DNA from: Streptomyces paludis
GTDB taxonomy: Bacteria; Actinomycetota; Actinomycetes; Streptomycetales; Streptomycetaceae
Assembly (NCBI RefSeq): GCF_003344965.1
Contig: NZ_CP031194.1
Location: forward strand, 2,046,001-2,110,000
DNA: 64,000 nucleotides
Direction: 5' to 3'
A model generated the notes under the pieces. It saw only the letters and a list, made by a program, of their open reading frames with translations. It made no database searches and was not told where the DNA came from. Shown here in pieces: positions 1 through 64,000 of the stretch. The position numbers were made by a program, and so were the translations under genes. Every line of letters begins with the position of its first letter. The first letter of the stretch is position 1.

Positions 1-564
1 GCGGTAGGTGATGCCCCAGCGTTCGGCGAGGGCGGCGACGAGTTGCAGCCCCCGGCCGTACTCGGAGATACCTTCCGGCGGCTGTTCCCGGGTGTGCTCC
101 CGCGCCCGCTCGCGCAGGTCGTCGGGGTCCCCGGGCTCGCTCTGTATCGCGCGGTCGGGGTGGTGGTCGGAGACTTCGAGGACGACGGCGGGCGGCTCGT
201 CGTCCTCGCCGCCGGGTGTCCCGGCGGGTGTCTCCAGCCGGCAGAGCACCTCGACGGTCGTCCCCGCGTGCACCACCGCGTTGGTGACGAGTTCGTCGAC
301 GATCAGCACCGCGTCGTCCGCGAGCAGATCGGTGCTGTGCCGGCCGGGCGAGCAGCGCCCGTCGCCGTGGCAGAAGGTACAGGTGGCGAGCAGCCCGAGG
401 CTGGTCCAGTCGGCGAGCGCCGCGCGCGCGAAGCGACGGGCGGCGGACGGGGCGAGCGGATTGCCGGGCAGACTGGTACGTGATGTGGACCGCGCGCCCC
501 CACGTAACGGCACCTGGGATGCCGGAAGGTGAAGGGTGTCGCGCGGAATCGGAATGGGCCCCAC
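1..564 (-). CDS. ATP-binding regulatory protein (HATPase_c_2, anti-sigma-factor kinase-like), 3' part off window
   Basis: 188 residues are visible and the C-terminus runs off the left edge. The N-box ELVTNAVVHA (residues 91-100) and the glycine-rich ATP-lid motif GRGLQLV (171-177) mark a GHKL ATPase fold of the RsbW/SpoIIAB-like group. Streptomyces has dozens of these, usually proposed to act on anti-anti-sigma factors; the partner here is unknown. The GTG at 564 is chosen because AGGAG lies 5 bases upstream. The ATPase part is preceded by about 75 residues containing a compact cysteine group, CTFCHGDGRC (62-71), which might bind metal or sense redox state (inference). It is divergent from the response regulator at 824, so the two may share a control region. 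Confidence 0.85.
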   Translation of the reverse strand, partial: MGPIPIPRDTLHLPASQVPLRGGARSTSRTSLPGNPLAPSAARRFARAALADWTSLGLLATCTFCHGDGRCSPGRHSTDLLADDAVLIVDELVTNAVVHAGTTVEVLCRLETPAGTPGGEDDEPPAVVLEVSDHHPDRAIQSEPGDPDDLRERAREHTREQPPEGISEYGRGLQLVAALAERWGITYR

Positions 565-823
565 TGCGGCTCCTGATCCGGTTCTGGCGTTGTGCCGCTT
601 ACGATCCCGACAGCGTGACAGACGGAACGCGTTCCTACGCACCGAGTCAGGGAAGTGGGCGGAGATTGTTCCCGGGTATTGACAGCGGCACGTGCGCGGG
701 GATCAAGGACAACGACGACGTCACGACACGCGTCCAAACGAACCGAACGGTGTGCGGAACCGCTCCGAACAGAGCATTCTTGCCTGCCTGGCCGAAACAC
801 AAGGGCCGGACAAGGAGAACGGG
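565..823. promoter_or_regulatory. Divergent intergenic region between the ATPase and the response regulator
   Basis: This 259-base gap must hold promoters for both flanking genes. A TTGACA hexamer lies at 679-684 but has no convincing TANNNT 17-18 bases downstream. A GGGTAT at 674-679 resembles a SigB-type -10, without a clear GTTT partner. No promoter can be assigned. Confidence 0.3.
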
Positions 824-1408
824 ATGAGCAGGACAACAGTCACCACCGAGCGCGCGAGCATTCTGCTCGTCGATGACATGGAGGACAATCTCGTCGCGCT
901 CGAAGCGGTGCTGGCCTCGCTGGACGAGCCGCTCGTACGGGCCCGTTCGGGCCAGGAGGCGGTACGGGCGCTGCTGGCGCAGCCGTTCGCGGTCGTTTTG
1001 CTGGATGTGCGGATGCCGGGGATGGACGGCTTCGAGACCGCGTACCGGATCAAGCGGCTGGACCGGGCCAAGGACATCCCGATCATCTTCCTGAACGGGC
1101 CTGACTCCGACAGCGGTTACGCGTTCCGGGGGTACGCCACGGGCGCGGCGGACTTCCTGACCAAGCCGTTCGACCCGTGGATGCTGCGCGCGAAGGTCAG
1201 TGTCTTCCTCGATCTGCACCGCAAGAAGCGGGCGTTGGAGCGGGCGCTGACCCGGGAGCAGGAGCAGCTCGGGGAGATCGCGGGGCGGCTGTCGTCGATC
1301 GAGGATGTGCTGCGCAGCGCGGCGCCCGACGAACTGGCGCTGCTGGGACCTCAGTTGGCGCGGATAGAGGACACCTTGGGCGAACTGCGGCGCGGACGGG
1401 GGGAGTAG
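824..1408 (+). CDS. Response regulator: receiver domain with C-terminal coiled coil, no DNA-binding output
   Basis: 194 residues. A CheY-like receiver occupies roughly residues 11-130, with the acidic pair D17/D18, phospho-acceptor D61 in LLDVRMPG and K114 in TKPFD. The conserved Thr/Ser after beta-4 is replaced by Asn91 (IIFLNG), which may change the phosphorylation switch. From about 131 the chain is charged and helical (RKKRALERALTREQEQL), a likely coiled coil or dimerisation helix instead of an effector domain. It probably acts by protein contact, possibly with the divergent ATPase (inference). The ATG at 824 follows AAGGAG by 8 bases. A long inverted repeat overlaps its stop codon. Confidence 0.88.
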   Translation: MSRTTVTTERASILLVDDMEDNLVALEAVLASLDEPLVRARSGQEAVRALLAQPFAVVLLDVRMPGMDGFETAYRIKRLDRAKDIPIIFLNGPDSDSGYAFRGYATGAADFLTKPFDPWMLRAKVSVFLDLHRKKRALERALTREQEQLGEIAGRLSSIEDVLRSAAPDELALLGPQLARIEDTLGELRRGRGE

Positions 1409-1456
1409 CGCGGCCGGCGCGCCACTCCCCCCGTACCGCTCACCCGCGCTACTCCC
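1401..1456. terminator. Bidirectional inverted repeat between convergent genes
   Basis: Two perfect 13-base arms, GGGAGTAGCGCGG at 1401-1413 and its complement at 1444-1456, are separated by a 30-base GC-rich loop. The left arm includes the response-regulator stop codon, and the right arm lies just past the end of the acyl-CoA ligase gene. This is a likely factor-independent terminator or RNA-end stabiliser for both. Confidence 0.6.
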
Positions 1457-1465
1457 TCGCGCGGC

Positions 1466-3352
<1,887 letters not shown>

Positions 3353-3396
3353 GACATCCTCCGGGGCCCGCGGCTGCGCTGCGTGACTGGCTGAGT

Positions 3397-3412
3397 GGGT
3401 GGGTGGGGTGGG
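3397..3412 (+). other. G-quadruplex motif upstream of the acyl-CoA ligase gene
   Basis: The plus strand reads GGGTGGGTGGGGTGGG: four G-tracts with single-base loops, the most stable class of G4 motif. It lies about 45 bases upstream of the GTG at 3352, on the strand that is template for that gene. Confidence 0.6.
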
Positions 3413-3493
3413 TGACTGAATCGGTGGCTGCGTGGGGGGCTGCTCGGGGGTGCTGTATCGGGGACGGCTGAAGGGAACGCTGAATAAGGTGAC

Positions 3494-3519
3494 TTACGAG
3501 TAACTAACCGATGAGTAAC
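3494..3519. promoter_or_regulatory. Repeat-type operator candidate upstream of the acyl-CoA ligase gene
   Basis: An inverted repeat TTAC-GA-GTAA spans 3494-3503, and GAGTAAC occurs twice (3498-3504, 3513-3519) with a 15-base period. This is an AT-rich island in otherwise very GC-rich DNA, about 150 bases upstream of the start codon. It resembles the short palindromes bound by TetR/FadR-type acyl-CoA regulators (inference). No regulator gene is adjacent. Confidence 0.4.
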
Positions 3520-3656
3520 CGTGCGTCGCGATCAGACTAGAGGCCCTCCGGCCGGTGCGTAAGGGGCCGTGACACTCCGTTTCACGGCGAACGGGCTCCC
3601 GCGACGGCTCCGGGACCGGGACCAGGACCGGCCTGGGACGGCTCCGGAAGCACGAA

Positions 3657-3684
3657 GGGTCCCCGCGCCGTCGCGCGGGGACCC
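3657..3684 (-). terminator. lepA terminator hairpin
   Basis: A perfect 12-bp stem (GGGTCCCCGCGC at 3657-3668, complement at 3673-3684) with a 4-base loop lies 46 bases past the lepA stop codon. It has no T-run, as is common in Streptomyces. Confidence 0.75.
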
Positions 3685-3729
3685 GTCACCTCTCCCGTGT
3701 CCCGTTCCCGTCCCTGCCGCTTCCCGCGC

Positions 3730-5598
3730 CTACTTCTTCGCCTTGCCGCCGGACTCGTCGCTGGAGAGCACCGCGATGAACGCCTCCTGCGGGACCTCCA
3801 CGCTGCCGACCATCTTCATCCGCTTCTTGCCCTCCTTCTGCTTCTCCAGCAGCTTCCGCTTCCGGGAGATGTCACCGCCGTAGCACTTGGCGAGAACGTC
3901 CTTGCGGATGGCGCGGATCGTCTCGCGGGCGATGACCCGGGAGCCGATGGCCGCCTGGATGGGCACCTCGAACGCCTGCCGCGGGATGAGTCCGCGCAGC
4001 GTGGCGACGAGCCGGACGCCGTACGCGTACGCCTGGTCCCGGTGGGTGATCGCCGAGAAGGCGTCGACCTTGTCGCCGTGCAGCAGGATGTCGACCTTGA
4101 CCAGGTTGGCGCTCTGCTCACCGGTGGGCTCGTAGTCGAGCGAGGCGTAGCCCCGGGTCTTGGACTTCAGCTGGTCGAAGAAGTCGAAGACGATCTCGGC
4201 GAGCGGCAGGGTGTAGCGGATCTCGACCCGGTCCTCGGAGAGGTAGTCCATACCGAGGAGCGTGCCGCGGCGGGCCTGGCACAGCTCCATGATCGAGCCG
4301 ATGAACTCGCTCGGCGCCAGGATCGTGGCCCGGACGACCGGCTCGTGCACCGAGTCGATCTTGCCTTCGGGGAACTCGCTCGGGTTGGTGACCGTGTGCT
4401 CGCTGCCGTCCTCCATCAGGACGCGGTAGACCACGTTGGGGGCGGTGGCGATCAGTTCGAGCCCGAACTCGCGCTCCAGCCGCTCCCTGATCACGTCGAG
4501 GTGCAGCAGTCCGAGGAAGCCGACGCGGAAACCGAAGCCGAGGGCCGCGGAGGTCTCCGGCTCGTACACCAGCGCGGCGTCGTTGAGCTGGAGCTTGTCG
4601 AGGGCGTCGCGCAGCTCGGGGTAGTCCGAGCCGTCCAGCGGATAGAGGCCCGAGAACACCATCGGCTTGGGGTCCTTGTAGCCGCCGAGCGCTTCGGTGG
4701 CGCCCTTGCTGAGGGTGGTGATCGTGTCACCGACCTTCGACTGACGGACGTCCTTCACGCCGGTGATGATGTAGCCCACCTCGCCGACGCCGATGCCGTC
4801 GGCCGGGGTCATCTCCGGGGACGAGACACCGATCTCCAGCAGTTCGTGGGTGGCGCCGGTCGACATCATCCGGATGCGCTCGCGCTTGCTGAGCTGGCCG
4901 TCGACGACCCTGACGTAGGTCACGACGCCGCGGTACGAGTCGTAGACGGAGTCGAAGATCATCGCGCGGGCGGGGGCGTCCGCGACGCCGACCGGCGCCG
5001 GTACGTCCCGGACCACCCGGTCGAGCAGCGCGTCCACGCCGACGCCGGTCTTCGCGGAGACCCGCAGGACGTCCTCCGGCTGGCACCCGATGAGGTTCGC
5101 CAGCTCCTCGGCGAACTTCTCCGGCTGGGCGGCCGGCAGGTCGATCTTGTTGAGCACCGGGACGATGGTGAGGTCGTTCTCCATCGCGAGATAGAGGTTG
5201 GCGAGGGTCTGCGCCTCGATCCCCTGGGCGGCGTCGACCAGCAGGACCGTGCCCTCGCAGGCGGCGAGCGACCGGGACACCTCGTACGTGAAGTCCACGT
5301 GGCCGGGCGTGTCGATCATGTTCAGGACATGGGTCGTCCCCTCGTCCTCCCCCGTCCGGGGGGCCCAGGGCAGCCGGACCGCCTGGGATTTGATCGTGAT
5401 GCCGCGCTCGCGCTCGATATCCATCCGGTCGAGGTACTGAGCGCGCATCTGCCGCTGGTCGACCACCCCGGTCAACTGGAGCATCCGGTCGGCGAGGGTC
5501 GACTTGCCGTGGTCGATGTGCGCGATGATGCAGAAGTTACGGAGCAGCGCCGGGTCCGTACGGCTGGGCTCGGGCACGTGGCTGGGGGTCGCGGGCAC
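3730..5598 (-). CDS. lepA: Elongation factor 4 (LepA), back-translocating GTPase
   Basis: 622 residues, standard for LepA. It is a ribosome-associated translational GTPase of the EF-G family. The G1 motif AHIDHGKST is near the N-terminus (about residues 22-30), followed by the G3 DTPGHVDF and G4 NKIDLPA motifs. The LepA-specific C-terminal domain ends in a basic stretch ([16 protein letters not shown]). The frame stays open upstream, but homology starts at [13 protein letters not shown], so the GTG at 5598 with AGGA about 8 bases upstream is the best start. It is divergent from rpsT, the usual actinobacterial arrangement, and has its own terminator. Confidence 0.96.
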
Positions 5599-5814
5599 GC
5601 AGGGTCCTGATTCTTGAGACGCGCGGCGTCTCGTCTCGGGTCGACTCGGATCGATACGTAGGCTCCATCGTCCCACGGGTGCGGGACTGCGCCCGGTTTG
5701 GGCCGGTCGGAGGGTCGCTGGTACCGTGGACAGCTGTGTCTCGTGCCTTCTTCGGCGCGGGACCTGCTTCAGACAGCGTTGTACCGAATCACCGAACCTG
5801 AGAAGGCTCTTAAC
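5599..5814. promoter_or_regulatory. Divergent lepA/rpsT promoter region
   Basis: This 216-base gap must contain both promoters and the rpsT leader. I see no clean -35/-10 pair on either strand. Confidence 0.4.
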
Positions 5815-6081
5815 GTGGCGAACATCAAGTCCCAGATCAAGCGGAACAAGACCAACGAGAAGGCACGCCTGCGCAACAAGGCTGTCAAGTCGTCGCTCAA
5901 GACCGCGATCCGCAAGGCCCGCGAGGCCGCTGTTGCCGGTGACGTCGAGAAGGCCACCGCGGCTTCCCGTGAGGCGTCCCGCCAGCTCGACAAGGCCGTC
6001 TCGAAGGGTGTCATCCACAAGAACGCCGCCGCCAACAAGAAGTCGGCGCTGGCCGCCAAGGTTGCCACCCTCCAGGGCTGA
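5815..6081 (+). CDS. rpsT: 30S ribosomal protein S20
   Basis: 88 residues, highly basic, typical of S20. It begins [20 protein letters not shown] and has the family's helical Lys/Ala/Arg composition throughout. S20 binds 16S rRNA early in 30S assembly. The start is the GTG at 5815 with GAAGG about 8 bases upstream; longer in-frame starts would add a non-homologous tail. Codons are strongly biased to those of highly expressed genes (AAG, AAC, CGC). A long hairpin follows about 125 bases downstream. Confidence 0.97.
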
Positions 6082-6205
6082 GCACTCTCTGCTTGATTGA
6101 TCGCCGGAAGGGACTCAGCGGGCCCTCTCTACCGCTCCCGGCCGCGATCGCCCGGACTCGCACACGACTGCGTTCGCCACGCGGGTGCGCGTCCACCTGG
6201 TTCCT

Positions 6206-6253
6206 GCCGAGGCCCCGGGTCCGTCCTGCGAAGGACGGGCCCGGGGCCTCGGC
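6206..6253. terminator. Bidirectional terminator between rpsT and holA
   Basis: A 22-bp stem with one G-T wobble (6206-6227 with 6232-6253) and a 4-base GCGA loop. It sits between convergent rpsT and holA ends and probably serves both transcripts. Confidence 0.85.
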
Positions 6254-6278
6254 GTATCCCGGCTGCTCGGGTGCGCGG

Positions 6279-7265
6279 TCAGCGGCCGGCGCGGGCCGCT
6301 CGGGCGATCGCGACGACGGCCTTCTCCAACGCGTACTCCGGGTCGTCGCCGCCGCCCTTGACGCCCGCGTCCGCCTCCGCGACCGCCCGCAGCGCGGTCG
6401 CCACCCCGTCCGGGGTCCAGCCGCGCATCTGCTGGCGCACCCGGTCGATCTTCCACGGCGGCATGCCCAGCTCACGGGCGAGATCGGCGGGCCGGCCGCC
6501 CCGGGCCGACGAGAGCTTGCCGATGGCCCGTACGCCCTGGGCGAGGGCGCTGGTGATCAGTACGGGAGCGACACCCGTCGACAGCGACCAGCGCAGCGCC
6601 TCCAGCGCCTCGGCGGCCCGGCCCTCCACCGCGCGGTCGGCGACATTGAAGCTGGACGCCTCGGCGCGGCCCGTGTAGTAGCGCCCAACGACCGCCTCGT
6701 CGATGGTGCCCTCGACATCGGCGGCGAGCTGGGTGACGGCGCTCGCCAGCTCACGCAGATCGCTGCCGATCGCGTCGACGAGCCCCTGGCACGCCTCCGG
6801 TGTGGCCGACCGGCCGATGGCGCGGAACTCCGCGCGGACGAAGGTGAGCCGCTCCGCGGGCTTGGTCGTCTTCGGACAGGCGACCTCGCGGGCGCCCGCC
6901 TTGCGGGCGGCGTCCAGCAGCGCCTTGCCCTTGGCCCCGCCCGCGTGCAGCAGGACGAGGGTGATCTCCTCGGCGGGCGCGGCCAGATACGCCTTGACGT
7001 CCTTGACCGTGTCGGCGGACAGGTCGTGCGCGTTCCGTACGACGACGACCTTGCGCTCGGCGAAGAGCGAGGGGCTGGTCAGCTCGGCGAGGGTGCCGGG
7101 CTGGAGCTGATCGGAGGTGAGGTCGCGTACGTCCGTGTCGGCGTCGGAGGCGCGGGCCGCCGCCACCACCTGCTGCACGGCGCGGTCGAGCAGCAGGTCC
7201 TCCTGGCCCACGGCGAGGGTGAGCGGGGCGAGCGGATCGTCGGTGGAAGCTTTTCTGGTGGCCAT
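6279..7265 (-). CDS. holA: DNA polymerase III subunit delta
   Basis: 328 residues, the usual length for the clamp-loader delta subunit, which opens the beta sliding clamp. The N-terminal pattern PLTLAVGQEDLLLDRAVQQV and the later SPSLFAERKVVVVRNA are typical of the family; the C-terminal third is the helical collar domain. The ATG at 7265 is chosen from the conserved MATRK N-terminus, although no strong Shine-Dalgarno is visible; an in-frame ATG at 7283 is an alternative. It stands alone on the minus strand, and the small acidic gene at 7384-7629 lies upstream in the same direction. Confidence 0.93.
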   Translation of the reverse strand: MATRKASTDDPLAPLTLAVGQEDLLLDRAVQQVVAAARASDADTDVRDLTSDQLQPGTLAELTSPSLFAERKVVVVRNAHDLSADTVKDVKAYLAAPAEEITLVLLHAGGAKGKALLDAARKAGAREVACPKTTKPAERLTFVRAEFRAIGRSATPEACQGLVDAIGSDLRELASAVTQLAADVEGTIDEAVVGRYYTGRAEASSFNVADRAVEGRAAEALEALRWSLSTGVAPVLITSALAQGVRAIGKLSSARGGRPADLARELGMPPWKIDRVRQQMRGWTPDGVATALRAVAEADAGVKGGGDDPEYALEKAVVAIARAARAGR

Positions 7266-7383
7266 CGTGGTCCACGATCTCATGGCCCACTGACAACGGG
7301 CCGCCGCGAGCGGGCCGCCGGCGGCGGGCCGGAGCAGCCGTCGGCGTGTGGTGCCGCCGTCGTCGTGCGGTGCTGCCCCGGCG

Positions 7384-7629
7384 CTACGACTCCTCCCGCC
7401 AGCCGTCCCAGTCGGCGACGAACGCGTCCAGCTCCGTACCGTCGAGCCGGGCCTCCGGGTCCTCCACGACCACCAGCCACTGGGCGTCCTCGGCGTCGTC
7501 CTCGCCGGCCAGCGCGTCCCGTACCAGCTGGGGTTCCTCGCGCACCGCGAATCGCTCGCCGAGCGCCTGCGCCACCTCCTCGGCGGCGTCGCGGTCGGGC
7601 AGCACCAGCACATGTCTCACATCGCTCAC
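7384..7629 (-). CDS. Small acidic conserved hypothetical protein
   Basis: 81 residues (GTG start at 7629), rich in Asp and Glu, with the pattern VRHVLVLPDRDAAEEVAQAL followed by WLVVVEDPE. No signal peptide, membrane helix or known catalytic motif is visible. The alternating hydrophobic strands and helices suggest a small alpha/beta fold. Codon use is typical of the genome. It lies between the YceI gene and holA on the same strand, 29 bases after the YceI stop, so it may be co-transcribed with it. Function unknown. Confidence 0.7.
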   Translation of the reverse strand: MSDVRHVLVLPDRDAAEEVAQALGERFAVREEPQLVRDALAGEDDAEDAQWLVVVEDPEARLDGTELDAFVADWDGWREES

Positions 7630-7658
7630 GGCGGCATTCTTCCAGCCCGCCCCCGGCG

Positions 7659-8543
7659 TCAGCCCTTCGGGACGATCTGGATGTCCATCTCGATCTTGAT
7701 GCTGGAGCCGACGACGGCGATACCGCGCGCCAGCATGGACTGCCAGTTGACGGTGTAGTCCTCGCGGTGGAGTTCGGTGGTGGCGCGGACGGCCGCTCGG
7801 GTCTCGCCCTCCATGCCGTTGCCGATCCCGAGGTACTGGGCGTCGAGCGTGACCGTACGGGTCACCCCGTGCAGGGTGAGGGCTCCGGCGATGCCCCAGT
7901 TGTTGCCGCCCCGGTGCGTGAAGCGGTCGCTGTAGAACTCCAGCGTCGGGAAGTTGTCGACGTCGAGGAAGTCGGCGGAGCGCAGATGGTCGTCGCGCAT
8001 CTGCACGCTGGTGTCGATGGACGCGGCGCCGATGACGACATGCATCGCGGACTGCTCCATCGTCTCGCCGATCCGGATGGCCCCGGCGAAGTTGTCGAAG
8101 CGGCCGTGCACCCGGGCGAGCCCGATGTGGCGGGCGATGAAACCGATCCGGGAGTGGGCGGGCTCGATCTCCCAGTCGCCGGGCGCGGGCAGCGGCAGCG
8201 AGGGCGCCACCTGGAGGGTGATGTCCCCCAGGCCGGTACGCCCGCCGCTGTCGGTCACCGACGCGTTGCCCCGGTACGGGCTGAAGCTGTCCGCCGAGAT
8301 GGCCAGCCGGTAATCCCCGAAGGGGACCATCGCCACCAGCGTGCCGAACGGGTCGGTCTCCCCGCTCACTATCTTCCGGCCGTTGCTGTCACTCACCGTG
8401 AACTCAGCCTGTGGAATGGGCGCGTTCACCGGATCGAGAACCCGGCAGGTGAGCAGTCCGGCACCGGCCGGCACAGAGAGTCCGGCAAGCGGGTTGTTGC
8501 GCTGATGAGCGGCCGTCCGTCGGCCGAGAAGGCGGCTGATCAT
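7659..8543 (-). CDS. YceI-family lipid-binding protein with N-terminal carboxypeptidase-regulatory-like domain
   Basis: 294 residues. Residues about 20-115 resemble a transthyretin-like beta-sandwich (GLLTCRVLDPVNAPIPQAEF, DPFGTLVAMVPFGDYRLAIS). Residues about 120-294 are a YceI lipocalin-like domain (WEIEPAHSRIGFIARH, NFAGAIRI, DFLDVDNFPTLEFYS, GALTLHGVTRTVTL). YceI barrels bind polyisoprenoids or other amphiphiles. No signal peptide is evident, so it is probably cytoplasmic or exported by another route. The ATG at 8543 begins MISRLLGRR; the RBS is weak. The two-domain fusion recurs in Streptomyces. Confidence 0.85.
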   Translation of the reverse strand: MISRLLGRRTAAHQRNNPLAGLSVPAGAGLLTCRVLDPVNAPIPQAEFTVSDSNGRKIVSGETDPFGTLVAMVPFGDYRLAISADSFSPYRGNASVTDSGGRTGLGDITLQVAPSLPLPAPGDWEIEPAHSRIGFIARHIGLARVHGRFDNFAGAIRIGETMEQSAMHVVIGAASIDTSVQMRDDHLRSADFLDVDNFPTLEFYSDRFTHRGGNNWGIAGALTLHGVTRTVTLDAQYLGIGNGMEGETRAAVRATTELHREDYTVNWQSMLARGIAVVGSSIKIEMDIQIVPKG

Positions 8544-8688
8544 GGTGTTTCGTACCCCTGTGCGGTGGGCTCTGCGGGGGCCGCGCGGGCACGACATCCA
8601 CGTCGGGGCGGCGGCCCATGACGAAAAGGCATTCGATCACCCTTGTGCCGTTCGGAGCAAACATACCGAGAGTATTTGGTCTTACCTG

Positions 8689-11181
8689 TTACATGCCGTT
8701 ACGTATCCGTGGTCCGGGGACCGCGCGCAGCCCGGCCCCGGAGCCCACCACGGCCACCGGCCCGTCCGTGTCCGTACGGAGCACGGCCGCTCCCCGGTCC
8801 CGCAGCTCCGCCACCGTGAGGGGTGAGGGATGACCGTACGTGTTGTCCCGCCCGGCGGAGATCAGCGCGAGCCGGGGCCGTACGGAGCGGGCCAGCTCCG
8901 GGTGCTGGTGGCGGGAGCCGTGATGGGCGACCTTGAGCACGTCGACCGGGGGCAGCGCCGGATACGCGCGCAGCAGCCCGCGCTGCGCGGGCGGTTCGAG
9001 ATCGCCGAGGAGCAGCAGCGCCGGCCCCCGGTCGATCCGTACGTACAGGGCGACACTGGAGTCGTTCGGCCGGCCCGTGTCCGGCGCCGCTCCGGGGCGC
9101 GGCCAGAGCACCCACCAGTCGAGCGGCCCGGTCCGCCGCCGCTCCCCCGGCTCCGCGCGGACGACCGGCACCCGGGCGGCCGCCGCCGTCCGCCGGACGA
9201 ACGCGGCCTGCTCCGGCGGGTCGTCGAGGACCGTCGTCTGGATCACGCCGACCGATCTGCCGCGCAGCACCCCGGGCAGGCCCGCCACATGGTCCGCGTG
9301 GAAGTGCGTGAGCAGCAGCAGCGGCACCCGGGTGACACCGAGGTCCCGCAGACACCGGTCGGCCGGTACGGGGTCGGGCCCGGCGTCCACGACCACCGCC
9401 GCGCCGTCGCCCGCTGCCAGTACGGTCGCGTCCCCCTGGCCTACGTCGCACATCGCGTATGTCCACCCCGGCGGCGGCCAGCCGGTGACGATCCGGGTGA
9501 GCGGCGGGGGCCGCACGACCGCGAGCAGGAGCAGCACGGCGCAGCCGGCGGCCGTCCAGGGTCGGCGGGCGAGACTCCGCGCGGCGGTCAGCAGCAGGGC
9601 CGTCACCACGACCAGCAGCGCCCCGCCCCACCAGCCGCCCGGCCAGGCGATCTCCGCACCGGGCAGGGCCGCGCCGCCCCGGGCCACGGAGCCGATCCAG
9701 CCGGCCGGCCACCCGGCGACCCGCGCCAGCGCCTCGGCCACCGGCATGGCGAGCGGCGCGGCGGCCAGCGCCGCGAAGCCGAGGACGGTGGCGGGCGCGA
9801 CCGCCAGCTCGGCCAGGAGATTGCACGGGACGGCGACCAAACCGACCCTGGCCGCGAACACCGCCACCACCGGCGCGCACACGGCCTGCGCAGCCGCCGC
9901 GGCGGCCAGCACCTCCGCGAGCCTCGGCGGCACCCCGCGCCGGATCAGCGCCGCGCTCCACCGGGGCCCGATGGTGAGCAGGGAGCCGGTGGCCAGAACG
10001 GAGAGCAGAAACCCGTAACTGCGGGCCAGCCAGGGGTCGTAGAGCACCAGCAGCAGTACGGCGGCGGCCAGCGCGGGCAGCAGCGTCCGGCGCCGGCCCG
10101 TGCCGATGGCCAGCAGGGTGATCAGCCCGCACGCGGCGGCCCGCAGCACACTGGCCTCCGGCCGGCAGACGACCACGAACGCGAGCGTCAGCACCCCGCC
10201 CAGCAGCGCCGTCGACCGCAGCGAGATCCCCAGCCGGGGTGCGAGACCGCGCCGTTCGGCCCGCGTCGCCAGACCCGCGGGACCGATCAGCAGAGACAGG
10301 ACGATGGTCAGATTGCTGCCCGAGACCGCCATCAGATGCAGCAGATCGGTCGCCGCGAACGCCTCGTGCAGTTCGGGCTCCACCCGTGAGGTGTCCCCCA
10401 CGACCAGCCCCGGCAGCAGCGCCCGGGCGTCGGCCGGCAGCCCGTCGGTCGCCGCCCGCAGTCCGGCGCGCAGCTCACCGGCGACCCGCTGCACCCGGGT
10501 GGGCGGTCCGGTGATCCTCGGCGGCCCCGTGCCCTCCACCCGCAGCGCGGCGGCGTACCGGTCGTCCGCGTACGTCGGCGGGGAGAGCCGCCCGGCCAGC
10601 CCGAGCCGGGTGGAGGGCAGCAGCCCCCGCCAGCGCTCGGCGTGCGCGCCGGGCGCGACGATCAACAGGACGGGCGTACGGACGACCGCGCTCTCCCCGC
10701 CCGCCGGGGTCACACGCACAATGTCCGCGTTCACCAGAAAACCGGCGGCGGACGCCCGGTCACCGCTCCCCCTCGGCCGGGCGGGCCGGGGGTCGGAGGT
10801 GACGGTCACCTCGGCCGTCACCCGCGCGTACCGCTCCGCGAGGCCGGGTACGGGCCCCCGGCGCAGATCCGCGCCGTGCAGCCCGGCGGACGCCGCCCCG
10901 GCCGCCGCGCAGAGCAGCGCCCCGGCGACGGCCACACCGGGGAGCCGGAGCCGGTGCGCCCGGCGTACGGACCCGCACCACACCAGCAGCAGCCCTGCCG
11001 ACGCCACACAGCACAGCACGCCGAGGACGGTCCGGCCCCCGGGAGCGCCCACCGCGAGGGCCGCCGCACCCCAGGCCGCCAGCGCGAGCGGCACCAGCCG
11101 GAGATCCGCCGGTCCCTCCTGACGGGGGTGGGACGCCCCGAGGCGGTGCCCGGCCGCCGCGTGGACGGCGGGCCGCTTCAC
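8689..11181 (-). CDS. comEC: ComEC/Rec2-type DNA-uptake channel protein
   Basis: 830 residues. An N-terminal hydrophobic region and soluble domain precede the multi-pass competence domain (LLHLMAVSGSNLTIV, about the middle third). A C-terminal metallo-beta-lactamase-like domain carries the metal motif THFHADHVAGLPG and the later GDLE and HHGS motifs. The family forms the inner-membrane channel for single-stranded DNA; the C-terminal domain may be a nuclease. The GTG start at 11181 overlaps the comEA stop by GTGA, so the two are translationally coupled. Natural competence is not established in Streptomyces, so the biological role here is open. Confidence 0.92.
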   Translation of the reverse strand: MKRPAVHAAAGHRLGASHPRQEGPADLRLVPLALAAWGAAALAVGAPGGRTVLGVLCCVASAGLLLVWCGSVRRAHRLRLPGVAVAGALLCAAAGAASAGLHGADLRRGPVPGLAERYARVTAEVTVTSDPRPARPRGSGDRASAAGFLVNADIVRVTPAGGESAVVRTPVLLIVAPGAHAERWRGLLPSTRLGLAGRLSPPTYADDRYAAALRVEGTGPPRITGPPTRVQRVAGELRAGLRAATDGLPADARALLPGLVVGDTSRVEPELHEAFAATDLLHLMAVSGSNLTIVLSLLIGPAGLATRAERRGLAPRLGISLRSTALLGGVLTLAFVVVCRPEASVLRAAACGLITLLAIGTGRRRTLLPALAAAVLLLVLYDPWLARSYGFLLSVLATGSLLTIGPRWSAALIRRGVPPRLAEVLAAAAAAQAVCAPVVAVFAARVGLVAVPCNLLAELAVAPATVLGFAALAAAPLAMPVAEALARVAGWPAGWIGSVARGGAALPGAEIAWPGGWWGGALLVVVTALLLTAARSLARRPWTAAGCAVLLLLAVVRPPPLTRIVTGWPPPGWTYAMCDVGQGDATVLAAGDGAAVVVDAGPDPVPADRCLRDLGVTRVPLLLLTHFHADHVAGLPGVLRGRSVGVIQTTVLDDPPEQAAFVRRTAAAARVPVVRAEPGERRRTGPLDWWVLWPRPGAAPDTGRPNDSSVALYVRIDRGPALLLLGDLEPPAQRGLLRAYPALPPVDVLKVAHHGSRHQHPELARSVRPRLALISAGRDNTYGHPSPLTVAELRDRGAAVLRTDTDGPVAVVGSGAGLRAVPGPRIRNGM

Positions 11182-12245
11182 GGCCGCACAAGAGGCTGGA
11201 GATCGGCGAACCTGCGCTCACCGATACCGCTGACCTCGCGGAGTTCGTCGACGGACCGGAATCCGCCGTGCTGGGCGCGGTAGTCGGCGATGCGCTGGGC
11301 GAGTACGGGACCGACGCCGGGCAGCGACTCGAACTGCGCCTGCGTGGCGGTGTTGAGACTCACCAGCCCTCCCCCGGGCCCGGCGCCCGCCACTCCGCCG
11401 ACGCCCAAGACCCCCGCCGCACCCGGTCCCACCGCCCCCGGCCCGGCCGCGCCCAGTCCCCCCGCGTCCGCCGGCACAGGGCCGTCCACCACCACCTGCT
11501 CGCCGTCCACCAGCACCCGCGCCCTGTTCAGCCCGGTCAGATCCGCGCCGGGCTCGACCCCGCCCGCCGCCTGCAGGGCGTCCGCCACACGCGAGCCGGG
11601 CGGCAGCCGCAGCACTCCCGGCCGCCGCACCTTGCCGCCCACGTCCACCACGACGCGGGCCGCACCCACGGAAGGCGGCAGCGGCGGTGGCTGCGGCACG
11701 AGGACCCCGGCCACTGCCTCCGGAGACGCCCCGGCGGCCGGGACCGCCGCGCTCACCGTCTCCGGCGCCGCCACGGACCGGGGCCGGGCGGCCCAGAAGT
11801 GCTGGGCGGCGAGCGCCGCGGCCACCACGAGGACCACGGCCAGGGCGCCGAGCGTCTTCGGCTCAAGACCGCACCGGAGCTGCACCCACAGCGGCAGCCG
11901 CTCACGCAGCGCCGCCACCGCCCGTACCCGCTTCCCCACAACCGGCTGGGCGCGCTCCTCAGCGCCGGGGGAAGAAGCCGTAACAGCGCCGGAAGATCCG
12001 GAAGAAGAGGCGCTGGCGGCGGCGAAGAGCGCCTCCGCCCGCCGCCGCGCCTCCCCCGGAGGCGGCGCGGGCAGCGAAGGCAGGGGCAGTGACGGCGGCG
12101 GGGACGGCGGGGGCGCGCCACCCGCCGCCCCGACGCGGGCCGGTGCCCGACACGGGCGGGTACGTACACGGCCACGGCGGATCCGGCTGTCGGAGCCCGG
12201 CGCCCGTCCCGGACCACTGGTTACGGAGCGTGTTCGAAGTGCCAT
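11178..12245 (-). CDS. comEA: ComEA-like membrane DNA receptor (SLBB + helix-hairpin-helix)
   Basis: 355 residues from the ATG at 12245 (MALRTRSVTSG). It has a long Pro/Ala-rich cytoplasmic N-terminus, one membrane helix (LGALAVVLVVAAALAAQHFW), and an SLBB domain (ARVVVDVGGKVRRPGVLRLP). After a Gly/Ala-rich linker (GAAGPGAVGPGAAGVLGVGG) comes a C-terminal double helix-hairpin-helix (SLNTATQAQFESLPGVGPVLAQ, split across the hairpin). This is the ComEA layout for binding double-stranded DNA outside the membrane. No strong RBS is seen, so the start is moderately secure. The stop overlaps comEC. Confidence 0.88.
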   Translation of the reverse strand: MALRTRSVTSGPGRAPGSDSRIRRGRVRTRPCRAPARVGAAGGAPPPSPPPSLPLPSLPAPPPGEARRRAEALFAAASASSSGSSGAVTASSPGAEERAQPVVGKRVRAVAALRERLPLWVQLRCGLEPKTLGALAVVLVVAAALAAQHFWAARPRSVAAPETVSAAVPAAGASPEAVAGVLVPQPPPLPPSVGAARVVVDVGGKVRRPGVLRLPPGSRVADALQAAGGVEPGADLTGLNRARVLVDGEQVVVDGPVPADAGGLGAAGPGAVGPGAAGVLGVGGVAGAGPGGGLVSLNTATQAQFESLPGVGPVLAQRIADYRAQHGGFRSVDELREVSGIGERRFADLQPLVRP

Positions 12246-12380
12246 GCCACAAGACGGTAGGCACGTCAGGCCGTTCCCGCCGAGCAGGCCCAAATTCCGT
12301 GGAGAACAAGCAGATTGTGGATAACTCCGTCACCCGATAGAGAGACAGACCGGCCAAGGGACCGACCGTCAGCTGCCCAC

Positions 12381-13226
12381 TCAGCGCGGCGAGATCACGG
12401 CCCCCAGCAGCCCCGGCCCGGTGTGTGCCCCGATCACCGCGCCCACCTCGCTCACATGCAGATCGACAAGGCCGGGCACCCGCTCCCGCAGCCGCTCCGC
12501 GAGCAGCGCGGCCCGCTCCGGCGACGCCAGATGGTGCACCGCTATGTCCACATCCCTCGTGCCGGCCCGCTCGGTGACGATCTCCTCCAGCCGCGCGATC
12601 GCCTTCGACGCCGTCCGGACCTTCTCCAGCAGCTCGATCCGCCCGCCGTCCAGCTGGAGCAGCGGCTTCACGGCGAGCGCCGACCCCAACAGCGCCTGGG
12701 CGGTGCCGATCCGGCCCCCCCGGCGCAGATAGTCCAGGGTGTCGACGTAGAAGTACGCGGACGTGCCCGCGGCCCGCTTCTCGGCGGCGGCCACCGCGTC
12801 GTCCGGCGTTCCGTCGCTCTCCACGGCCTCGGCGGCGGCCAGCGCGCAGAACCCGAGCGCCATCGCGACCATGCCGGTGTCCACCACCCGCACCGGCACG
12901 GGCGCGTCCTTCGCGGCGAGCAGCGCCGCGTCGTACGTCCCGGAGAACTCGGCCGACAGATGCAGCGAGACGATCGCGGTCGCGCCCGCCTCCGCCGCCG
13001 CGCGGTAGGCCGCGGCGAAGACCTCGGGGCTCGGCCGCGAGGTGGTGACGGAGTGGCGCTTCTGGAGCGCGAGGGCCAGCGACCTGGCCGAGATCTCGGT
13101 GCCCTCCTCCAGCGCGCGGTCACCGAGCACGACGGTCAGCGGCACCGCGGTGATGCCGTGCCGCTCCATCGTCTGCGGTGGCAGGTAGGCCGTGGAATCG
13201 GTGACGATCGCGACATGGCGGGACAT
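12381..13226 (-). CDS. DegV-family fatty-acid-binding protein
   Basis: 281 residues, usual DegV length. The N-terminal VAIVTDSTAYLP and the internal SRPSPEVF, LHLSAEFSGTY and YLRRGGRIG motifs are diagnostic. DegV (FakB-like) proteins bind a fatty acid in a cleft; with FakA-type kinases they feed exogenous fatty acids to phospholipid synthesis. No FakA is in the window. The ATG at 13226 has no clear RBS. It lies upstream of comEA on the same strand with a 135-base gap, so co-transcription is possible. Confidence 0.92.
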   Translation of the reverse strand: MSRHVAIVTDSTAYLPPQTMERHGITAVPLTVVLGDRALEEGTEISARSLALALQKRHSVTTSRPSPEVFAAAYRAAAEAGATAIVSLHLSAEFSGTYDAALLAAKDAPVPVRVVDTGMVAMALGFCALAAAEAVESDGTPDDAVAAAEKRAAGTSAYFYVDTLDYLRRGGRIGTAQALLGSALAVKPLLQLDGGRIELLEKVRTASKAIARLEEIVTERAGTRDVDIAVHHLASPERAALLAERLRERVPGLVDLHVSEVGAVIGAHTGPGLLGAVISPR

Positions 13227-13317
13227 GAGCGGGAGGTTACCGGTCGCCGCCGCGGCCCGGCAGCCCGCCCCCGCTCCAATGATCGATTTCAGGTCCCCGG
13301 ACCCCCGGCCGCACGCG

Positions 13318-14088
13318 TCAGTTCGTGGCCTCGGGACGCGGCTGCTGCCGTGGCTGCCGCTGTCTGCTCGGCTTCTGCCACGGGTACGTACTCCCCCAGG
13401 GAGCGTCCGACGGGTCAAGGGCGGGCCGCTGCCCCGAGCCGGACCGCGACCCCTCACCGTGCTCAGGCCGCGCCCCCTCACCGTGCTTGGCCCGGGGCTC
13501 CGAACGGGACTCGGGCCGTGCCTCCGGCCGCGGCTCCGGCTCCGGATCCGCCCAGTGCCGCAGCGCGCCCGACTCCACGTCGATCTGTGTGCTCAGCGAC
13601 GACAGATCGTCCTCCGCGAACTTCCGCGCCCGGTCCCGCGCGGCCCAGCGCAGCGAGTCCGCCGAGCCCGTGATCCGTTCCGTACGCTCGCGCAGCTCCA
13701 CGAGGCGCTCACCGATCCTGACCCGGTCCGGGTCCCGCTCCAGCTGCCGCAGCTCGTCGTCCAGCTCGCGTCCGTGCGCGCTCAGCCGCCGGAACAGCTC
13801 CACCGACTCCGCCAGCGAGGCGTCCTCGCGGACCCCCGTCTCCAGCGCGTCCTGGGTGGCCCGCATCGAGGTGCGCAGCCGCAGCCGCAGCTGGGCCAGC
13901 TCCGCCGCGACCCCGACCTGTCCGATGCTCTTCGCCCGCAGCGTCGTGTCCTCCACGGTGCGCCGGGCCTGCGTGATCGTCCGGTCGACGCCGCGCTTCG
14001 CCGCGCCGACCACCTTCACGGTCACGAACACCCCCAGCGCCATGAAGGCGACGAAGAGGAGCGCGATGATCACGAGCGCGGCTTCCAT
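13318..14088 (-). CDS. Single-pass membrane protein with long helical cytoplasmic domain and charged disordered tail
   Basis: 256 residues. Residues 3-27 (AALVIIALLFVAFMALGVFV) form one N-terminal membrane helix with no cleavage site. Residues about 30-165 are charged and helical, probably coiled coil (LAQLRLRLRTSMRATQDALE, LFRRLSAHGRELDDELRQLE). The tail from about 180 is Pro/Glu/Arg/Ser-rich and disordered (PEPEPRPEARPESRSEPRAK). The ATG at 14088 has GAAGGGG 6 bases upstream. The conserved position next to leuS suggests a Streptomyces core gene. No enzymatic motif; a scaffold role is conceivable but not shown. Confidence 0.8.
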   Translation of the reverse strand: MEAALVIIALLFVAFMALGVFVTVKVVGAAKRGVDRTITQARRTVEDTTLRAKSIGQVGVAAELAQLRLRLRTSMRATQDALETGVREDASLAESVELFRRLSAHGRELDDELRQLERDPDRVRIGERLVELRERTERITGSADSLRWAARDRARKFAEDDLSSLSTQIDVESGALRHWADPEPEPRPEARPESRSEPRAKHGEGARPEHGEGSRSGSGQRPALDPSDAPWGSTYPWQKPSRQRQPRQQPRPEATN

Positions 14089-14132
14089 GGACGCCCCTTC
14101 TCGGTCGGTCGGGTTCCATCCGCGGGCCCGAT

Positions 14133-14168
14133 GGCCTGCCCCTCCACGGTAAACCGAACGGGCAGGCC
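14133..14168 (-). terminator. Possible leuS terminator
   Basis: Complementary 9-base arms GGCCTGCCC (14133-14141) and GGGCAGGCC (14160-14168) flank an 18-base loop about 160 bases past the leuS stop. Between it and leuS are two direct copies of CCGGACCGACGACACC (about 14257-14288). Confidence 0.45.
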
Positions 14169-14325
14169 GTGGGTCCCGTCGGAACCCCCAACCGGCCCGT
14201 AGGGGAAAGCCCTGTGGACGATGGGTAACCACCACCCCGGCCCGATGCCCCCTGCCGCCGGACCGACGACACCGGACCGACGACACCCGGCCGATTTACG
14301 CCGGGCCGACGATTACCAGGACGAG

Positions 14326-17232
14326 CTACGCCGGAACGATGTTCACCAGCTTCGGCGCCCGGACGATCACCTTCCGGATGCCCGCGCCGCCCAGCGCCGC
14401 CACCACCCCCGCGTCCGCCAGCGCCAGCGCCTCCAGCTCCGTGTCCGAGATCTCCGGGGAGACCTCCAGCCGGGCCTTGACCTTGCCCTTGACCTGCACC
14501 ACACAGGTCACGGTCTCGTCCACGACATACGCCGGGTCCGCGACCGGGAAGTCCTGGTGCACGACCGAGTCCCGGTGGCCCAGCCGGTGCCACAGCTCCT
14601 CGGCGATATGCGGGGCCAGCGGCGCGACCAGCAGCACCAGCGGCTCGGCCACCGACCGCGCGAGCGGGGTGCCCGACTTGGTCAGATGGTTGTTCAGCTC
14701 GGTGACCTTGGCGATGGCCGTGTTGAAGCGCAGCGCCGTCATGTCCTGGCCGACGCCGTCGATCGCCTTGTGCAGCGCGCGCAGCGTCGCCTCGTCCGGC
14801 TCGGCGTCCACGACGGTGACCTCACCGGTCGCCTCGTCGACCACATTGCGCCACAGTCGCTGGAGCAGCCGGTACTGGCCCACCACCGCGCGCGTGTCCC
14901 ACGGCCGCGAGACATCCAGCGGGCCCATCGCCATCTCGTACAGGCGCAGGGTGTCCGCGCCGTACTCGACGAAGATCTCGTCCGGGGTGACGGCGTTCTT
15001 CAGGGACTTGCCCATCTTGCCGAGGACCCGGCTGACCCGCTCGCCCCCGTACCAGTACCCGCCGGCGTGCTCCGCGATCTCGGCGGCCGGCACCGCGATA
15101 CCGCGGCTGTCGCGGTAGACGTACGCCTGGATCATGCCCTGGTTGTAGAGCTTGTGGAACGGCTCGACCGACGAGACATGGCCCAGGTCGAAGAGCACCT
15201 TGGACCAGAACCGCGCGTACAGCAGGTGCAGTACGGCATGCTCGGCGCCGCCGACGTACAGGTCGACACCGCCGTGCGGCTGTCCCTCGCGGGGGCCCAT
15301 CCAGTACTGCTCGACGGCCGGGTCGACCAGCTTCTCGCTGTTGTGCGGGTCCAGGTAGCGCAGCTCGTACCAGCAGGAACCGGCCCAGTTCGGCATGGTG
15401 TTGGTCTCGCGGCGGTAGCGCTTGACGCCCTCGCCCAGCCCCAGGTCCAGCTCGACATCGACCCAGTCGGCGTTCCGCGACAGGGGCGTCTCCGGCTGGG
15501 TGTCGGCGTCGTCCGGGTCGAAGGTGCGCGGCGTGTAGTCGTCGACCTCGGGCAGCTCCAGCGGCAGCATCGACTCGGGCAGCGCGTGCGCGACGCCGTC
15601 CTCGTCGTACACGATCGGGAAGGGCTCGCCCCAGTAGCGCTGCCGGCTGAACAGCCAGTCGCGCAGCCGGAAGTTGACGGTGCCTTCGCCGATGCCGCTC
15701 TCGGTCAGCCATTCGGTGATCCGCGCCTTGGCCTCGCCCACGCTCAGACCGTCCAGAGTGACGTCCGTACGGGCCGAGTTGACGATCGTTCCGTCGTTCG
15801 AGGAGAACACGTCCTCCCATGTCGACGGGTCCGTGCCCCGGCCGTCCGTCGGCTCGATGACCGAGCGGATCGGCAGCTCGAAGGCGCGCGCGAAGGCGAA
15901 GTCGCGCCCGTCGTGCGCCGGTACGGCCATGATCGCGCCTGTGCCGTACCCCATCAGGACGTAGTCCGAGATGAACACGGGCACCGGTTCGCCGCTGACC
16001 GGGTTGGTCGCGTACGCGCCCGTGAAGACGCCGGTCTTGTCCTTGGCCTCGGCCTGCCGCTCGACATCGGACTTCGAGGCGGCCTGCTTGCGGTACGCGT
16101 CCACGGCGGCGGCGGGCGTCGCGTGACCGCCCGTCCAGACCTCGTGGGTCCCCTCCGGCCAGACGGCCGGGACGAGCGCGCCGACCAGCTCGTGCTCCGG
16201 CGCCAGCACCATGTACGTGGCGCCGAAGAGGGTGTCCTGACGGGTCGTGAAGACCGTGATGGCCGCGTCGTTCCCGGCGGCGTCCGTCACGGGGAAGTCG
16301 ACGCGCGCGCCCTCGCTGCGGCCGATCCAGTTGCGCTGCTGGAGCTTGATGGCCTCCGGCCAGTCCAGCGCGTCCAGGTCGGAGAGCAGCCGGTCGGCGT
16401 AGGCGGTGATGCGCATGTTCCACTGGCGCAGCTTCGCCTTGAACACCGGGAAGTTGCCGCGCTCGGAGCGGCCGTCCGCGGTGACTTCCTCGTTGGCCAG
16501 GACGGTGCCCAGGCCGGGCGCCCAGTTGACGGGCGCGTCGGAGGCGTACGCCAGCCGGTAGCCGCCCAGTACGTCGGCGCGCTCGACGGCGCTCAGCTCA
16601 CTCCAGGGGCGCCCGTCGGGCGTCGCGCGCTGCCCGCTCTCGAACTGCGCGACCAGTGTGCTGATGGGGCGCGCCCGGTCCGCGTCCTTGTCGTACCAGG
16701 AGTTGAAGATCTGGACGAAGATCCACTGGGTCCACTTGTAGTAGTCCGGGTCGATCGTCGCGAAGGAGCGGCGCTTGTCGTGGCCCAGGCCCAGCCGGCG
16801 CAGCTGGACCTTCATGTTCTCCATGTTCGCCTCGGTGGAGGCGCGGGGGTGCGTGCCGGTCTGGACCGCGTACTGCTCGGCGGGCAGGCCGAAGGCGTCG
16901 AAGCCCAGCGTGTGCAGGACGTTGTGCCCGGTCATGCGCTGGTGGCGGGCGAACACGTCGGTGGCGATATAGCCCAGCGGGTGGCCGACGTGGAGTCCGC
17001 TGCCCGACGGGTAGGGGAACATGTCCATGATGAACTTCTTGGGCTTGGCGACCAGCTCCGGGTCGCCGGCCAGCTCACCCGTGGGGTTCGGTGCCTCGTA
17101 CGTGCCGTCGGTGTCCCAGACGTCCTGCCAGCGCGCCTCGATATCGGCGGCCATGGCGGCCGTGTACCGGTGGGACGCCACGGGCTCGGCAGCGGCGGGA
17201 TTGGTCTCGCTCATGTTGTCTGACAGCTCCAT
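14326..17232 (-). CDS. leuS: Leucyl-tRNA synthetase
   Basis: 968 residues, the long actinobacterial class I LeuRS. The HIGH-box variant HVGHPLGY occurs near residue 80, the CP1 editing domain lies in the middle (with T-rich pocket and [19 protein letters not shown]), and the KMSKS-box variant is KMGKSLKN. It charges tRNA-Leu in the cytoplasm. The ATG at 17232 is listed; an internal ATG at 17214 ([11 protein letters not shown]) is equally likely as no strong RBS decides. It is preceded by a Leu-rich leader ORF and a terminator hairpin, consistent with ribosome-mediated attenuation. Confidence 0.97.
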
Positions 17233-17253
17233 GGATCGTCTCTGCCTGCGGAT

Positions 17254-17282
17254 ACGAACGAAAAAGCCCCCTCACACAGGAG
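17254..17282 (-). terminator. leuS: Attenuator (intrinsic terminator) in the leuS leader
   Basis: On the minus strand a CCCCTC...GAGGGG stem with a short loop is followed by GCTTTTT, a rare U-tract in this genome. It lies between the leader peptide ORF and leuS, so it should stop transcription before the gene unless prevented. Confidence 0.7.
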
Positions 17283-17284
17283 GG

Positions 17285-17341
17285 GACCGCCGCGCTGATT
17301 CCGACCGGATCTCTCATCCGTCGGGACTGATCAGCGCGGCC
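17285..17341 (-). promoter_or_regulatory. leuS: Long hairpin in the leuS leader, overlapping the leader-peptide stop codon
   Basis: On the minus strand GCCGCGCTGAT pairs with ATCAGCGCGGC (11 bp), with an inner imperfect stem CCGACGGAT/ATCCGGTCGG. The left arm contains the last codons and stop of the leader peptide, so ribosome position would decide whether it folds. Its 3' arm is 3 bases from the terminator stem. Confidence 0.6.
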
Positions 17342-17369
17342 CGCTAAGCAGAAGGCGTACGGCACACAT
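17331..17369 (-). CDS. leuS leader peptide MCAVRLLLSGPR
   Basis: A 12-residue ORF (ATG at 17369, TGA at 17331-17333) with three consecutive leucine codons CTT CTG CTT. CTT is rare in this genome. The hairpin and U-tract terminator follow immediately, and then leuS. This is the classic attenuation layout: a ribosome starved for Leu-tRNA would stall at the Leu codons. A TATCCT sits 6 bases before the ATG, which would make the transcript leaderless (weak inference). I did not recognise a Shine-Dalgarno. Confidence 0.65.
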   Translation of the reverse strand: MCAVRLLLSGPR

Positions 17370-17856
17370 GGTGCCAGGATACCGCAGGGCCCCTACGGCA
17401 CGCGCGGGACCCTCACAGCACGCACAACGGCTCGACGTGATCAAGACTTGACCGGTACCCGTCCAAAGAAGAACGGGCCGGAAGCGAACAACGAGCACCT
17501 CAGGGCCGTACAAGACGGCACGGGCACGCACGGGCACGCGCGGGGGCTGTCGCGGGTGCGCGCAGGGGGGTGCGGGATCGGGGAGAAGATGGGGAGAGAA
17601 TGCATAGATCCACGCGGGGAGGGGTCAAGAGGTTGACAGCGGACGTTGACGAGAGCGGACGGATGGGCTTTGCGGGGTACGGACCGGCCGGCGGGGCTGC
17701 GGCCTTACTCCGCGAATCGGCCCTATCCGGGCAACTCGAAAGTCGGATAACTCACCTTCACCTGGCTAAACCCGCAAACCGAGTGCTCCTCGATATGGCT
17801 CCACTTAGCATGCCGCAACGGGACCGCTTTCCCGAGCCCTTCGGAGTTGCCCCCCT
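17370..17856. promoter_or_regulatory. 487-base intergenic region between the leuS leader and the cytochrome-like gene
   Basis: No convincing gene. GC content falls near 17740-17820 (GGATAACTCACC, GGCTAAACCC), which suggests promoters for the plus-strand pair. A perfect 10-base direct repeat CTTAGCATGC occurs at 17804-17813 and 17866-17875, the second copy inside the start of the gene. An open frame at 17570-17860 ends with ATGA overlap but uses TTA, CTA and ATA codons and looks non-coding. Confidence 0.45.
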
Positions 17857-19770
17857 ATGAACCCTCTTAGCATGCTTGGCTCTTCAAACTCGGAGACCGG
17901 CAAGAGCCGGTCGATCACTATCGGGTTGACGGTCGCCACGCTGATTGTGGTACCTGTGCTCGCCGTCACGGGAGGCGAAGCCTTCCGTGCCTTCATCGAC
18001 TTCGGCGCCGGCGTGCTGTCGCTGCTGTCGCTCTCAGGGGCCGTTGTCTGGGGGCTGATCGCCACCGACAGGCTGCTGCTCTCCCCGCGTCACCGCCTGG
18101 TCGCCCAGGGCATTCACCGGGCCACGGCGGTCTCGTCGCTGGGCTTCCTGTTGCTGCACGTGAGCATCAAGATCTCGCTCGGCAAAGTGGCGCTGATCGG
18201 CGCCCTGTTGCCGTTCGGTCTCGGTATCACCGGCACCAGCGGACTCATCGGTTTCGGCTCGATGGCCGGACTGCTGATGATCGTCGCCGCCACCACCGGC
18301 GCCATGCGCAGCGTGATGGCCCCGACCGGCAAATTCGCCTACAAATGGCGGGCCATGCACATGCTGGCCTACCCCGCCTGGTGTTTCGCGATGGTGCACG
18401 GACTCTTCACCGGCCGCCCCGCGGCCACCTATGTCACCGTCATGTACTCCATGGTCATGCTCGGTGTGGCCGTCGTCGTCGCCATGCGTCTGCTCCCCCG
18501 GGAGAACCAGCAGCGGATCGCCGAGGGCATCGTCTCGATGACGGGCGGGGACGCCGACCGGCGGGAGTCCCAGGAGTACCGCCGCGATCTGTCGTCCTCC
18601 CCGCTCCCGGGCGCCATGGGTGTCGGGCCGCAGCGCGACTTCCAGCCGCGCCGGGAGCGCGAGTCGGCCGGCCCGCCCTCGATGGGCGGCAACATGTCGT
18701 TCGACGCGCCCCGTCAGCAGCCGAGGCTCCCCGCCCCCTCCCCGCCGCTGTACGAGGCGACACCGCGGCCGATGGCCGACCCGCTGCCCCTCCCCGGTCA
18801 GGGCAGGGGCCCGGGCCGGGGCGGCGACCCGATGTCCGACACGTTCGCCGCACCGCGCGGCGGCGAGTCCTTCGGCGGCGGCTCGGACAGCTCGGGCGAC
18901 TCCGGTACGGGCCTGTCGGCCGGCTACCGCGCGGCGCAGAACGCCGACGCGACCGCCCGGATGCCGATCACCCCGGACGCCCCGGGCCCCGGCCCGGGAC
19001 CGTCCACCGGCTCCTCCCGGCGGGTGCCGCCGACCAGCGAGATCCCGCTCGCCGAGCGCGTCCTCATGACCGACGAGATACCCGTCATCCAGGACGAGCC
19101 CACCGGCCGCGGCGGCTCCTGGCCGGCGCCGATGCCTCCCCCGCCGGCGCGGTCCCAGGCGTTCGTCACGCCCCCGCAGAACCCGGCCGCCCCCATGCCG
19201 TACGACACCGGCGCCACCCCCGCGTTCGACCCCGGCGCGGCCCAGGCGTTCGGCGGGGGCGCGCCCGCGCAGCCGTACGACACCGGCGCCACCCCCCAGT
19301 ACGAGCCGCCGGCGGCCCAGCAGTACGACCGCGGCCGGCCGCCCCCGTACGACCCGGACGCCCCCGAGCCGTACGAACCGGGCCCCACCGCGCCGCAGTA
19401 CAACACGGGCTCGATACCCGTGCAGCAGTACGACACGGGCGCCATGCCGCAGTTCAACAACCAGGCGCCCAACCAGGCCGCCGCCTCCCCCTACGGCCCG
19501 GACGGTGCCTCCCCCTACGGCACCACCACCCCGCCCTCGTACGACACCGGTTCCCTCCCGCCGTACACCCCGGCCACCGCCGCCCCCTACGACACCGGTG
19601 CCGTCCCCGCGTACGACCCGCGCGGCTATCCGGGGCAGCCCGGGGCCCAGGCCGCGCCCGACCCGTACGCGCAACCGTCCGCATTCGACGGGTCCAACCC
19701 CGTTCCCGGTCCCGTGTATCAGCCCCCGGCCGGGGAACCCTGGAACGCACCCGCAGGAGACCGACCGTGA
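17857..19770 (+). CDS. Membrane cytochrome-b-like (ferric-reductase-type) protein with disordered repeat tail
   Basis: 637 residues. About five to six membrane helices lie in residues 20-210. Two His pairs are spaced as in bis-haem transmembrane oxidoreductases: H87/H101 in one helix (HRATAVSSLGFLLLH) and H168/H181 in another (MHMLAYPAWCFAMVH). Residues about 220-637 are Pro/Gly/Asp-rich and disordered, with many copies of a PYDTGA-like unit (for example PYDTGATPAFD, PYDTGATPQYE, QYDTGAMPQ). The ATG at 17857 is used; ATG 17872 is an alternative. It overlaps the next gene by GTGA, so the pair probably forms one electron-transfer unit. Haem binding is inferred from spacing only. Confidence 0.82.
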   Translation: MNPLSMLGSSNSETGKSRSITIGLTVATLIVVPVLAVTGGEAFRAFIDFGAGVLSLLSLSGAVVWGLIATDRLLLSPRHRLVAQGIHRATAVSSLGFLLLHVSIKISLGKVALIGALLPFGLGITGTSGLIGFGSMAGLLMIVAATTGAMRSVMAPTGKFAYKWRAMHMLAYPAWCFAMVHGLFTGRPAATYVTVMYSMVMLGVAVVVAMRLLPRENQQRIAEGIVSMTGGDADRRESQEYRRDLSSSPLPGAMGVGPQRDFQPRRERESAGPPSMGGNMSFDAPRQQPRLPAPSPPLYEATPRPMADPLPLPGQGRGPGRGGDPMSDTFAAPRGGESFGGGSDSSGDSGTGLSAGYRAAQNADATARMPITPDAPGPGPGPSTGSSRRVPPTSEIPLAERVLMTDEIPVIQDEPTGRGGSWPAPMPPPPARSQAFVTPPQNPAAPMPYDTGATPAFDPGAAQAFGGGAPAQPYDTGATPQYEPPAAQQYDRGRPPPYDPDAPEPYEPGPTAPQYNTGSIPVQQYDTGAMPQFNNQAPNQAAASPYGPDGASPYGTTTPPSYDTGSLPPYTPATAAPYDTGAVPAYDPRGYPGQPGAQAAPDPYAQPSAFDGSNPVPGPVYQPPAGEPWNAPAGDRP

Positions 19771-21380
19771 ATGCCCCCATCCCCGATGTGCCCGAAGTCC
19801 GTGTGGTCGGCCTCCCCCAGCTGACGCAGGGATTCGATCTGGTCGAGCGCCTCGACCTCCCCATGCATCTCAAGGTGCACGGCCCGCTCGAAGCGATGAC
19901 CGGCGAGCGCCTCGCCCAGCTCGCCGAGGCGATATCCCTGACCGGCCGCGGCGGCGCCGGCTTCCCGTTCCACCGGAAGCTGCGCGCGGTCGCCAAGTCC
20001 GCGATCCGGCGCGGGGTACGGCCGGTCGTCGTGGTCAACGGCAGTGAGGGCGAGCCCCCTTGCCGCAAAGACACCGTGATGCTCAACCGCGCGCCGCATC
20101 TCATCCTGGACGGCGCGCTGCTGGCCGCCGAGGCGCTCGGCGCGCGCACGCTGATCGTGGTGGTCACCCGTAACTCCACCGAGGTCTCGATCCGGGCGGC
20201 GCTCGCCGAGCGCGGGCTCTCCGACCGGCGCGGTGCCGCGCTGCGCGCCAAGGTGGTCCGTACGCCGGAGCGCATGGTCTCCGGTGAGGCGTCGTCCGTG
20301 ATCCGCGCGATCGGCGGTGGCCCCGCCAAGCCGCCGGGGCGCCGTGAGCGTGCCGCCGAGTCCGGTGTCGGCGGTCTGCCGACGCTGCTGTCCAACGCGG
20401 AGACCTTCGCGCAGCTGGCCGTGGCGGCGCGCATCGGTGCCCGCCGCTACTGCGGCACGGGCCTGGAGGACGAGCCCGGTACGGTCATGCTGACCGTGTC
20501 CGGCGCGGTCGCCCGGCCCATGGTCATCGAGGCGCCGACCGGTGTCCCGCTGCGCTACATCCTCCAGATGGCGGGCGCCCCGCCGATGCCGCAGGGTGTG
20601 CTGACCGGTGGCTACCACGGTGACTGGATGGACGCGGTCTCCGCCCACGAGGCCGTCATCTCGAAGAAGTCGTTCAAGTCCCTGGGCGGCGCGCTGGGCG
20701 CGGGCGCGATCCTGCCGATCGGTCCCGAGACCTGCCCGCTGGGCGAGGCGCTGCACGTCGCCAACTGGCTGGCGGCCGAGACCGCCGGTCAGTGCGGCCC
20801 GTGCAAGCTGGGTCTGCCGGCCGCCGCGGGAGGGCTCTCCGACGTCATCAACGGCGGTGGCCAGGCGGCGCTTGAGGCGCTGCGCGCGGTCATCCAGGCC
20901 GTCAAGGCGCGCGGCGCCTGCCAGCACCCGGACGGTTCGGCGCGCTTCTTCAACTCCACCCTGGCGGCGTTCACGGACGATCTCGCCGCCCATGTGCTGA
21001 ACGGCGGCTGCGGGCGCGAGACGACCGGTGTGCTGCCGCTGCCCAGCGAGGGCTACCAGGAGCATGTCGAGTCCATTCCGAGCGGTGGCAAGCTGGCGAT
21101 CGACTGGACGCTCTGCGAGGGCCACGGCCTGTGCGCGGACATCCTTCCCGAGCTGTTCCGGATGAGCCCGGACGGCTTCCCGACGCCCGCCAAGGCCGAT
21201 GTCCCGATGCACCTCCAGGGCGCGGCCATGCGTGCCGTACGCCGGTGCCCGCAGCTCGCCCTGCGGCTGGACCAGGCGCCGCCTCCGCAGCCCAAGGTGG
21301 AGAAGCCGCCGGCCCGCGCGGCGCTGCCCCCGGGCGGCGGCGGTGGCCGCCGCAAGGCCCTTGGCCCCGGGCGGGGTTGA
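19767..21380 (+). CDS. NuoF-like flavoprotein fused to a [3Fe-4S]-type ferredoxin domain
   Basis: 537 residues. Residues about 50-330 match the FMN/NAD(H) part of complex I 51-kDa subunits (GRGGAGFPFHRKLRAV, VVVNGSEGEPPCRKDT, LLSNAETFAQLA). An SLBB-like section follows, then a cluster motif with only C343, C346 and C385; the first Cys of the usual CxxCxxC is absent. A C-terminal ferredoxin (about 440-505) has C450, C456 and C494 in the C-x5-C...CP pattern of actinobacterial [3Fe-4S] ferredoxins. The GTG at 19767 with AGGAGA upstream overlaps the cytochrome-like gene. Likely role: pass electrons from NAD(P)H or ferredoxin to the membrane partner (inference). Confidence 0.85.
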   Translation: MNAPIPDVPEVRVVGLPQLTQGFDLVERLDLPMHLKVHGPLEAMTGERLAQLAEAISLTGRGGAGFPFHRKLRAVAKSAIRRGVRPVVVVNGSEGEPPCRKDTVMLNRAPHLILDGALLAAEALGARTLIVVVTRNSTEVSIRAALAERGLSDRRGAALRAKVVRTPERMVSGEASSVIRAIGGGPAKPPGRRERAAESGVGGLPTLLSNAETFAQLAVAARIGARRYCGTGLEDEPGTVMLTVSGAVARPMVIEAPTGVPLRYILQMAGAPPMPQGVLTGGYHGDWMDAVSAHEAVISKKSFKSLGGALGAGAILPIGPETCPLGEALHVANWLAAETAGQCGPCKLGLPAAAGGLSDVINGGGQAALEALRAVIQAVKARGACQHPDGSARFFNSTLAAFTDDLAAHVLNGGCGRETTGVLPLPSEGYQEHVESIPSGGKLAIDWTLCEGHGLCADILPELFRMSPDGFPTPAKADVPMHLQGAAMRAVRRCPQLALRLDQAPPPQPKVEKPPARAALPPGGGGGRRKALGPGRG

Positions 21381-21438
21381 GCGGGAGAGCCGGGCCGGCA
21401 CGGTGAGCCGAGCCAGGTGGGAAGAGTGAGCTGAAACG

Positions 21439-21471
21439 GTGAGGGCGGGCCCCGCGGGGTCCGCCCTCACC
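21439..21471 (+). terminator. Terminator after the redox pair
   Basis: An 11-bp stem GGTGAGGGCGG/CCGCCCTCACC with a GC-rich loop, 59 bases after the stop codon. Confidence 0.75.
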
Positions 21472-21500
21472 GCTCTCCCCGCCGACCGCGGGAGACAAGA

Positions 21501-21532
21501 AAGCGGGCCATCCGGATTCGGATGGCCCGCTT
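21501..21532 (-). terminator. Terminator after the first tRNA-Ala
   Basis: A perfect 14-bp stem AAGCGGGCCATCCG/CGGATGGCCCGCTT with a 4-base loop lies 19 bases beyond the tRNA 3' end. Confidence 0.8.
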
Positions 21533-21551
21533 GTCTTCGTTCTTCACCTGT

Positions 21552-21624
21552 GGAGCTAAGGAGAATTGAACTCCTGACCTCCTGCATGCCATGCAGGCGC
21601 TCTACCAACTGAGCTATAGCCCCT
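21552..21624 (-). tRNA. tRNA-Ala, anticodon GGC
   Basis: 73 bases folding as a full cloverleaf: acceptor GGGGCTA/TAGCTCC with discriminator A, D-loop AGCTCAGTTGGTAGAGC, anticodon stem CCTGC/GCAGG with loop ATGGCAT, and T-arm GTTCAATTC. CCA is not encoded. It is identical to the copy at 22212-22284 and follows the small CxxC gene on the same strand. Confidence 0.97.
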
Positions 21625-21727
21625 CGCGGAGCGCCACCGGGGTTTCCCTCGGCGACATCGACAACTTTAACGGTCCGGCTGCCCACCACCAAATCGATTC
21701 CGGAAGCGGGCCGGCCGGGGTGAACGA

Positions 21728-21961
21728 TCAGGCCGTGGCGAACGAGTAGAACCTCTTGAGCGTGCAGTGGTCGTCGAGGAGACGGCCGTAGATCGGCTCG
21801 CCCTCCAGCTCCCGGTACGTCTCGATCGGGTCGCCTTTTATGATCAGCGCCCGCGCGCACTCCTCGCACCAGTACTGGTAGTCGGCGCTCAGCGGATCCA
21901 TGTCCCTGACGATCGGCGTACCGCTGCCGCACCAGTCGCACGTACGCCTGTGGGCGCCCAT
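21728..21961 (-). CDS. Small protein with two CxxC motifs (zinc-ribbon-like)
   Basis: 77 residues. CDWC (near residue 8) and CEEC (near 33) form a pair of CxxC knuckles about 22 residues apart, suggesting one structural zinc. The rest is mixed helix and strand (ALIIKGDPIETYRELEGEPI). The ATG at 21961 has AAGGAG 8 bases upstream. It lies between two identical tRNA-Ala genes, all on the minus strand, and probably belongs to one transcription unit with them. Function unknown. Confidence 0.85.
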   Translation of the reverse strand: MGAHRRTCDWCGSGTPIVRDMDPLSADYQYWCEECARALIIKGDPIETYRELEGEPIYGRLLDDHCTLKRFYSFATA

Positions 21962-22153
21962 CGCGCGCTCCTTCCCGGTCCGGTTCCTCGCCCCCTCCGG
22001 CGGTTCGATTCTGCCACGCTCCGGCCTTCTGGTCAGCCTAAATGGCGTGCTCGCAGGGGCTTCTGTACCCACTGAGCGGCAACGGACACACCAGAGCGGA
22101 AACCGGTGCGGGGAGATGTACGGGGAGCGGCACACAGAGCGACGCGGGAACAA

Positions 22154-22187
22154 CAGAAATCCCGCCCCAGGAAGGGACGGGATTCTG
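22154..22187 (-). terminator. Hairpin after the second tRNA-Ala
   Basis: CAGAAATCCCG and CGGGATTCTG form an imperfect stem, followed on the minus strand by a T-rich run, 25 bases beyond the tRNA end. Confidence 0.65.
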
Positions 22188-22211
22188 TGGGTGGCACCGA
22201 GTGTGCCGATT

Positions 22212-22284
22212 GTGGAGCTAAGGAGAATTGAACTCCTGACCTCCTGCATGCCATGCAGGCGCTCTACCAACTGAGCTATAGCCC
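22212..22284 (-). tRNA. tRNA-Ala, anticodon GGC (second identical copy)
   Basis: Identical over all 73 bases to the gene at 21552-21624, with the same cloverleaf and no encoded CCA. The 588 bases between the copies contain the small CxxC gene. Decodes GCC, the dominant Ala codon in this genome. Confidence 0.97.
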
Positions 22285-22379
22285 CGCGTGTTCCCCGCGC
22301 TCCGCGCTGCGAACAAGAAGAACTTTAGCCTGTGACCTGCCGGAAAGCGAAATCCGGTGCTGCCGCCTCCCGGGACCGC

Positions 22380-23033
22380 TCAGACGTCGTCGCCGAGGAC
22401 CGGTTCCGGGAGGGTGCCGGCGTTGTGTTCCAGCAGCCGCCAGCCGCGCGCGCCCTCACCGAGGACCGACCAGCAGCAGTTGGAGAGCCCGCCGAGTCCT
22501 TCCCAGTGGAACGCCTCCAGGCCGAGCAGCCGGCCGATGGTGGTACGGATCGTGCCGCCGTGGCTGACCACGACCAGGGTGCCGCCGTCGGGCAGCTGGT
22601 CGGCGTGCCGGAGCACCACGGGCGCCGCCCGGTCGGCGACCTCGGTCTCCAGCTCACCGCCGCCGCGCCGAATGGGCTCGCCGCGCTTCCACGCCGCGTA
22701 CTCCTCGCCGTACCGCCCGATGATCTCGTCGTGGGTCAGCCCCTGCCAGGTGCCCGCGAAGGTCTCGCGGAGCGCGGCGTCGTGCTGGATGCCGAGGCCG
22801 GTGACCGAGGCCAGCTCGGCGGCGGTGGCGGCGGCCCGCCGGAGGTCGGAGGCGATGATCGCGTCCGGCTTCAGCGAGGCCAGCAGCCGGGCCGCGCGCC
22901 GGGCCTGCGCGACGCCCTCATCGGTCAGCTCGATGTCCGTGGTGCCCTGGAAGCGGCGTTCCAGATTCCAGGCCGTACGGCCGTGGCGCCACAGGACGAT
23001 ACGGCGGCCCCTGCCGCCCTGCGCGCCGTTCAG
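22380..23033 (-). CDS. Histidine-phosphatase-superfamily protein (phosphoglycerate-mutase-like), probable CTG start
   Basis: 217 residues. The catalytic RHG signature is in IVLWRHGRTAWNLERRFQG near the N-terminus, and the second catalytic His is in VVVSHGGTIRTTIGRLLG. Family members remove phosphate from small metabolites or are cofactor-dependent mutases; the substrate is unknown. There is no in-frame ATG, GTG or TTG between the upstream stop codon and the RHG motif. A CTG at 23033 overlaps the rsfS stop (CTGA) and has GGTGAG 5 bases upstream, so it is the likely start. It is the last gene of the nadD-LCP-rsfS run. Confidence 0.87.
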   Translation of the reverse strand: MNGAQGGRGRRIVLWRHGRTAWNLERRFQGTTDIELTDEGVAQARRAARLLASLKPDAIIASDLRRAAATAAELASVTGLGIQHDAALRETFAGTWQGLTHDEIIGRYGEEYAAWKRGEPIRRGGGELETEVADRAAPVVLRHADQLPDGGTLVVVSHGGTIRTTIGRLLGLEAFHWEGLGGLSNCCWSVLGEGARGWRLLEHNAGTLPEPVLGDDV

Positions 23034-23503
23034 CTCAGCTCACCGTCCGCGTCACCGGCGATCCCGGCGTGGGCGGCGGGCTCGCCGGTGACCTCGCCGT
23101 TGACCTCGGCGTGCTCCTTGGCCTTGCCGCGGGTCTTGACGGCGTCCTCGGGCAGCGGCAGCTCGGGGCAGTCCTTCCAGAGCCGCTCCAGGGCGTAGAA
23201 GACGCGCTCCTCGCTGTGCTGGACATGGATGACGATGTCCACGTAGTCGAGGAGGATCCAGCGGGCGTCACGGTCGCCCTCGCGGCGCACCGGCTTGGCG
23301 CCCAGCTCCTTCTGGAGCCGCTCCTCGATCTCGTCGACGATCGACTTGACCTGTCGGTCGTTGGGCGCGGAGGCGAGCAGGAAGGCGTCGGTGATCGACA
23401 GCACATCGCTGACGTCGTACGCGATGACGTCGTGCGCGAGCCGGTCCGCGGCCGCCTGGGCGGCGGCGTTGACGAGCTGGATGGAACGATCAGTTGCGGT
23501 CAC
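23030..23503 (-). CDS. rsfS: Ribosomal silencing factor RsfS
   Basis: 157 residues. RsfS (DUF143) binds ribosomal protein L14 on the 50S subunit and blocks subunit joining under starvation. The family core is complete (VIAYDVSDVLSITDAFLLAS, ARWILLDYVDIVIHV, YALERLWKD). The C-terminal 35 residues are an acidic actinobacterial extension. The GTG at 23503 starts MTATDRSIQLVN; the RBS is weak. The location just after nadD and an LCP gene is the usual actinobacterial arrangement. Its stop codon overlaps the downstream phosphatase start. Confidence 0.95.
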   Translation of the reverse strand: MTATDRSIQLVNAAAQAAADRLAHDVIAYDVSDVLSITDAFLLASAPNDRQVKSIVDEIEERLQKELGAKPVRREGDRDARWILLDYVDIVIHVQHSEERVFYALERLWKDCPELPLPEDAVKTRGKAKEHAEVNGEVTGEPAAHAGIAGDADGELS

Positions 23504-23601
23504 TGGCAGGCTTTCGTAGACGGTCGTGGAGAAGTCCAGGGTCTCACGGACCACCGACAGCCGACGCAGCCCCGGGCGCGACGCGGGCGCGGGCACGGGA
23601 A

Positions 23602-23639
23602 GGGCGCCGGGCGGGGACCGTTCCCCCTGCCCGGCGCCC
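23602..23639 (-). terminator. Hairpin between the LCP gene and rsfS
   Basis: GGGCGCCGGGC and GCCCGGCGCCC form an 11-bp stem with extra GGG/CCC pairs inside. It lies in the 176-base gap after the LCP stop. It may be a partial terminator or an RNA-end stabiliser inside the operon. Confidence 0.5.
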
Positions 23640-23679
23640 TCCGGCGGCATCCGCCCGCACCCGCGCCGCTCCGGATCGG

Positions 23680-25395
23680 CTAGTCGACCTTGTAGTCCTC
23701 GCCGAGGACGACCGACACATCGGCGTTCGCCGCCGTCTTGCCCTTCTCGACCGCGCTGTCCGGCAGCGAGAGCGTCTTGGCGACCTCTTCCGCCCGGTCC
23801 TTGTTCTCGTCGTCACCGTAGGTGACGCGGGAGGACGTCACGACCTCGGCGGTCCCCGCGTCCACGAAGGTGTAGCCGCCGTTGACCAGGGCGATACGGG
23901 CGGACTCCGCCGCGTCCTGGTCGCCGCTCGCGTTCTTGACGCCGACCCGGGCCGCCGCGCCCTTCTCGGGGGCGCTGACCGAGCCGCCGAGGATGTCCTT
24001 CACCACGCTGTCCGAGGTCTCCTCGCTGAGCGTGCCGTCCTCCTGTACGGGCAGGAGCGTCGTCTTGTAGTCGCCCGCCTTGGCGTGCTCGGCGAGCTTG
24101 GCCAGGGAGGCGCCGAGGTCCTTCTCGGGCAGCGAGGGGTCGAGGATCTGCCCCAGCGTCTCGACGGTGAGCGTGGCGGACTCCGCGTCGCTGGAGAGCT
24201 TCCGCAGCGCGCCCTGGATCACCTGGCCGAACCGCTGGAGCTGCTTGGCCTCCTCCTCGCCCGGGGCGCGGTAGGTGGCGTACGCGACGGCGGCCTTGCC
24301 GCTGAGCGTCTGCTGCTCGCCCTTCTTCACCAGCGGGTCGTCGCCCTTCTTCGCGCCGGGCACCTCCGCGTCGGTGTCCAGGTCGATGCCGCCGACCAGC
24401 TCGACGAGATTGTCCAGATAGGGCGTGTCCAGCCGCCAGGTGCCGGAGATCTTGGTGCCGAAGAGGGTGCCGATGGACTCGCGTGTGGTGTCCGAGCCGT
24501 CCTCGTCCACGGACTTGCCGAGCGTGACGGAGGTGCCGTCGTCGGCGGCCACCGAGAGGGAGTTGGGCAGCAGCAGGGTGGAACCCTCCCCGGCCGTGGA
24601 GTTGTTGACCAGCAGCGCCGTGGAGGTGCCCTTGTCCTTCGTGTTGTGCATATGGACGACGATCACATCGCGCTTCTGCGGTCCCGACGCCGTGCTCGCC
24701 TTCTTCTCCGAGGAGGAGAAGCCGGGCAGCAGACCCGCGTACCAGAGGTAGCCGACACCGCCGAGGACCACCAGGGCGAGCCCCACGACCATCGCCACGC
24801 CGCGGCTGCGGCCCCGGCGCTTGGCCTCCTCACGGCGCTCGGAGCGGCTCTCGGTGAAGTTGAGCCAGTCGATGACGTCTTCGGAGGACTCGTTCGGCTC
24901 CTCTATGAAGGAGAACTGCTCGGTCTTGTAGTCGCGGTCCCCGGCCGTCTGCTCGGACCCGGCGGCGGGCGCCTTCTCCCGCTCGGCGGCGGCCGGTTCG
25001 GGCGCGGCGGGTGCCGGGGCCGGGGGCGCCGGCTCGGGGGCGGGCGCAGGGGCAGGCACGGGCGCGGGGGCGGCCTGCTGCTGGGGCTGCGCCTGCTGCG
25101 GCTGGGGCTGCTGCGGGACGCTCCACTGCTGCTGGCCCGCGTCGTAGCCGTAACCGGTGTTCGCGTACCCCTGCTGCGCGTACTGGCCGTACTGGTCGTA
25201 CTGCTGCTGAGCCTGACCCTGCTGGGCCTGATCCGGCTGGGCGTACGGGTCGTAGCCGTACCCCTGCTGCTGTTGCTGGACTTGCTGCTGCTGAGGCTGC
25301 TGGTACACCGGCTGCCCGTACTCGTCGTATCCGACGATCTGGGGCTGCGAGTAATACGGGTCGTACGGCTCGTACGGCTGCTGTCGGTCGTTCAC
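23680..25395 (-). CDS. LytR-CpsA-Psr (LCP)-family membrane protein with Gln/Tyr-rich N-terminus and LytR_C domain
   Basis: 571 residues. Residues 1-105 are Gln/Tyr/Gly-rich and disordered, 106-140 Pro/Ala-rich, one membrane helix spans about 200-221, an LCP domain about 242-400, and a LytR_C domain about 480-571. LCP enzymes attach teichoic-acid-like polymers to peptidoglycan from undecaprenyl carriers. Here the usual catalytic PRD motif reads LLPNSLS (277-279), so the key Arg is missing; AYATYRAP (371-378) keeps one family Arg. S. coelicolor's equivalent, SCO2578/PdtA as I recall, is reported to affect wall glycopolymer in sporulation septa. The GTG at 25395 has GAGAGGGG upstream, and nadD ends 19 bases before it. 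Confidence 0.85.
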   Translation of the reverse strand: MNDRQQPYEPYDPYYSQPQIVGYDEYGQPVYQQPQQQQVQQQQQGYGYDPYAQPDQAQQGQAQQQYDQYGQYAQQGYANTGYGYDAGQQQWSVPQQPQPQQAQPQQQAAPAPVPAPAPAPEPAPPAPAPAAPEPAAAEREKAPAAGSEQTAGDRDYKTEQFSFIEEPNESSEDVIDWLNFTESRSERREEAKRRGRSRGVAMVVGLALVVLGGVGYLWYAGLLPGFSSSEKKASTASGPQKRDVIVVHMHNTKDKGTSTALLVNNSTAGEGSTLLLPNSLSVAADDGTSVTLGKSVDEDGSDTTRESIGTLFGTKISGTWRLDTPYLDNLVELVGGIDLDTDAEVPGAKKGDDPLVKKGEQQTLSGKAAVAYATYRAPGEEEAKQLQRFGQVIQGALRKLSSDAESATLTVETLGQILDPSLPEKDLGASLAKLAEHAKAGDYKTTLLPVQEDGTLSEETSDSVVKDILGGSVSAPEKGAAARVGVKNASGDQDAAESARIALVNGGYTFVDAGTAEVVTSSRVTYGDDENKDRAEEVAKTLSLPDSAVEKGKTAANADVSVVLGEDYKVD

Positions 25396-25414
25396 CGGTG
25401 CCCCTCTCCGCGGC

Positions 25415-26065
25415 TCATTCGCCGCGGTACAACTGCCGCTTGTCGATGTAGCGCACGACTCCGTCCGGCACCAGATACCAGACCGGATCGCCCTTGCCGA
25501 CCCGGTCCCGGCAGTCGGTGGAGGAGATCGCCAGCGCGGGGACCTCGACCAGGGAGACACCGCCCTTGGGCAGTCCGTCGTCCGTCAGATCATGGCCCGG
25601 CCGGGTGACTCCGATGAAATGGGCGAGGGCGAACAGCTCCTCGTGATCACGCCAGCTCAGGATCTGGGAGAGCGCGTCGGCGCCCGTGATGAAGAAGAGG
25701 TCCGCGTCGTCGTTGAGGGTCCGCAGATCCCGCAGCGTGTCGATCGTGTACGTGGCGCCGCCGCGGTCGATGTCGATCCGGCTCACCGAGAACTGCGGGT
25801 TCGACGCCGTGGCGATGACCGTCATCAGATAACGGTCCTCGGCCGGCGACACCGCGCGCTGACTCTTCTGCCACGGCGTCCCGGTCGGCACGAACACCAC
25901 CTCGTCGAGGTGGAACAGGGCGGCCACTTCGCTGGCCGCCACCAGGTGCCCGTGGTGGATCGGGTCGAAAGTACCGCCCATCACGCCGAGTCGGCGCTTA
26001 CCGCTGCCTGACCCGGTGTCGGGAACGACGGGACCGGGACCGGTGGACGCTTGCTGCTCTCCCAT
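25415..26065 (-). CDS. nadD: Nicotinate-nucleotide adenylyltransferase
   Basis: 216 residues. It adenylates nicotinate mononucleotide in NAD synthesis. The nucleotidyltransferase signature [12 protein letters not shown], the PWQKSQ substrate loop and the ISSTDCRDR motif are all present. The ATG at 26065 (MGEQQAST) gives a 20-residue Pro/Gly-rich extension before the fold; a start nearer GVMGGTFD is possible. It is the first large gene of the nadD-LCP-rsfS-phosphatase run and sits downstream of two tiny membrane-protein genes on the same strand. Confidence 0.95.
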
Positions 26066-26100
26066 GCGTCCAGAGCCTACTGGCACCGGATCCCGGCCTG

Positions 26101-26262
26101 TCAGCGGTCGCGGTTGAAGCGGGTGGTGACCCACAGCAGCAGGAGCAGCGCGAAGAGCGCGCCGCCGCCGGTGAGCAGCGGGTTGAGGCTTTCGTGGTTG
26201 CCGCCGTGTTCGCCGCCCTCGGCGAGCATGACCAGATGGGCGGCGGTGCCGTTGAGGCTCAT
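26101..26262 (-). CDS. Tiny membrane protein (53 residues)
   Basis: [20 protein letters not shown] starts a 53-residue product ending in a membrane helix ([20 protein letters not shown]) with positive residues at the cytoplasmic end. An ATG at 26328 would add 22 residues, but these ([13 protein letters not shown]...) look non-coding. Spacing to nadD is 35 bases. A His/Glu-rich stretch ([10 protein letters not shown]) lies just before the helix. Function unknown; the paired tiny gene at 26363-26515 suggests a two-peptide unit. Confidence 0.65.
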
Positions 26263-26362
26263 CTTCTGCGGGCCCTTTTCTTCGGGGGTCTGGGGTCGGG
26301 GAAGTCGGAGCTGAGACTTCGGGCACATCGTATGCGGGGGGCCCGGGCACGCTCACGCCGAC

Positions 26363-26515
26363 TCAGTCGTTGTGATCGTTGTCGCGGTATCCGCGCAACA
26401 GGAGCCAGGCGAGCAGGGCGGCGCCGACCAGGGCGACGACCAGCACGATGCGTACCGTATTGCCCGGTCCCTGCTGGTCCGATGCCGCGGCGAGCAGTGT
26501 GGTGGTGTCCGGCAT
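26363..26515 (-). CDS. Tiny membrane protein (50 residues)
   Basis: ATG at 26515, TGA at 26363-26365. The product begins MPDTTTLLAAASDQQGPGNT, followed by one hydrophobic helix (IVLVVALVGAALLAWLLL) and a charged end RGYRDNDHND. AGGAG is 11 bases upstream of the ATG. Codon third positions are almost all G or C, which supports coding. It is divergent from the M48 protease and upstream of the other tiny membrane protein and nadD. No homologue recognised. Confidence 0.6.
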   Translation of the reverse strand: MPDTTTLLAAASDQQGPGNTVRIVLVVALVGAALLAWLLLRGYRDNDHND

Positions 26516-26667
26516 GTCGGTGGTGCTCCTCGGTCATTTCGGGCCGGGGCCCGGGGTCCTCCCCCCGGGAAACCCGGCCGCGGGCCCCCGCCACACGGTA
26601 GCGCCAGCACCTAGGCTGGGGGCCGTCAGGGGGACGAGCCTTGGACTCGTACGAACAGGGGATATCC

Positions 26668-27792
26668 ATGACGACAGACGACAACCAAGAAGCGGCCGGT
26701 CATGAAAGCCTGCCGAGCAGACAGCGCAGGCGCTTCCCGGGGATCTCCTCACGGGCGTACGAACACCCGGCGGACCGCTCGGCGCTGGTCGCCCTGCGCA
26801 AGCTGAGCGGCTTCGACACGGTCTTCAAGGCGCTCAGCGGACTGCTGCCGGAGCGCAGTCTGAGGCTGCTGTTCCTCTCCGACTCCGTACGGGTCAGCGA
26901 CGCGCAGTTCGTCCATCTGCACGCCATGCTGCTGGACGCCTGCGCCATCCTCGACCTGGAGAAGGTCCCCGCCATGTACGTGGCGCAGGACCCGAAGCCC
27001 AACGCGATGTGTATCGGTCTGGACGAGCCGATCATCGTCCTCACCACGGGGCTGGTGGAGCTGCTCGACGAGGAGGAGACCCGGGCGGTCGTGGGCCATG
27101 AGGTGGGCCACGCGCTCTCCGGTCACTCGGTCTACCGGACGATACTGCTCTTCCTCACCAACCTGGCCCTGAAGGTCGCCTGGATCCCGCTCGGCAATGT
27201 CGCGATCATGGCGATAGTGACGGCGCTGCGCGAGTGGTTCCGCAAGTCCGAGCTGTCGGCCGACCGGGCCGGGCTGCTGGTCGGGCAGGACATCCAGGCG
27301 TCGATGCGCGGGCTGATGAAGATCGCCGGTGGCAATCATCTGCACGAGATGAACGTGGACGCGTTCCTGGCCCAGGCCGAGGAGTACGAGGCGGGCGGGG
27401 ATCTGCGCGACTCCGTGCTGAAGATCCTCAACGTGCTGCCGCGCAGCCACCCCTTCACCACCGTGCGGGCCGCCGAGCTGAAGAAGTGGTCCGAGAGCCG
27501 CGACTTCCAGCGGATCATGGACGGCCACTACCCGCGCCGCTCGGAGGACAAGGACACCTCGGTCACGGACTCCTTCCGCGACTCGGCCTCGCACTACGCG
27601 GACACGGTGCGCGGCAGCAAGGACCCGCTGATGAAGCTGGTCGGCGACATCGCGGGCGGCGCGGGCGATCTGGGCGGCAAGCTGCGCGACAAGTTCACGG
27701 GCGGCGGCGGCAGCCGTCCGTCCAACAACGGACACAGCGGCGACGGCGAGAGCGACGGCGGCGGCAAGAGCAGCGGGTCCGGTACGTCCTGA
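26668..27792 (+). CDS. M48-family membrane metallopeptidase
   Basis: 374 residues. The HEXXH zinc site is GHEVGHALSGHS (about residues 143-154). The third ligand Glu is probably in SELSADRAG (E in SE/AD-type motif), as in HtpX/Ste24-like proteases. Hydrophobic helices (TILLFLTNLALKVAWIPLG, VAIMAIVTAL) flank the site. The C-terminus is a Gly/Ser-rich disordered tail (GGGGSRPSNNGHSGDGESDG). The ATG at 26668 with GGGGA upstream is chosen over a TTG at 26641. Likely membrane-protein quality control or processing; the substrate is unknown. It is divergent from the tiny membrane genes and convergent with the gene at 27817. Confidence 0.9.
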   Translation: MTTDDNQEAAGHESLPSRQRRRFPGISSRAYEHPADRSALVALRKLSGFDTVFKALSGLLPERSLRLLFLSDSVRVSDAQFVHLHAMLLDACAILDLEKVPAMYVAQDPKPNAMCIGLDEPIIVLTTGLVELLDEEETRAVVGHEVGHALSGHSVYRTILLFLTNLALKVAWIPLGNVAIMAIVTALREWFRKSELSADRAGLLVGQDIQASMRGLMKIAGGNHLHEMNVDAFLAQAEEYEAGGDLRDSVLKILNVLPRSHPFTTVRAAELKKWSESRDFQRIMDGHYPRRSEDKDTSVTDSFRDSASHYADTVRGSKDPLMKLVGDIAGGAGDLGGKLRDKFTGGGGSRPSNNGHSGDGESDGGGKSSGSGTS

Positions 27793-27800
27793 CGCGCGCG

Positions 27801-27837
27801 GGTGGCGGGCCGGCTCTCAGGAGGCCGGCCCGCCACC
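27801..27837. terminator. Bidirectional terminator between the M48 gene and the next membrane gene
   Basis: A perfect 13-bp stem GGTGGCGGGCCGG (27801-27813) pairs with 27825-27837. The right arm overlaps the last codons of the minus-strand gene. Confidence 0.8.
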
Positions 27838-28995
27838 CGTCAGCGTCGGCTGCGCCAGCGGGGAGAGCGTGCCGCACATCGCGGGCGCCACCGGACCGGC
27901 CGTGTACGGGTCGGTCGCGGCCGGGTTGTGCGGCTTCGCCCGCTCCCCCGCCAGCAGCGGACGCAGCGTCCGCGGCACCTCGGCCGAGCACTCCTGGGGC
28001 CCGGCCTGCGCCGTGCTGCTGACCAGCACCGTATGGCGCCTGGGCAGATCGTCCGCGGTGAACCGGAAGCTCAGCTCCCGCCGTACGGTGAACAGCGACG
28101 CGTCCCGGACCGGACCCGCCACGGACCGGTCCGTGGCCCCGTCGCCGGGGCCGGCCGGCCGCAGCGCGTAGACGAAGACATGGTCCGAGACCACCTCCAG
28201 CGTCCCGGGCGAGGTCTCCTGGTACGTCAGGGTGCCGCGCACCCGCACCTGCGAGTCGGCGCGCGCCACCGTCGCCGGGTCGAAGCGCACGAGCCAGCCG
28301 ATCGGGTCGTGCCGTCCGTCGGCGGCGGGATCGGTCAGCCCGCGGTCGAACTGCCCCTGCTGCTCCGGGTCGAGCAGCACCCGTACGGGCCGTACGGTGC
28401 GGCCCATGAGAACGTCCGGGTCGAGCGAGGACGCCACGAGATAGTCCTTGACGATCGTCAGCGCGGCCATCACCTGCCCCTCCGCGAACTCCCCGGTGGC
28501 ACGGGCGCCCGGCAGGGTGATCCCGGCGGCCCCCTCCCGGAACCGCGCGGCGGGGCTGTGCGCGAACAGCTCGTCGGGGGTGCCGCCCGGCACCCGCCCC
28601 TCGGGGACCAGCGGGAGCACCGAGATCCGCGCCTGCTCGACGGCGCGCAGGGGCGGCGGCCGGTAGGGATTGCGCAGGCCCAGATAGACCGCCGTACCGA
28701 AGGACAGCACCAGCACCATGAGCAGCAGCAGAAGCTGCTTGGGGCCGTTGCTGAAGCGCCCCCGGCCGGTCTGCGCGCCGCCCCGGTCGCCGCCGCCGGC
28801 CGGGTCCGGCGCGGGCTTCGGCTGCACCTTCCGTACGGCGTGGGAGTGGTCGGTCATGCGCTCGCGCGCGGAGTACTCCTGGAGGCGGGCAGCGCGGATG
28901 AACGACTCGTCGAAGACGGTGGATCGGTACTCGTCGTCCTCACCGCGGGGGGAGCCTTCGGGTTCCCCTTCGGGAGGGTCTCCGTGCCCTGCCAT
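27817..28995 (-). CDS. Single-pass membrane protein with extracellular beta-rich domain (conserved Streptomyces family)
   Basis: 392 residues. The cytoplasmic N-terminus holds VFDESFIRAARLQEYSARER (27-46), one membrane helix is at 87-107 (LLLLLMVLVLSFGTAVYLGL), and a long exported domain follows without catalytic motifs. The VFDE...ER segment recurs in the neighbouring protein at 29104-29868. I recall that the equivalent S. coelicolor genes (around SCO2583-2584) lie in a locus tied to the spore-wall synthesising complex, so a role in envelope assembly is possible. The ATG at 28995 has AAGGT upstream. It is probably co-transcribed after the gene at 29104, with a 108-base gap. Confidence 0.8.
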   Translation of the reverse strand: MAGHGDPPEGEPEGSPRGEDDEYRSTVFDESFIRAARLQEYSARERMTDHSHAVRKVQPKPAPDPAGGGDRGGAQTGRGRFSNGPKQLLLLLMVLVLSFGTAVYLGLRNPYRPPPLRAVEQARISVLPLVPEGRVPGGTPDELFAHSPAARFREGAAGITLPGARATGEFAEGQVMAALTIVKDYLVASSLDPDVLMGRTVRPVRVLLDPEQQGQFDRGLTDPAADGRHDPIGWLVRFDPATVARADSQVRVRGTLTYQETSPGTLEVVSDHVFVYALRPAGPGDGATDRSVAGPVRDASLFTVRRELSFRFTADDLPRRHTVLVSSTAQAGPQECSAEVPRTLRPLLAGERAKPHNPAATDPYTAGPVAPAMCGTLSPLAQPTLTGGGPAS

Positions 28996-29103
28996 ACCTT
29001 CAGGTTAGGTCGGAGAGGCCGAACGTAAACGCCGTGGCAGCCGACGGGTTCCGGTGGGGCCGCACTCACCCGTTCGGGTAACACCCCCGGTACGGGGCCG
29101 GGT

Positions 29104-29868
29104 TCAGGGAGCGGGCGGTACGGCCGAGACGGCCGGCGCCGGCCGGATCGCCGCGGCGCCGTGGCTCGCGGTGGGGTCCGGGGCCGTACGGTCCGGGGCC
29201 GTGGCGTCGGCTGCCGCGGGCGCGCCGTCGGTGGCCGCGGAGTGCGGCGCCCCGACCGACGGGCCGGTCGTGCCGTGTTCGCCCATACCGGTCGTGGCGG
29301 GCTGCGGCACCTGGTCGTCGCGGCCGCCCGCCGAGGCGCCCCGGTAGACGGCGGTGAAGGCGAGGGCGACCATCCCGATGCCCATCAGCAGCGCGAGCAG
29401 CCAGGCGACGGGCCGGTGCCAGCGGGCACTGCCCCGGTAGGGCCGCAGGGTGCCGCCGTGGCGTCCGTAGGGGCCGGCGTCGCCGTCGGGGTCATCGGGG
29501 TCGTATCCGTACTCGTGGCCGTACTCCGGGCCGTAGGCGCCGTCCCTGCCGTACAGCTCGTCGTACTGGTCGTCGTCGTGCGGTCCGCCGCCGGACCTCG
29601 CGCGGGCGGCCTCGGCCTCGGCGCGCGCCTGGGCGGCGGCGAGCAGCCGTTCCACGGCGGAGGGTTCATGGATGGTGGCGGATCTGACGAATTCCTCGTC
29701 GAAGACCACGGGGGCGAAGTCCTTGTCCGCGCCTCCGCGGTCGTCGTCGGGCTCGCGGCCGTCAGGAAACGGCCTGCCCCCCACGTCGTCCGGCACCTCT
29801 TCAGAGTAGACCGGGGACGTCGCTTTGGGCAGGCGGAGTCCGAACTCTCCCGGGTTGGCGTTCATCAC
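29104..29868 (-). CDS. Single-pass membrane protein with shared VFDE-FxR N-terminal motif
   Basis: 254 residues. The cytoplasmic part carries VVFDEEFVRSATIHEPSAVE (54-73) and then an Ala/Glu/Arg-rich helix and a Tyr/Asp-rich stretch (YDELYGRDGAYGPEYGHEYG). The membrane helix is at about 153-174 and a short Ala/Pro/Thr-rich external tail follows. The start is GTG 29868 or ATG 29865. The motif shared with the gene downstream implies a common cytoplasmic partner (inference). It lies between proA and the larger paralogue, with a terminator hairpin just upstream at the proA end. Confidence 0.78.
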   Translation of the reverse strand: MMNANPGEFGLRLPKATSPVYSEEVPDDVGGRPFPDGREPDDDRGGADKDFAPVVFDEEFVRSATIHEPSAVERLLAAAQARAEAEAARARSGGGPHDDDQYDELYGRDGAYGPEYGHEYGYDPDDPDGDAGPYGRHGGTLRPYRGSARWHRPVAWLLALLMGIGMVALAFTAVYRGASAGGRDDQVPQPATTGMGEHGTTGPSVGAPHSAATDGAPAAADATAPDRTAPDPTASHGAAAIRPAPAVSAVPPAP

Positions 29869-29898
29869 ATGAACCCGGGAGATCCCGTTCCCGAAGGC

Positions 29899-29921
29899 GC
29901 CCCCGGCTGCTGACCGGGGGC
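29899..29921 (-). terminator. proA terminator hairpin
   Basis: GCCCCCGG (29899-29906) and CCGGGGGC (29914-29921) with a 7-base loop, 7 bases beyond the proA stop. Confidence 0.7.
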
Positions 29922-29928
29922 ACGCCCC

Positions 29929-31212
29929 CTACCGGATGTGCCCGTCCCCGGTGACGATGTACTTCGTGGAGGTCAGCTCGGGCAGCCCCATCGGGCCCCG
30001 GGCGTGCAGCTTCTGGGTGGAGATGCCGATCTCGGCGCCGAAGCCGAACTGGCCGCCGTCGGTGAAGCGCGTGGACGCGTTCACGGCGACCGTCGTGGAA
30101 TCGACCAACTGGGTGAATCTGCGGGCGGCGGCCTGCGAGGTGGTGACGATCGCCTCCGTATGGCCGGACGACCAGAGCCGGATGTGCGCGACGGCCGCGT
30201 CCAGCGAGTCCACGACCGCGGCGGCGATGTCGTACGAGAGGTACTCGGTCTCCCAGTCCTCCTCCGTCGCCGGTACGACCGTCGCCTTCGTCCCGGCGGC
30301 GTACGCGACCACCCGCTCGTCGCCGTGCACGGTCACCCCGGCGTCCGCGAGCGCGTCGAGCGCGCGCGGCAGGAAGGCCGCCGCGCTGTCCTGGTGGACG
30401 AGGAGCGTCTCGGCGGAGTTGCAGACGCTGGGCCGCTGCGCCTTGGAGTTGATCAGGATGCCGACGGCCATGTCGAGATCGGTGTCGGCGTCCACGTACA
30501 CATGGCAGTTGCCGGTGCCGGTCTCGATGACCGGGACGGTGGAGCCCTCGACGACGGTACGGATCAGGGAGGCGCCGCCGCGCGGGATCAGTACGTCGAC
30601 CAGCCCGCGGGCCCGCATCAGCTCCCGCACCGCGTCCCGGCCCTCGCCGGGCACCAGCTGCACGGCGTCGGCGGGCAGCCCGGCGCCGCCGACCGCGTCG
30701 CGCAGGACGCGGACGAGCGCGGTGTTGGAGGCGATCGCGGACGACGAGCCGCGCAGCAGCACGGCGTTGCCCGACTTGAGGCAGAGCGCGGCGGCGTCCA
30801 CGGTGACGTTGGGGCGGGCCTCGTAGATGATGCCGACCACGCCGAGCGGCACCCGGACCTGCCGCAGATCGATCCCGTTGGGCAGGGTCGAGCCGCGGAC
30901 GACCTCACCGACCGGGTCGGGCAGCGCCGCCACGTCCCGTACGTCCGCGGCGATGGCCCTGATCCGCTCCGGCGTCAGCGTCAGCCGGTCGATGACCGAC
31001 TCGGCGGTCCCGGCCTCCCGGGCGCGCGCGACGTCCTCCGCGTTGGCGGTGACGATCTCGTGGGTACGGACCTCCAGCGCGTCGGCGATCGCCAGCAGCG
31101 CGTCGTCCTTGGCCGCGCGCGGCAGTGGCGCGATATCGGCGGCCGCGGCGCGGGACCGGTAGGCGGTCCTGGCGACCGGGGTGAGGTTGTCGTACGGAGA
31201 GAGCGAGGTCAT
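29929..31212 (-). CDS. proA: Gamma-glutamyl phosphate reductase
   Basis: 427 residues, standard length. It reduces gamma-glutamyl phosphate to glutamate semialdehyde with NADPH, the second step of proline synthesis. The catalytic Cys is in [13 protein letters not shown]. Typical aldehyde-dehydrogenase-fold motifs are [17 protein letters not shown] and [12 protein letters not shown]. The ATG at 31212 begins [16 protein letters not shown]; the RBS is weak. It is the last gene of the minus-strand run proB - hypothetical - proA. Confidence 0.96.
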
Positions 31213-31296
31213 GCCCGCAGGGTAATGCGCGCCCTGCGGGCATTCCGCACGTATTCCGCACTCCGAGACGGCTGCCGCGCTCCGGGACGGCCGGCC

Positions 31297-31332
31297 GCCC
31301 GGGTCGGACCTGTCGCCCGGGTCGGACCTGCC
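31297..31332. repeat. Tandem 18-base duplication upstream of proA
   Basis: Two adjacent copies of GCCCGGGTCGGACCTGTC/CC (31297-31314 and 31315-31332), one mismatch at the end. They lie between the hypothetical gene and proA. Confidence 0.7.
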
Positions 31333-31339
31333 GACGAGA

Positions 31340-31906
31340 TCAGAAGGGATGGACCCCGACCGTCGCCGCCGGGGGCGGACCGCACCCTTCCGCTATCCGC
31401 AGGTGGTACGTCTCGCGGTCGATGACCTCCAGCCCCACGATCTCCCACGGCGGGAGCTTCGCGGTGGAGCGGTGCTCGCCCCAGAGCCGCAGCGCCACCG
31501 CGGCGGCGTCGTGCAGGTCCCGGGCCTCCTCCCAGTACCGGATCTCCGCGTGATCGTCCGCGTATCTGCTGGTCAGCAGGAAGGGATGGTCATGCGCGAG
31601 CTGCTCAAGACCGCGCCGGACCTCCGCCAGCGGGGCCTGCCGGCCCGAGACGCTCAGCGTGATGTGCCACAGCTTCGACACGGGACGCTCCGTCGCGCCC
31701 GTGCCCGTAGCCGTCGAGGAGACGTCACCGGCGTCGCCGATGCCGTCAATACTGTCGATGCCGTCGATGTCATGGAAGTTGTCGGAATCGCCGAAGTCGT
31801 CCCCCGCTTCGACGCTGGTCAGGGCCCGTTCCTCGCCCTTGGCCCGCCGGGCTCGGGCGCCGCCACCAGTCCCTCGGGGCAGCGCCCCCGGGCGCGCTCG
31901 TCTCAC
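31340..31906 (-). CDS. Conserved hypothetical protein in the proB-proA gap
   Basis: 188 residues from the GTG at 31906, which has a strong AGGAGG 6 bases upstream; the frame is open further (TTG at 31963) but that extension is Arg-rich and unlikely. The first 75 residues are low-complexity ([20 protein letters not shown]), the rest a compact domain: [57 protein letters not shown]. The strand/helix order fits a small ferredoxin-like alpha/beta fold. No known motif. The conserved position between proB and proA suggests co-transcription. Confidence 0.78.
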
Positions 31907-32049
31907 CAGCGGCCTCCTGTTGCTGCGTCGTCGTGCCGTCCCCCGCCTGTACCCCTGGGACAAAGTTGACCAGTACCGGGCGGGACGTGGGGCGGTTTTG
32001 GTGAAGGTCCCTGCCCCAAGTCCGGAGTTTCAGCCGTTTCAGGTCCGGG

Positions 32050-33210
32050 TCAGGGATGCAGGATGACCAGATCGTCCCTGTGTACGACCTCACGCTCGTA
32101 GGCGGGCCCCAGCTCACGGGCCAGCTCACGGGTCGAGCGGCCCAGCAGCTGCGGGATCTCCTTGGCGTCGAAGTTGACGAGTCCACGGGCCACCGCGCGG
32201 CCCTCGGTGTCCCGCAGCTCGACCGGGTCGCCCGCCGAGAACTCGCCCTCGACGGCCGCGATCCCGGCCGGCAGGAGCGAGGTCCGCCGCTCCACCACGG
32301 CCCGTACGGCGCCGTCGTCCAGGGTGAGGGCGCCGAGCGGGGTGGAGGCGTGCGCGAGCCACAGCAGCCGGCCCGCCGAGCGGCGCCCGGTGGAGTGGAA
32401 GTACGTACCGGTGTCCCGGCCCGCGAGGGCGTCGGCGGCGTGGCTGGCCGAGGTCAGCACCACCGGGATGCCCGCCTCGGCGGCGATCCGGGCGGCCTCG
32501 ACCTTGGTGACCATGCCGCCGGTGCCGACCCCCGCCTTGCCCGCGCTGCCGATGGAGACACCGTCGAGGTCGGCCGGGCCGCGCACCTCGGCGATCCGGG
32601 AGGTGCCGGGGCGGCTCGGGTCACCGTCGTACAGCCCGTCGACGTCGGAGAGCAGGACGAGCAGATCGGCCCGTACGAGATGGGCGACGAGCGCGGCCAG
32701 CCGGTCGTTGTCCCCGAAGCGGATCTCGTCGGTGGCGACGGTGTCGTTCTCGTTGACGACGGGGACGGCGCCCATGCCCAGCAGCTGGTCGAGGGTGCGG
32801 TAGGCGTTGCGGTACGAGGCCCGGCGGCTGGTGTCGTCCGTGGTCAGCAGCACCTGCCCGACCCGGACGCCGTAGCGCGCGAACGAGGCGGTGTACCGGG
32901 CGACCAGCAGCCCCTGCCCGACGCTGGCCGCGGCCTGCTGGCGGGCCAGGTCGCGGGGGCGGCGGGCGAGGCCGAGCGGCGCGAGCCCGGCGGCGATGGC
33001 GCCGCTGGAGACGAGGACGATCTCCCGGTCGCCCTCGCCGCCGCCCTCACCCGGTCCGTATGTCCGGCCCCGTACGGTGGCGAGCGCGTCGACCAGGGCG
33101 TCCACCCGGTCCGCGTCGAGTCCTCCGGAGGCGGTGGTGAGGGACGAGGAACCGACCTTGACGACGATCCTGCGGGCCTGTGCCACCGCGTCCTGCCGTG
33201 CCGCTGCCAC
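32050..33210 (-). CDS. proB: Glutamate 5-kinase with PUA domain
   Basis: 386 residues. It phosphorylates glutamate, the first and feedback-regulated step of proline synthesis. The amino-acid-kinase core shows IVVKVGSSSLT near the N-terminus, VLVSSGAIAAG, and GTGGMVTKVEAARIA. The C-terminal about 75 residues form the PUA domain (AVEGEFSAGDPVELRDTEG). The GTG at 33210 is chosen from homology (AAARQDAVAQARRIVVKVG) because the frame is open upstream. Divergent from the glycosyltransferase at 33588. Confidence 0.95.
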   Translation of the reverse strand: MAAARQDAVAQARRIVVKVGSSSLTTASGGLDADRVDALVDALATVRGRTYGPGEGGGEGDREIVLVSSGAIAAGLAPLGLARRPRDLARQQAAASVGQGLLVARYTASFARYGVRVGQVLLTTDDTSRRASYRNAYRTLDQLLGMGAVPVVNENDTVATDEIRFGDNDRLAALVAHLVRADLLVLLSDVDGLYDGDPSRPGTSRIAEVRGPADLDGVSIGSAGKAGVGTGGMVTKVEAARIAAEAGIPVVLTSASHAADALAGRDTGTYFHSTGRRSAGRLLWLAHASTPLGALTLDDGAVRAVVERRTSLLPAGIAAVEGEFSAGDPVELRDTEGRAVARGLVNFDAKEIPQLLGRSTRELARELGPAYEREVVHRDDLVILHP

Positions 33211-33587
33211 CGTGCGCCGCCCTCTGCTCTCGTATCGCTGCTGATCGTGCCGCTCACGCGGCGCTTTCGTGTCGCTTGCGCGCAGCCGTTTCCGGTGGTC
33301 CAGCGTACGCGGGCCCGGCCTGGCGACGGCGGTGCATTTCAGTGGCTGGGACATGGGCCACCGGAAGACGGCAGGAGCCCGGCAGATCGGTGGCCATCAG
33401 GTCAAAGTCGCGTCAACAGAGCAACCGGACCGCCACGCGAGATGTCTTGCAGGTGTACCAACAGTGTGGGAAACCGCTCGGCCGTGCAGCGATCCGCTGA
33501 ACGGGACGGCGCCCGCAGTCTCGGCCGTAACGGCGAATCTGCCACTGAAGCTTCTAGAGAATCACACACGAGATGGGCCATTGGTAA
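33211..33587. promoter_or_regulatory. Divergent region between proB and glycan region A
   Basis: 377 bases without a gene. GC content is lower towards 33540-33590 (AAGCTTCTAGAGAATCACAC), as expected for the promoter and leader of the plus-strand glycosyltransferase. I could not assign -35/-10 boxes, and no strong Shine-Dalgarno precedes the ATG at 33588. Confidence 0.4.
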
Positions 33588-35660
33588 ATGCCAGTAAAAG
33601 TGAGCGTCGTCATTCCGGTGTACAACCCGGGGAAGTACATCGACCCCTGCGTTGAATCACTGCTGGCCCAGACGCTGCCGGCCAATGAATTCGAAGTGCT
33701 TTTCGTCGACGACGGCTCGACGGACGACACTCCGGACCGGCTGGACAAACTGGCTGCGGAGCACCCCCATTTCCGCGTGATCCACATCCCCAACTCCGGC
33801 TGGCCCGGGAAGCCCAGGAACATCGGGGTCGCGGAGGCGGCGGGCGAGTACGTGCACTTCGTGGACCAGGACGACCACCTGGCCCATGACGCGCTGCGCC
33901 GGCTCTACGCGATCGGCCACCGCAACGGCTCGGACATCGTCATCGGAAAGGTCGCGTCGAATTTCCGCGGTGTGCCGCACGGCGTTTTCCGGGTCACCCG
34001 CGAGAAGTGCGATCTGACCGATGCGCCCCTCTACGACAGCCTCACCCCGCACAAGATGTTCCGTACGGAGTTCCTCCGCGAGAACGGCATCGCGTACCCC
34101 GAGGGAAAGCGCCGGCTGGAGGACCAGCTGTACATGATGCAGGCGTATTTCCCGGCCAAGGTCGTCTCGATCCTGGGGAATTACACCTGCTACTACTACT
34201 CGAAGCGGGACGACGGCAAGAACGCCGGATCCACCCGGATCGTGCCCTCCGGGTACTACGGCAACCTCCGCGAGGTCCTCGAAGTCGTCGTGAAGAACAC
34301 TGAACCGGGTGAATTCCGGGACAGGCTGCTGCGCCGCTTCTACCGGGTCGAGATGCTCGCACGGCTCAGCGAGCCGTCGGTGCTCAACTACGAGCCGGAG
34401 TTCTTCGCCGAGATGTGCGACGCGATCCAGCCACTCGCCAGGGACTTCATGCACGACGGGGTGCACAACGGGCTCGGCGCGCTGACCCGGCTGCGCTCCA
34501 CCCTGCTGCGCGCCGACGACCGCGAGGGCCTGCTGAAGGCCGCCCGCTTCGCCAAGTCCGTGGTGGGCGCGGCCCGTCTGGAGGACTTCGCCTGGGAGCC
34601 CGACGGCCGGATCGCCCTCACCCTGACGGGCCGGCTCGTGCACGGCGAGGACCGGGAGCCGCTGCCGTTCCTGCGCCGCGACGGCCGGTACTACCTGCAC
34701 CCGGAGCTGACCTCGGACTTCCTGCCGGACGGTGAACTGCTGGACGTCACCGACGACATGGACGAGTTCAAGGGCGAACTCTCGCTGCGCAACCGGGAGA
34801 CGGCCGTCGAGTGGCAGTGCCCGGCGGAGTTCACCACCAAGTTCGAGAAGCGCAGGAAGACCACGGGCGACAGCTCCGGCAGCGGCGGCGGCGACACGAC
34901 GGAGGACATCTACGAGGTCGTGCTGTACGGCTCCGGCCATATCACCAGCGAGGCCGTCAAGGGCCGCGGCCGGGTCTCCCGGGGCTTCTGGGACGTCTGG
35001 GTGCCGCTGCGCGGTCTGGGGCTGGTGCGCAAGGCCAGGCTCGGCGCCGACCGGGCGCCGCAGGTCGACGCCAAGTGCCTGCCCGCGCAGCTCGGCGAGC
35101 CCGCCCGGGCCGTCATCCCGTACTTCACCCACCCGCACAGCAATCTCACCCTCGATGTCGCGGGCCGCGGCAAGAAGCTCGCCCCCTATCTGGCCGACCG
35201 GCCCGTCCTCCGGATGCCGGGCAACCGGCCGGAGCTGCGCCTCGACATCTTCACCGGCACGGCGTCCGGCTCCCGCCCGGTCGAGCTGGTCGTGACCGGC
35301 GCGGACGGCACCGCCCGGACCGCCTCCGCGACACTGCGCCCCGATTACGGCCGGGCCCATCTGGTGGTGCCCGAGCAGGTCACGGGGCTGCCCGCGGGCC
35401 CGGCGCGGCTGTCCGTACGGCTGGACGGCAAGAAGCCCCCGGCGCTGGACCTCGGCGAGGTGCCCATCACCGAGGGCGGCCGGATCCGGCTGGACCTCAG
35501 CGATCTGCCCGAGGTTGACCCGCTGCTCGTACGGGTGGCGGCGGTGCAGCGCCGCAGGGCGTCCGTACGGCGGCTGCTCCGCTCGGTGGGCGGCCCGATC
35601 GTGCGCCGGCTGCCTCCGTCGACGCGCAAGCGGGTACGGCGCCTCGCGGCCCGGTTCTGA
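33588..35660 (+). CDS. GT2 glycosyltransferase with large C-terminal module (TarS-like)
   Basis: 690 residues. The N-terminal GT-A domain has VSVVIPVYNPGKYI, FVDDGSTDDTP, the SGWPGKPRNIG loop and the DXD-type motif HFVDQDDHL (about 93-96). The middle shows HKMFRTEFLRENG and RRLEDQLYMM, which resembles catalytic sections of TarS/TarP-like wall-teichoic-acid glycosyltransferases. Residues about 340-690 form beta-rich modules and an Arg-rich tail (RRRASVRRLLRSVGG). Probably cytoplasmic, decorating or building a wall polymer; donor and acceptor unknown. It opens region A and reads toward rmlC. Confidence 0.87.
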   Translation: MPVKVSVVIPVYNPGKYIDPCVESLLAQTLPANEFEVLFVDDGSTDDTPDRLDKLAAEHPHFRVIHIPNSGWPGKPRNIGVAEAAGEYVHFVDQDDHLAHDALRRLYAIGHRNGSDIVIGKVASNFRGVPHGVFRVTREKCDLTDAPLYDSLTPHKMFRTEFLRENGIAYPEGKRRLEDQLYMMQAYFPAKVVSILGNYTCYYYSKRDDGKNAGSTRIVPSGYYGNLREVLEVVVKNTEPGEFRDRLLRRFYRVEMLARLSEPSVLNYEPEFFAEMCDAIQPLARDFMHDGVHNGLGALTRLRSTLLRADDREGLLKAARFAKSVVGAARLEDFAWEPDGRIALTLTGRLVHGEDREPLPFLRRDGRYYLHPELTSDFLPDGELLDVTDDMDEFKGELSLRNRETAVEWQCPAEFTTKFEKRRKTTGDSSGSGGGDTTEDIYEVVLYGSGHITSEAVKGRGRVSRGFWDVWVPLRGLGLVRKARLGADRAPQVDAKCLPAQLGEPARAVIPYFTHPHSNLTLDVAGRGKKLAPYLADRPVLRMPGNRPELRLDIFTGTASGSRPVELVVTGADGTARTASATLRPDYGRAHLVVPEQVTGLPAGPARLSVRLDGKKPPALDLGEVPITEGGRIRLDLSDLPEVDPLLVRVAAVQRRRASVRRLLRSVGGPIVRRLPPSTRKRVRRLAARF

Positions 35661-35740
35661 CCGGCGCACGCCGCCTCTCCGCCTCTTCCCCCCTCTCCCT
35701 CCTTCCCTCTCCTCCCGCTACAACGCAAGGATGTGATCAC

Positions 35741-36340
35741 GTGCGGCAGCTCTCCGTCGAAGGGGCCTGGGTGCATGAACCGAGGCTCTTCCCGGACAGC
35801 CGTGGCAGCTTCCACGAGTGGTTCGGTGACGAGGACTTCACCAAGTCGGCCGGACACCGGCTGAACCTCGCCCAGGCCAACTGCTCGGTGTCCAGCCGGG
35901 GCACCCTGCGCGGCGTGCACTTCGCCGATGTGCCGCCGAGCCAGGCCAAGTACGTCAAGTGCGTACGCGGCGCGGTCCTCGACGTGGTCGTGGACATCCG
36001 GGTCGGCTCGCCGTCGTTCGGGCACTGGGAGGCCGTACGGCTCGATGATGTCGACCACCGGTCGCTGTATCTCGCGGAGGGGCTCGGGCACGCCTTCATG
36101 GCGCTGACCGACGACGCGACGGTGATCTACCTCTGCTCGGAGGGGTACGCGCCCCAGCGCGAGCACGGCATCCATCCGCTGGACCCGGCGCTGGGCATCG
36201 AGTGGCCGGCGGACATCACCCCGCTGCTGTCCGACAAGGACGCGGCGGCCCCGACCCTCGCCGAGGCACGGGCCCAGGGCCTGCTGCCGTCGTACGAGAG
36301 CTGCCGGGCGTACTACGCGGAGCTGGCGGCCCGGGGCTGA
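35741..36340 (+). CDS. rmlC: dTDP-4-dehydrorhamnose 3,5-epimerase
   Basis: 199 residues. It converts dTDP-4-keto-6-deoxyglucose to the L-lyxo epimer in dTDP-L-rhamnose synthesis. Cupin-fold motifs are visible: FPDSRGSFHEWF, the catalytic His in GTLRGVHFADVPP, and QAKYVKCVRGAVLDVVVDIR. YLAEGLGHAFMAL is also typical. The GTG at 35741 has AAGG upstream. It is 80 bases after the GT2 gene and probably co-transcribed. The rest of the rhamnose set (rmlD, rmlB, rmlA) lies nearby on the opposite strand. Confidence 0.93.
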   Translation: MRQLSVEGAWVHEPRLFPDSRGSFHEWFGDEDFTKSAGHRLNLAQANCSVSSRGTLRGVHFADVPPSQAKYVKCVRGAVLDVVVDIRVGSPSFGHWEAVRLDDVDHRSLYLAEGLGHAFMALTDDATVIYLCSEGYAPQREHGIHPLDPALGIEWPADITPLLSDKDAAAPTLAEARAQGLLPSYESCRAYYAELAARG

Positions 36341-36359
36341 CCTGGCCAGGACGGCGGTA

Positions 36360-36402
36360 CGGGTGAGGGCCCACGCGATCGGATCGCGTGGGCCCTCACC
36401 CG
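36360..36402. terminator. Bidirectional terminator between rmlC and the methyltransferase gene
   Basis: A near-perfect palindrome with 21-base arms (36360-36380 and 36382-36402, CGGGTGAGGGCCCACGCGAT...) lies between two convergent genes. Confidence 0.85.
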
Positions 36403-36444
36403 TTCGGTCTATCTGTCACCGGCCCTGTGGGGGCGCCTCCGGCG

Positions 36445-37239
36445 TCAGCCCGTGACGGCTTCGATCTGCCGGCGCAGCGGGACGAAGGCGGAGCGCGGCC
36501 GACGGAGGTTACGGGCGCGGACCAGCCCCGGCCAGAAGGGGGCGCGGAGCAGTTCCTCGGGCCGCACGGCGTTCTTGCGGGCGAGGATCTCCTCGGGGAC
36601 GTCCTGGGGGTCCGGGACGACATACTCCTCGATGATCTTGTCGTACGCGTTCTTCAGCACGGTGCTGTCGGGGTTCGCGCCGAAGACGGCCACGACCCCG
36701 GTCGGCGCGGTGTCGACGTCGACCACCAGCAGGTCCGGGCGGTAGCGCCGGAGGACCTGGGCGACCTTGTAGACATCACCGGCCCAGAACTTGGTGTGGC
36801 GGTCGCGGGCGGCCTCGTCCACGTCGCGCGGCAGCATGTCGTCCAGGACGATCACGCTGGACCAGCGGGAGTGCTTCTCGACGTTCATGAAGTCGCGCAG
36901 CGCGAACTCGAAGAGGTGCATGCCGTCGATGAACGACAGCTCCAGCTTCGGGTCGCCGCCGAAGAGGTTGACCGGGTCGCGGCGGGCCAGCGCGCGGAAC
37001 GGGTTGCGGCCGTTGCGCAGATGGATCAGCGGGTCCTTGCGGGCGAAGAAGTCGTCACTGGTGGCTCTGACCAGATGGACGTCGCAGCTGATGTCCGTGA
37101 CCACCCGGAAGGCCGGGTCGACGGCCACGGAGGGAGCCCGGGAGAGCGCCAGACTGCGACCGTCGTTGACCCCGATCTCCAGGTAGGTGCGAGGGTTGTA
37201 GACACGGTGCAGGTGGCGCAGGAAGCCGTGGCGATCCAC
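36445..37239 (-). CDS. Class I SAM-dependent methyltransferase
   Basis: 264 residues. Motif I is YLEIGVNDGRSLAL; the acidic ribose-binding residue is expected after strand 2 (VAVDPAF). A later LSFIDGMHLFEFALRDF and VIVLDDMLPRDVDEAARDRH resemble the Methyltransf_24 group, which includes O-methyltransferases of sugars and glycans. The GTG at 37239 has GAAGGG about 12 bases upstream. It lies next to the rhamnose operon, so methylation of a rhamnose-containing polymer is a reasonable guess. Convergent with rmlC. Confidence 0.82.
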   Translation of the reverse strand: MDRHGFLRHLHRVYNPRTYLEIGVNDGRSLALSRAPSVAVDPAFRVVTDISCDVHLVRATSDDFFARKDPLIHLRNGRNPFRALARRDPVNLFGGDPKLELSFIDGMHLFEFALRDFMNVEKHSRWSSVIVLDDMLPRDVDEAARDRHTKFWAGDVYKVAQVLRRYRPDLLVVDVDTAPTGVVAVFGANPDSTVLKNAYDKIIEEYVVPDPQDVPEEILARKNAVRPEELLRAPFWPGLVRARNLRRPRSAFVPLRRQIEAVTG

Positions 37240-37322
37240 GTAACAGGCCCTTCACTGAGAATCAACTACCAGTGGTTCGATTCGAAGTGAACCTAGTAGT
37301 CATACGCGGCATACGTAAACAT

Positions 37323-38222
37323 CTACTGGCCGGTAACACCCTTTTGGCGCTCGGCTTTCAGCAATTCGGGGAGCGCTTCGGCAAGCGCTGTCCGCCAGTC
37401 CCTGATCGGCTCGATTCCGGCCCCTTTCCACCTCTCGTGCCCCAGCACGCTGTACGCCGGCCGGGGGGCCGGCCGGACGAACGCGGCGCTGGTCGTCGGG
37501 CGGACCCGGGCGGGGTCCGCGCCGAGCAGCCGGAAGATCTCCTGGGTGAAGCCGTGCCAGGTGGTCTCGCCGCCGCTGGTGCCGTGATAGACGCCCGGCG
37601 CGGCCGTTCCCGCGAGCGCGCCCCGGCCCAGCCGGACCAGCTGGGCGGCGAGGTCGGCGGTCCAGGTGGGCTGGCCGCGCTGGTCGTCCACCACGTCCAG
37701 GGTGTCCTTGACGGACTCCAGTTTGATCATCGTACGGACGAAGTTGGGGCCGCCCGCTCCGTACAGCCAGGCCGTACGGACCACGTAACCGCGCTCGGGG
37801 AGCGTGTCGAGCACCGCGCGCTCCCCGGCCAGCTTCGTACGCCCGTAGGCGCTCAGCGGGCCGGTGGCGGCCTCCTCGGCGTACGGCACGACGCCGTCGC
37901 CGGGGAAGACGTAGTCCGTGGAGAGCTGGAGCAGGACGGCGCCGGACTCCCGGCACGCCCCGGCGAGGACCCCGGGCCCGGTGCCGTTGACGGCGAGGGC
38001 CTCGGGCTCCCGGCTCTCGGCGTCGTCCACCGCCGTCCAGGCCGCGCAGTTCACGACCACGGCCGGCGTGTGGGCCGCGAGGGCCGCGCGGACGGCCTCC
38101 AGGTCGGTGATGTCCAGCGCGGCCCGGTCCAGGCCGGCCGCGTCCTCCCCGGCGGTGGCGAGGGCGGCCAGCAGGTCCTGGCCGAGCATGCCGCCGGAGC
38201 CGGTGACGAGCCAGCGGCTCAC
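37323..38222 (-). CDS. rmlD: dTDP-4-dehydrorhamnose reductase
   Basis: 299 residues. The final NADPH-dependent step to dTDP-L-rhamnose. The extended-SDR features are WLVTGSGGMLGQDLL at the N-terminus, the STDYVFPGD segment and the catalytic YGRTK in SAYGRTKLAGERAV. The GTG at 38222 overlaps the rmlB stop (GTGA), so it is translationally coupled. The frame stays open into rmlB, but that extension is a frame shadow of rmlB. Third gene of the rmlA-rmlB-rmlD run. Confidence 0.95.
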   Translation of the reverse strand: MSRWLVTGSGGMLGQDLLAALATAGEDAAGLDRAALDITDLEAVRAALAAHTPAVVVNCAAWTAVDDAESREPEALAVNGTGPGVLAGACRESGAVLLQLSTDYVFPGDGVVPYAEEAATGPLSAYGRTKLAGERAVLDTLPERGYVVRTAWLYGAGGPNFVRTMIKLESVKDTLDVVDDQRGQPTWTADLAAQLVRLGRGALAGTAAPGVYHGTSGGETTWHGFTQEIFRLLGADPARVRPTTSAAFVRPAPRPAYSVLGHERWKGAGIEPIRDWRTALAEALPELLKAERQKGVTGQ

Positions 38223-39217
38223 AGCGCGGCCCGCGCCTTCAGCGGCTCCCACCAGGAGCGGTTCTCCCGGTACCACGCCACGGTCTCGGCGAGGCCGGTG
38301 GCGAAGTCCTTGCGCGGCGCGTACCCCAGCTCCTCGCGGATCTTGGCGCAGTCCACGGAGTAGCGGCGGTCGTGGCCCTTGCGGTCGGTGACGTACTCGA
38401 CGCTGGTGTCCCAGTCGGCGCCGCACGCCTCCAGCAGCAGCCCGGTCAGCTCCTTGTTGGACAGCTCGGTGCCGCCGCCGATGTTGTAGACCTGCCCGGC
38501 GCGGCCCTTCGTACGGACCAGCTCGATGCCCCGCGCATGGTCGTCGATGTGCAGCCAGTCGCGGACGTTGCCGCCGTCGCCGTAGAGCGGGACCTTCGCG
38601 CCGTCCAGCAGGTTGGTGATGAAGAGCGGGATGACCTTCTCGGGGAAGTGGTGGTGCCCGTAGTTGTTGGAGCAGCGGGTCACCCGCACATCGAGCCCGT
38701 GGGTGCGGTGGTACGAGAGGGCGATCAGGTCGCTGGACGCCTTGGCCGCCGAATAGGGCGAGTTGGGCGCCAGCGGGTCGGTCTCGGGCCAGGATCCCTC
38801 GTCGATCGAGCCGTAGACCTCGTCGGTGGAGATATGCACGAAGGTGCGGATCCCGGCGCGGTGGGCGGCGTCGATCAGGGTGTGGGTGCCGACCACGTTC
38901 GTACGGACGAACTCGGCGCCGCCGTCGATGGAGCGGTCCACGTGCGACTCGGCGGCGAAGTGCACCACCTGGTCGTGCTCGGCCATCAGCTTGCCGACCA
39001 GCCCGGCGTCGCAGATGTCGCCCTGGACGAAGGCGAATCCGGGGTGGTCGCGCACCGCGTCGAGATTGGCCGGATTTCCCGCGTAGGTCAGGGCGTCGAG
39101 CACCGTGATGGCGACATCGCCGGCGCCCGGGAAGCCCGGCTCGCGGCCGAGCACCGTACGGACGTAGTGCGAGCCGATGAAGCCCGCGCCTCCGGTGACG
39201 AGAATCCTGTCGGTCAT
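38219..39217 (-). CDS. rmlB: dTDP-glucose 4,6-dehydratase
   Basis: 332 residues. It makes dTDP-4-keto-6-deoxyglucose. The NAD-binding motif is ILVTGGAGFIGSHYV, the catalytic region HISTDEVYGS and the YSAAKASSD Tyr/Lys pair are present, as is RCSNNYGHHHFPEKVIP. The ATG at 39217 overlaps the rmlA stop (ATGA), and the end overlaps rmlD. The RmlB class, not a GalE, is supported by the DEVYG and CSNNYGP-like motifs. Confidence 0.96.
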   Translation of the reverse strand: MTDRILVTGGAGFIGSHYVRTVLGREPGFPGAGDVAITVLDALTYAGNPANLDAVRDHPGFAFVQGDICDAGLVGKLMAEHDQVVHFAAESHVDRSIDGGAEFVRTNVVGTHTLIDAAHRAGIRTFVHISTDEVYGSIDEGSWPETDPLAPNSPYSAAKASSDLIALSYHRTHGLDVRVTRCSNNYGHHHFPEKVIPLFITNLLDGAKVPLYGDGGNVRDWLHIDDHARGIELVRTKGRAGQVYNIGGGTELSNKELTGLLLEACGADWDTSVEYVTDRKGHDRRYSVDCAKIREELGYAPRKDFATGLAETVAWYRENRSWWEPLKARAAL

Positions 39218-40290
39218 GAGCTGATCTGCACCTTGCTGTGGTCACCGAGGACGAGTCGGTGGGCGGACGGGGTACGGGGCGCGGGGGTGATCTCGACATC
39301 GCGGCCGATGAGCGACGCCTGCACCCGGCGGACGCCGGTGATGGAGGAGCCCCGGAGGACGATCGAGTACTCGATCTCGCTGTCCTCGATCCGGCATCCC
39401 TCGGAGATGGACGTGAAGGGGCCGATGTAGGCGTCGTGGATCACCGTGTCCGCGCCGATGATGGCGGGTCCGACGATACGGCTGCCGGTGACCCGGGCGC
39501 CCGCCTCGACCCTGACCCGCCCTATGATCTCGGTCGCCTCGTCGACGCTGCCGTCGCGGCAGGGCTCCACGGTCTCCAGCACCGAGCGGTTGACCTCCAG
39601 CATGTCCGTGACATTGCCGGTGTCCTTCCAGTACCCGGAGATCGTGGTGGAGCGCACATCGCGCCGCTGGTCGATCAGCCACTGGATGGCGTGGGTGATC
39701 TCCAGCTCGCCGCGCCAGGAGGGCTCGATGGCGCGTACGGCCTCGTGGACGGCCGAGGTGAAGAGGTAGACGCCGACGAGCGCGAGGTCGCTCTTGGGCT
39801 TCTCGGGCTTCTCCTCCAGGGCCACCACCCTTCCCGTGCCGTCGAGTTCGGCGACGCCGAAGGAGGTCGGGTTGGGGACCTTCGTCAGCAGGATCTGCGC
39901 GTCGGGCCGCTCCGCGCGGAAGCCGTCCACCAGCCCGGCGATGCCGCCGACGATGAAGTTGTCCCCGAGGTACATCACGAAGTCGTCGTCCCCGAGGAAG
40001 TCCCGCGCGATGAGGACCGCGTGGGCCAGCCCCAGGGGGGCGTCCTGCTGGAGATAGGTGACGTTTATGCCGAACTGCGAGCCGTCACCGATGGCTTCCT
40101 TGATCTCCGCCGCGGTGTCGCCGACGATGACGCCGACCTCCGTGATGCCCGCCTCGGCGATGGACTCCAGCCCGTAGAAGAGCACTGGCTTGTTCGCCAC
40201 CGGGACGAGCTGTTTCGCCGAGGTGTGCGTGATCGGGCGCAGGCGGGTGCCTGCCCCGCCGGACAGTACGAGTGCCTTCACTATCCCCAT
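39214..40290 (-). CDS. rmlA: Glucose-1-phosphate thymidylyltransferase, long form with C-terminal beta-helix
   Basis: 358 residues. The N-terminal pyrophosphorylase signature is ALVLSGGAGTRLRPITHTSAKQ (split across the loop), followed by YLGDNFIVGG and VVALEEKPEKPKS. The extra about 100 residues at the C-terminus are a left-handed beta-helix (TGSRIVGPAIIGADTVIHDA), as in the longer StrD-type enzymes rather than the short E. coli RmlA. ATG 40290 is used; GTG 40281 is an alternative. First gene of the rhamnose run, with overlaps to rmlB. Confidence 0.93.
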   Translation of the reverse strand: MGIVKALVLSGGAGTRLRPITHTSAKQLVPVANKPVLFYGLESIAEAGITEVGVIVGDTAAEIKEAIGDGSQFGINVTYLQQDAPLGLAHAVLIARDFLGDDDFVMYLGDNFIVGGIAGLVDGFRAERPDAQILLTKVPNPTSFGVAELDGTGRVVALEEKPEKPKSDLALVGVYLFTSAVHEAVRAIEPSWRGELEITHAIQWLIDQRRDVRSTTISGYWKDTGNVTDMLEVNRSVLETVEPCRDGSVDEATEIIGRVRVEAGARVTGSRIVGPAIIGADTVIHDAYIGPFTSISEGCRIEDSEIEYSIVLRGSSITGVRRVQASLIGRDVEITPAPRTPSAHRLVLGDHSKVQISS

Positions 40291-40322
40291 CCGATTGCTG
40301 AGCGCGATGTACGCGTCCGATG

Positions 40323-40345
40323 CTGTCCGGAAGCCGTCCGGACAG
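40323..40345. repeat. Inverted repeat upstream of rmlA
   Basis: CTGTCCGG (40323-40330) and CCGGACAG (40338-40345) with a 7-base spacer. It is 33 bases before the rmlA start and could be an operator or the terminator of the GT2 gene at 40508. Confidence 0.5.
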
Positions 40346-40507
40346 TCCGATTTTACCCACCATCTCCATTAACACCCGCTGTTGGCCGTCTTGGGTGGAT
40401 GAACCGGGGGCGCACAGGAGTGCGCTCCGGCGCATTCGCGCACCATGCCACGCTCGACCGGCCCATCGGGCAGGCGAGTTGACGGATCCGGGCCACGCGG
40501 ACGGGTG

Positions 40508-41746
40508 CTACGCGGCCCGGTGTCTCAGCAGGGCGACGTGCCGCGCCTGGCCGCGGAGGCCGCGTACAACTCTGCGCGGCAGCGAATTGCGCCGGCGTAC
40601 GGCCTCGGGGGCCTCGATGCGCCGGAGGCCGGGCTTGCCCAGCCAGTCGGGGACGGTCACCCGGTACGACTCCTCCGGGAGCCCGGTCGACCGGTCGCCG
40701 AAGTGCGGGAGGACCAGGTACGGCGTGCGCGCGCGGCCCCGGTGCACGACCTCGGGCACGGTCTCCGCCTTGACGAAGGCCAGCATGTCGGCCAGCAGAT
40801 CGAACCGCCCCAGGGCGACGCAGTCCAGCCGCAGCCGCTCGGTCACCTTGATCCGGGCGGCCACTCCGGGCGTCCAGTAGCGCGCCATCAGCGGGGCCGC
40901 CAGCGCCATTTTGTGCCGCTGGATCTTTTTCGGCTGCTTCAGGACACCGTGACCGAACTGCTGGATCAGTCCGACCGTGAAGGGTCTGACCATGAGGCGG
41001 TCACGCTTCGCGCCGGGCGGGACGAGTTCGGTGATGAGCGCCATCAGCGCGCTCACGGAATCGAATCGCAGCGTATAACTGCCACTCTTTGTCACATGTT
41101 TGCCGTCGTCCCGGCCGACGAGGTAATAACAGGTGTAGTCGGCGATCACCGAAACACCGTTTCCCCGGATGTACGCCTCCATGGTGAAGAGCGCGTCCTC
41201 GCCGGTCCGCAGCCCTTCGTCGAAGCGCAGATTCAGCCGTTCGACGAGTTCGCGCCGGAAGAGCTTCTGCGCGCTCAGCGTGTAAATCACCTGCGAGTCG
41301 TATATGTCGACGCGCGCGGTGGTACGGCGCCACATCGACCCGGGCGCCCCTCTGTTCACCCCCTCGACCTTTCCGAGCACCACATCGGTCCGGGCGCGGT
41401 CGGCCATCGCGACCATGCGCTCCAGGGATTCGTCGGCGAAGTAGTCGTCCGCGTCGAGGAAGAAGAGGTAACGGCCCCGGGCCAGGTCTATGCCGACATT
41501 GCGCGGTCCGCTGGGGCCGCCCGAGTTGGCCTGGTGTACCACCCTGGTCGGGATGGACGTCCGGGCCGCGAAGTCATCCAGATATTCCCCCGTGCCATCG
41601 GTCGAGCCGTCGTCTATGGCGACGATCTCGATACGGCCGGCACCCAGCGTCTGGGCTTCGACCGATTCCAGGCAGCGGATCAGGTAGGGCATAGCTTCAT
41701 ATGCCCCGACGATCACACTCACATCAGGAACAGACTTATCGTTCAT
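40508..41746 (-). CDS. GT2 glycosyltransferase
   Basis: 412 residues. GT-A motifs are VSVIVGAYEAMPYLIRCLES, IDDGSTDGTGE, SGGPSGPRNVGIDLARGRYL and the metal motif FFLDADDYF. It continues QKLFRRELVERLNLRF and RTGEDALFTMEAY, which resembles the TarS-like group seen in the genes at 33588 and 58530, but lacks their large C-terminal modules. Probably adds a sugar to a wall polymer; substrate unknown. The ATG at 41746 lies in an AT-rich leader with a Crp-type site about 57 bases upstream and a 9-base direct repeat. 217 bases separate it from rmlA. Confidence 0.88.
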   Translation of the reverse strand: MNDKSVPDVSVIVGAYEAMPYLIRCLESVEAQTLGAGRIEIVAIDDGSTDGTGEYLDDFAARTSIPTRVVHQANSGGPSGPRNVGIDLARGRYLFFLDADDYFADESLERMVAMADRARTDVVLGKVEGVNRGAPGSMWRRTTARVDIYDSQVIYTLSAQKLFRRELVERLNLRFDEGLRTGEDALFTMEAYIRGNGVSVIADYTCYYLVGRDDGKHVTKSGSYTLRFDSVSALMALITELVPPGAKRDRLMVRPFTVGLIQQFGHGVLKQPKKIQRHKMALAAPLMARYWTPGVAARIKVTERLRLDCVALGRFDLLADMLAFVKAETVPEVVHRGRARTPYLVLPHFGDRSTGLPEESYRVTVPDWLGKPGLRRIEAPEAVRRRNSLPRRVVRGLRGQARHVALLRHRAA

Positions 41747-41775
41747 CGAATATCAAGACAAGTTGAATCGAATAT
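41745..41775. repeat. Direct repeats ATCGAATAT over the GT2 start region
   Basis: ATCGAATAT occurs at 41745-41753 and 41767-41775, period 22 bases (about two helical turns). The first copy overlaps the start codon at 41746. CGAATATTG of the second copy also occurs at 44078-44086. Confidence 0.5.
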
Positions 41776-41802
41776 TGGTTGTCCAGTCACCCTCATTAAT
41801 TC

Positions 41803-41818
41803 TGTGACGGCGGTCACA
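41803..41818. promoter_or_regulatory. Perfect Crp-type palindrome TGTGAC-GGCG-GTCACA
   Basis: The site fits the classic TGTGA-N6-TCACA half-site arrangement exactly, and also the Streptomyces Crp pattern GTG-N6-GNCAC as I recall it. It lies about 57-72 bases upstream of the GT2 start at 41746, in the only AT-rich gap of this stretch. Confidence 0.6.
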
Positions 41819-41838
41819 TGGGGTCGCGGAGCACGGAA

Positions 41839-41878
41839 AAGGCCCGGTGGGACGCCATGAGACGTCCCGCCGGGCCTT
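41839..41878 (-). terminator. Terminator after the polymerase-like gene
   Basis: AAGGCCCGGTGGGACG (41839-41854) pairs with CGTCCCGCCGGGCCTT (41863-41878) with one wobble. It follows the gene at 41921-44035 on the minus strand; TTTTCC follows the stem. Confidence 0.85.
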
Positions 41879-41920
41879 CCCCCTACGGTCTTGGTCGGCC
41901 CGAGGGCCAAACCCGCGGCG

Positions 41921-44035
41921 CTACCCCCGTACGGGGGAATCCAGCCCGCTGACCCCACTGCCCCCACGCTCGCCGGCAGGCGTGGCGGCCTGCGCGGCCT
42001 CCGGCTCGGCGAGCCGCTGCTCGACGCCCGTGTTGCGCGCCTGCGCCCGGTCGGCCAGCGCCCGCGTCGCCGCGTTGAACTGCTCCATCGACGTCGGCTC
42101 GTCCGGCCCCAGCAGATACCGCTTCAGCTCGGTACGGTCGGCCGCCAGCCGGTCGGCGGCCGGGTCGGCCACGGCGGTGAGCAGCTCGTCCAGCTCCACC
42201 GCGCTGTTGGAGAGGATCACGGCGGCCCGTACGGCGGTGTTCTGCCGCTTGAACTCCTCCACGCCCAGCTCGGCGGAGTCGGTGACCGCGTACGGCTTGC
42301 CGCTCGCGATGAAGTCCGACACCACGCTGGAGATGTCGGAGACCATGGCGTCCGACTCGTTGAAGCAGTCGTACAGCTTCGGCTCGGGGCCCGTGACGAC
42401 CTGGTGCTCCCAGTAGCCGAAGGTGCGCCAGAAGGTGGCGTTCCACTCGGCGTGCAGCCGCTTGGCGTCGTCGAGCCGGCCCTGGTCGACCAGCGAGACC
42501 CGTGAGCGCTCCGCCTCGTCGCCGCCCGAGCGGCTCGGCGCGTCCAGCTCCGCCAGCGCGGCCTCGATACGGGCCAGCTCGGCCCGTGCTGCGTTCTGCT
42601 CGGCACCGGCCGCCGCGGCGGCCTCGGCCCAGCGGGGCTCGGTGAGCCGGGCGGCGGTGGCCGCGCTCAGCAGGCTGGTGATCCGCCCGTGCACGGCCTT
42701 GGCCTTCGGGTCGCGGATCCCGGTGAAGGGGTGCGGCTTGTAGATCACCCGGACCGGCCGCTCGGCGGCGAGCAGCCGCTTGATGATGTTCTCGCCGGCC
42801 AGCAGCAGTGAGGTGTTGCCGGGGTTGTCGTCCCAGCCCTCCCAGGTCGGCGCGTACAGGACGGTGGGGATCGGGTTCTTCACGGCGCCGGTCCACGACT
42901 CGATGGGGGCCAGCTGCGGCCGTCCCACCTCGACGATGTCCTCGTCGCGCACCCCGACGTCGGCCAGCGCGTAGCGGTCGCGGCCCGCCCGGCCGGCGGT
43001 CCACACCTCGTCGTACGCCTTGCTGTACGGGTTGACGCTGGCGAGCTTGTCGCTGTCGCCGTGGCCGATGAAGACATGCTTCATGGTCGGGACGCGCAGC
43101 AGGTGGATGTTCTTGCCGACATTGGCCGCGTACAGCGCGACCCGGACCGTGGAGAGGTCCATGTTCATCAGATGGGTGCCGCCGGGCACACAGATCACCG
43201 GCACCGGGGTCGGGGCGAGCTGGGTGGCGATACCGCGCTCGCGGAGGACGATCAACGGCCGTCCGTCGATCTGCTCCATCGTCTCCAGCCACATGTTGAC
43301 CTGGTACGCCGACTCCTTGGAGCCGGAGAAGTAGAGCACCACGGTGGGCCGGTACTCGCGCAGCCAGTTGTCGACGGCGGCCAGTACGGCGTCGGCGGCC
43401 GGGACGCGGCGGCGCCGGCGCAGATGCCACATCAGCGCGCCGACGTAGAGCAGGCCGAGACCGAGAGTGAGCCCCACTCCGACGTAGCCGTAGAGGTAGT
43501 CGCCGGTCCACGCGGCGACGACCAGGCCGGCCACCGCGGGCAGGTCGAGGTGGAGCATCTTCTCGCCGGCGCGGCGCAGCAGGACGCCGGGCGGGGCGTC
43601 GGGGATCCGGATGGCGCTCAGGTCGACGTTGCGGGTCGCGACCGGCATCGTGCGGCGCAGCCGGATCAGGGTCGCCAGCGCGCCGTGGCAGACCTGGAGG
43701 GCGTAGAAGACCAGGAAGCCGCCGAGCATGACGTAGAAGATGGCGCGGTCCGCGAGGTCGAGCCGGGCCACGAGCAGGATCAGCAGCAGCTGACGCACGA
43801 GGAAGCGGATCGACAGGCCGGCCCTGACCTTCTGGAGCCGGTTGACCAGATAACTGCCACGCATATGCAGAAAGCGGTCGGCCGCGTAGGTCGCGGCCGC
43901 GGCAACGGCGAAGAAGCCGAGATTCGGAATCAGCGCGGCGAGCAGAACGCACGGATATCCCAGCCCGAGCAGGGCCGCCGCGGCCAGCTCGGACCGGCTG
44001 CCCACGCGGGCCAGTCGAATGGCGGTCGAAATCAC
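41921..44035 (-). CDS. CDP-glycerol glycerophosphotransferase-family (TagF-like) polymerase with N-terminal membrane domain
   Basis: 704 residues. The first about 220 residues contain several hydrophobic helices (LLLILLVARLDLADRAIFYV, LVVAAWTGDYLYGYVGVGL). From about 235 it is TagF-like: VFIGHGDSDKLASVNPYSKA, VLYAPTWEGW, VIYKPHPFTGIRD and SDISSVVSDFIASGKPYAV. TagF/TarF/TarL enzymes transfer polyol-phosphate units from CDP-polyols to a wall polymer on the membrane. The CDP-ribitol-synthase-like gene just upstream points to ribitol phosphate, but glycerol phosphate or PDP-type units cannot be excluded. GTG 44035 with GGAG about 10 bases upstream. The C-terminal 40 residues are low complexity. 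Confidence 0.87.
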   Translation of the reverse strand: MISTAIRLARVGSRSELAAAALLGLGYPCVLLAALIPNLGFFAVAAAATYAADRFLHMRGSYLVNRLQKVRAGLSIRFLVRQLLLILLVARLDLADRAIFYVMLGGFLVFYALQVCHGALATLIRLRRTMPVATRNVDLSAIRIPDAPPGVLLRRAGEKMLHLDLPAVAGLVVAAWTGDYLYGYVGVGLTLGLGLLYVGALMWHLRRRRRVPAADAVLAAVDNWLREYRPTVVLYFSGSKESAYQVNMWLETMEQIDGRPLIVLRERGIATQLAPTPVPVICVPGGTHLMNMDLSTVRVALYAANVGKNIHLLRVPTMKHVFIGHGDSDKLASVNPYSKAYDEVWTAGRAGRDRYALADVGVRDEDIVEVGRPQLAPIESWTGAVKNPIPTVLYAPTWEGWDDNPGNTSLLLAGENIIKRLLAAERPVRVIYKPHPFTGIRDPKAKAVHGRITSLLSAATAARLTEPRWAEAAAAAGAEQNAARAELARIEAALAELDAPSRSGGDEAERSRVSLVDQGRLDDAKRLHAEWNATFWRTFGYWEHQVVTGPEPKLYDCFNESDAMVSDISSVVSDFIASGKPYAVTDSAELGVEEFKRQNTAVRAAVILSNSAVELDELLTAVADPAADRLAADRTELKRYLLGPDEPTSMEQFNAATRALADRAQARNTGVEQRLAEPEAAQAATPAGERGGSGVSGLDSPVRG

Positions 44036-44066
44036 GAAGAACCTGCTCCAGAGGAGTGCCGGTTAT

Positions 44067-44090
44067 TTCACATTTGACGAATATTGTGAA
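44067..44090. promoter_or_regulatory. Inverted repeat TTCACA-N12-TGTGAA upstream of the polymerase gene
   Basis: Perfect 6-base arms at 44067-44072 and 44085-44090 flank TTTGACGAATAT. The region is AT-rich and 32 bases before the GTG at 44035. It includes the CGAATATTG motif shared with the GT2 promoter at 41769-41777. Confidence 0.5.
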
Positions 44091-44107
44091 GGTGGGGCTT
44101 CACGCAC

Positions 44108-44150
44108 TCGGGCCTCCGTGATACGCCGGAAGGCGATCACAGAGGCCCGA
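44108..44150 (-). terminator. Terminator after the CDP-ribitol synthase-like gene
   Basis: TCGGGCCTC...GTGAT pairs with ATCAC...GAGGCCCGA (imperfect 15-bp stem), 24 bases beyond the stop codon at 44174. Confidence 0.75.
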
Positions 44151-44173
44151 AATCATGCAAGTTGCGGAAATTA

Positions 44174-45679
44174 TTACACATCTTCCTGGCGGTCGAGTAC
44201 GGCGGCCAGGGCATGCTCGAAATCGGAAGCCTCGGAGGCCCCGCGCGTCGGGTCCTGCTGCCGTACGTCGATGACATGGCCGGTCAGCTCGGAGAGCAGT
44301 ACGTCCAGGGAGGTCCTGGCGACGGCCTCGGAGGAGAGCAGCGAACCCTCGGGCTCCGCGCCGAACGCCTTTGTACGCATGGGGGTGGCGGTGCGCTCGG
44401 GGTTGACGCAATTGACGCGGATACCCTCGCCCGCCCATTCGTCCGAGAGCGCCTGGGTGAGATTCACCATGGCGGCCTTCGTGGACGAGTAGAGGCTGTA
44501 CTCCGCGCGGCCCCGGGTGTAGCTGCTGGAGGTGTAGAGCAGCAGCTGGCCCTTGGTCTCCACCAGGTACTTGTACGAGGCGCGCGCGATCTGCACCGGT
44601 GCCAGGTAATTGACGTTCAGCGCTTCCTGAATGGTGGTGTTGTCGGTCTCGGCGAGCTTGCCGATGCGCAGCACACCGGCGGTGTTGATGACGTAGTCAA
44701 TACGGCCGGTCTCGCCGTACGCGCGCGAGAGGGCGTCGTCGACATGCTCCGGGTTCTCCACATGCGTACCGGTGGTGGAGCGGCCCAGCGCGTAGACCTT
44801 CGCTCCGTACCCCTCGGCGAGCTGCGCGATATCGGCGCCGATGCCGTACGAACCGCCGAAGACCACCAGCGTCTTGTCGGCCAGCAGCTCGCGGTAGGCG
44901 TCCTCGGAGACCTGCTGGGGGGCGGCGGTGGAGGCCAGCTGGAAGAGCTTGTCGGCGATGAAGACATCGACCGGCTGGGTCACCTTCATGTTGTACTCGT
45001 CGCCCGCGACGACGTAGATCGGCACGTCCGGCAGGTACTTCAGCACCACGGAGCAGTCGTCCGTGGCCTGGAAGTTGGGGTCGCCGGCGGCCACCTCGTA
45101 CGCCCTGCGGATGGTGGAGAGCTTGAACGCCTGCGGGGTCTGGCCGCGCCGCAGCCGGGACCGGTCGGGCACGTCGGTGATGAACTCGCCGTCGCCGCCG
45201 TGCGTACGGGTCACGATGATGGTGTCCGCGGACGGGATCGCCACGTCCACGGCCTGGTAGCGGCCGAGGGCGTCCACGCAGTCCGCGATGACGCGCCGCG
45301 ACAGCAGCGGCCGTACGGCGTCGTGGAACAGCACGTTACGGTCCTCGCCCGGCGCGAGCCCCTCGCCGAGTGCCGCGATGGCCCGCTCGGTGGTCTCGTT
45401 CCGGGTGGCGCCGCCCTCGATGACGCGGGTGACCTTGGTCAGCCCCGCCTTGGCGACGATCTTCTCCACGTCCGGCACATAGCCCGGTGCCATCAGCACG
45501 ATCACATCGTCGATCACATCGCTCTGTTCGAAGATCCACAGGGTGTGCTCGATGACGGACTTCCCCGCGATCTTCAGCAGCTGCTTCGGGATCGACAGGC
45601 CCACACGCTGACCGGTACCGCCCGCCAGGACGACGGCGGTGGTGCGGGGCTTCGCGGGCGGCGCGGAAGTTGCAGACAC
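44174..45679 (-). CDS. Fused D-ribitol-5-phosphate cytidylyltransferase / short-chain reductase (CDP-ribitol synthase-like)
   Basis: 501 residues. Residues about 14-240 are an IspD/TarI-type cytidylyltransferase (TAVVLAGGTGQRVGLSIPKQ, VLFHDAVRPLLSRRV, RRGQTPQAF, YNMKVTQPVDVFIAD). From about 265 a short-chain reductase follows (LVVFGGSYGIGADIAQLAEG, YVINTAGVL, catalytic YSLYSSTKAA). The same domain pair is found in Haemophilus Bcs1/Acs1, which reduce ribulose-5-phosphate and make CDP-ribitol in one polypeptide. The GTG at 45679 follows AAGGTAGG by about 10 bases. It would feed CDP-ribitol to the TagF-like polymerase downstream. Substrate is inferred from domain pairing. Confidence 0.87.
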   Translation of the reverse strand: MSATSAPPAKPRTTAVVLAGGTGQRVGLSIPKQLLKIAGKSVIEHTLWIFEQSDVIDDVIVLMAPGYVPDVEKIVAKAGLTKVTRVIEGGATRNETTERAIAALGEGLAPGEDRNVLFHDAVRPLLSRRVIADCVDALGRYQAVDVAIPSADTIIVTRTHGGDGEFITDVPDRSRLRRGQTPQAFKLSTIRRAYEVAAGDPNFQATDDCSVVLKYLPDVPIYVVAGDEYNMKVTQPVDVFIADKLFQLASTAAPQQVSEDAYRELLADKTLVVFGGSYGIGADIAQLAEGYGAKVYALGRSTTGTHVENPEHVDDALSRAYGETGRIDYVINTAGVLRIGKLAETDNTTIQEALNVNYLAPVQIARASYKYLVETKGQLLLYTSSSYTRGRAEYSLYSSTKAAMVNLTQALSDEWAGEGIRVNCVNPERTATPMRTKAFGAEPEGSLLSSEAVARTSLDVLLSELTGHVIDVRQQDPTRGASEASDFEHALAAVLDRQEDV

Positions 45680-46010
45680 AGGACTGACCTACCTTGCGGG
45701 CTCAGAGGATGAAGCGATGGTCCCACCCGTGGCAATCCTCGTGCAAGGCGGACCACAGACGCCGGACACCGGCTCGCCACCCCCGGTTCACCTGCGACGA
45801 CGGGTGCGCCCGTGGCACGGGAGCGGGGATGGTCAGTGAAGGACACCACATAAGTTTCACGTACGAGCACCGGGGCCCCCACATGAGTGACGACTCTGAG
45901 TAGCGCCGCACCCACTGAGTGCGACAACGGGCGGTCAGAACACCTGTCCTGACCGCCCGAGGCGCGACCGATCCCACCGGTGAGGGACGAGAGGACCGGC
46001 CGGAAGGAAC
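45680..46010. promoter_or_regulatory. 331-base gap between obg and region A
   Basis: Contains the obg terminator (45928-45959) and the leader of the cytidylyltransferase-reductase gene. A lower-GC patch at 45840-45870 (CACATAAGTTTCACG) is the likeliest promoter site. No gene or box is clear. Confidence 0.4.
45928..45959 (-). terminator. obg terminator
   Basis: A perfect 11-bp stem CGGGCGGTCAG/CTGACCGCCCG with a 10-base loop, 52 bases past the obg stop codon. Confidence 0.8.
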
Positions 46011-47447
46011 CTAGAAGGGCCTGAAGTCGTCGTACTCCTTCTGCGCCTCGTCGCGCTCGGCGTCCCGGTCCCGGCGGCGCTGGGCCGCCGGACGCGGCTC
46101 TTCGAGACGGTGGTCCTCACCGCGCCGGCCGAGCATCTCCGCGCCCGCCATCATGGTCGGCTCCCAGTCGAAGACGACCGCGTTGTCCTCGGGGCCGATG
46201 GCCACGCCGTCGCCGGAGCGGGCGCCCGCCTTCATCAGCTTCTCCTCGACACCGAGCCGGCTGAGCCGGTCCGCGAGATAGCCGACGGCCTCGTCGTTGC
46301 TGAAGTCGGTCTGCCGGACCCAGCGTTCGGGCTTCTCGCCCCGTACGCGGTAGATGCCGTCCTCCTCCAGCGCCACGGTGAAGCCCGCGTCGTCGACGGC
46401 CTTCGGGCGGATAACGATCCGGGTCGCCTCCTCCTTCGGCTTCTCGGCGCGGGAGGTGGCGACGATCTCGGCGAGCGCGAACGTCAGTTCCTTGAGCCCG
46501 GTGTGGGCCACGGCGGAGACCTCCAGCACGCGGTAGCCGCGCGCCTCCAGGTCCGGCCGGATCATCTCGGCGAGATCCTTGCCGTCCGGGATGTCGATCT
46601 TGTTGAGGACGACGACGCGCGGCCGGTCGCCGAGCCCGCCGTACTGCGACAGCTCCTCCTCGATCACATCGAGGTCGGTGAGCGGGTCCCGGTCGGACTC
46701 CAGGGTCGCGGTGTCGAGGACGTGTACGAGGACGGAGCAGCGCTCGACATGGCGCAGGAACTCCAGCCCGAGCCCCCGGCCCTGGCTGGCGCCCGGGATC
46801 AGCCCGGGGACGTCCGCGATGGTGTAGACGGTCGAACCAGCGGTGACCACGCCCAGGTTGGGGACGAGCGTGGTGAACGGGTAGTCCGCGATCTTCGGCT
46901 TGGCCGCGGAGAGCACGGAGATCAGCGAGGACTTTCCGGCGCTCGGGTAGCCAACGAGGGCCACATCCGCGACGGTCTTCAGCTCCAGTACGACGTCCCC
47001 GCCGCCGCCCGGCTCCCCGAGCAGCGCGAAGCCGGGGGCCTTGCGGCGGGCGGAGGACAGCGCGGCGTTTCCGAGCCCGCCCCGGCCGCCGTCGGCGGCG
47101 ACGTAGGTGGTGCCCTCCCCGACGAGGTCGGCGAGGACGTTGCCGTTCTTGTCGAGGACGACGGTCCCGTCCGGCACCGGCAGGATCAGGTCCGTACCGT
47201 CCTTGCCGGAACGGTTGCCGCCCTCGCCGGGCTTGCCGTTGGTGGCCTTGCGGTGCGGCGAGTGGTGGTAGTCGAGCAGCGTCGTGACCGACTGGTCGAC
47301 GACGAGCGTGACATCCCCGCCCCGCCCGCCGTTCCCGCCGTCGGGACCGCCGAGCGGCTTGAACTTCTCACGGTGTACGGAGGCGCAGCCGTGGCCTCCG
47401 TTACCCGCGGCGACATGCAGCTCGACGCGGTCCACGAAGGTGGTCAT
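46011..47447 (-). CDS. obg: Obg-family GTPase (CgtA)
   Basis: 478 residues. The Gly-rich Obg fold opens the protein ([17 protein letters not shown]), followed by the GTPase domain with G1 [11 protein letters not shown]3 [10 protein letters not shown] and G4 NKID. An OCT domain ([20 protein letters not shown]) follows, as in other long actinobacterial forms, and then an Arg/Glu-rich tail. Obg acts in 50S assembly and, in Streptomyces, affects aerial growth. The ATG at 47447 has GGAGG 8 bases upstream. It follows rplU-rpmA but is separated by a hairpin. Confidence 0.96.
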
Positions 47448-47511
47448 GGGGGTTGCCTCCAGTACATACGGAAATGCGTAGCGTGAAACAAATGTCTTAC
47501 GTAGAACAAAC

Positions 47512-47559
47512 GAAGGGCGGACCCGCTTCCCGTCTCCGGGAAGTGAGGTCCGCCCTCGC
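47512..47559 (-). terminator. rplU-rpmA terminator or attenuator before obg
   Basis: AGGGCGGACC (47514-47523) pairs with GGTCCGCCCT (47547-47556), with an inner TTCCCG/CGGGAA stem. It lies 37 bases past the rpmA stop and about 65 bases before the obg start, so it may separate ribosomal-protein and obg expression. Confidence 0.75.
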
Positions 47560-47595
47560 GAAGAAAACCGCTCTACAGCAACCGCGTCGTAAGGA

Positions 47596-47853
47596 CTAGG
47601 CGGCGACCGGAACGATGTTCACGACCTTGCGGCCACGGCTGGTGCCGAACTCCACCGCGCCCGCGTTCAGCGCGAACAGCGTGTCGTCGCCGCCACGGCC
47701 GACGCCGGTACCCGGGTGGAAGTGCGTGCCGCGCTGGCGGACCAGGATCTCACCGGCGTTGACGACCTGACCGCCGAAGCGCTTCACGCCGAGCCGCTGA
47801 GCATTGGAATCGCGCCCGTTCCGAGTGGACGATGCGCCCTTCTTATGTGCCAT
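47596..47853 (-). CDS. rpmA: 50S ribosomal protein L27
   Basis: 85 residues, typical L27: [20 protein letters not shown] at the start, [20 protein letters not shown] in the middle. L27's N-terminus reaches the peptidyl-transferase centre; there is no Firmicute-type cleaved extension. The ATG at 47853 has GAGGAGAC directly upstream. It follows rplU by 14 bases and is co-transcribed with it. Confidence 0.98.
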
Positions 47854-47867
47854 GTCTCCTCAGTCCC

Positions 47868-48188
47868 TTACTTCGCAGCCGCGGGGATACCGGTGACCTT
47901 GATCGCCGTGTACTGCTGGCGGTGACCCTGGCGACGGCGGTAGCCCGTCTTGTTCTTGTAGCGAAGGATGTCGATCTTCGCGCCCTTGTGGTGGTCCACG
48001 ATCTCCGCCGTGACCTTGATGCCGTCCAGCACCCACGGGTCGCTGGTGACGGCGTCGCCGTCGACCACGAGCAGGGTCGAGAGCTCGACCGTGTCGCCAA
48101 CCTTGGCGGTGGGAATCTTGTCAACCTCAACGATGTCGCCGACAGCAACCTTGTGCTGGCGACCACCGCTGCGCACGATGGCGTACAC
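47868..48188 (-). CDS. rplU: 50S ribosomal protein L21
   Basis: 106 residues. The sequence [20 protein letters not shown] at the start and the basic C-terminal [20 protein letters not shown] are family hallmarks. It binds 23S rRNA domain. The GTG at 48188 is the start (homologues begin MYAIV). The frame is open further upstream, but that part is the leader. First gene of the rplU-rpmA unit. Confidence 0.97.
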
Positions 48189-48570
48189 GCGGATCTCACT
48201 CTCGCTCGTAACGGAAACCCCTGATGCCAGCCGCTCACACGGCCCGGGGACCGTGAGAATCCGGATGAGGGACGAGCGGCCTCTTCCAACCGCGCCACGA
48301 AGGCGCCGGGAAGGTAGGTGCTCAGGGGTGGGCGCGCATACAAACACGCCGACGGTCAACACTACGGGCCACCCCCCACAGAATCAAACCGGGCCCGGGG
48401 GCCTCCAGCGAACACGACGCCCGGCCTCCCGGGGCCGCGTATCCGGCGGAGCGCTCCCACGGGAACGCCGGAGAGGCGGCGGCGGCCGGCCGGCCGGTCA
48501 CTGACCGCCGATCAGGGACAGAACCACCGCCCCGGGCGACCGCGGACAGGGGACAGGGGACCGCGCAGTC
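48189..48570. promoter_or_regulatory. rplU leader and intergenic region at the left edge of the rne-proximal island
   Basis: 382 bases. A hairpin CTCACACGG/CCGTGAG (48234-48257) lies 46 bases upstream of the rplU start and could be part of an L21 leader. The rest holds the presumed rplU promoter and repetitive GC sequence with no gene. GGACAGGGGACAGGGGA is a small tandem repeat near 48543-48560. Confidence 0.4.
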
Positions 48571-49050
48571 ATGCGTGAACTCGCCTCCGCGAATACCGTC
48601 AGCGACTGCGCCGCCTCGACCCTGTGCCTCTACTCGCAGACGAGCTTCAATCACACGGCGGCGAACAGCAAGATCACATCGAGGAGCACCAACTCCTGTT
48701 TCCTCGTCCATGGAGTCTTCAATGCGAACTTCACGACCCGCTCCTACGTCAACAACCTGTCCGTGACAGCGCATCTCTGGAGTTACGAGTCGACCGGCTG
48801 GACCAAGATCAAGAACTACCCTTCGGGCGGATTCAGTTCGGACATCGGCATCAACACCGGCCTTTATCCGACCAACGGCGTCATGTGCATGGGATCCGCG
48901 CACCCCTCGAACTTCCGACCTGTCGCTTCCGGCACCGGCGCGCCCCCGCATGTGCGGGGGCGCGCCGGCGGCAGGGAGGTTCAGCCCGCCGTGACCGCGA
49001 GTCCCCGGGTGGCCGCGACTCTGCCGAGCACCCAGCCCGCGTGGACCTGA
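48571..49050 (+). pseudogene. Remnant of a secreted peptidase-inhibitor-I36-like protein
   Basis: An open frame of 159 codons. Residues about 12-105 look genuinely coding: third positions are nearly all G/C, and the composition (Asn/Ser/Thr, four Cys) suits a secreted domain. The pattern STLCLYSQTSFN...TRSYVNNLSVTAHLW resembles I36/SMPI-type inhibitors. No signal peptide precedes it. The frame then runs through the strong terminator hairpin at 48935-48968 and 70 bases into the end of the opposite gene, so the natural stop seems lost. Most likely a decayed gene truncated at both ends. Family assignment is tentative. Confidence 0.5.
48935..48968. terminator. Terminator between convergent genes
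   Basis: A perfect 16-bp stem CCGGCGCGCCCCCGCA/TGCGGGGGCGCGCCGG with a tiny loop, 12 bases beyond the stop of the secreted-protein gene at 48981. Confidence 0.8.
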
Positions 49051-49982
49051 AGGGGATTTCCGTCGACGTTCCTGATCTTCAGGGACAACCGCATTCTCGG
49101 GCAGTCCGACAGCTGAGCCTTCTCCAGATAAAGGGAGTTGGTAGCCGTCTGATGGTGTTTCGCGGTGGAAATGGACCAGGTGCTGACCGGGCCCTTGACA
49201 ACCGATCCGCACGCGGTCCCGTCAGATTTCTGCGGCTGCGCCTCGATCCATGTCTCGACCTGAGTTCCCGTATAGGCGGACGTACCGCCGGAACAGATCG
49301 AGGAAGCGGGCTTGCATGTGGTCAGCTGGGCGTCCTGGACCACTGTCGTACGACCGGATCCGACCGGTGCGTAGGTCTGCCCGAGAGTCGTCAGGGTACT
49401 GCCCCGTGCGACGACCGCGGCACTGACATCAGGGAGTGTCCAGCGTGCCGCACCCCCGTACCGCGAGCGCACGATCTGTGCACCGGCCGGTATTTTCATG
49501 CCCACCGTCCGGCCGTCCTTGATGATGGTCGAATAACTCGTGACCGAAATTCTGCATTCGTATGTGTCCGTCGTGGGCGCCACGAACATCCATCGCAGTA
49601 CGGGGGTGAGCGAAGTCTCCGCCGGAGGCACCAGATTCGTTGCCCAATAAGCGCCGGATTCCTGATCCGCGGGCAGCTCGGCACCGTTCGAGTACCGGCA
49701 GCGGATCGCGAAGGTATTGCCGATGTTGTCACCGGCCTTGAGCGGATCCACACTGCTGACCGTCAGGCCGGTCGCCCGGAGGTAGGACTTCTCGCCTTCC
49801 GTCGCGTCGAACATCACACTCGTGCCGGGTATGTCCTTGTATGTGTATGCGTTCGGATCGACCTGGTAGGCAAAATCGGACGAAGCGGCGTGAGCCTCCG
49901 TCGGCGCGCCGCCGAGCGCGCCTTGAGCCGCCAGCATCAGCACCGCCACCATCGCCGCCGGTCCGATACGCCATGACGTCAT
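48981..49982 (-). CDS. Secreted protein of unknown function
   Basis: 333 residues. A clear Sec signal peptide occupies the first about 32 residues (hydrophobic MVAVLMLAAQGALGG, then a PTEAHA cleavage region). The mature part is beta-rich with several Cys (IRCRYSNG, YECRISVT, TTCKPASSICSGG, GTACGSV, SDCPRMRL) that could form disulfides. The ATG at 49982 has GGGGGGA 6 bases upstream; an upstream ATG at 50006 lacks one. Divergent from the acetyltransferase at 50095. No family recognised. A TATCCT lies in the divergent gap on the other strand. Confidence 0.8.
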   Translation of the reverse strand: MTSWRIGPAAMVAVLMLAAQGALGGAPTEAHAASSDFAYQVDPNAYTYKDIPGTSVMFDATEGEKSYLRATGLTVSSVDPLKAGDNIGNTFAIRCRYSNGAELPADQESGAYWATNLVPPAETSLTPVLRWMFVAPTTDTYECRISVTSYSTIIKDGRTVGMKIPAGAQIVRSRYGGAARWTLPDVSAAVVARGSTLTTLGQTYAPVGSGRTTVVQDAQLTTCKPASSICSGGTSAYTGTQVETWIEAQPQKSDGTACGSVVKGPVSTWSISTAKHHQTATNSLYLEKAQLSDCPRMRLSLKIRNVDGNPLQVHAGWVLGRVAATRGLAVTAG

Positions 49983-50094
49983 AGGAAATCCCCCCAGGAT
50001 CAGCACATCAGGTTAACGAAAAGTAACACAGAGCGATCTTCGGAGGGGTGACCGTATCCTCGCTCCGCAAGCCCGCTTACGGAAGGCATGAAAA

Positions 50095-50712
50095 GTGACG
50101 TACAGGGTCCAGCCCACCGCCCAGGTCGACGCGACCGCCGTGATCGGCGACGGGAGCAGCGTCTGGGACCTCGCGCAGATCCGCGAGCACGCGACGCTCG
50201 GGGACGGGTGTGTGGTGGGGCGCGGGGCGTACGTCGGCACCGGTGTCCGGATCGGGGACAACGTCAAGATCCAGAACTACGCCCTGGTGTACGAGCCCGC
50301 CGAACTGGCCGACGGCGTGTTCATCGGCCCCTCCGTGGTCCTCACCAATGACCACAACCCCCGCTCCGTCGATCCCGAGGGCAAGCAGAAGCGCGGCGAC
50401 GACTGGGAAGCGGTCGGGGTGAAGGTCGCCGAGGGGGCCTCGCTCGGCGCCAGGTCCGTCTGTGTGGCTCCCGTACGCGTCGGCCGCTGGGCCATGGTCG
50501 CCGCGGGCGCCGTGGTGACCAAGGACGTGCCGGACTTCGCCCTGGTCGTCGGGGTGCCCGCGCGCCGTATCGGCTGGGTGGGCCGGGCCGGAGTGCGGCT
50601 GGAGGAGCGCGACGGAGAGCCGGGCGTATGGGAGTGCCCGCGGACCGGCTCGCTGCACGACGAGAAGAACGGCGTGCTGACGGAGCGGGTTCTGACAGAG
50701 CGCGCGGGCTGA
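50095..50712 (+). CDS. Left-handed beta-helix N-acetyltransferase, WbpD/WlbB-like
   Basis: 205 residues. Hexapeptide repeats run from residue 5 (TAQVDATAVIGDGSSVWDLA) and include the WlbB-type signature VKIQNYALVYEPAELADGVF and IGPSVVLTNDHNPRS. In the Wbp pathway this enzyme acetylates the 3-amino group of UDP-GlcNAc(3NH2)A using acetyl-CoA. The GTG at 50095 has GGAAGG about 8 bases upstream. It opens region B and is followed by a decayed acyltransferase, then the UDP-GlcNAc 2-epimerase gene. The exact sugar is inferred from pathway context. Confidence 0.85.
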   Translation: MTYRVQPTAQVDATAVIGDGSSVWDLAQIREHATLGDGCVVGRGAYVGTGVRIGDNVKIQNYALVYEPAELADGVFIGPSVVLTNDHNPRSVDPEGKQKRGDDWEAVGVKVAEGASLGARSVCVAPVRVGRWAMVAAGAVVTKDVPDFALVVGVPARRIGWVGRAGVRLEERDGEPGVWECPRTGSLHDEKNGVLTERVLTERAG

Positions 50713-50866
50713 ACAGCGCGCACGACGGGCCGGCAAAAAACATCGGTCGTCACGTACATCCCTCGGTCGCCGTGGAGCGTCTGTTCTGACGTCCGTGCAC
50801 GCATACGTGCACGGACGCGACGGAACCCGAGAAGAACGGTGATCCCCTCCCGTGCCGACTGGACCG

Positions 50867-51389
50867 ATGGCCGCACCCGCCGGGCGTACTCTCCTGCCCT
50901 CGATCAGTGAGGTCACCTGGTACGGGCGGAGCGGGGGTGACCTTCTTCTGCGTCCTCTCGGGCTTCGTCCTCGCCTGGACGTACGACGGCAGGCAGGTGC
51001 CGGCGAGGGTCTTCCACCGGCGGCGGTCCGCCCGGATCCGGCCGCTGCTCGTTGCCTCGGTCGTGGTCTCCGTGGCGGTGTGGACCGCGCTGGGCGCCTG
51101 GCACCTGTTCCACGAGATCGTGATCCGCTCGCTCCTGGGCGGCTTCGGAAAGCCCGAACCGGGCCTCGATACCGCCCTGTTGTGGCTCGTGACACTTCTC
51201 ATAAGTCTCACAGTGGCGGCCATTGCCTACTATTACGTGGAACATCCACTCGAACGCCCGCTGCGCCGCGTCGGCCCCGCCGGGCCGCCGTGGTGTGGAC
51301 ACTCCGCAGCCGGTACACCGGCGCTGAAGAGCCGTCCAGAGCCGTTTTCCCCCTTCGCACGCCCCAGCCCGCCACCACCATGGCCTTGA
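50867..51389 (+). pseudogene. Acyltransferase-3-family remnant with internal deletions
   Basis: Fragments of an integral membrane O-acyltransferase are recognisable. A possible N-terminal MAAPAGRTLLPSI is in one frame (50867), and in another frame follow GGAGVTFFCVLSGFVLAWTY (about 50922) and VFHRRRSARIRPL, then the C-terminal LLISLTVAAIAYYYVEHPLE. The intact family has about 380-400 residues; here the middle eight or so helices are missing. The joined parts are still in frame from 50907 to 51389, so a 160-residue product could be made but would not be functional. It probably once modified the region B polymer. Confidence 0.6.
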
Positions 51390-51402
51390 AGAAGAGTGTT
51401 CG

Positions 51403-52506
51403 ATGAAAGTCGTCAGCATCGTCGGTGCCCGCCCCCAGCTGGTGAAGCTCGCACCCGTCGCAGCAGCGTTCGCGGGCACCGAGCACCAGCACTTCATCGT
51501 GCACACGGGGCAGCATTACGACGCCGATCTCTCCGATGTCTTCTTCGACGGACTGGGCATTCCCGCACCCGACATCCACCTCGGCGTCGGCTCCGGCAGC
51601 CACGGCGTCCAGACCGGCGCGGTGCTCTCCGCGCTCGACGCGGTGTTCGAGGCGGAGCAGCCCGACTGGGTCCTCGTGTACGGCGACACCAACTCCACCG
51701 TCGCGGGAGCCCTGTCCGCGGTGAAGATGCATCTGCCGGTGGCGCATCTGGAGGCCGGGCTGCGCTCCTTCAACCGGCGCATGCCCGAGGAGCACAACCG
51801 CGTCCTCACCGATCACTGCGCCGATCTGCTGCTCGCCCCCACCGAGGAGGCCATGGGCCATCTCGCCAACGAGGGCCTGGCCGGCCGCGCCCGGCTGGCC
51901 GGGGATGTCATGGTCGACATCTGTCTGCGGATCCGGGACGCCGTACGGGCCGGGGAGCACGCCGCGCCCGTACTGCCCGAGGGAATCGACCCGTCGCGGC
52001 CGTTCCTGCTCGCGACGCTGCACCGGCCGGACAACACCGACGACCCCGCGCGCCTCGCCGCGCTCGTCGACTCGCTCGCACGGCTTCCCCTGCCGGTGGC
52101 GCTGCCGGCCCATCCGCGGCTGGTCGCGCGGGCCGAGGAGTACGGGATCAGCCTCACCCGCGGTTCCCTCCACGCCGGCCGTCCGCTGCCCTACGCGGGA
52201 CTCGTCGCGGCCGTGCTCGCTTCCTCCGGCGTGATCACCGACTCGGGCGGTCTCCAGAAGGAGGCGTTCCTGCTGGAGCGGATCTGTACCACGGTGCGAC
52301 CCGAGACCGAGTGGGTCGAAACAGTCAGAACCGGGTGGAACGCCCTGGTCGCCGATCCGCACCTGCTCTCCGACGAGAAGTGGGCCGCCACGGTGACGCG
52401 GAGCACCCCGGCCGGAGATGCCGGAACCCCGTACGGCGACGGACGCGCCGCGCACAATGTTGTCAAGCTCATGGAAGAGTGGAAGAGAGGTAGCCGGCTC
52501 GTGTGA
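51403..52506 (+). CDS. wecB: UDP-N-acetylglucosamine 2-epimerase (non-hydrolysing; WecB/WbpI class)
   Basis: 367 residues. The motifs are VVSIVGARPQLVKLAPV, TGQHYD, VYGDTNSTVAGALSA, LEAGLRSFNRRMPEEHNRVL, LLATLHRPDN and ITDSGGLQKEAFLLE. This is the non-hydrolysing epimerase class, which makes UDP-ManNAc or, for WbpI-type enzymes, the manno epimer of a diacetamido-uronic acid. Sequence alone does not separate the two; the neighbouring WbpA/B/D/E-like genes favour WbpI. HRPDN replaces the common HRxEN. ATG 51403. The stop overlaps the next gene by GTGA. Confidence 0.9.
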   Translation: MKVVSIVGARPQLVKLAPVAAAFAGTEHQHFIVHTGQHYDADLSDVFFDGLGIPAPDIHLGVGSGSHGVQTGAVLSALDAVFEAEQPDWVLVYGDTNSTVAGALSAVKMHLPVAHLEAGLRSFNRRMPEEHNRVLTDHCADLLLAPTEEAMGHLANEGLAGRARLAGDVMVDICLRIRDAVRAGEHAAPVLPEGIDPSRPFLLATLHRPDNTDDPARLAALVDSLARLPLPVALPAHPRLVARAEEYGISLTRGSLHAGRPLPYAGLVAAVLASSGVITDSGGLQKEAFLLERICTTVRPETEWVETVRTGWNALVADPHLLSDEKWAATVTRSTPAGDAGTPYGDGRAAHNVVKLMEEWKRGSRLV

Positions 52507-53966
52507 CACCGGAAGCGGACCTCGGAGTTCCCCATCGGGTTCCGCGCTGTCCGCTTCCCGTCCGTCACCGTGCCAGCACATCCGTTATGTCAGCGATCCC
52601 CAGGTCCGGGCCGCCCGCGAAAGCGGCGCGTCCTCATCTGATCTATCTCGCCATTGGTTTTCCGCCGGCCGCCAAGAGCTGCGCCTACCGGATGCGCGAG
52701 ACGGCGAACCAGTTCATCAACACGGGCTGGGACGTCACCGTCGTCACGATCGCCCAGGAGTCCTGGGAGCGGGATTCCGGCATCGACCTCACCCTGCTCG
52801 ACCAGGTCGACCCCCGGGTCAAGATCGTCGAACTGCCGCTGGCCCGGGAGGATCTGGAGACGAACATCCGTCTCTACTCCGAGGAACGGGCCATCAGCCC
52901 CACGGGCTGGGTCGCCAAGCTGCGCGAGCGGCAGACCGAGTCGTTCCCCGAGGCCAACTTCGGTGCGTGGCGCGGTGATCTGGAGCAGGCCGTCCTCGGC
53001 GTCCACGCGGCGCACCCCGCCGATCTGCTGCTGGCCAGCTGCGTTCCGTATGTCAATCTGGCGGCCGCCTGGAAGCTCTGGGAAGAGGCCCGGGTGCCGT
53101 ACTCGGTGGACTTCCGCGACGGCTGGTCCATCGATGTCATCGACGGTGTCGAGGCGTTCTCCCGCGATTCCGAGGAAGCGCGCTGGGAGAAAAAGATCCT
53201 GGAGAACGCCCTGTCGCTGTGGGTCGTCAACGACCCCATCGCCGGGCATTACCGGACGCGCTACCCGGACCTCGCCGACCGCGTCCATGTCGTACGGAAC
53301 GGCTATGACGCCGACAGCTCTCCCGGCCGGTCGCACACGCCCGACCCCGAGGCGGGGCTCGTCTTCGGCTATCTCGGTACGGTCAACTTCACGACGCAGC
53401 ATCTGACGACCGTCCTGAACGCCTGGAAGGCCGCCCGCGAGCGGGAGCCGCTGCTGGCCAACGCGCGCTTCGAGGTACGCGGCCACATCGGCAACGGCGC
53501 CGGCCGCGAGGCCAACCGGCACACGGAAATCCTCAAGCAGGCCGAGGCCGACGGCGTCTCCTTCGGCGGTCCCGCCGCGAAGGCCGAGGTCGCCTCGCTC
53601 TACGCCGGCTGGGACGCGATGGTGCTGATTCTCATCGGCGGCCGGTATGTGACCTCCGGCAAGGTGTACGAGTACATGGCCACCGGTCTGCCGATCGTCT
53701 CCGCCCATCTCGTGGAGCACGACGCCTCCAACGTACTGGCGGGGCACCCGCTCTGGACGGGGGCCGTGGGGCTCGACGAGGAGCGGCTGACCGGGGCGTT
53801 CGTCGAGGCCGCGCGCCTGGCCGTCGAGACGGACGACGCCATGCACGCCGAAGCGATGTCACACGCCGACCAGTTCACCCGCGAGGCCCTCATGACGGTC
53901 GCCGTGCGGGACCTGGTCGCCACTTTCACCACGCGGTACGCGACCGCGGAAGGAACCACGCCGTGA
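52503..53966 (+). CDS. GT4-type glycosyltransferase
   Basis: 487 residues. The GT-B C-terminal part is clear: VFGYLGTVNFTTQHLTTVL, FGGPAAKAEVASLYAGWDAM and the acceptor motif GKVYEYMATGLPIVSAHL. The N-terminal domain begins LIYLAIGFPPAAKSCAYRMR. The GTG at 52503 overlaps the epimerase stop, but its first 28 residues look non-conserved; an ATG at 52587 is the alternative and neither has a strong RBS. It transfers a sugar in the cytoplasm, probably onto a lipid-linked region B glycan. Donor unknown. It overlaps the following glycosyltransferase. Confidence 0.87.
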   Translation: MTPEADLGVPHRVPRCPLPVRHRASTSVMSAIPRSGPPAKAARPHLIYLAIGFPPAAKSCAYRMRETANQFINTGWDVTVVTIAQESWERDSGIDLTLLDQVDPRVKIVELPLAREDLETNIRLYSEERAISPTGWVAKLRERQTESFPEANFGAWRGDLEQAVLGVHAAHPADLLLASCVPYVNLAAAWKLWEEARVPYSVDFRDGWSIDVIDGVEAFSRDSEEARWEKKILENALSLWVVNDPIAGHYRTRYPDLADRVHVVRNGYDADSSPGRSHTPDPEAGLVFGYLGTVNFTTQHLTTVLNAWKAAREREPLLANARFEVRGHIGNGAGREANRHTEILKQAEADGVSFGGPAAKAEVASLYAGWDAMVLILIGGRYVTSGKVYEYMATGLPIVSAHLVEHDASNVLAGHPLWTGAVGLDEERLTGAFVEAARLAVETDDAMHAEAMSHADQFTREALMTVAVRDLVATFTTRYATAEGTTP

Positions 53967-56104
53967 CCGTTGTCCTGATTGTCGCCGCGACCCGGCCCCA
54001 GCTCGCCGTACTCGCCGATTCGGTCCGCACGTTCCATGAGCTGGGTGCCCAGGTGCACCTGGCGGGCACCTTCCATCTGGCACCGGTGTCCAAGGAACTC
54101 ACCGCGGCGGAGCTGGACGGGGTACGGCAGCTGCCGCGGTCGGTGCGCGGCAGCTCGGCGCTGCGCCGCAAGGCCGCCGAATCGCCCACCGGAATGCGGG
54201 TGTGGCTCCAGGCGACGGGCGACAACTGGCTGCGTGCGCAGGCCCGCAAGGCGGATGTCCTGGTGGCGCTCGACTCCAAAGCGGTCTACACCGTGTGGCG
54301 GCTGGCGCAGCACAACCGCGGCGCCGAGGCGCTGTACGGCATCACTCCGGCGCTGCGGGCCGTGGAGGCCCTGCGGGACCGGGGCGACGCGGCCCCGCGC
54401 CGCGGTATGCGTGACAGCCTGCCGTCGGCGGCGGTCGTGGCCCGCGACGTACGGCGTTCCGTGTCCGGTCTGCCCGCCGTGGTGATGCGGACCGCCACCG
54501 CGCGGCCCGTGATGCGCTCCGCCGTCGGCGCCAGGCTGTGGCGCGGCGCCGTGACCGCGCCGGGCGTGCCCGCCCGGCTGCGGGTCTCGGCCTCCCGTTA
54601 CGTCGCGGAGGGCATGGAGTCCGCCGGCCGGACCAGCGGCGCGGCGATCGCGCTGGCCGCGGCGGCCTCCAAGGTCGGGGACCTGGGGATCCGGGCGTCA
54701 CTGCTGGACGAGTCGGTGATGAAGGAGATCTCGAACGGCCTTGTGCCGGGAAAGCTTCCTCAGGCGGTCGCCGCGCAACTCGCCCACGCCGATGACCGGT
54801 TCACCCGCGGCGACTTCCCGGAGGCGGCCACCGCCCTGAACCGGGCGCTGACCCTGAACTTCCACCGCGTGGTCCATATCGACCAGCTGTCCTCGCCGCT
54901 GGCGCGGAAGGCCGGCGCGTACGTGGAGCCGCTCTACGCCTCGAAGGTCATGCGGGCTCTCGGCGCGCCCCGGGGCCGCCGGACCCCGCACGCGCCGGCG
55001 CCCACCGGCCGGCCGCTGCGGCTGCTCGTGACCACGAGCGGCAACGCCAACTTCCTCCACCACATCCTGTCCCACTTCGGGGACCATCCGGGGGTCGAGC
55101 TGCGCTTCCTCGACCTGGCCGCGCAGAAGTCGCTGATGCGGATCTCGTGGGCGGGCCGGCGGATTCTGGAGGACCGGCTCGCCGGGGACGCGACCGACTA
55201 CCAGGAAGAGGTCGAGCGGCTGATCCGTCCGTATCTGGACTGGGCGGACACCGTCTTCCTGGACTGGGCGGTGGGGCCCGCGTCGATGCTCACGACCATC
55301 GATCCCGGCGACACCCGGATCGTCGTACGGCTGCACAGTTACGAGGCGTTCACCCGGTGGCCCCACTCCACGGACTTCTCGCGGATCGACGACCTGGTGT
55401 TCGTCGCGCCGCACGTCCGGGATCTGGTGGCCTCCCTGGTGCCGCAGCTCCGCGGTGAGCACGCGCCCCGCACGCATGTCATCGACAACGCGATGGAACT
55501 CGCGGGTTTCGCCCGCCCGAAGCCGGCCGAGGCACGCTTCCGCCTGGGGCTGATCGGTATCGGGCAGGTCGCCAAGGATCCGCTGTGGGCCATCGAGGTG
55601 CTGCGTCTTCTGCGGAAGGAGGACGACCGCTACCGGCTGTCGCTGGTGGGCGGTGACATGAGTGCCAAGACGAGCCACGCCACCCGTGATTACCTCCAGC
55701 GCTTCGAGAAGAAACTCGCGCCGCTGGTGAAGTCGGGCGCCGTGGAGCGTCTCGGCGCGACCGACGACGTGGCGTCCGCGCTGACCGGCATCGGCACGAT
55801 CCTCAGCTCCTCGGTGCGCGAGGGCTGCCACGTGGGTCTGATGGAGGGCGCGGCGAGCGGCGCGCTCCCCGTCGCCCGCGACTGGCCCTTCTACGCGGGC
55901 CGTCCGAACAGCGCCCGCACGCTCTACCCGGAGGGCTGGGTCGTGGAGACCCCGGAGGAGGCCGCCGAGCGGATCCGCCGTCACACCGGCACCGAGGAAG
56001 CCTGGCGGAAGGCGGGCGCCGCGGCCTCCGCCCACGCGCTGACGGCGTGGGACTGGCCCGTGGTGCGGACCCACTTCGAGAGGCTGTTCCTCGGTACGGA
56101 GTGA
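53963..56104 (+). CDS. Large GT4-like glycosyltransferase
   Basis: 713 residues. An N-terminal domain (VVLIVAATRPQLAVLADSVR) and an Arg/Ala-rich middle precede a GT-B section from about 345. That section shows LRLLVTTSGNANFLHHILSH, IVVRLHSYEAFTRWP, RLGLIGIGQVAKDPL and the C-terminal SSSVREGCHVGLMEGAASGA motif with the expected E-x7-E type spacing. The GTG at 53963 overlaps the upstream gene by GTGA. Much larger than a normal GT4, so it may be bifunctional or carry a regulatory N-terminus. Last gene of the plus-strand run in region B; a hairpin follows. Confidence 0.78.
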   Translation: MTVVLIVAATRPQLAVLADSVRTFHELGAQVHLAGTFHLAPVSKELTAAELDGVRQLPRSVRGSSALRRKAAESPTGMRVWLQATGDNWLRAQARKADVLVALDSKAVYTVWRLAQHNRGAEALYGITPALRAVEALRDRGDAAPRRGMRDSLPSAAVVARDVRRSVSGLPAVVMRTATARPVMRSAVGARLWRGAVTAPGVPARLRVSASRYVAEGMESAGRTSGAAIALAAAASKVGDLGIRASLLDESVMKEISNGLVPGKLPQAVAAQLAHADDRFTRGDFPEAATALNRALTLNFHRVVHIDQLSSPLARKAGAYVEPLYASKVMRALGAPRGRRTPHAPAPTGRPLRLLVTTSGNANFLHHILSHFGDHPGVELRFLDLAAQKSLMRISWAGRRILEDRLAGDATDYQEEVERLIRPYLDWADTVFLDWAVGPASMLTTIDPGDTRIVVRLHSYEAFTRWPHSTDFSRIDDLVFVAPHVRDLVASLVPQLRGEHAPRTHVIDNAMELAGFARPKPAEARFRLGLIGIGQVAKDPLWAIEVLRLLRKEDDRYRLSLVGGDMSAKTSHATRDYLQRFEKKLAPLVKSGAVERLGATDDVASALTGIGTILSSSVREGCHVGLMEGAASGALPVARDWPFYAGRPNSARTLYPEGWVVETPEEAAERIRRHTGTEEAWRKAGAAASAHALTAWDWPVVRTHFERLFLGTE

Positions 56105-56121
56105 CCGGCCGACGCGGTGAG

Positions 56122-56153
56122 GGTGGTCCCCCGGATCCTTCCGGAGGACCACC
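56122..56153. terminator. Bidirectional terminator between the glycosyltransferase and galE
   Basis: GGTGGTCCCCCGG (56122-56134) pairs with CCGGAGGACCACC (56141-56153), 12 of 13 positions, around a 6-base loop, between convergent genes. Confidence 0.8.
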
Positions 56154-56187
56154 CCGGGCACGGTCGGCCGCCCGTGGCCGCGAACGC

Positions 56188-57165
56188 TCAGGCCCGCGAA
56201 CGCTGACGCGGACGCCGGGCCGCCCAGGCCGAGGCCACCATCGCGCGCACATCGTGGCGCGCCTCCCACCCCAGTTCCGTACGGATACGGTCGACCGACG
56301 CCACGACCCGCGCCGGGTCGCCCGGACGCCGCGCCACCACGCGCGGCCGCAGATCGGCGTCCCCGGTGACGCGCTGGACGATCCCGATCATCTCGGCGAC
56401 CGAAACGCCCTCGCCACGCCCGATGTTGAGGACCAGGGACGCCGTCCGGTCCGCGGTGAGCCGTCGCGCGGCCGCGACATGGGCGGACGCGATGTCCTCG
56501 ACGTGAATGTAGTCGCGGACGCAGGTGCCGTCGGGAGTCGGGTAGTCGGCGCCGAAGACGAGCGGGGGCGTACCGGCCTCGACGCGGTCGAAGACCATGG
56601 GCACGAGATTGGTCGCCCCGTCGTCGCCGAGTTCGGGCGTGGCGGCTCCGGCGACGTTGAAGTAGCGGAGCGAGGCCGTCGCCATACCGTGCGCGGCGCC
56701 CGCCGCCGTGACCAGCCACTCCCCCGCCAGCTTGGTCTCGCCGTACGGGCTGATGGGCAGGCAGGGCGTCCGTTCCGTGACGAGGGGGACATCGGGCATG
56801 CCGTAGACCGCCGCCGACGAGGAGAAGAGGAACCTGCTCACGCCGGTCCCGGCCGCCGCGTCGAGCAGCACCCGCAGCCCCTCGACGTTCTCCCGGTAGT
56901 AGTGCAGCGGCTTCTCGATGGACTCCGCGACCTGTTTCTTCCCCGCGATGTGCACCACACCGGTGACGGCATGGGCGCGCAGCACCTCCGCGACACGGGG
57001 GTGGTCGAGGACGGTGCCGGTCTCCAGGGGGACCCCGGCGGGCAGCCTCTCCGCCCGGCCGGTGCTCAGATCGTCGAGCACCACGACACGCTCTCCCGCG
57101 TCGGTCATCGCCTTCACCACATGCGCGCCGATGTATCCGGCGCCGCCGGTGACCAGCCAGGTCAT
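56188..57165 (-). CDS. galE: UDP-glucose/UDP-GlcNAc 4-epimerase
   Basis: 325 residues, GalE length. The NAD-binding motif is WLVTGGAGYIGAHVV, followed by GVVHIAGKKQVAESIEKPL and the catalytic SSSAAVYG and YGETKLAGEW (Tyr/Lys). RYFNVAGAA is typical of GalE. It interconverts UDP-Glc/Gal or the N-acetyl forms. ATG 57165 with GGAGG upstream. First of the minus-strand genes at the end of region B; 75 bases separate it from the dehydrogenase. Substrate range cannot be decided. Confidence 0.9.
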   Translation of the reverse strand: MTWLVTGGAGYIGAHVVKAMTDAGERVVVLDDLSTGRAERLPAGVPLETGTVLDHPRVAEVLRAHAVTGVVHIAGKKQVAESIEKPLHYYRENVEGLRVLLDAAAGTGVSRFLFSSSAAVYGMPDVPLVTERTPCLPISPYGETKLAGEWLVTAAGAAHGMATASLRYFNVAGAATPELGDDGATNLVPMVFDRVEAGTPPLVFGADYPTPDGTCVRDYIHVEDIASAHVAAARRLTADRTASLVLNIGRGEGVSVAEMIGIVQRVTGDADLRPRVVARRPGDPARVVASVDRIRTELGWEARHDVRAMVASAWAARRPRQRSRA

Positions 57166-57240
57166 AGCAGTTTCCTCCGTGCGGCGGCCCCGCCCACCGA
57201 CCGGCGGGCGGGGCCGACACTTGCTCGTACGGTCCGGGAC

Positions 57241-58524
57241 TCAGCCGCCGATGACGACGCGCCGTACGCCCTTCCAGGCGTCCGGGTCCGTGGTGCGGCG
57301 CCCGTCGACCAGGACGGTGACGTCCGGCAGGTCGGCCGGGGTCAGCTCGCGGTACTCGGCGTGGTCGGCCTGGAGGATCGCCGCGGTGACCTTCTCACCC
57401 GCGTGGGGCGTGAGGCCGTGCGCGGTCAGTTCCTCCGCCGTGTACATCGGGTCCGAGACATACGCGACGGCGCCGCGCGCCGTGAGCGCCTCGACGGTCG
57501 GGAAGACCCCGGAGAACGCGGTCTCCTTGACGCCCCCGCGGTAGGCGGCCCCCAGCACCAGGACACCCACACCGGTCAGATCGCCGTACGCGGCGGCCAG
57601 CAGGTCGACGGCGTACTCCGGCATCGCCGCGTTGGCCTCGCGCGCCGACCGTACGACCGTGGCCGACGGGTCGTTCCACAGATACATCCGCGGATAGATC
57701 GGGATGCAGTGGCCGCCGACCGCGATGCCGGGCTGGTGGATATGGCTGTACGGCTGGCTGTTGCAGGCTTCGATGACCTTTTTGACGTCGATGCCGCTCT
57801 GATCGGCGAAGCGCGCGAACTGGTTCGCCAGCCCGATGTTGACGTCCCGGTACGTGGTCTCGGCGAGCTTGGCCAGCTCGGAAGCCTCCGCCGTGCCGAG
57901 GTCCCAGACACCGTTCGGCCGGGGCAGGTCCTCGCGCGCGTCGAAGTCGAGCACCGACTCGTAGAAGGTGACACCGTGGCGCGCCGACGCCTCGTCGATG
58001 CCGCCGACCAGCTTCGGGTAGCGGCGCAGATCCGCGAAGACCCGGCCGGTCAGCACCCGTTCCGGGGAGAAGACCAGATGGAAGTCCTCACCGGCGGTGA
58101 GACCCGAACCGGCCTGGAGCATCGGCGCCCAGCGCGTACGGGTGGTGCCGACCGGCAGGGTGGTCTCGTACGAGACGAGCGTGCCCGGGCGCAGCCCCTT
58201 GGCTATCGCCTCGGTGGCCGAGTCCATCCAGCCGAAGTCCGGCACCCCCTCGGCGTCCACGAAGAGCGGGACGACGACCACGACGGCGTCGGACTGCGCG
58301 ACCGCGGCCGTGGTGTCCGTCGTCGCGGAGAGCAGCCCCTCGCCGACGGCCCGCTTGAGCTTGACGTCGAGATCGTGCTCGCCGGGGAAGGGCTCGACGC
58401 CGGAGTTGACCAGCTCGACGACCTTCTCGTTGACGTCCGCGCCGATCACCCGGTGGCCCTTGGCCGCGAACTGCACCGCGAGCGGCAGACCGATCTTGCC
58501 GAGCGCGACTACACAGATATTCAT
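57241..58524 (-). CDS. UDP-N-acetylhexosamine 6-dehydrogenase (WecC/WbpA class)
   Basis: 427 residues. The NAD-binding motif is NICVVALGKIGLPLAVQFAA, and the UDP-sugar domain has SPERVLTGR and the catalytic Cys in VGGHCIPIYP. It oxidises C6 of a UDP-N-acetylhexosamine twice to give the uronic acid. In a WbpA role it would act on UDP-GlcNAc to give UDP-GlcNAcA; as WecC it would act on UDP-ManNAc. The ATG at 58524 has GAGGAAG upstream. It follows the GT2 gene by 5 bases and is part of one minus-strand run down from the aminotransferase. Confidence 0.9.
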   Translation of the reverse strand: MNICVVALGKIGLPLAVQFAAKGHRVIGADVNEKVVELVNSGVEPFPGEHDLDVKLKRAVGEGLLSATTDTTAAVAQSDAVVVVVPLFVDAEGVPDFGWMDSATEAIAKGLRPGTLVSYETTLPVGTTRTRWAPMLQAGSGLTAGEDFHLVFSPERVLTGRVFADLRRYPKLVGGIDEASARHGVTFYESVLDFDAREDLPRPNGVWDLGTAEASELAKLAETTYRDVNIGLANQFARFADQSGIDVKKVIEACNSQPYSHIHQPGIAVGGHCIPIYPRMYLWNDPSATVVRSAREANAAMPEYAVDLLAAAYGDLTGVGVLVLGAAYRGGVKETAFSGVFPTVEALTARGAVAYVSDPMYTAEELTAHGLTPHAGEKVTAAILQADHAEYRELTPADLPDVTVLVDGRRTTDPDAWKGVRRVVIGG

Positions 58525-58529
58525 CGGAT

Positions 58530-60149
58530 TCACTTCCTCTTCAGCCGGGGCAGCAGCCTGCGCAGCCGCGCGACGGGACCGGTCCGGGGCTCCCACACGG
58601 GGGCCGTGGTGATCACCAGCCGTCCCTTCGAGTTCACTTGGGCGGCGACACGGTGGGGGACGCTCGTGCCCCAACGGCGCGCCTGCACCCCGGGCAGACC
58701 GTCGGCCCGGACGGGTATCTCGTACGTGGCGCCCGCGACGTCGGCATAGACGCGCACCCCGCGTTTGGCCGTGCCCGGCTCGACGGGGATCCGGGCGGTC
58801 ACGATCGTGCCGGACCCGCCGGGCGCTTCCTCGTAACTGAACCGGCCTACGGGCGCGGGCAGTTGATGGCCGGCGGGCAGACGGCGCGCGCCCAGTTTGT
58901 CGGCGGTGTCGGGCATCGCGCTCCGGGCCAGCCGTACCACCGCCGAGGAGGTGTCACCGACGATCCCGACCCGTACCCTGACCACGGACGTCATCGTGTC
59001 GGAGGTCTGCTCCCAGCCGACGGACACCAGCTCGGTGCCGGCGGATATCCGGCCCGTCACGGTCTCTCCCAGCAGCTCGAAGCCGCGGTCGGGCACGGCG
59101 ACGCCCGGGTCGCGCAGCCCCGGGTAGCGGGCGTAGGCGTGGCCCTTCTCCAGCAGGAAGGGCGGCGCGCCGTGCTCGGCCTCGTCCGTGATGGCCCTGA
59201 GCAGCTCGTCGACGGAGCCGCTCCGTGCCAGCAGGAGCCGCGCGCGGCGCTTGACGCCCAGCGAGTCCCGCAGGGCGTCCGACAGATAGGTGTCCACGAG
59301 CCGGCCGACACCGTCGCACACGGTGCGCCGGGTGACGGGGTCGAGGAGAGCGAGGTCCGCGCGGAGCAGCTTGCTGAGTTCCCAGGTGAAGTGGCGCTTG
59401 AAGACCGCGTCACGCTGCGGGCCGGGCTCTATCAGCCCGGCGGTGTGCTCCATGATCCTGGCGGTGCAGCGCAGCCGGGCCAGCTGGTCGGCCCGGTAGG
59501 TGATGTTGCCCGCGTCTCCGCGCTTCACCGCGTAGTAGTACGTGTAGTCCCCGAGCACCGAGATCTTCCGGCCCCGGACGCACGCCTCGATGGTGAAGGG
59601 CTGGTCGCTGCCGACCGGCATGTCCTCGGGGAAGCGCAGTCCGTGCTTCTCGACGAGTTCGCGGCGGAAGAGCTTGGTGTTGGCCAGCGCGAACGGCAGT
59701 TCCTTGCCGTACAGGCTGACGTCCGGGTCGTTCTTCCGGTACAGCGTCTGCCGGACGTAGCGCCCGTTGGTGCCGACCATCTTGCCGATGACCACGTCGG
59801 ACTCGTGCTCGTCCGCGTAGGCGACCATCCGGGCCAGGGCCTCGTCGCCGAGGTAGTCGTCGGATCCGATGAAGTAGACGTATCGCCCCGTGGCGATATC
59901 CAGCGCCCGGTTGCTCGGCGCGGCGGGACCACCGGAGTTCTCCTGGTGGATGACCTTGACCGTGTCCGGGTACAGCTCGGCGAACCGTTCGAGTTCCGCA
60001 CCGCTGCTGTCCGTGGAACCGTCATTGACCGCGACGATTTCGAGCCGGTCCAGGCCGATCGTCTGCCCGATGAGGGAGTTCAGACATTCGGTGAGGTACG
60101 GCATGGTGTTGTAGACGGCGACGACGACGCTGACGTCGGGCTGGGTCAA
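58530..60149 (-). CDS. GT2 glycosyltransferase with C-terminal beta-rich module (TarS-like)
   Basis: 539 residues. GT-A motifs: VSVVVAVYNTMPYLTECLNS, NDGSTDSSGAE, SGGPAAPSNRALDI and VYFIGSDDYLG, where the first Asp of DXD is replaced by Gly-Ser. TKLFRRELVEKHGLRFPEDM follows. Residues about 330-539 form a beta-rich module, and the end is Arg/Lys-rich (RLRRLLPRLKRK). The start is a TTG at 60149 with AGGAAG 7 bases upstream; it overlaps the stop of the oxidoreductase (TTGA). It is a paralogue of the genes at 33588 and 40508. Confidence 0.86.
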   Translation of the reverse strand: MTQPDVSVVVAVYNTMPYLTECLNSLIGQTIGLDRLEIVAVNDGSTDSSGAELERFAELYPDTVKVIHQENSGGPAAPSNRALDIATGRYVYFIGSDDYLGDEALARMVAYADEHESDVVIGKMVGTNGRYVRQTLYRKNDPDVSLYGKELPFALANTKLFRRELVEKHGLRFPEDMPVGSDQPFTIEACVRGRKISVLGDYTYYYAVKRGDAGNITYRADQLARLRCTARIMEHTAGLIEPGPQRDAVFKRHFTWELSKLLRADLALLDPVTRRTVCDGVGRLVDTYLSDALRDSLGVKRRARLLLARSGSVDELLRAITDEAEHGAPPFLLEKGHAYARYPGLRDPGVAVPDRGFELLGETVTGRISAGTELVSVGWEQTSDTMTSVVRVRVGIVGDTSSAVVRLARSAMPDTADKLGARRLPAGHQLPAPVGRFSYEEAPGGSGTIVTARIPVEPGTAKRGVRVYADVAGATYEIPVRADGLPGVQARRWGTSVPHRVAAQVNSKGRLVITTAPVWEPRTGPVARLRRLLPRLKRK

Positions 60150-61174
60150 CTGGCCACTTCCTGAAGGGAGATGCTGTCGATGGAGACATTCACCGTACGG
60201 CCCGTGGCCGCCGATTCCAGTACCGATGCCGCGACCTCCACCGTCCGCAGCCCCTGTCGCAGGGTGCAGATGTCGCTCGGCGCGCCCAGGACCGCGTCGC
60301 GGAACAGTTCGTGTTCGACGAGGAGGGGCTCGCGCTTGGGGATCGCGTAGCGGATCATGTCGCCCTCGGCGACGCCGCGGAAGGCGCGCAGGGCCTCCCA
60401 CTCGGTGGTGACGGCCGCGTTCGAGTGGAACGTGAGGTCGGCGGTGAGGGTGTCGGCGATGAAGCAGCCGCGCTCGCCGGTGACCGAGGTGAAGCGTTCC
60501 TTGAGCGGGCTCAGCCAGTTGACCAGGTGGTTGACCATGGTGCCGTCGGTCAGGCGGCCCACGGCGGAGACCATGTCCTCGTGCGAGCGGCCGCTCTTGG
60601 ACACCGTGTGGGCGGAGATCGAGGTGTAGTCCCGGCCCGTCACCCAGCCGGTCAGATCGATGTCGTGGGTGGCCAGGTCCTTGACCACGCCGACATCGGC
60701 GATGCGGTGCGGGAAGGGGCCCTGGCGGCGGGTGACGACCTGGTAGACGTCGCCCAGTTCGCCGGCCTCCAGCCGGGCGCGCAGGCTGAGCAGGGCCGGG
60801 TTGCAGCGTTCGATGTGGCCGACGCCGGCCACCAGGCCGCGGGACTCGAACGCCTCGACCAGCCGGCGCGCGCCCTCGACCGTGTCGGCGAGGGGCTTCT
60901 CCAGGAGAGCGGGGACACCGGCCCCGGCCAGCTGGAGGCCGACCTGCTCGTGCAGGGCGGTGGGGCAGGCGACGACCGCGTAGTCGACGCCGGCTTCCAG
61001 CAGTTCTTCGACGGTCGACAGCACGGGGACCCCCTGCGCGGCGCCGTGCTTGTCCCCCATGGGGTCGACGACCCCGACGAGCTGGACGCCCTCAAGACCG
61101 GCCAGTACCCGGGCGTGATGACGTCCCATCGAACCGAGCCCGATCAGCCCGGCCCTCAGCCCCCCGCTGCTCAC
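60146..61174 (-). CDS. Gfo/Idh/MocA oxidoreductase, WbpB-like
   Basis: 342 residues. The NAD-binding motif is AGLIGLGSMGRHHARVL; EKPLADT and the later HDIDLTGWVTG are typical of sugar oxidoreductases. In the Wbp pathway, WbpB oxidises C3 of UDP-GlcNAcA so that WbpE can aminate it. Here the gene sits directly after the WbpE-like aminotransferase (GTGA overlap at 61171-61174) with GGGAGAG upstream, matching the WbpB-WbpE pairing. Substrate is inferred from context, as the family is broad. Confidence 0.87.
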   Translation of the reverse strand: MSSGGLRAGLIGLGSMGRHHARVLAGLEGVQLVGVVDPMGDKHGAAQGVPVLSTVEELLEAGVDYAVVACPTALHEQVGLQLAGAGVPALLEKPLADTVEGARRLVEAFESRGLVAGVGHIERCNPALLSLRARLEAGELGDVYQVVTRRQGPFPHRIADVGVVKDLATHDIDLTGWVTGRDYTSISAHTVSKSGRSHEDMVSAVGRLTDGTMVNHLVNWLSPLKERFTSVTGERGCFIADTLTADLTFHSNAAVTTEWEALRAFRGVAEGDMIRYAIPKREPLLVEHELFRDAVLGAPSDICTLRQGLRTVEVAASVLESAATGRTVNVSIDSISLQEVAS

Positions 61175-62289
61175 AGTTTCTCTCCCAGGATGTTGACGGC
61201 GGTGACGACGCGCTCCAGGTCCTCCGCGGTGAGCGCGGGGTGCACGGGCAGCGAGACGACCTCGGCCGCCGCGCGCTCCGTCTCCGGCAGGTCCCAGACG
61301 CGGCCGGCCTTCTGGTCCGGCTCCCAGTACGGCTTCAGCCGGTGGATCGGCGTCGGGTAGTAGACGGCGTTGCCGATGCCCGCCTCCGAGAGCCGCGCCA
61401 TCGCCGCGTCGCGGTCCCCCCGGATCCGGACGGTGTACTGGTGGTAGACGTGCCGGACGCCCTCGGCGACCGGGGGTGTGACCACGTTCGGCGCGGTGAT
61501 GTGCGTGTCGAGGTACGCGGCGTTGGCCCGGCGCCGCTCGGTCCATCCGCCGAGCTTCGCCAGCTGGACGCGGCCCACGGCGGCGGAGACATCGGTCATC
61601 CGCATGTTGGCGCCGACGATCTCGTTGGCGTACCGCTGCTCCATGCCCTGGTTGCGCAGCAGCCGCAGGGTACGGGCGACCTCGGCGTCGCCGGTGGTCA
61701 CCATGCCGCCCTCCAGGGCGTGCATGTTCTTCGTCGGGTAGAAGCTGAACGTTCCGCCGGAGCCGAAGGCGCCGACGGGCGTGCCGTTGAGGGCCGCGGC
61801 GTGTGCCTGGCAGGCGTCCTCGACCAGGGCGAGTCCGTGCTTTGCGGCGAGGGGCGTCAGCCGGTCCATCGCGGCGGGGTGACCGTACAGGTGCACGGGC
61901 ATGATCGCGGCGGTACGGGGGGTGATCGCGGCCTCGGCGGCGGCCGGGTCCAGACAGAAGCTGCCGGGCTCGATGTCGGCGAAGACGACGTCGGCGCCGA
62001 CCAGCCGGACGGCGTTCGCCGAGGCGGCGAACGAGAACGACGGCACGATCACCTCGTCGCCGGGACCGATGCCCAGCGCGAGAAGCAGCAGGTGGAGCGC
62101 CGAGGTGCCGGAGTTGACGGCCACACAGTGGGCGCCTTCCACCAGCTCAGAGAAGCCCGCCTCGAAGGCGGCCACTTCGGGGCCCTGTACGACGCGGCCG
62201 GTACGCATGACGCGTACGGCGGCCTCGATCTCCTCTTCACCGATGACCGGGCTGGCGGCCGGGATGGGCCGCGCGTCACTGCTCGGCAT
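61171..62289 (-). CDS. DegT/DnrJ/EryC1/StrS-family aminotransferase, WbpE-like
   Basis: 372 residues. PLP lysine is in FSFYPTKNMHALEGGMV. Other family marks are AVNSGTSALHLLLLALGIGP, EVIVPSFSFAASANAVRLVG and HQYTVRIRGDRDAAM. It transfers an amino group to a keto-sugar nucleotide; with the WbpB-like gene behind it, 3-amination of a UDP-uronic acid is the best guess. The ATG at 62289 has AAGGAGG 5-6 bases upstream, and the frame upstream is non-homologous. First gene of the minus-strand run, so the promoter should lie in 62290-62530. Confidence 0.92.
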   Translation of the reverse strand: MPSSDARPIPAASPVIGEEEIEAAVRVMRTGRVVQGPEVAAFEAGFSELVEGAHCVAVNSGTSALHLLLLALGIGPGDEVIVPSFSFAASANAVRLVGADVVFADIEPGSFCLDPAAAEAAITPRTAAIMPVHLYGHPAAMDRLTPLAAKHGLALVEDACQAHAAALNGTPVGAFGSGGTFSFYPTKNMHALEGGMVTTGDAEVARTLRLLRNQGMEQRYANEIVGANMRMTDVSAAVGRVQLAKLGGWTERRRANAAYLDTHITAPNVVTPPVAEGVRHVYHQYTVRIRGDRDAAMARLSEAGIGNAVYYPTPIHRLKPYWEPDQKAGRVWDLPETERAAAEVVSLPVHPALTAEDLERVVTAVNILGEKL

Positions 62290-62656
62290 GGACGTCCTCC
62301 TTGTACCCCGCGAGAGATCTCCGGAACAGAGGTCTGGAGCGCGGCGGACATCGGACGAGGCCGCGTCACCCCCCGGCGCGAAACCCAGCTCTGCCGGAGG
62401 AGGGGAGACGGCGGGTCGGACGGCGGGTCGGGCCGGGCAGTCACCGCGGTCTCCAGGCAGGGAAGGCACACATCGGCGACCGCCGGTCACATTATCAGGG
62501 TTTTCTCATCAAATTGCCGACACGTTAATGCTCCCGGCGCCCGGTATTCTCCCCGGCGACACGGCCGGACAGCACAATGCCCCGCCCTGGAAATTCCAGG
62601 ACGGGGCGGTTGTGCTGTCAGCGGCATTCCACCGGCGGTCAGTTGTCCGCCGGCGG
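62290..62656. promoter_or_regulatory. 367-base gap between rne and the region B operon
   Basis: Holds the rne terminator (62568-62619) and the promoter region of the aminotransferase operon. A TAATGT (minus strand, about 62485-62490) in the AT-rich stretch 62480-62530 is a candidate -10, with no good -35 at 17-18 bases. No gene. Confidence 0.4.
62568..62619 (-). terminator. rne terminator
   Basis: A long imperfect stem: GACAGCACAA/TTGTGCTGTC outer and GCCCCG/CGGGGC with CCTGGAA/TTCCAGG inner. It lies 38 bases beyond the rne stop codon. Confidence 0.85.
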
Positions 62657-64000
62657 TCAGTCCTCCGTCGGCGCCGATACTCCGCGCGGCGTCTGCTGCT
62701 CGGCCGCCGCGGTCTTCTTCGACGTCGCCTTGACGGCGGTCTTCTTGACCGTCGCCTTCTTCGCCGTCGTCGTCTTCTTGGCGACCGTCTTCTTGGCCGC
62801 CGCCTTCTTCGCCACCGCCTTCTTCGCGGGGGCCTTCTTGGCGGGCGCCTTCTTGGCCGCCGTCTTACGGACGGCCTTCTTGGCCGGGGCCGGCTCCGAC
62901 GACTCCGTCTGCTCCGACGGCTCGGCCGGCTCCGTCACCTCGGTGGCGGACTCGTCCGGTACGGCGACGGGCTCGACGGCCGGTACGGCGGCGGGCTCCT
63001 CGGCCTTGACCGACTCGACCACCACGACGGCCGCGTCCTCGGCACCCGACGGCGAACCGGCGGGAGCGGTGACCTTACGGGTCGCCCTGCGACGCGCCCG
63101 CGGCGGAGCGGCGACGGGCGCCTCCTCAACAGCGGGCGCCTCGGCAGCCGGCGCCTCAACGACGGGCGCTTCTACGACGGCCGCCTCCGCGACCGGCTCG
63201 ACCACGACCGGCTCGGTCACGGGCTCCGCGTCGGCCGCCTTGGGCGAACCGGCCGGAGCCGACGCCTTACGGGTGGCCCGGCGGCGCGTACGGCCCGTGG
63301 GCGCCGCCGCCTCGGCCTCCGGCTCCACGACCGGAGCCTCAACAGCAACTTCAGCGACCGGGGCCGCCTCAGTCTCCACCTCAGCAGGAGTAGAAGCAGA
63401 AGCAGCAACAGGAGCCGCCTCCTCCGTCCGCGCCTCCGCACCGCGCGGCGACCCGGCCGGAGCCGACGCCTTGCGCGACGCCCGGCGGCGCGACCGGCCG
63501 CGTACGGCCGCCTCCGCCTCCGCGACGCTGCTGTACAGCTCCTCGTCGGGGACGAACTCCGGCGCGGCGAGCGCGACCGGCGCGGCCACCTCCGCCGCCA
63601 GTTCGGCCTCCGACTCGCGCTCGGTCTCCGCGTCGGCCCCGGCCCCGGACTCGGCCTCGGCCGCCGTCACCGCGTGCTCGTGCTCGTGGTCCGCGCCCGA
63701 CCCGCCGCGGCGCTTCTTGGCGCGCTTGCCGGTGCCGCCGACGACGGAGGAACCGCCGCCGCCGGACGCCGCCGGCTGCTCCATGTGGACGATCACGCCA
63801 CGGCCGTTGCAGTGGACGCAGGTCTCGGAGAAGGACTCCAGCAGCCCCTGGCCCACCCGCTTACGGGTCATCTGGACCAGGCCCAGCGAGGTGACCTCGG
63901 CCACCTGGTGCTTCGTACGGTCCCGGCCCAGGCACTCCAGCAGCCGCCGCAGCACCAGATCCCGGTTGGACTCCAGCACCATGTCGATGAAGTCGATGAC
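62657..64000 (-). CDS. rne: Ribonuclease E/G, C-terminal part (N-terminus off window)
   Basis: The visible 447 residues are in frame to the right edge, so the gene continues off the window. The first part matches the end of the RNase E/G catalytic domain (VIDFIDMVLESNRDLVLRRL, RDRTKHQVAEVTSLGLVQMT, a CVHCNGRG zinc-type CxxC). The rest is low complexity: Ala/Glu-rich, with three copies of an RRRATRKASAPAGSP-like unit and a final histone-H1-like AKKAPAKKA tail. RNase E processes rRNA and degrades mRNA. Upstream of the region B operon; normally next to rplU in actinobacteria, here 14.4 kb away. Confidence 0.92.
   Translation of the reverse strand, partial: VIDFIDMVLESNRDLVLRRLLECLGRDRTKHQVAEVTSLGLVQMTRKRVGQGLLESFSETCVHCNGRGVIVHMEQPAASGGGGSSVVGGTGKRAKKRRGGSGADHEHEHAVTAAEAESGAGADAETERESEAELAAEVAAPVALAAPEFVPDEELYSSVAEAEAAVRGRSRRRASRKASAPAGSPRGAEARTEEAAPVAASASTPAEVETEAAPVAEVAVEAPVVEPEAEAAAPTGRTRRRATRKASAPAGSPKAADAEPVTEPVVVEPVAEAAVVEAPVVEAPAAEAPAVEEAPVAAPPRARRRATRKVTAPAGSPSGAEDAAVVVVESVKAEEPAAVPAVEPVAVPDESATEVTEPAEPSEQTESSEPAPAKKAVRKTAAKKAPAKKAPAKKAVAKKAAAKKTVAKKTTTAKKATVKKTAVKATSKKTAAAEQQTPRGVSAPTED

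Follow-up and report, generated by a model that had tools for sequence, protein, structure and literature searches.

Teichuronic acid (TUA) loci of the utr type have been reported for Streptomyces griseus (Zhao et al. 2025, PMC13274773), where, according to the published description, the polymer is [GalNAc-ManNAc3NAcA]n carried on ribitol teichoic acid, needs the TarS-like UtrC and serves as a receptor for antibacterial umbrella toxins acting between Streptomyces, while the biosynthetic route is, by its authors' own account, not experimentally validated. The 64,000-nucleotide stretch of Streptomyces paludis DNA analyzed here (hereafter, the window) holds a cluster that is very probably a utr TUA locus of the same type: utrA-E and then the convergent utrF-J follow one another in the published order, with 4-base gene overlaps at four junctions and with utrI present as a remnant only. 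Gene content, order, place and enzyme families, as well as the loss of utrI, are read directly from the DNA. The original prediction had seen here one island for a teichuronic-acid-like product with a 2,3-diacetamido uronic acid, and its observations hold: the five enzyme genes are open, codon-biased reading frames with intact motifs, and galE and the three glycosyltransferase genes lie where it had placed them. Its interpretation was largely correct, as S. griseus depends on its homologous locus for just such a polymer, characterized by NMR (PMC13274773), yet the cluster type is already published there.

The site beside rplU/rpmA is likewise the utr position given in the S. griseus description. 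Within the genus, UtrD was found in 34 of 199 genomes (that of S. paludis included), all 34 of which also have UtrB, and in 28 of them L21 and UtrD share a contig and are no more than 25 kb apart, the other six being three with L21 and UtrD on different contigs and three for which no L21 position was given. The distance between L21 and the rne match is 0.7-2.8 kb in seven of the eight UtrD-negative genomes fetched (the eighth gave no rne match), as against 14.5 kb in the window.

The interval between 50713 and 51402, on which the original prediction was silent, contains a broken acyltransferase gene. This utrI pseudogene (50894..51290, forward strand) consists of Acyl_transf_3 O-acetyltransferase remnants that, relative by relative length of 416 aa, correspond to residues 54-66, 64-120 and 316-380 of the intact protein, with approximately 195 codons deleted, one frameshift and the N-terminus lost, and no other utrI match was found in the S. 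paludis genome. Absence of this gene as such is not new, since S. anulatus is reported to be without the O-acetyltransferase gene (PMC13274773). With utrI, the presumed O-acetyltransferase gene of the locus, destroyed, the chain end is predicted to be without its 4-O-acetyl group in this strain. One broken gene could, of course, also signal wider decay, i.e., a dying locus whose polymer is perhaps no longer made, but we regard this as very improbable, given that the nine other utr genes are all open, that the motifs sought in UtrA, B, D, E and H are all intact, and that a utrI-like ORF of at least 200 aa is absent from 64 of 80 related loci, many of which keep utrA, B, D, H and J (contig ends cut some loci). 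With utrI lost from a ManNAc3NAcA-type locus that is otherwise open, the strain offers a natural null in which the role of the acetyl cap in toxin recognition could be probed.

UtrC (539 aa; 58530..60149, reverse strand) joins a GT2 domain to a TarS linker domain (PF00535, PF22181), and its best PDB matches are 5tze (152 bits) and 5tz8, which we take to be TarS; it has an Asp at residue 182, near D181 of the S. griseus protein by number, not by alignment. The window thus contains the TarS-like UtrC that marks utr TUA loci. The other two glycosyltransferases are UtrG-like (487 aa, start uncertain; 52503..53966, forward strand; Glyco_trans_1_4 at 32 bits, cut-off 27, gene order as in PMC13274773) and UtrF-like (713 aa; 53963..56104, forward strand), the latter assigned from its place in the order, as its Glyco_trans_1_4 score of 25.2 bits is below the same cut-off. 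UtrF has been likened to TarM from structure models (PMC13274773), a likeness not seen by sequence in a PDB search, which gave no match at E<=1. Some 5 kb from the cluster lie a TarIJ-like fusion of IspD and a short-chain dehydrogenase (44174..45604, reverse strand), which may supply CDP-ribitol (in S. griseus, SGR_4956 is named TarIJ in PMC13274773), and a weakly TagF-like teichoic acid polymerase gene (41921..44005, reverse strand; PF04464 at 23.8 bits over a short stretch, cut-off 22.1). The original prediction had found no initiator, polymerase or exporter; their absence is explicable by TUA being attached to wall teichoic acid via UtrC, as described for the relative, and the teichoic acid genes just named do lie in the window. 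A free acidic capsule with its polymerase and exporter encoded elsewhere, in place of a teichoic-acid-borne chain, is very improbable in view of the TarS-like UtrC, these adjoining genes and the chains of S. griseus and S. antibioticus, which sit on ribitol phosphate (PMC13274773).

As for the sugars of the wall-attached TUA favored here, UtrH (367 aa; 51403..52506, forward strand) is a non-hydrolysing 2-epimerase of the UDP-GlcNAc3NAcA (WbpI) type, with the UDP-GlcNAc3NAcA 2-epimerase 8sxv as its best PDB match (329 bits vs 113 for E. coli WecB, 1f6d) and with Tyr96 and Trp307 conserved both here and throughout the related loci (80 of 80); the position of Ala18, Ala in the solved enzyme and in four cluster homologues, is Leu in the window. 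UtrJ (205 aa; 50095..50712, forward strand) is a hexapeptide N-acetyltransferase (Hexapep) of the WbpD/WlbB type, best matched in the PDB by WlbB (3mqg, 148 bits) and 38-45% identical to three WbpD-position proteins and 34% to a Haloferax one. UtrD (427 aa; 57241..58524, reverse strand; TIGR03026 at 285 bits, cut-off 189.8; GGHC motif intact) is a UDP-sugar 6-dehydrogenase 34% identical to an annotated WbpA, 39% to a Haloferax protein, 31% to WecC and 30% to TviB, and the GalE-type 4-epimerase UtrE (325 aa; 56188..57165, reverse strand; TIGR01179 at 321.6 bits, cut-off 262.3) would supply UDP-GalNAc. It is hardly credible that the product is plain ManNAcA (via WecB and WecC) or some different amino uronic acid, with another sugar being served by the Gfo/Idh, DegT and acetyltransferase proteins. 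UtrH does pass the wecB model (240.9 bits, cut-off 210.15), and the best specific model for UtrD (TIGR03026 aside) is the archaeal UDP-ManNAc dehydrogenase (246 bits, below the cut-off of 750). The wecB model, however, has no discriminating power here, as it is passed too (322.6 bits) by the WbpI-position protein of a cluster that carries wbpA; Trp307 and Tyr96 of UtrH argue against UDP-GlcNAc, and ManNAc3NAcA is present in the S. griseus polymer (PMC13274773).

The Gfo/Idh 3-dehydrogenase UtrB (342 aa; 60146..61174, reverse strand) has GnnA as its closest solved relative and is 36% identical to a haloarchaeal enzyme; the family model, the profile search and the Foldseek ranking place it closest to GnnA (Acidithiobacillus) and the archaeal UDP-GlcNAc 3-dehydrogenases. 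It is not a WbpB-type 3-oxidase, with 18-22% identity to three WbpB-type proteins encoded beside WbpD/WbpI homologues; a WbpB-type query matched none of the 199 genomes of the genus at E<=1e-20 (two of three control records were positive). UtrA (372 aa; 61171..62289, reverse strand; PF01041 at 408.6 bits; SFYPTK motif) is a DegT-family aminotransferase that scores 222 bits against WbpE, with other enzymes scoring above WbpE. Of the "complete WbpA/B/D/E/I-type set" originally proposed, the WbpD/WlbB- and WbpI-type members therefore stand and the WbpB-type one falls, UtrD grouping clearly with neither WbpA nor WecC, nor UtrA with WbpE.

We infer the polymer, its linkages and the substrate of each enzyme from S. 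griseus and the enzyme families: UtrA, B, D, J and H would convert UDP-GlcNAc via UDP-GlcNAc3NAcA to UDP-ManNAc3NAcA, UtrE would make UDP-GalNAc, UtrC would attach the first GlcNAc3NAcA to wall teichoic acid, at its ribitol phosphate, after which GalNAc and ManNAc3NAcA would be added in turn by UtrF and UtrG, up to an end left unacetylated. The kinship of UtrB suggests a possible order in which the chemistry at C3 precedes the oxidation at C6, and its separation from WbpB invites a direct biochemical test of whether UDP-GlcNAc or UDP-GlcNAcA is the substrate. UtrA/UtrB-like pairs also occur in two other cluster kinds, with no recognised 6-dehydrogenase adjoining. One might, quite tentatively, combine all this into a hybrid, non-Wbp-order route in Streptomyces (GnnA-like UtrB and UtrA turning UDP-GlcNAc into UDP-GlcNAc3N, with C6 oxidation and the WbpD/WbpI-type steps later), a portable UtrA/UtrB unit for 3-amino sugars, and loss of utrI as an escape step stripping the acetyl cap contacted by the umbrella-toxin lectin UmbA4. 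The utrI pseudogene, the non-WbpB character of UtrB and the UtrA/UtrB pairs elsewhere appear to go beyond the published account of these loci.

Among the known systems, the TuaD teichuronic pathway of B. subtilis yields an equivalog score of 77.3 bits (cut-off 700), and UtrB stays below the cut-off of the GnnA/UDP-GlcNAc 3-dehydrogenase equivalog NF040723 (188.5 bits, cut-off 450; the Haloferax enzyme scores 230) and, unlike in the GnnA/archaeal systems, is accompanied by uronic-acid genes. The Wbp/Wlb pathway of Pseudomonas and Bordetella shares with the window a 6-dehydrogenase (here not specifically WbpA-like), a Gfo/Idh enzyme (here not WbpB-type), a DegT aminotransferase, a WbpI-type epimerase and a WbpD/WlbB-type acetyltransferase. 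The S. griseus locus, as described in PMC13274773, differs in having utrI where the window has a pseudogene, and umbA next to utrJ where the window has an unrelated secreted-protein gene, but it shares the gene order and enzyme families, the utrE, F and H of the ManNAc3NAcA/GalNAc type, and the L21, L27, TarIJ and TagF neighbours.

The S. paludis island lies in an 8.45 Mb single-contig genome between rplU (L21; 47868-48188) and rne (62657-63982 for the portion inside the window), an interval containing nine open sugar genes, one broken gene and one secreted-protein gene; among named sequences, the window's proteins find their best matches in Streptomyces. The observation behind the original prediction stands. 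Named after the S. griseus teichuronic acid locus, the genes on the minus strand are, from right to left, a DegT aminotransferase (utrA), a Gfo/Idh dehydrogenase (utrB), a GT2 enzyme with a TarS linker (utrC), a UDP-sugar 6-dehydrogenase (utrD) and galE (utrE), and convergent to these, on the plus strand, are a hexapeptide acetyltransferase (utrJ), the broken gene (utrI), a 2-epimerase (utrH) and two glycosyltransferases (utrG, utrF), with 4-base overlaps at four gene junctions. Motifs are present in the aminotransferase (SFYPTK), the 6-dehydrogenase (GGHC) and the Gfo/Idh enzyme (EKP, GHIERCNP). The best PDB matches of UtrC are 5tze (152 bits) and 5tz8 (151 bits), both TarS structures, and a sequence search with UtrF gave no PDB match at E<=1. 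The remaining minus-strand gene (48981-50006) encodes a secreted-looking, beta-rich protein of 341 aa (AF2 mean pLDDT 89.5), for which neither a Pfam family nor a clear fold match was found, the match listing comprising 54 proteins, the window's own among them; four of its relatives carry an I36 domain, and a plus-strand peptidase inhibitor I36-like ORF (48571-49050; 17.7 bits, under the cut-off of 21.1) overlaps the end of its gene. Elsewhere in the window (33600-41692), RmlA-, RmlB- and RmlD-like (dTDP-rhamnose-type) genes, two TarS-linker glycosyltransferases and a methyltransferase adjoin teichoic acid genes.

Among the 199 genomes of the genus set (the window's own included throughout), UtrD was matched in 34 (E<=1e-120), UtrB in 36 (E<=1e-60; the two beyond the UtrD set are G075 and G147) and UtrH in 54 (E<=1e-60), 17 of them at at least 70% identity and all inside the 34 UtrD genomes, the other 37 (at most 48%) being set aside. 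A single TGA is present in three of these 17 matches (G107, G149, G158); in G110, 2.5 Mb separate UtrD and UtrH. In 28/34 genomes, UtrD and L21 share a contig and are no more than 25 kb apart (three have them on separate contigs, and for three the L21 position is not given), and seven of the eight UtrD-negative genomes fetched have an rne match 0.7-2.8 kb from L21, the eighth (L107) having no rne match. Judging by this presence pattern and the L21/rne spacing, the island is patchy across the genus and its site is fixed. A lone UtrC-like GT2 with a TarS linker (41% over 256 residues) occupies an otherwise empty rplU-rne site in L103 (6080-6829), one of those seven UtrD-negative genomes.

The original interpretation of these genes was right in outline, but the “WbpB” label is wrong for one enzyme, UtrB. 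The WbpI-type assignment is borne out by UtrH, scoring 329 bits to the Thermus UDP-GlcNAc3NAcA 2-epimerase (8sxv) versus 113 to E. coli WecB (1f6d). Trp307, Tyr96 and Ala18 are named, in the accessible text on the Thermus enzyme, as changes accommodating the bulkier substrate (PMC10622841); the Trp and Tyr are kept in UtrH and 80/80 related loci, the Ala being replaced by Leu, the corresponding residues of E. coli WecB are Arg, His and Met, and all three of Trp, Tyr and Ala are present in proteins of the Deinococcus, Sulfitobacter, Pseudomonas and Haloferax clusters. UtrJ, as predicted, has WlbB as its best match (148 bits). UtrA, a DegT enzyme, received no clear specific assignment from family models and PDB comparison.

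As for UtrB, three Gfo/Idh proteins whose genes lie near WbpD-/WbpI-like ones in Deinococcus, Sulfitobacter and Pseudomonas plasmids (the last also having an annotated wbpA) served as the WbpB-type reference; they share 51-61% identity among themselves and 18-22% with UtrB, whereas UtrB and its Haloferax counterpart share 36%. Scores with the archaeal UDP-GlcNAc 3-dehydrogenase model were 188.5 bits for UtrB, 230 for the Haloferax enzyme and 25-26 for the references, all under its cut-off of 450. Searched against the PDB, a 22-protein UtrB profile placed GnnA at the top (107.7 bits) and GenD2 second (86.7), with Bordetella WlbA tenth (78.1) and Chromobacterium WlbA lower (59.0), and a WbpB-type query matching two of three control records (the unmatched one being haloarchaeal) found none of the 199 genomes at E<=1e-20. 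By these comparisons, UtrB is not WbpB. The predicted UtrB fold (mean pLDDT 83.5) does not tell GnnA and WlbA apart, and, since WlbA was itself solved with UDP-GlcNAcA (3q2k, by its entry title), closeness to GnnA leaves the substrate undecided.

UtrA/UtrB-like pairs are also seen in other settings. On a Streptomyces plasmid (L097, 4026-10020) and in the congener G075 (L098, 1875-7834; UtrB match at 59%, no UtrD-class match at E<=1e-120), the DegT and Gfo/Idh genes accompany a TauD enzyme, an FAD oxidoreductase, a carrier-protein/hexapeptide fusion and a NUDIX protein, perhaps making an unknown amino-sugar product; no UDP-sugar dehydrogenase is annotated in the 19 kb stretch covering the plasmid pair. 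Second UtrB copies (67%) in G065 and G149, accompanied by no second UtrD match, are flanked by two transferases of the Stealth type, and a GT4 enzyme is encoded there too (L099, 3643-13961, with a LytR-CpsA-Psr gene nearby; L100, 2408-10091), and these clusters perhaps make a wall-bound phosphate polymer containing a 3-amino sugar. The scanned predicted genes of L098, L099 and L100 gave no UDP-sugar dehydrogenase family match, four having no family match of any kind. Such pairs lacking a neighbouring dehydrogenase favour UtrA/UtrB-type enzymes acting on UDP-GlcNAc itself, although a dehydrogenase elsewhere in those genomes could serve; what speaks against it is that UtrJ is closer to WbpD-position proteins (38-45%) than to the Haloferax acetyltransferase (34%).

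What remains of utrI in the window are residues 54-66 in one frame and 64-120 and 316-378, directly abutting, in another, i.e., a gene that has lost about 195 codons and its start and has shifted frame. A sequencing error could account for the frameshift, but hardly for the deletion. No further utrI match was found in the genome at E<=0.001. An acyltransferase ORF (380-504 aa) lies between utrJ and utrH in 4/80 related loci (L015, L016, L028, L036), 16/80 having a match anywhere in the fetched stretch, and UtrI-like proteins occur in 9/199 genomes (E<=1e-60), immediately adjoining utrH by coordinates in two (G053, G100). According to the accessible S. griseus text, UtrI is a predicted 4-O-acetyltransferase and site I of UmbA4 holds the 4-O-acetylated chain end; a relative without the O-acetyltransferase gene, S. 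anulatus, has already been reported (PMC13274773). By analogy, the chain end of the window strain should be unacetylated, unless an enzyme of another family acetylates it.

In S. griseus, utrA-E were discovered via selection for umbrella-toxin resistance, with utrF-J adjoining convergently and L21, L27, TarIJ and TagF as neighbours (Zhao et al., Cell 2025, PMC13274773, here and below as far as its accessible text goes). Its polymer, by NMR, has the repeat ->3)GalNAc-a(1->4)-ManNAc3NAcA-b(1->, is linked via GlcNAc3NAcA to the ribitol phosphate of teichoic acid and is absent without utrC, the pathway not being experimentally validated, per its authors (PMC13274773). A chain built on teichoic acid would explain why no initiator, polymerase or exporter was visible. 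S. antibioticus, without utrE, utrF and utrH, makes a GlcNAc3NAcA homopolymer (PMC13274773), so the 6-dehydrogenase functions there without the 2-epimerase. Literature searches, to which subscription papers were largely out of reach, found no other report of the locus. Compared by published description, the window and S. griseus loci are alike in gene order and neighbours, except that the secreted-protein gene (48981-50006) occupies the position that umbA has in S. griseus, and utrE, utrF and utrH are present; an S. griseus-type chain is therefore predicted, the utr-type locus being of a known kind whose interpretation has already been published for relatives.
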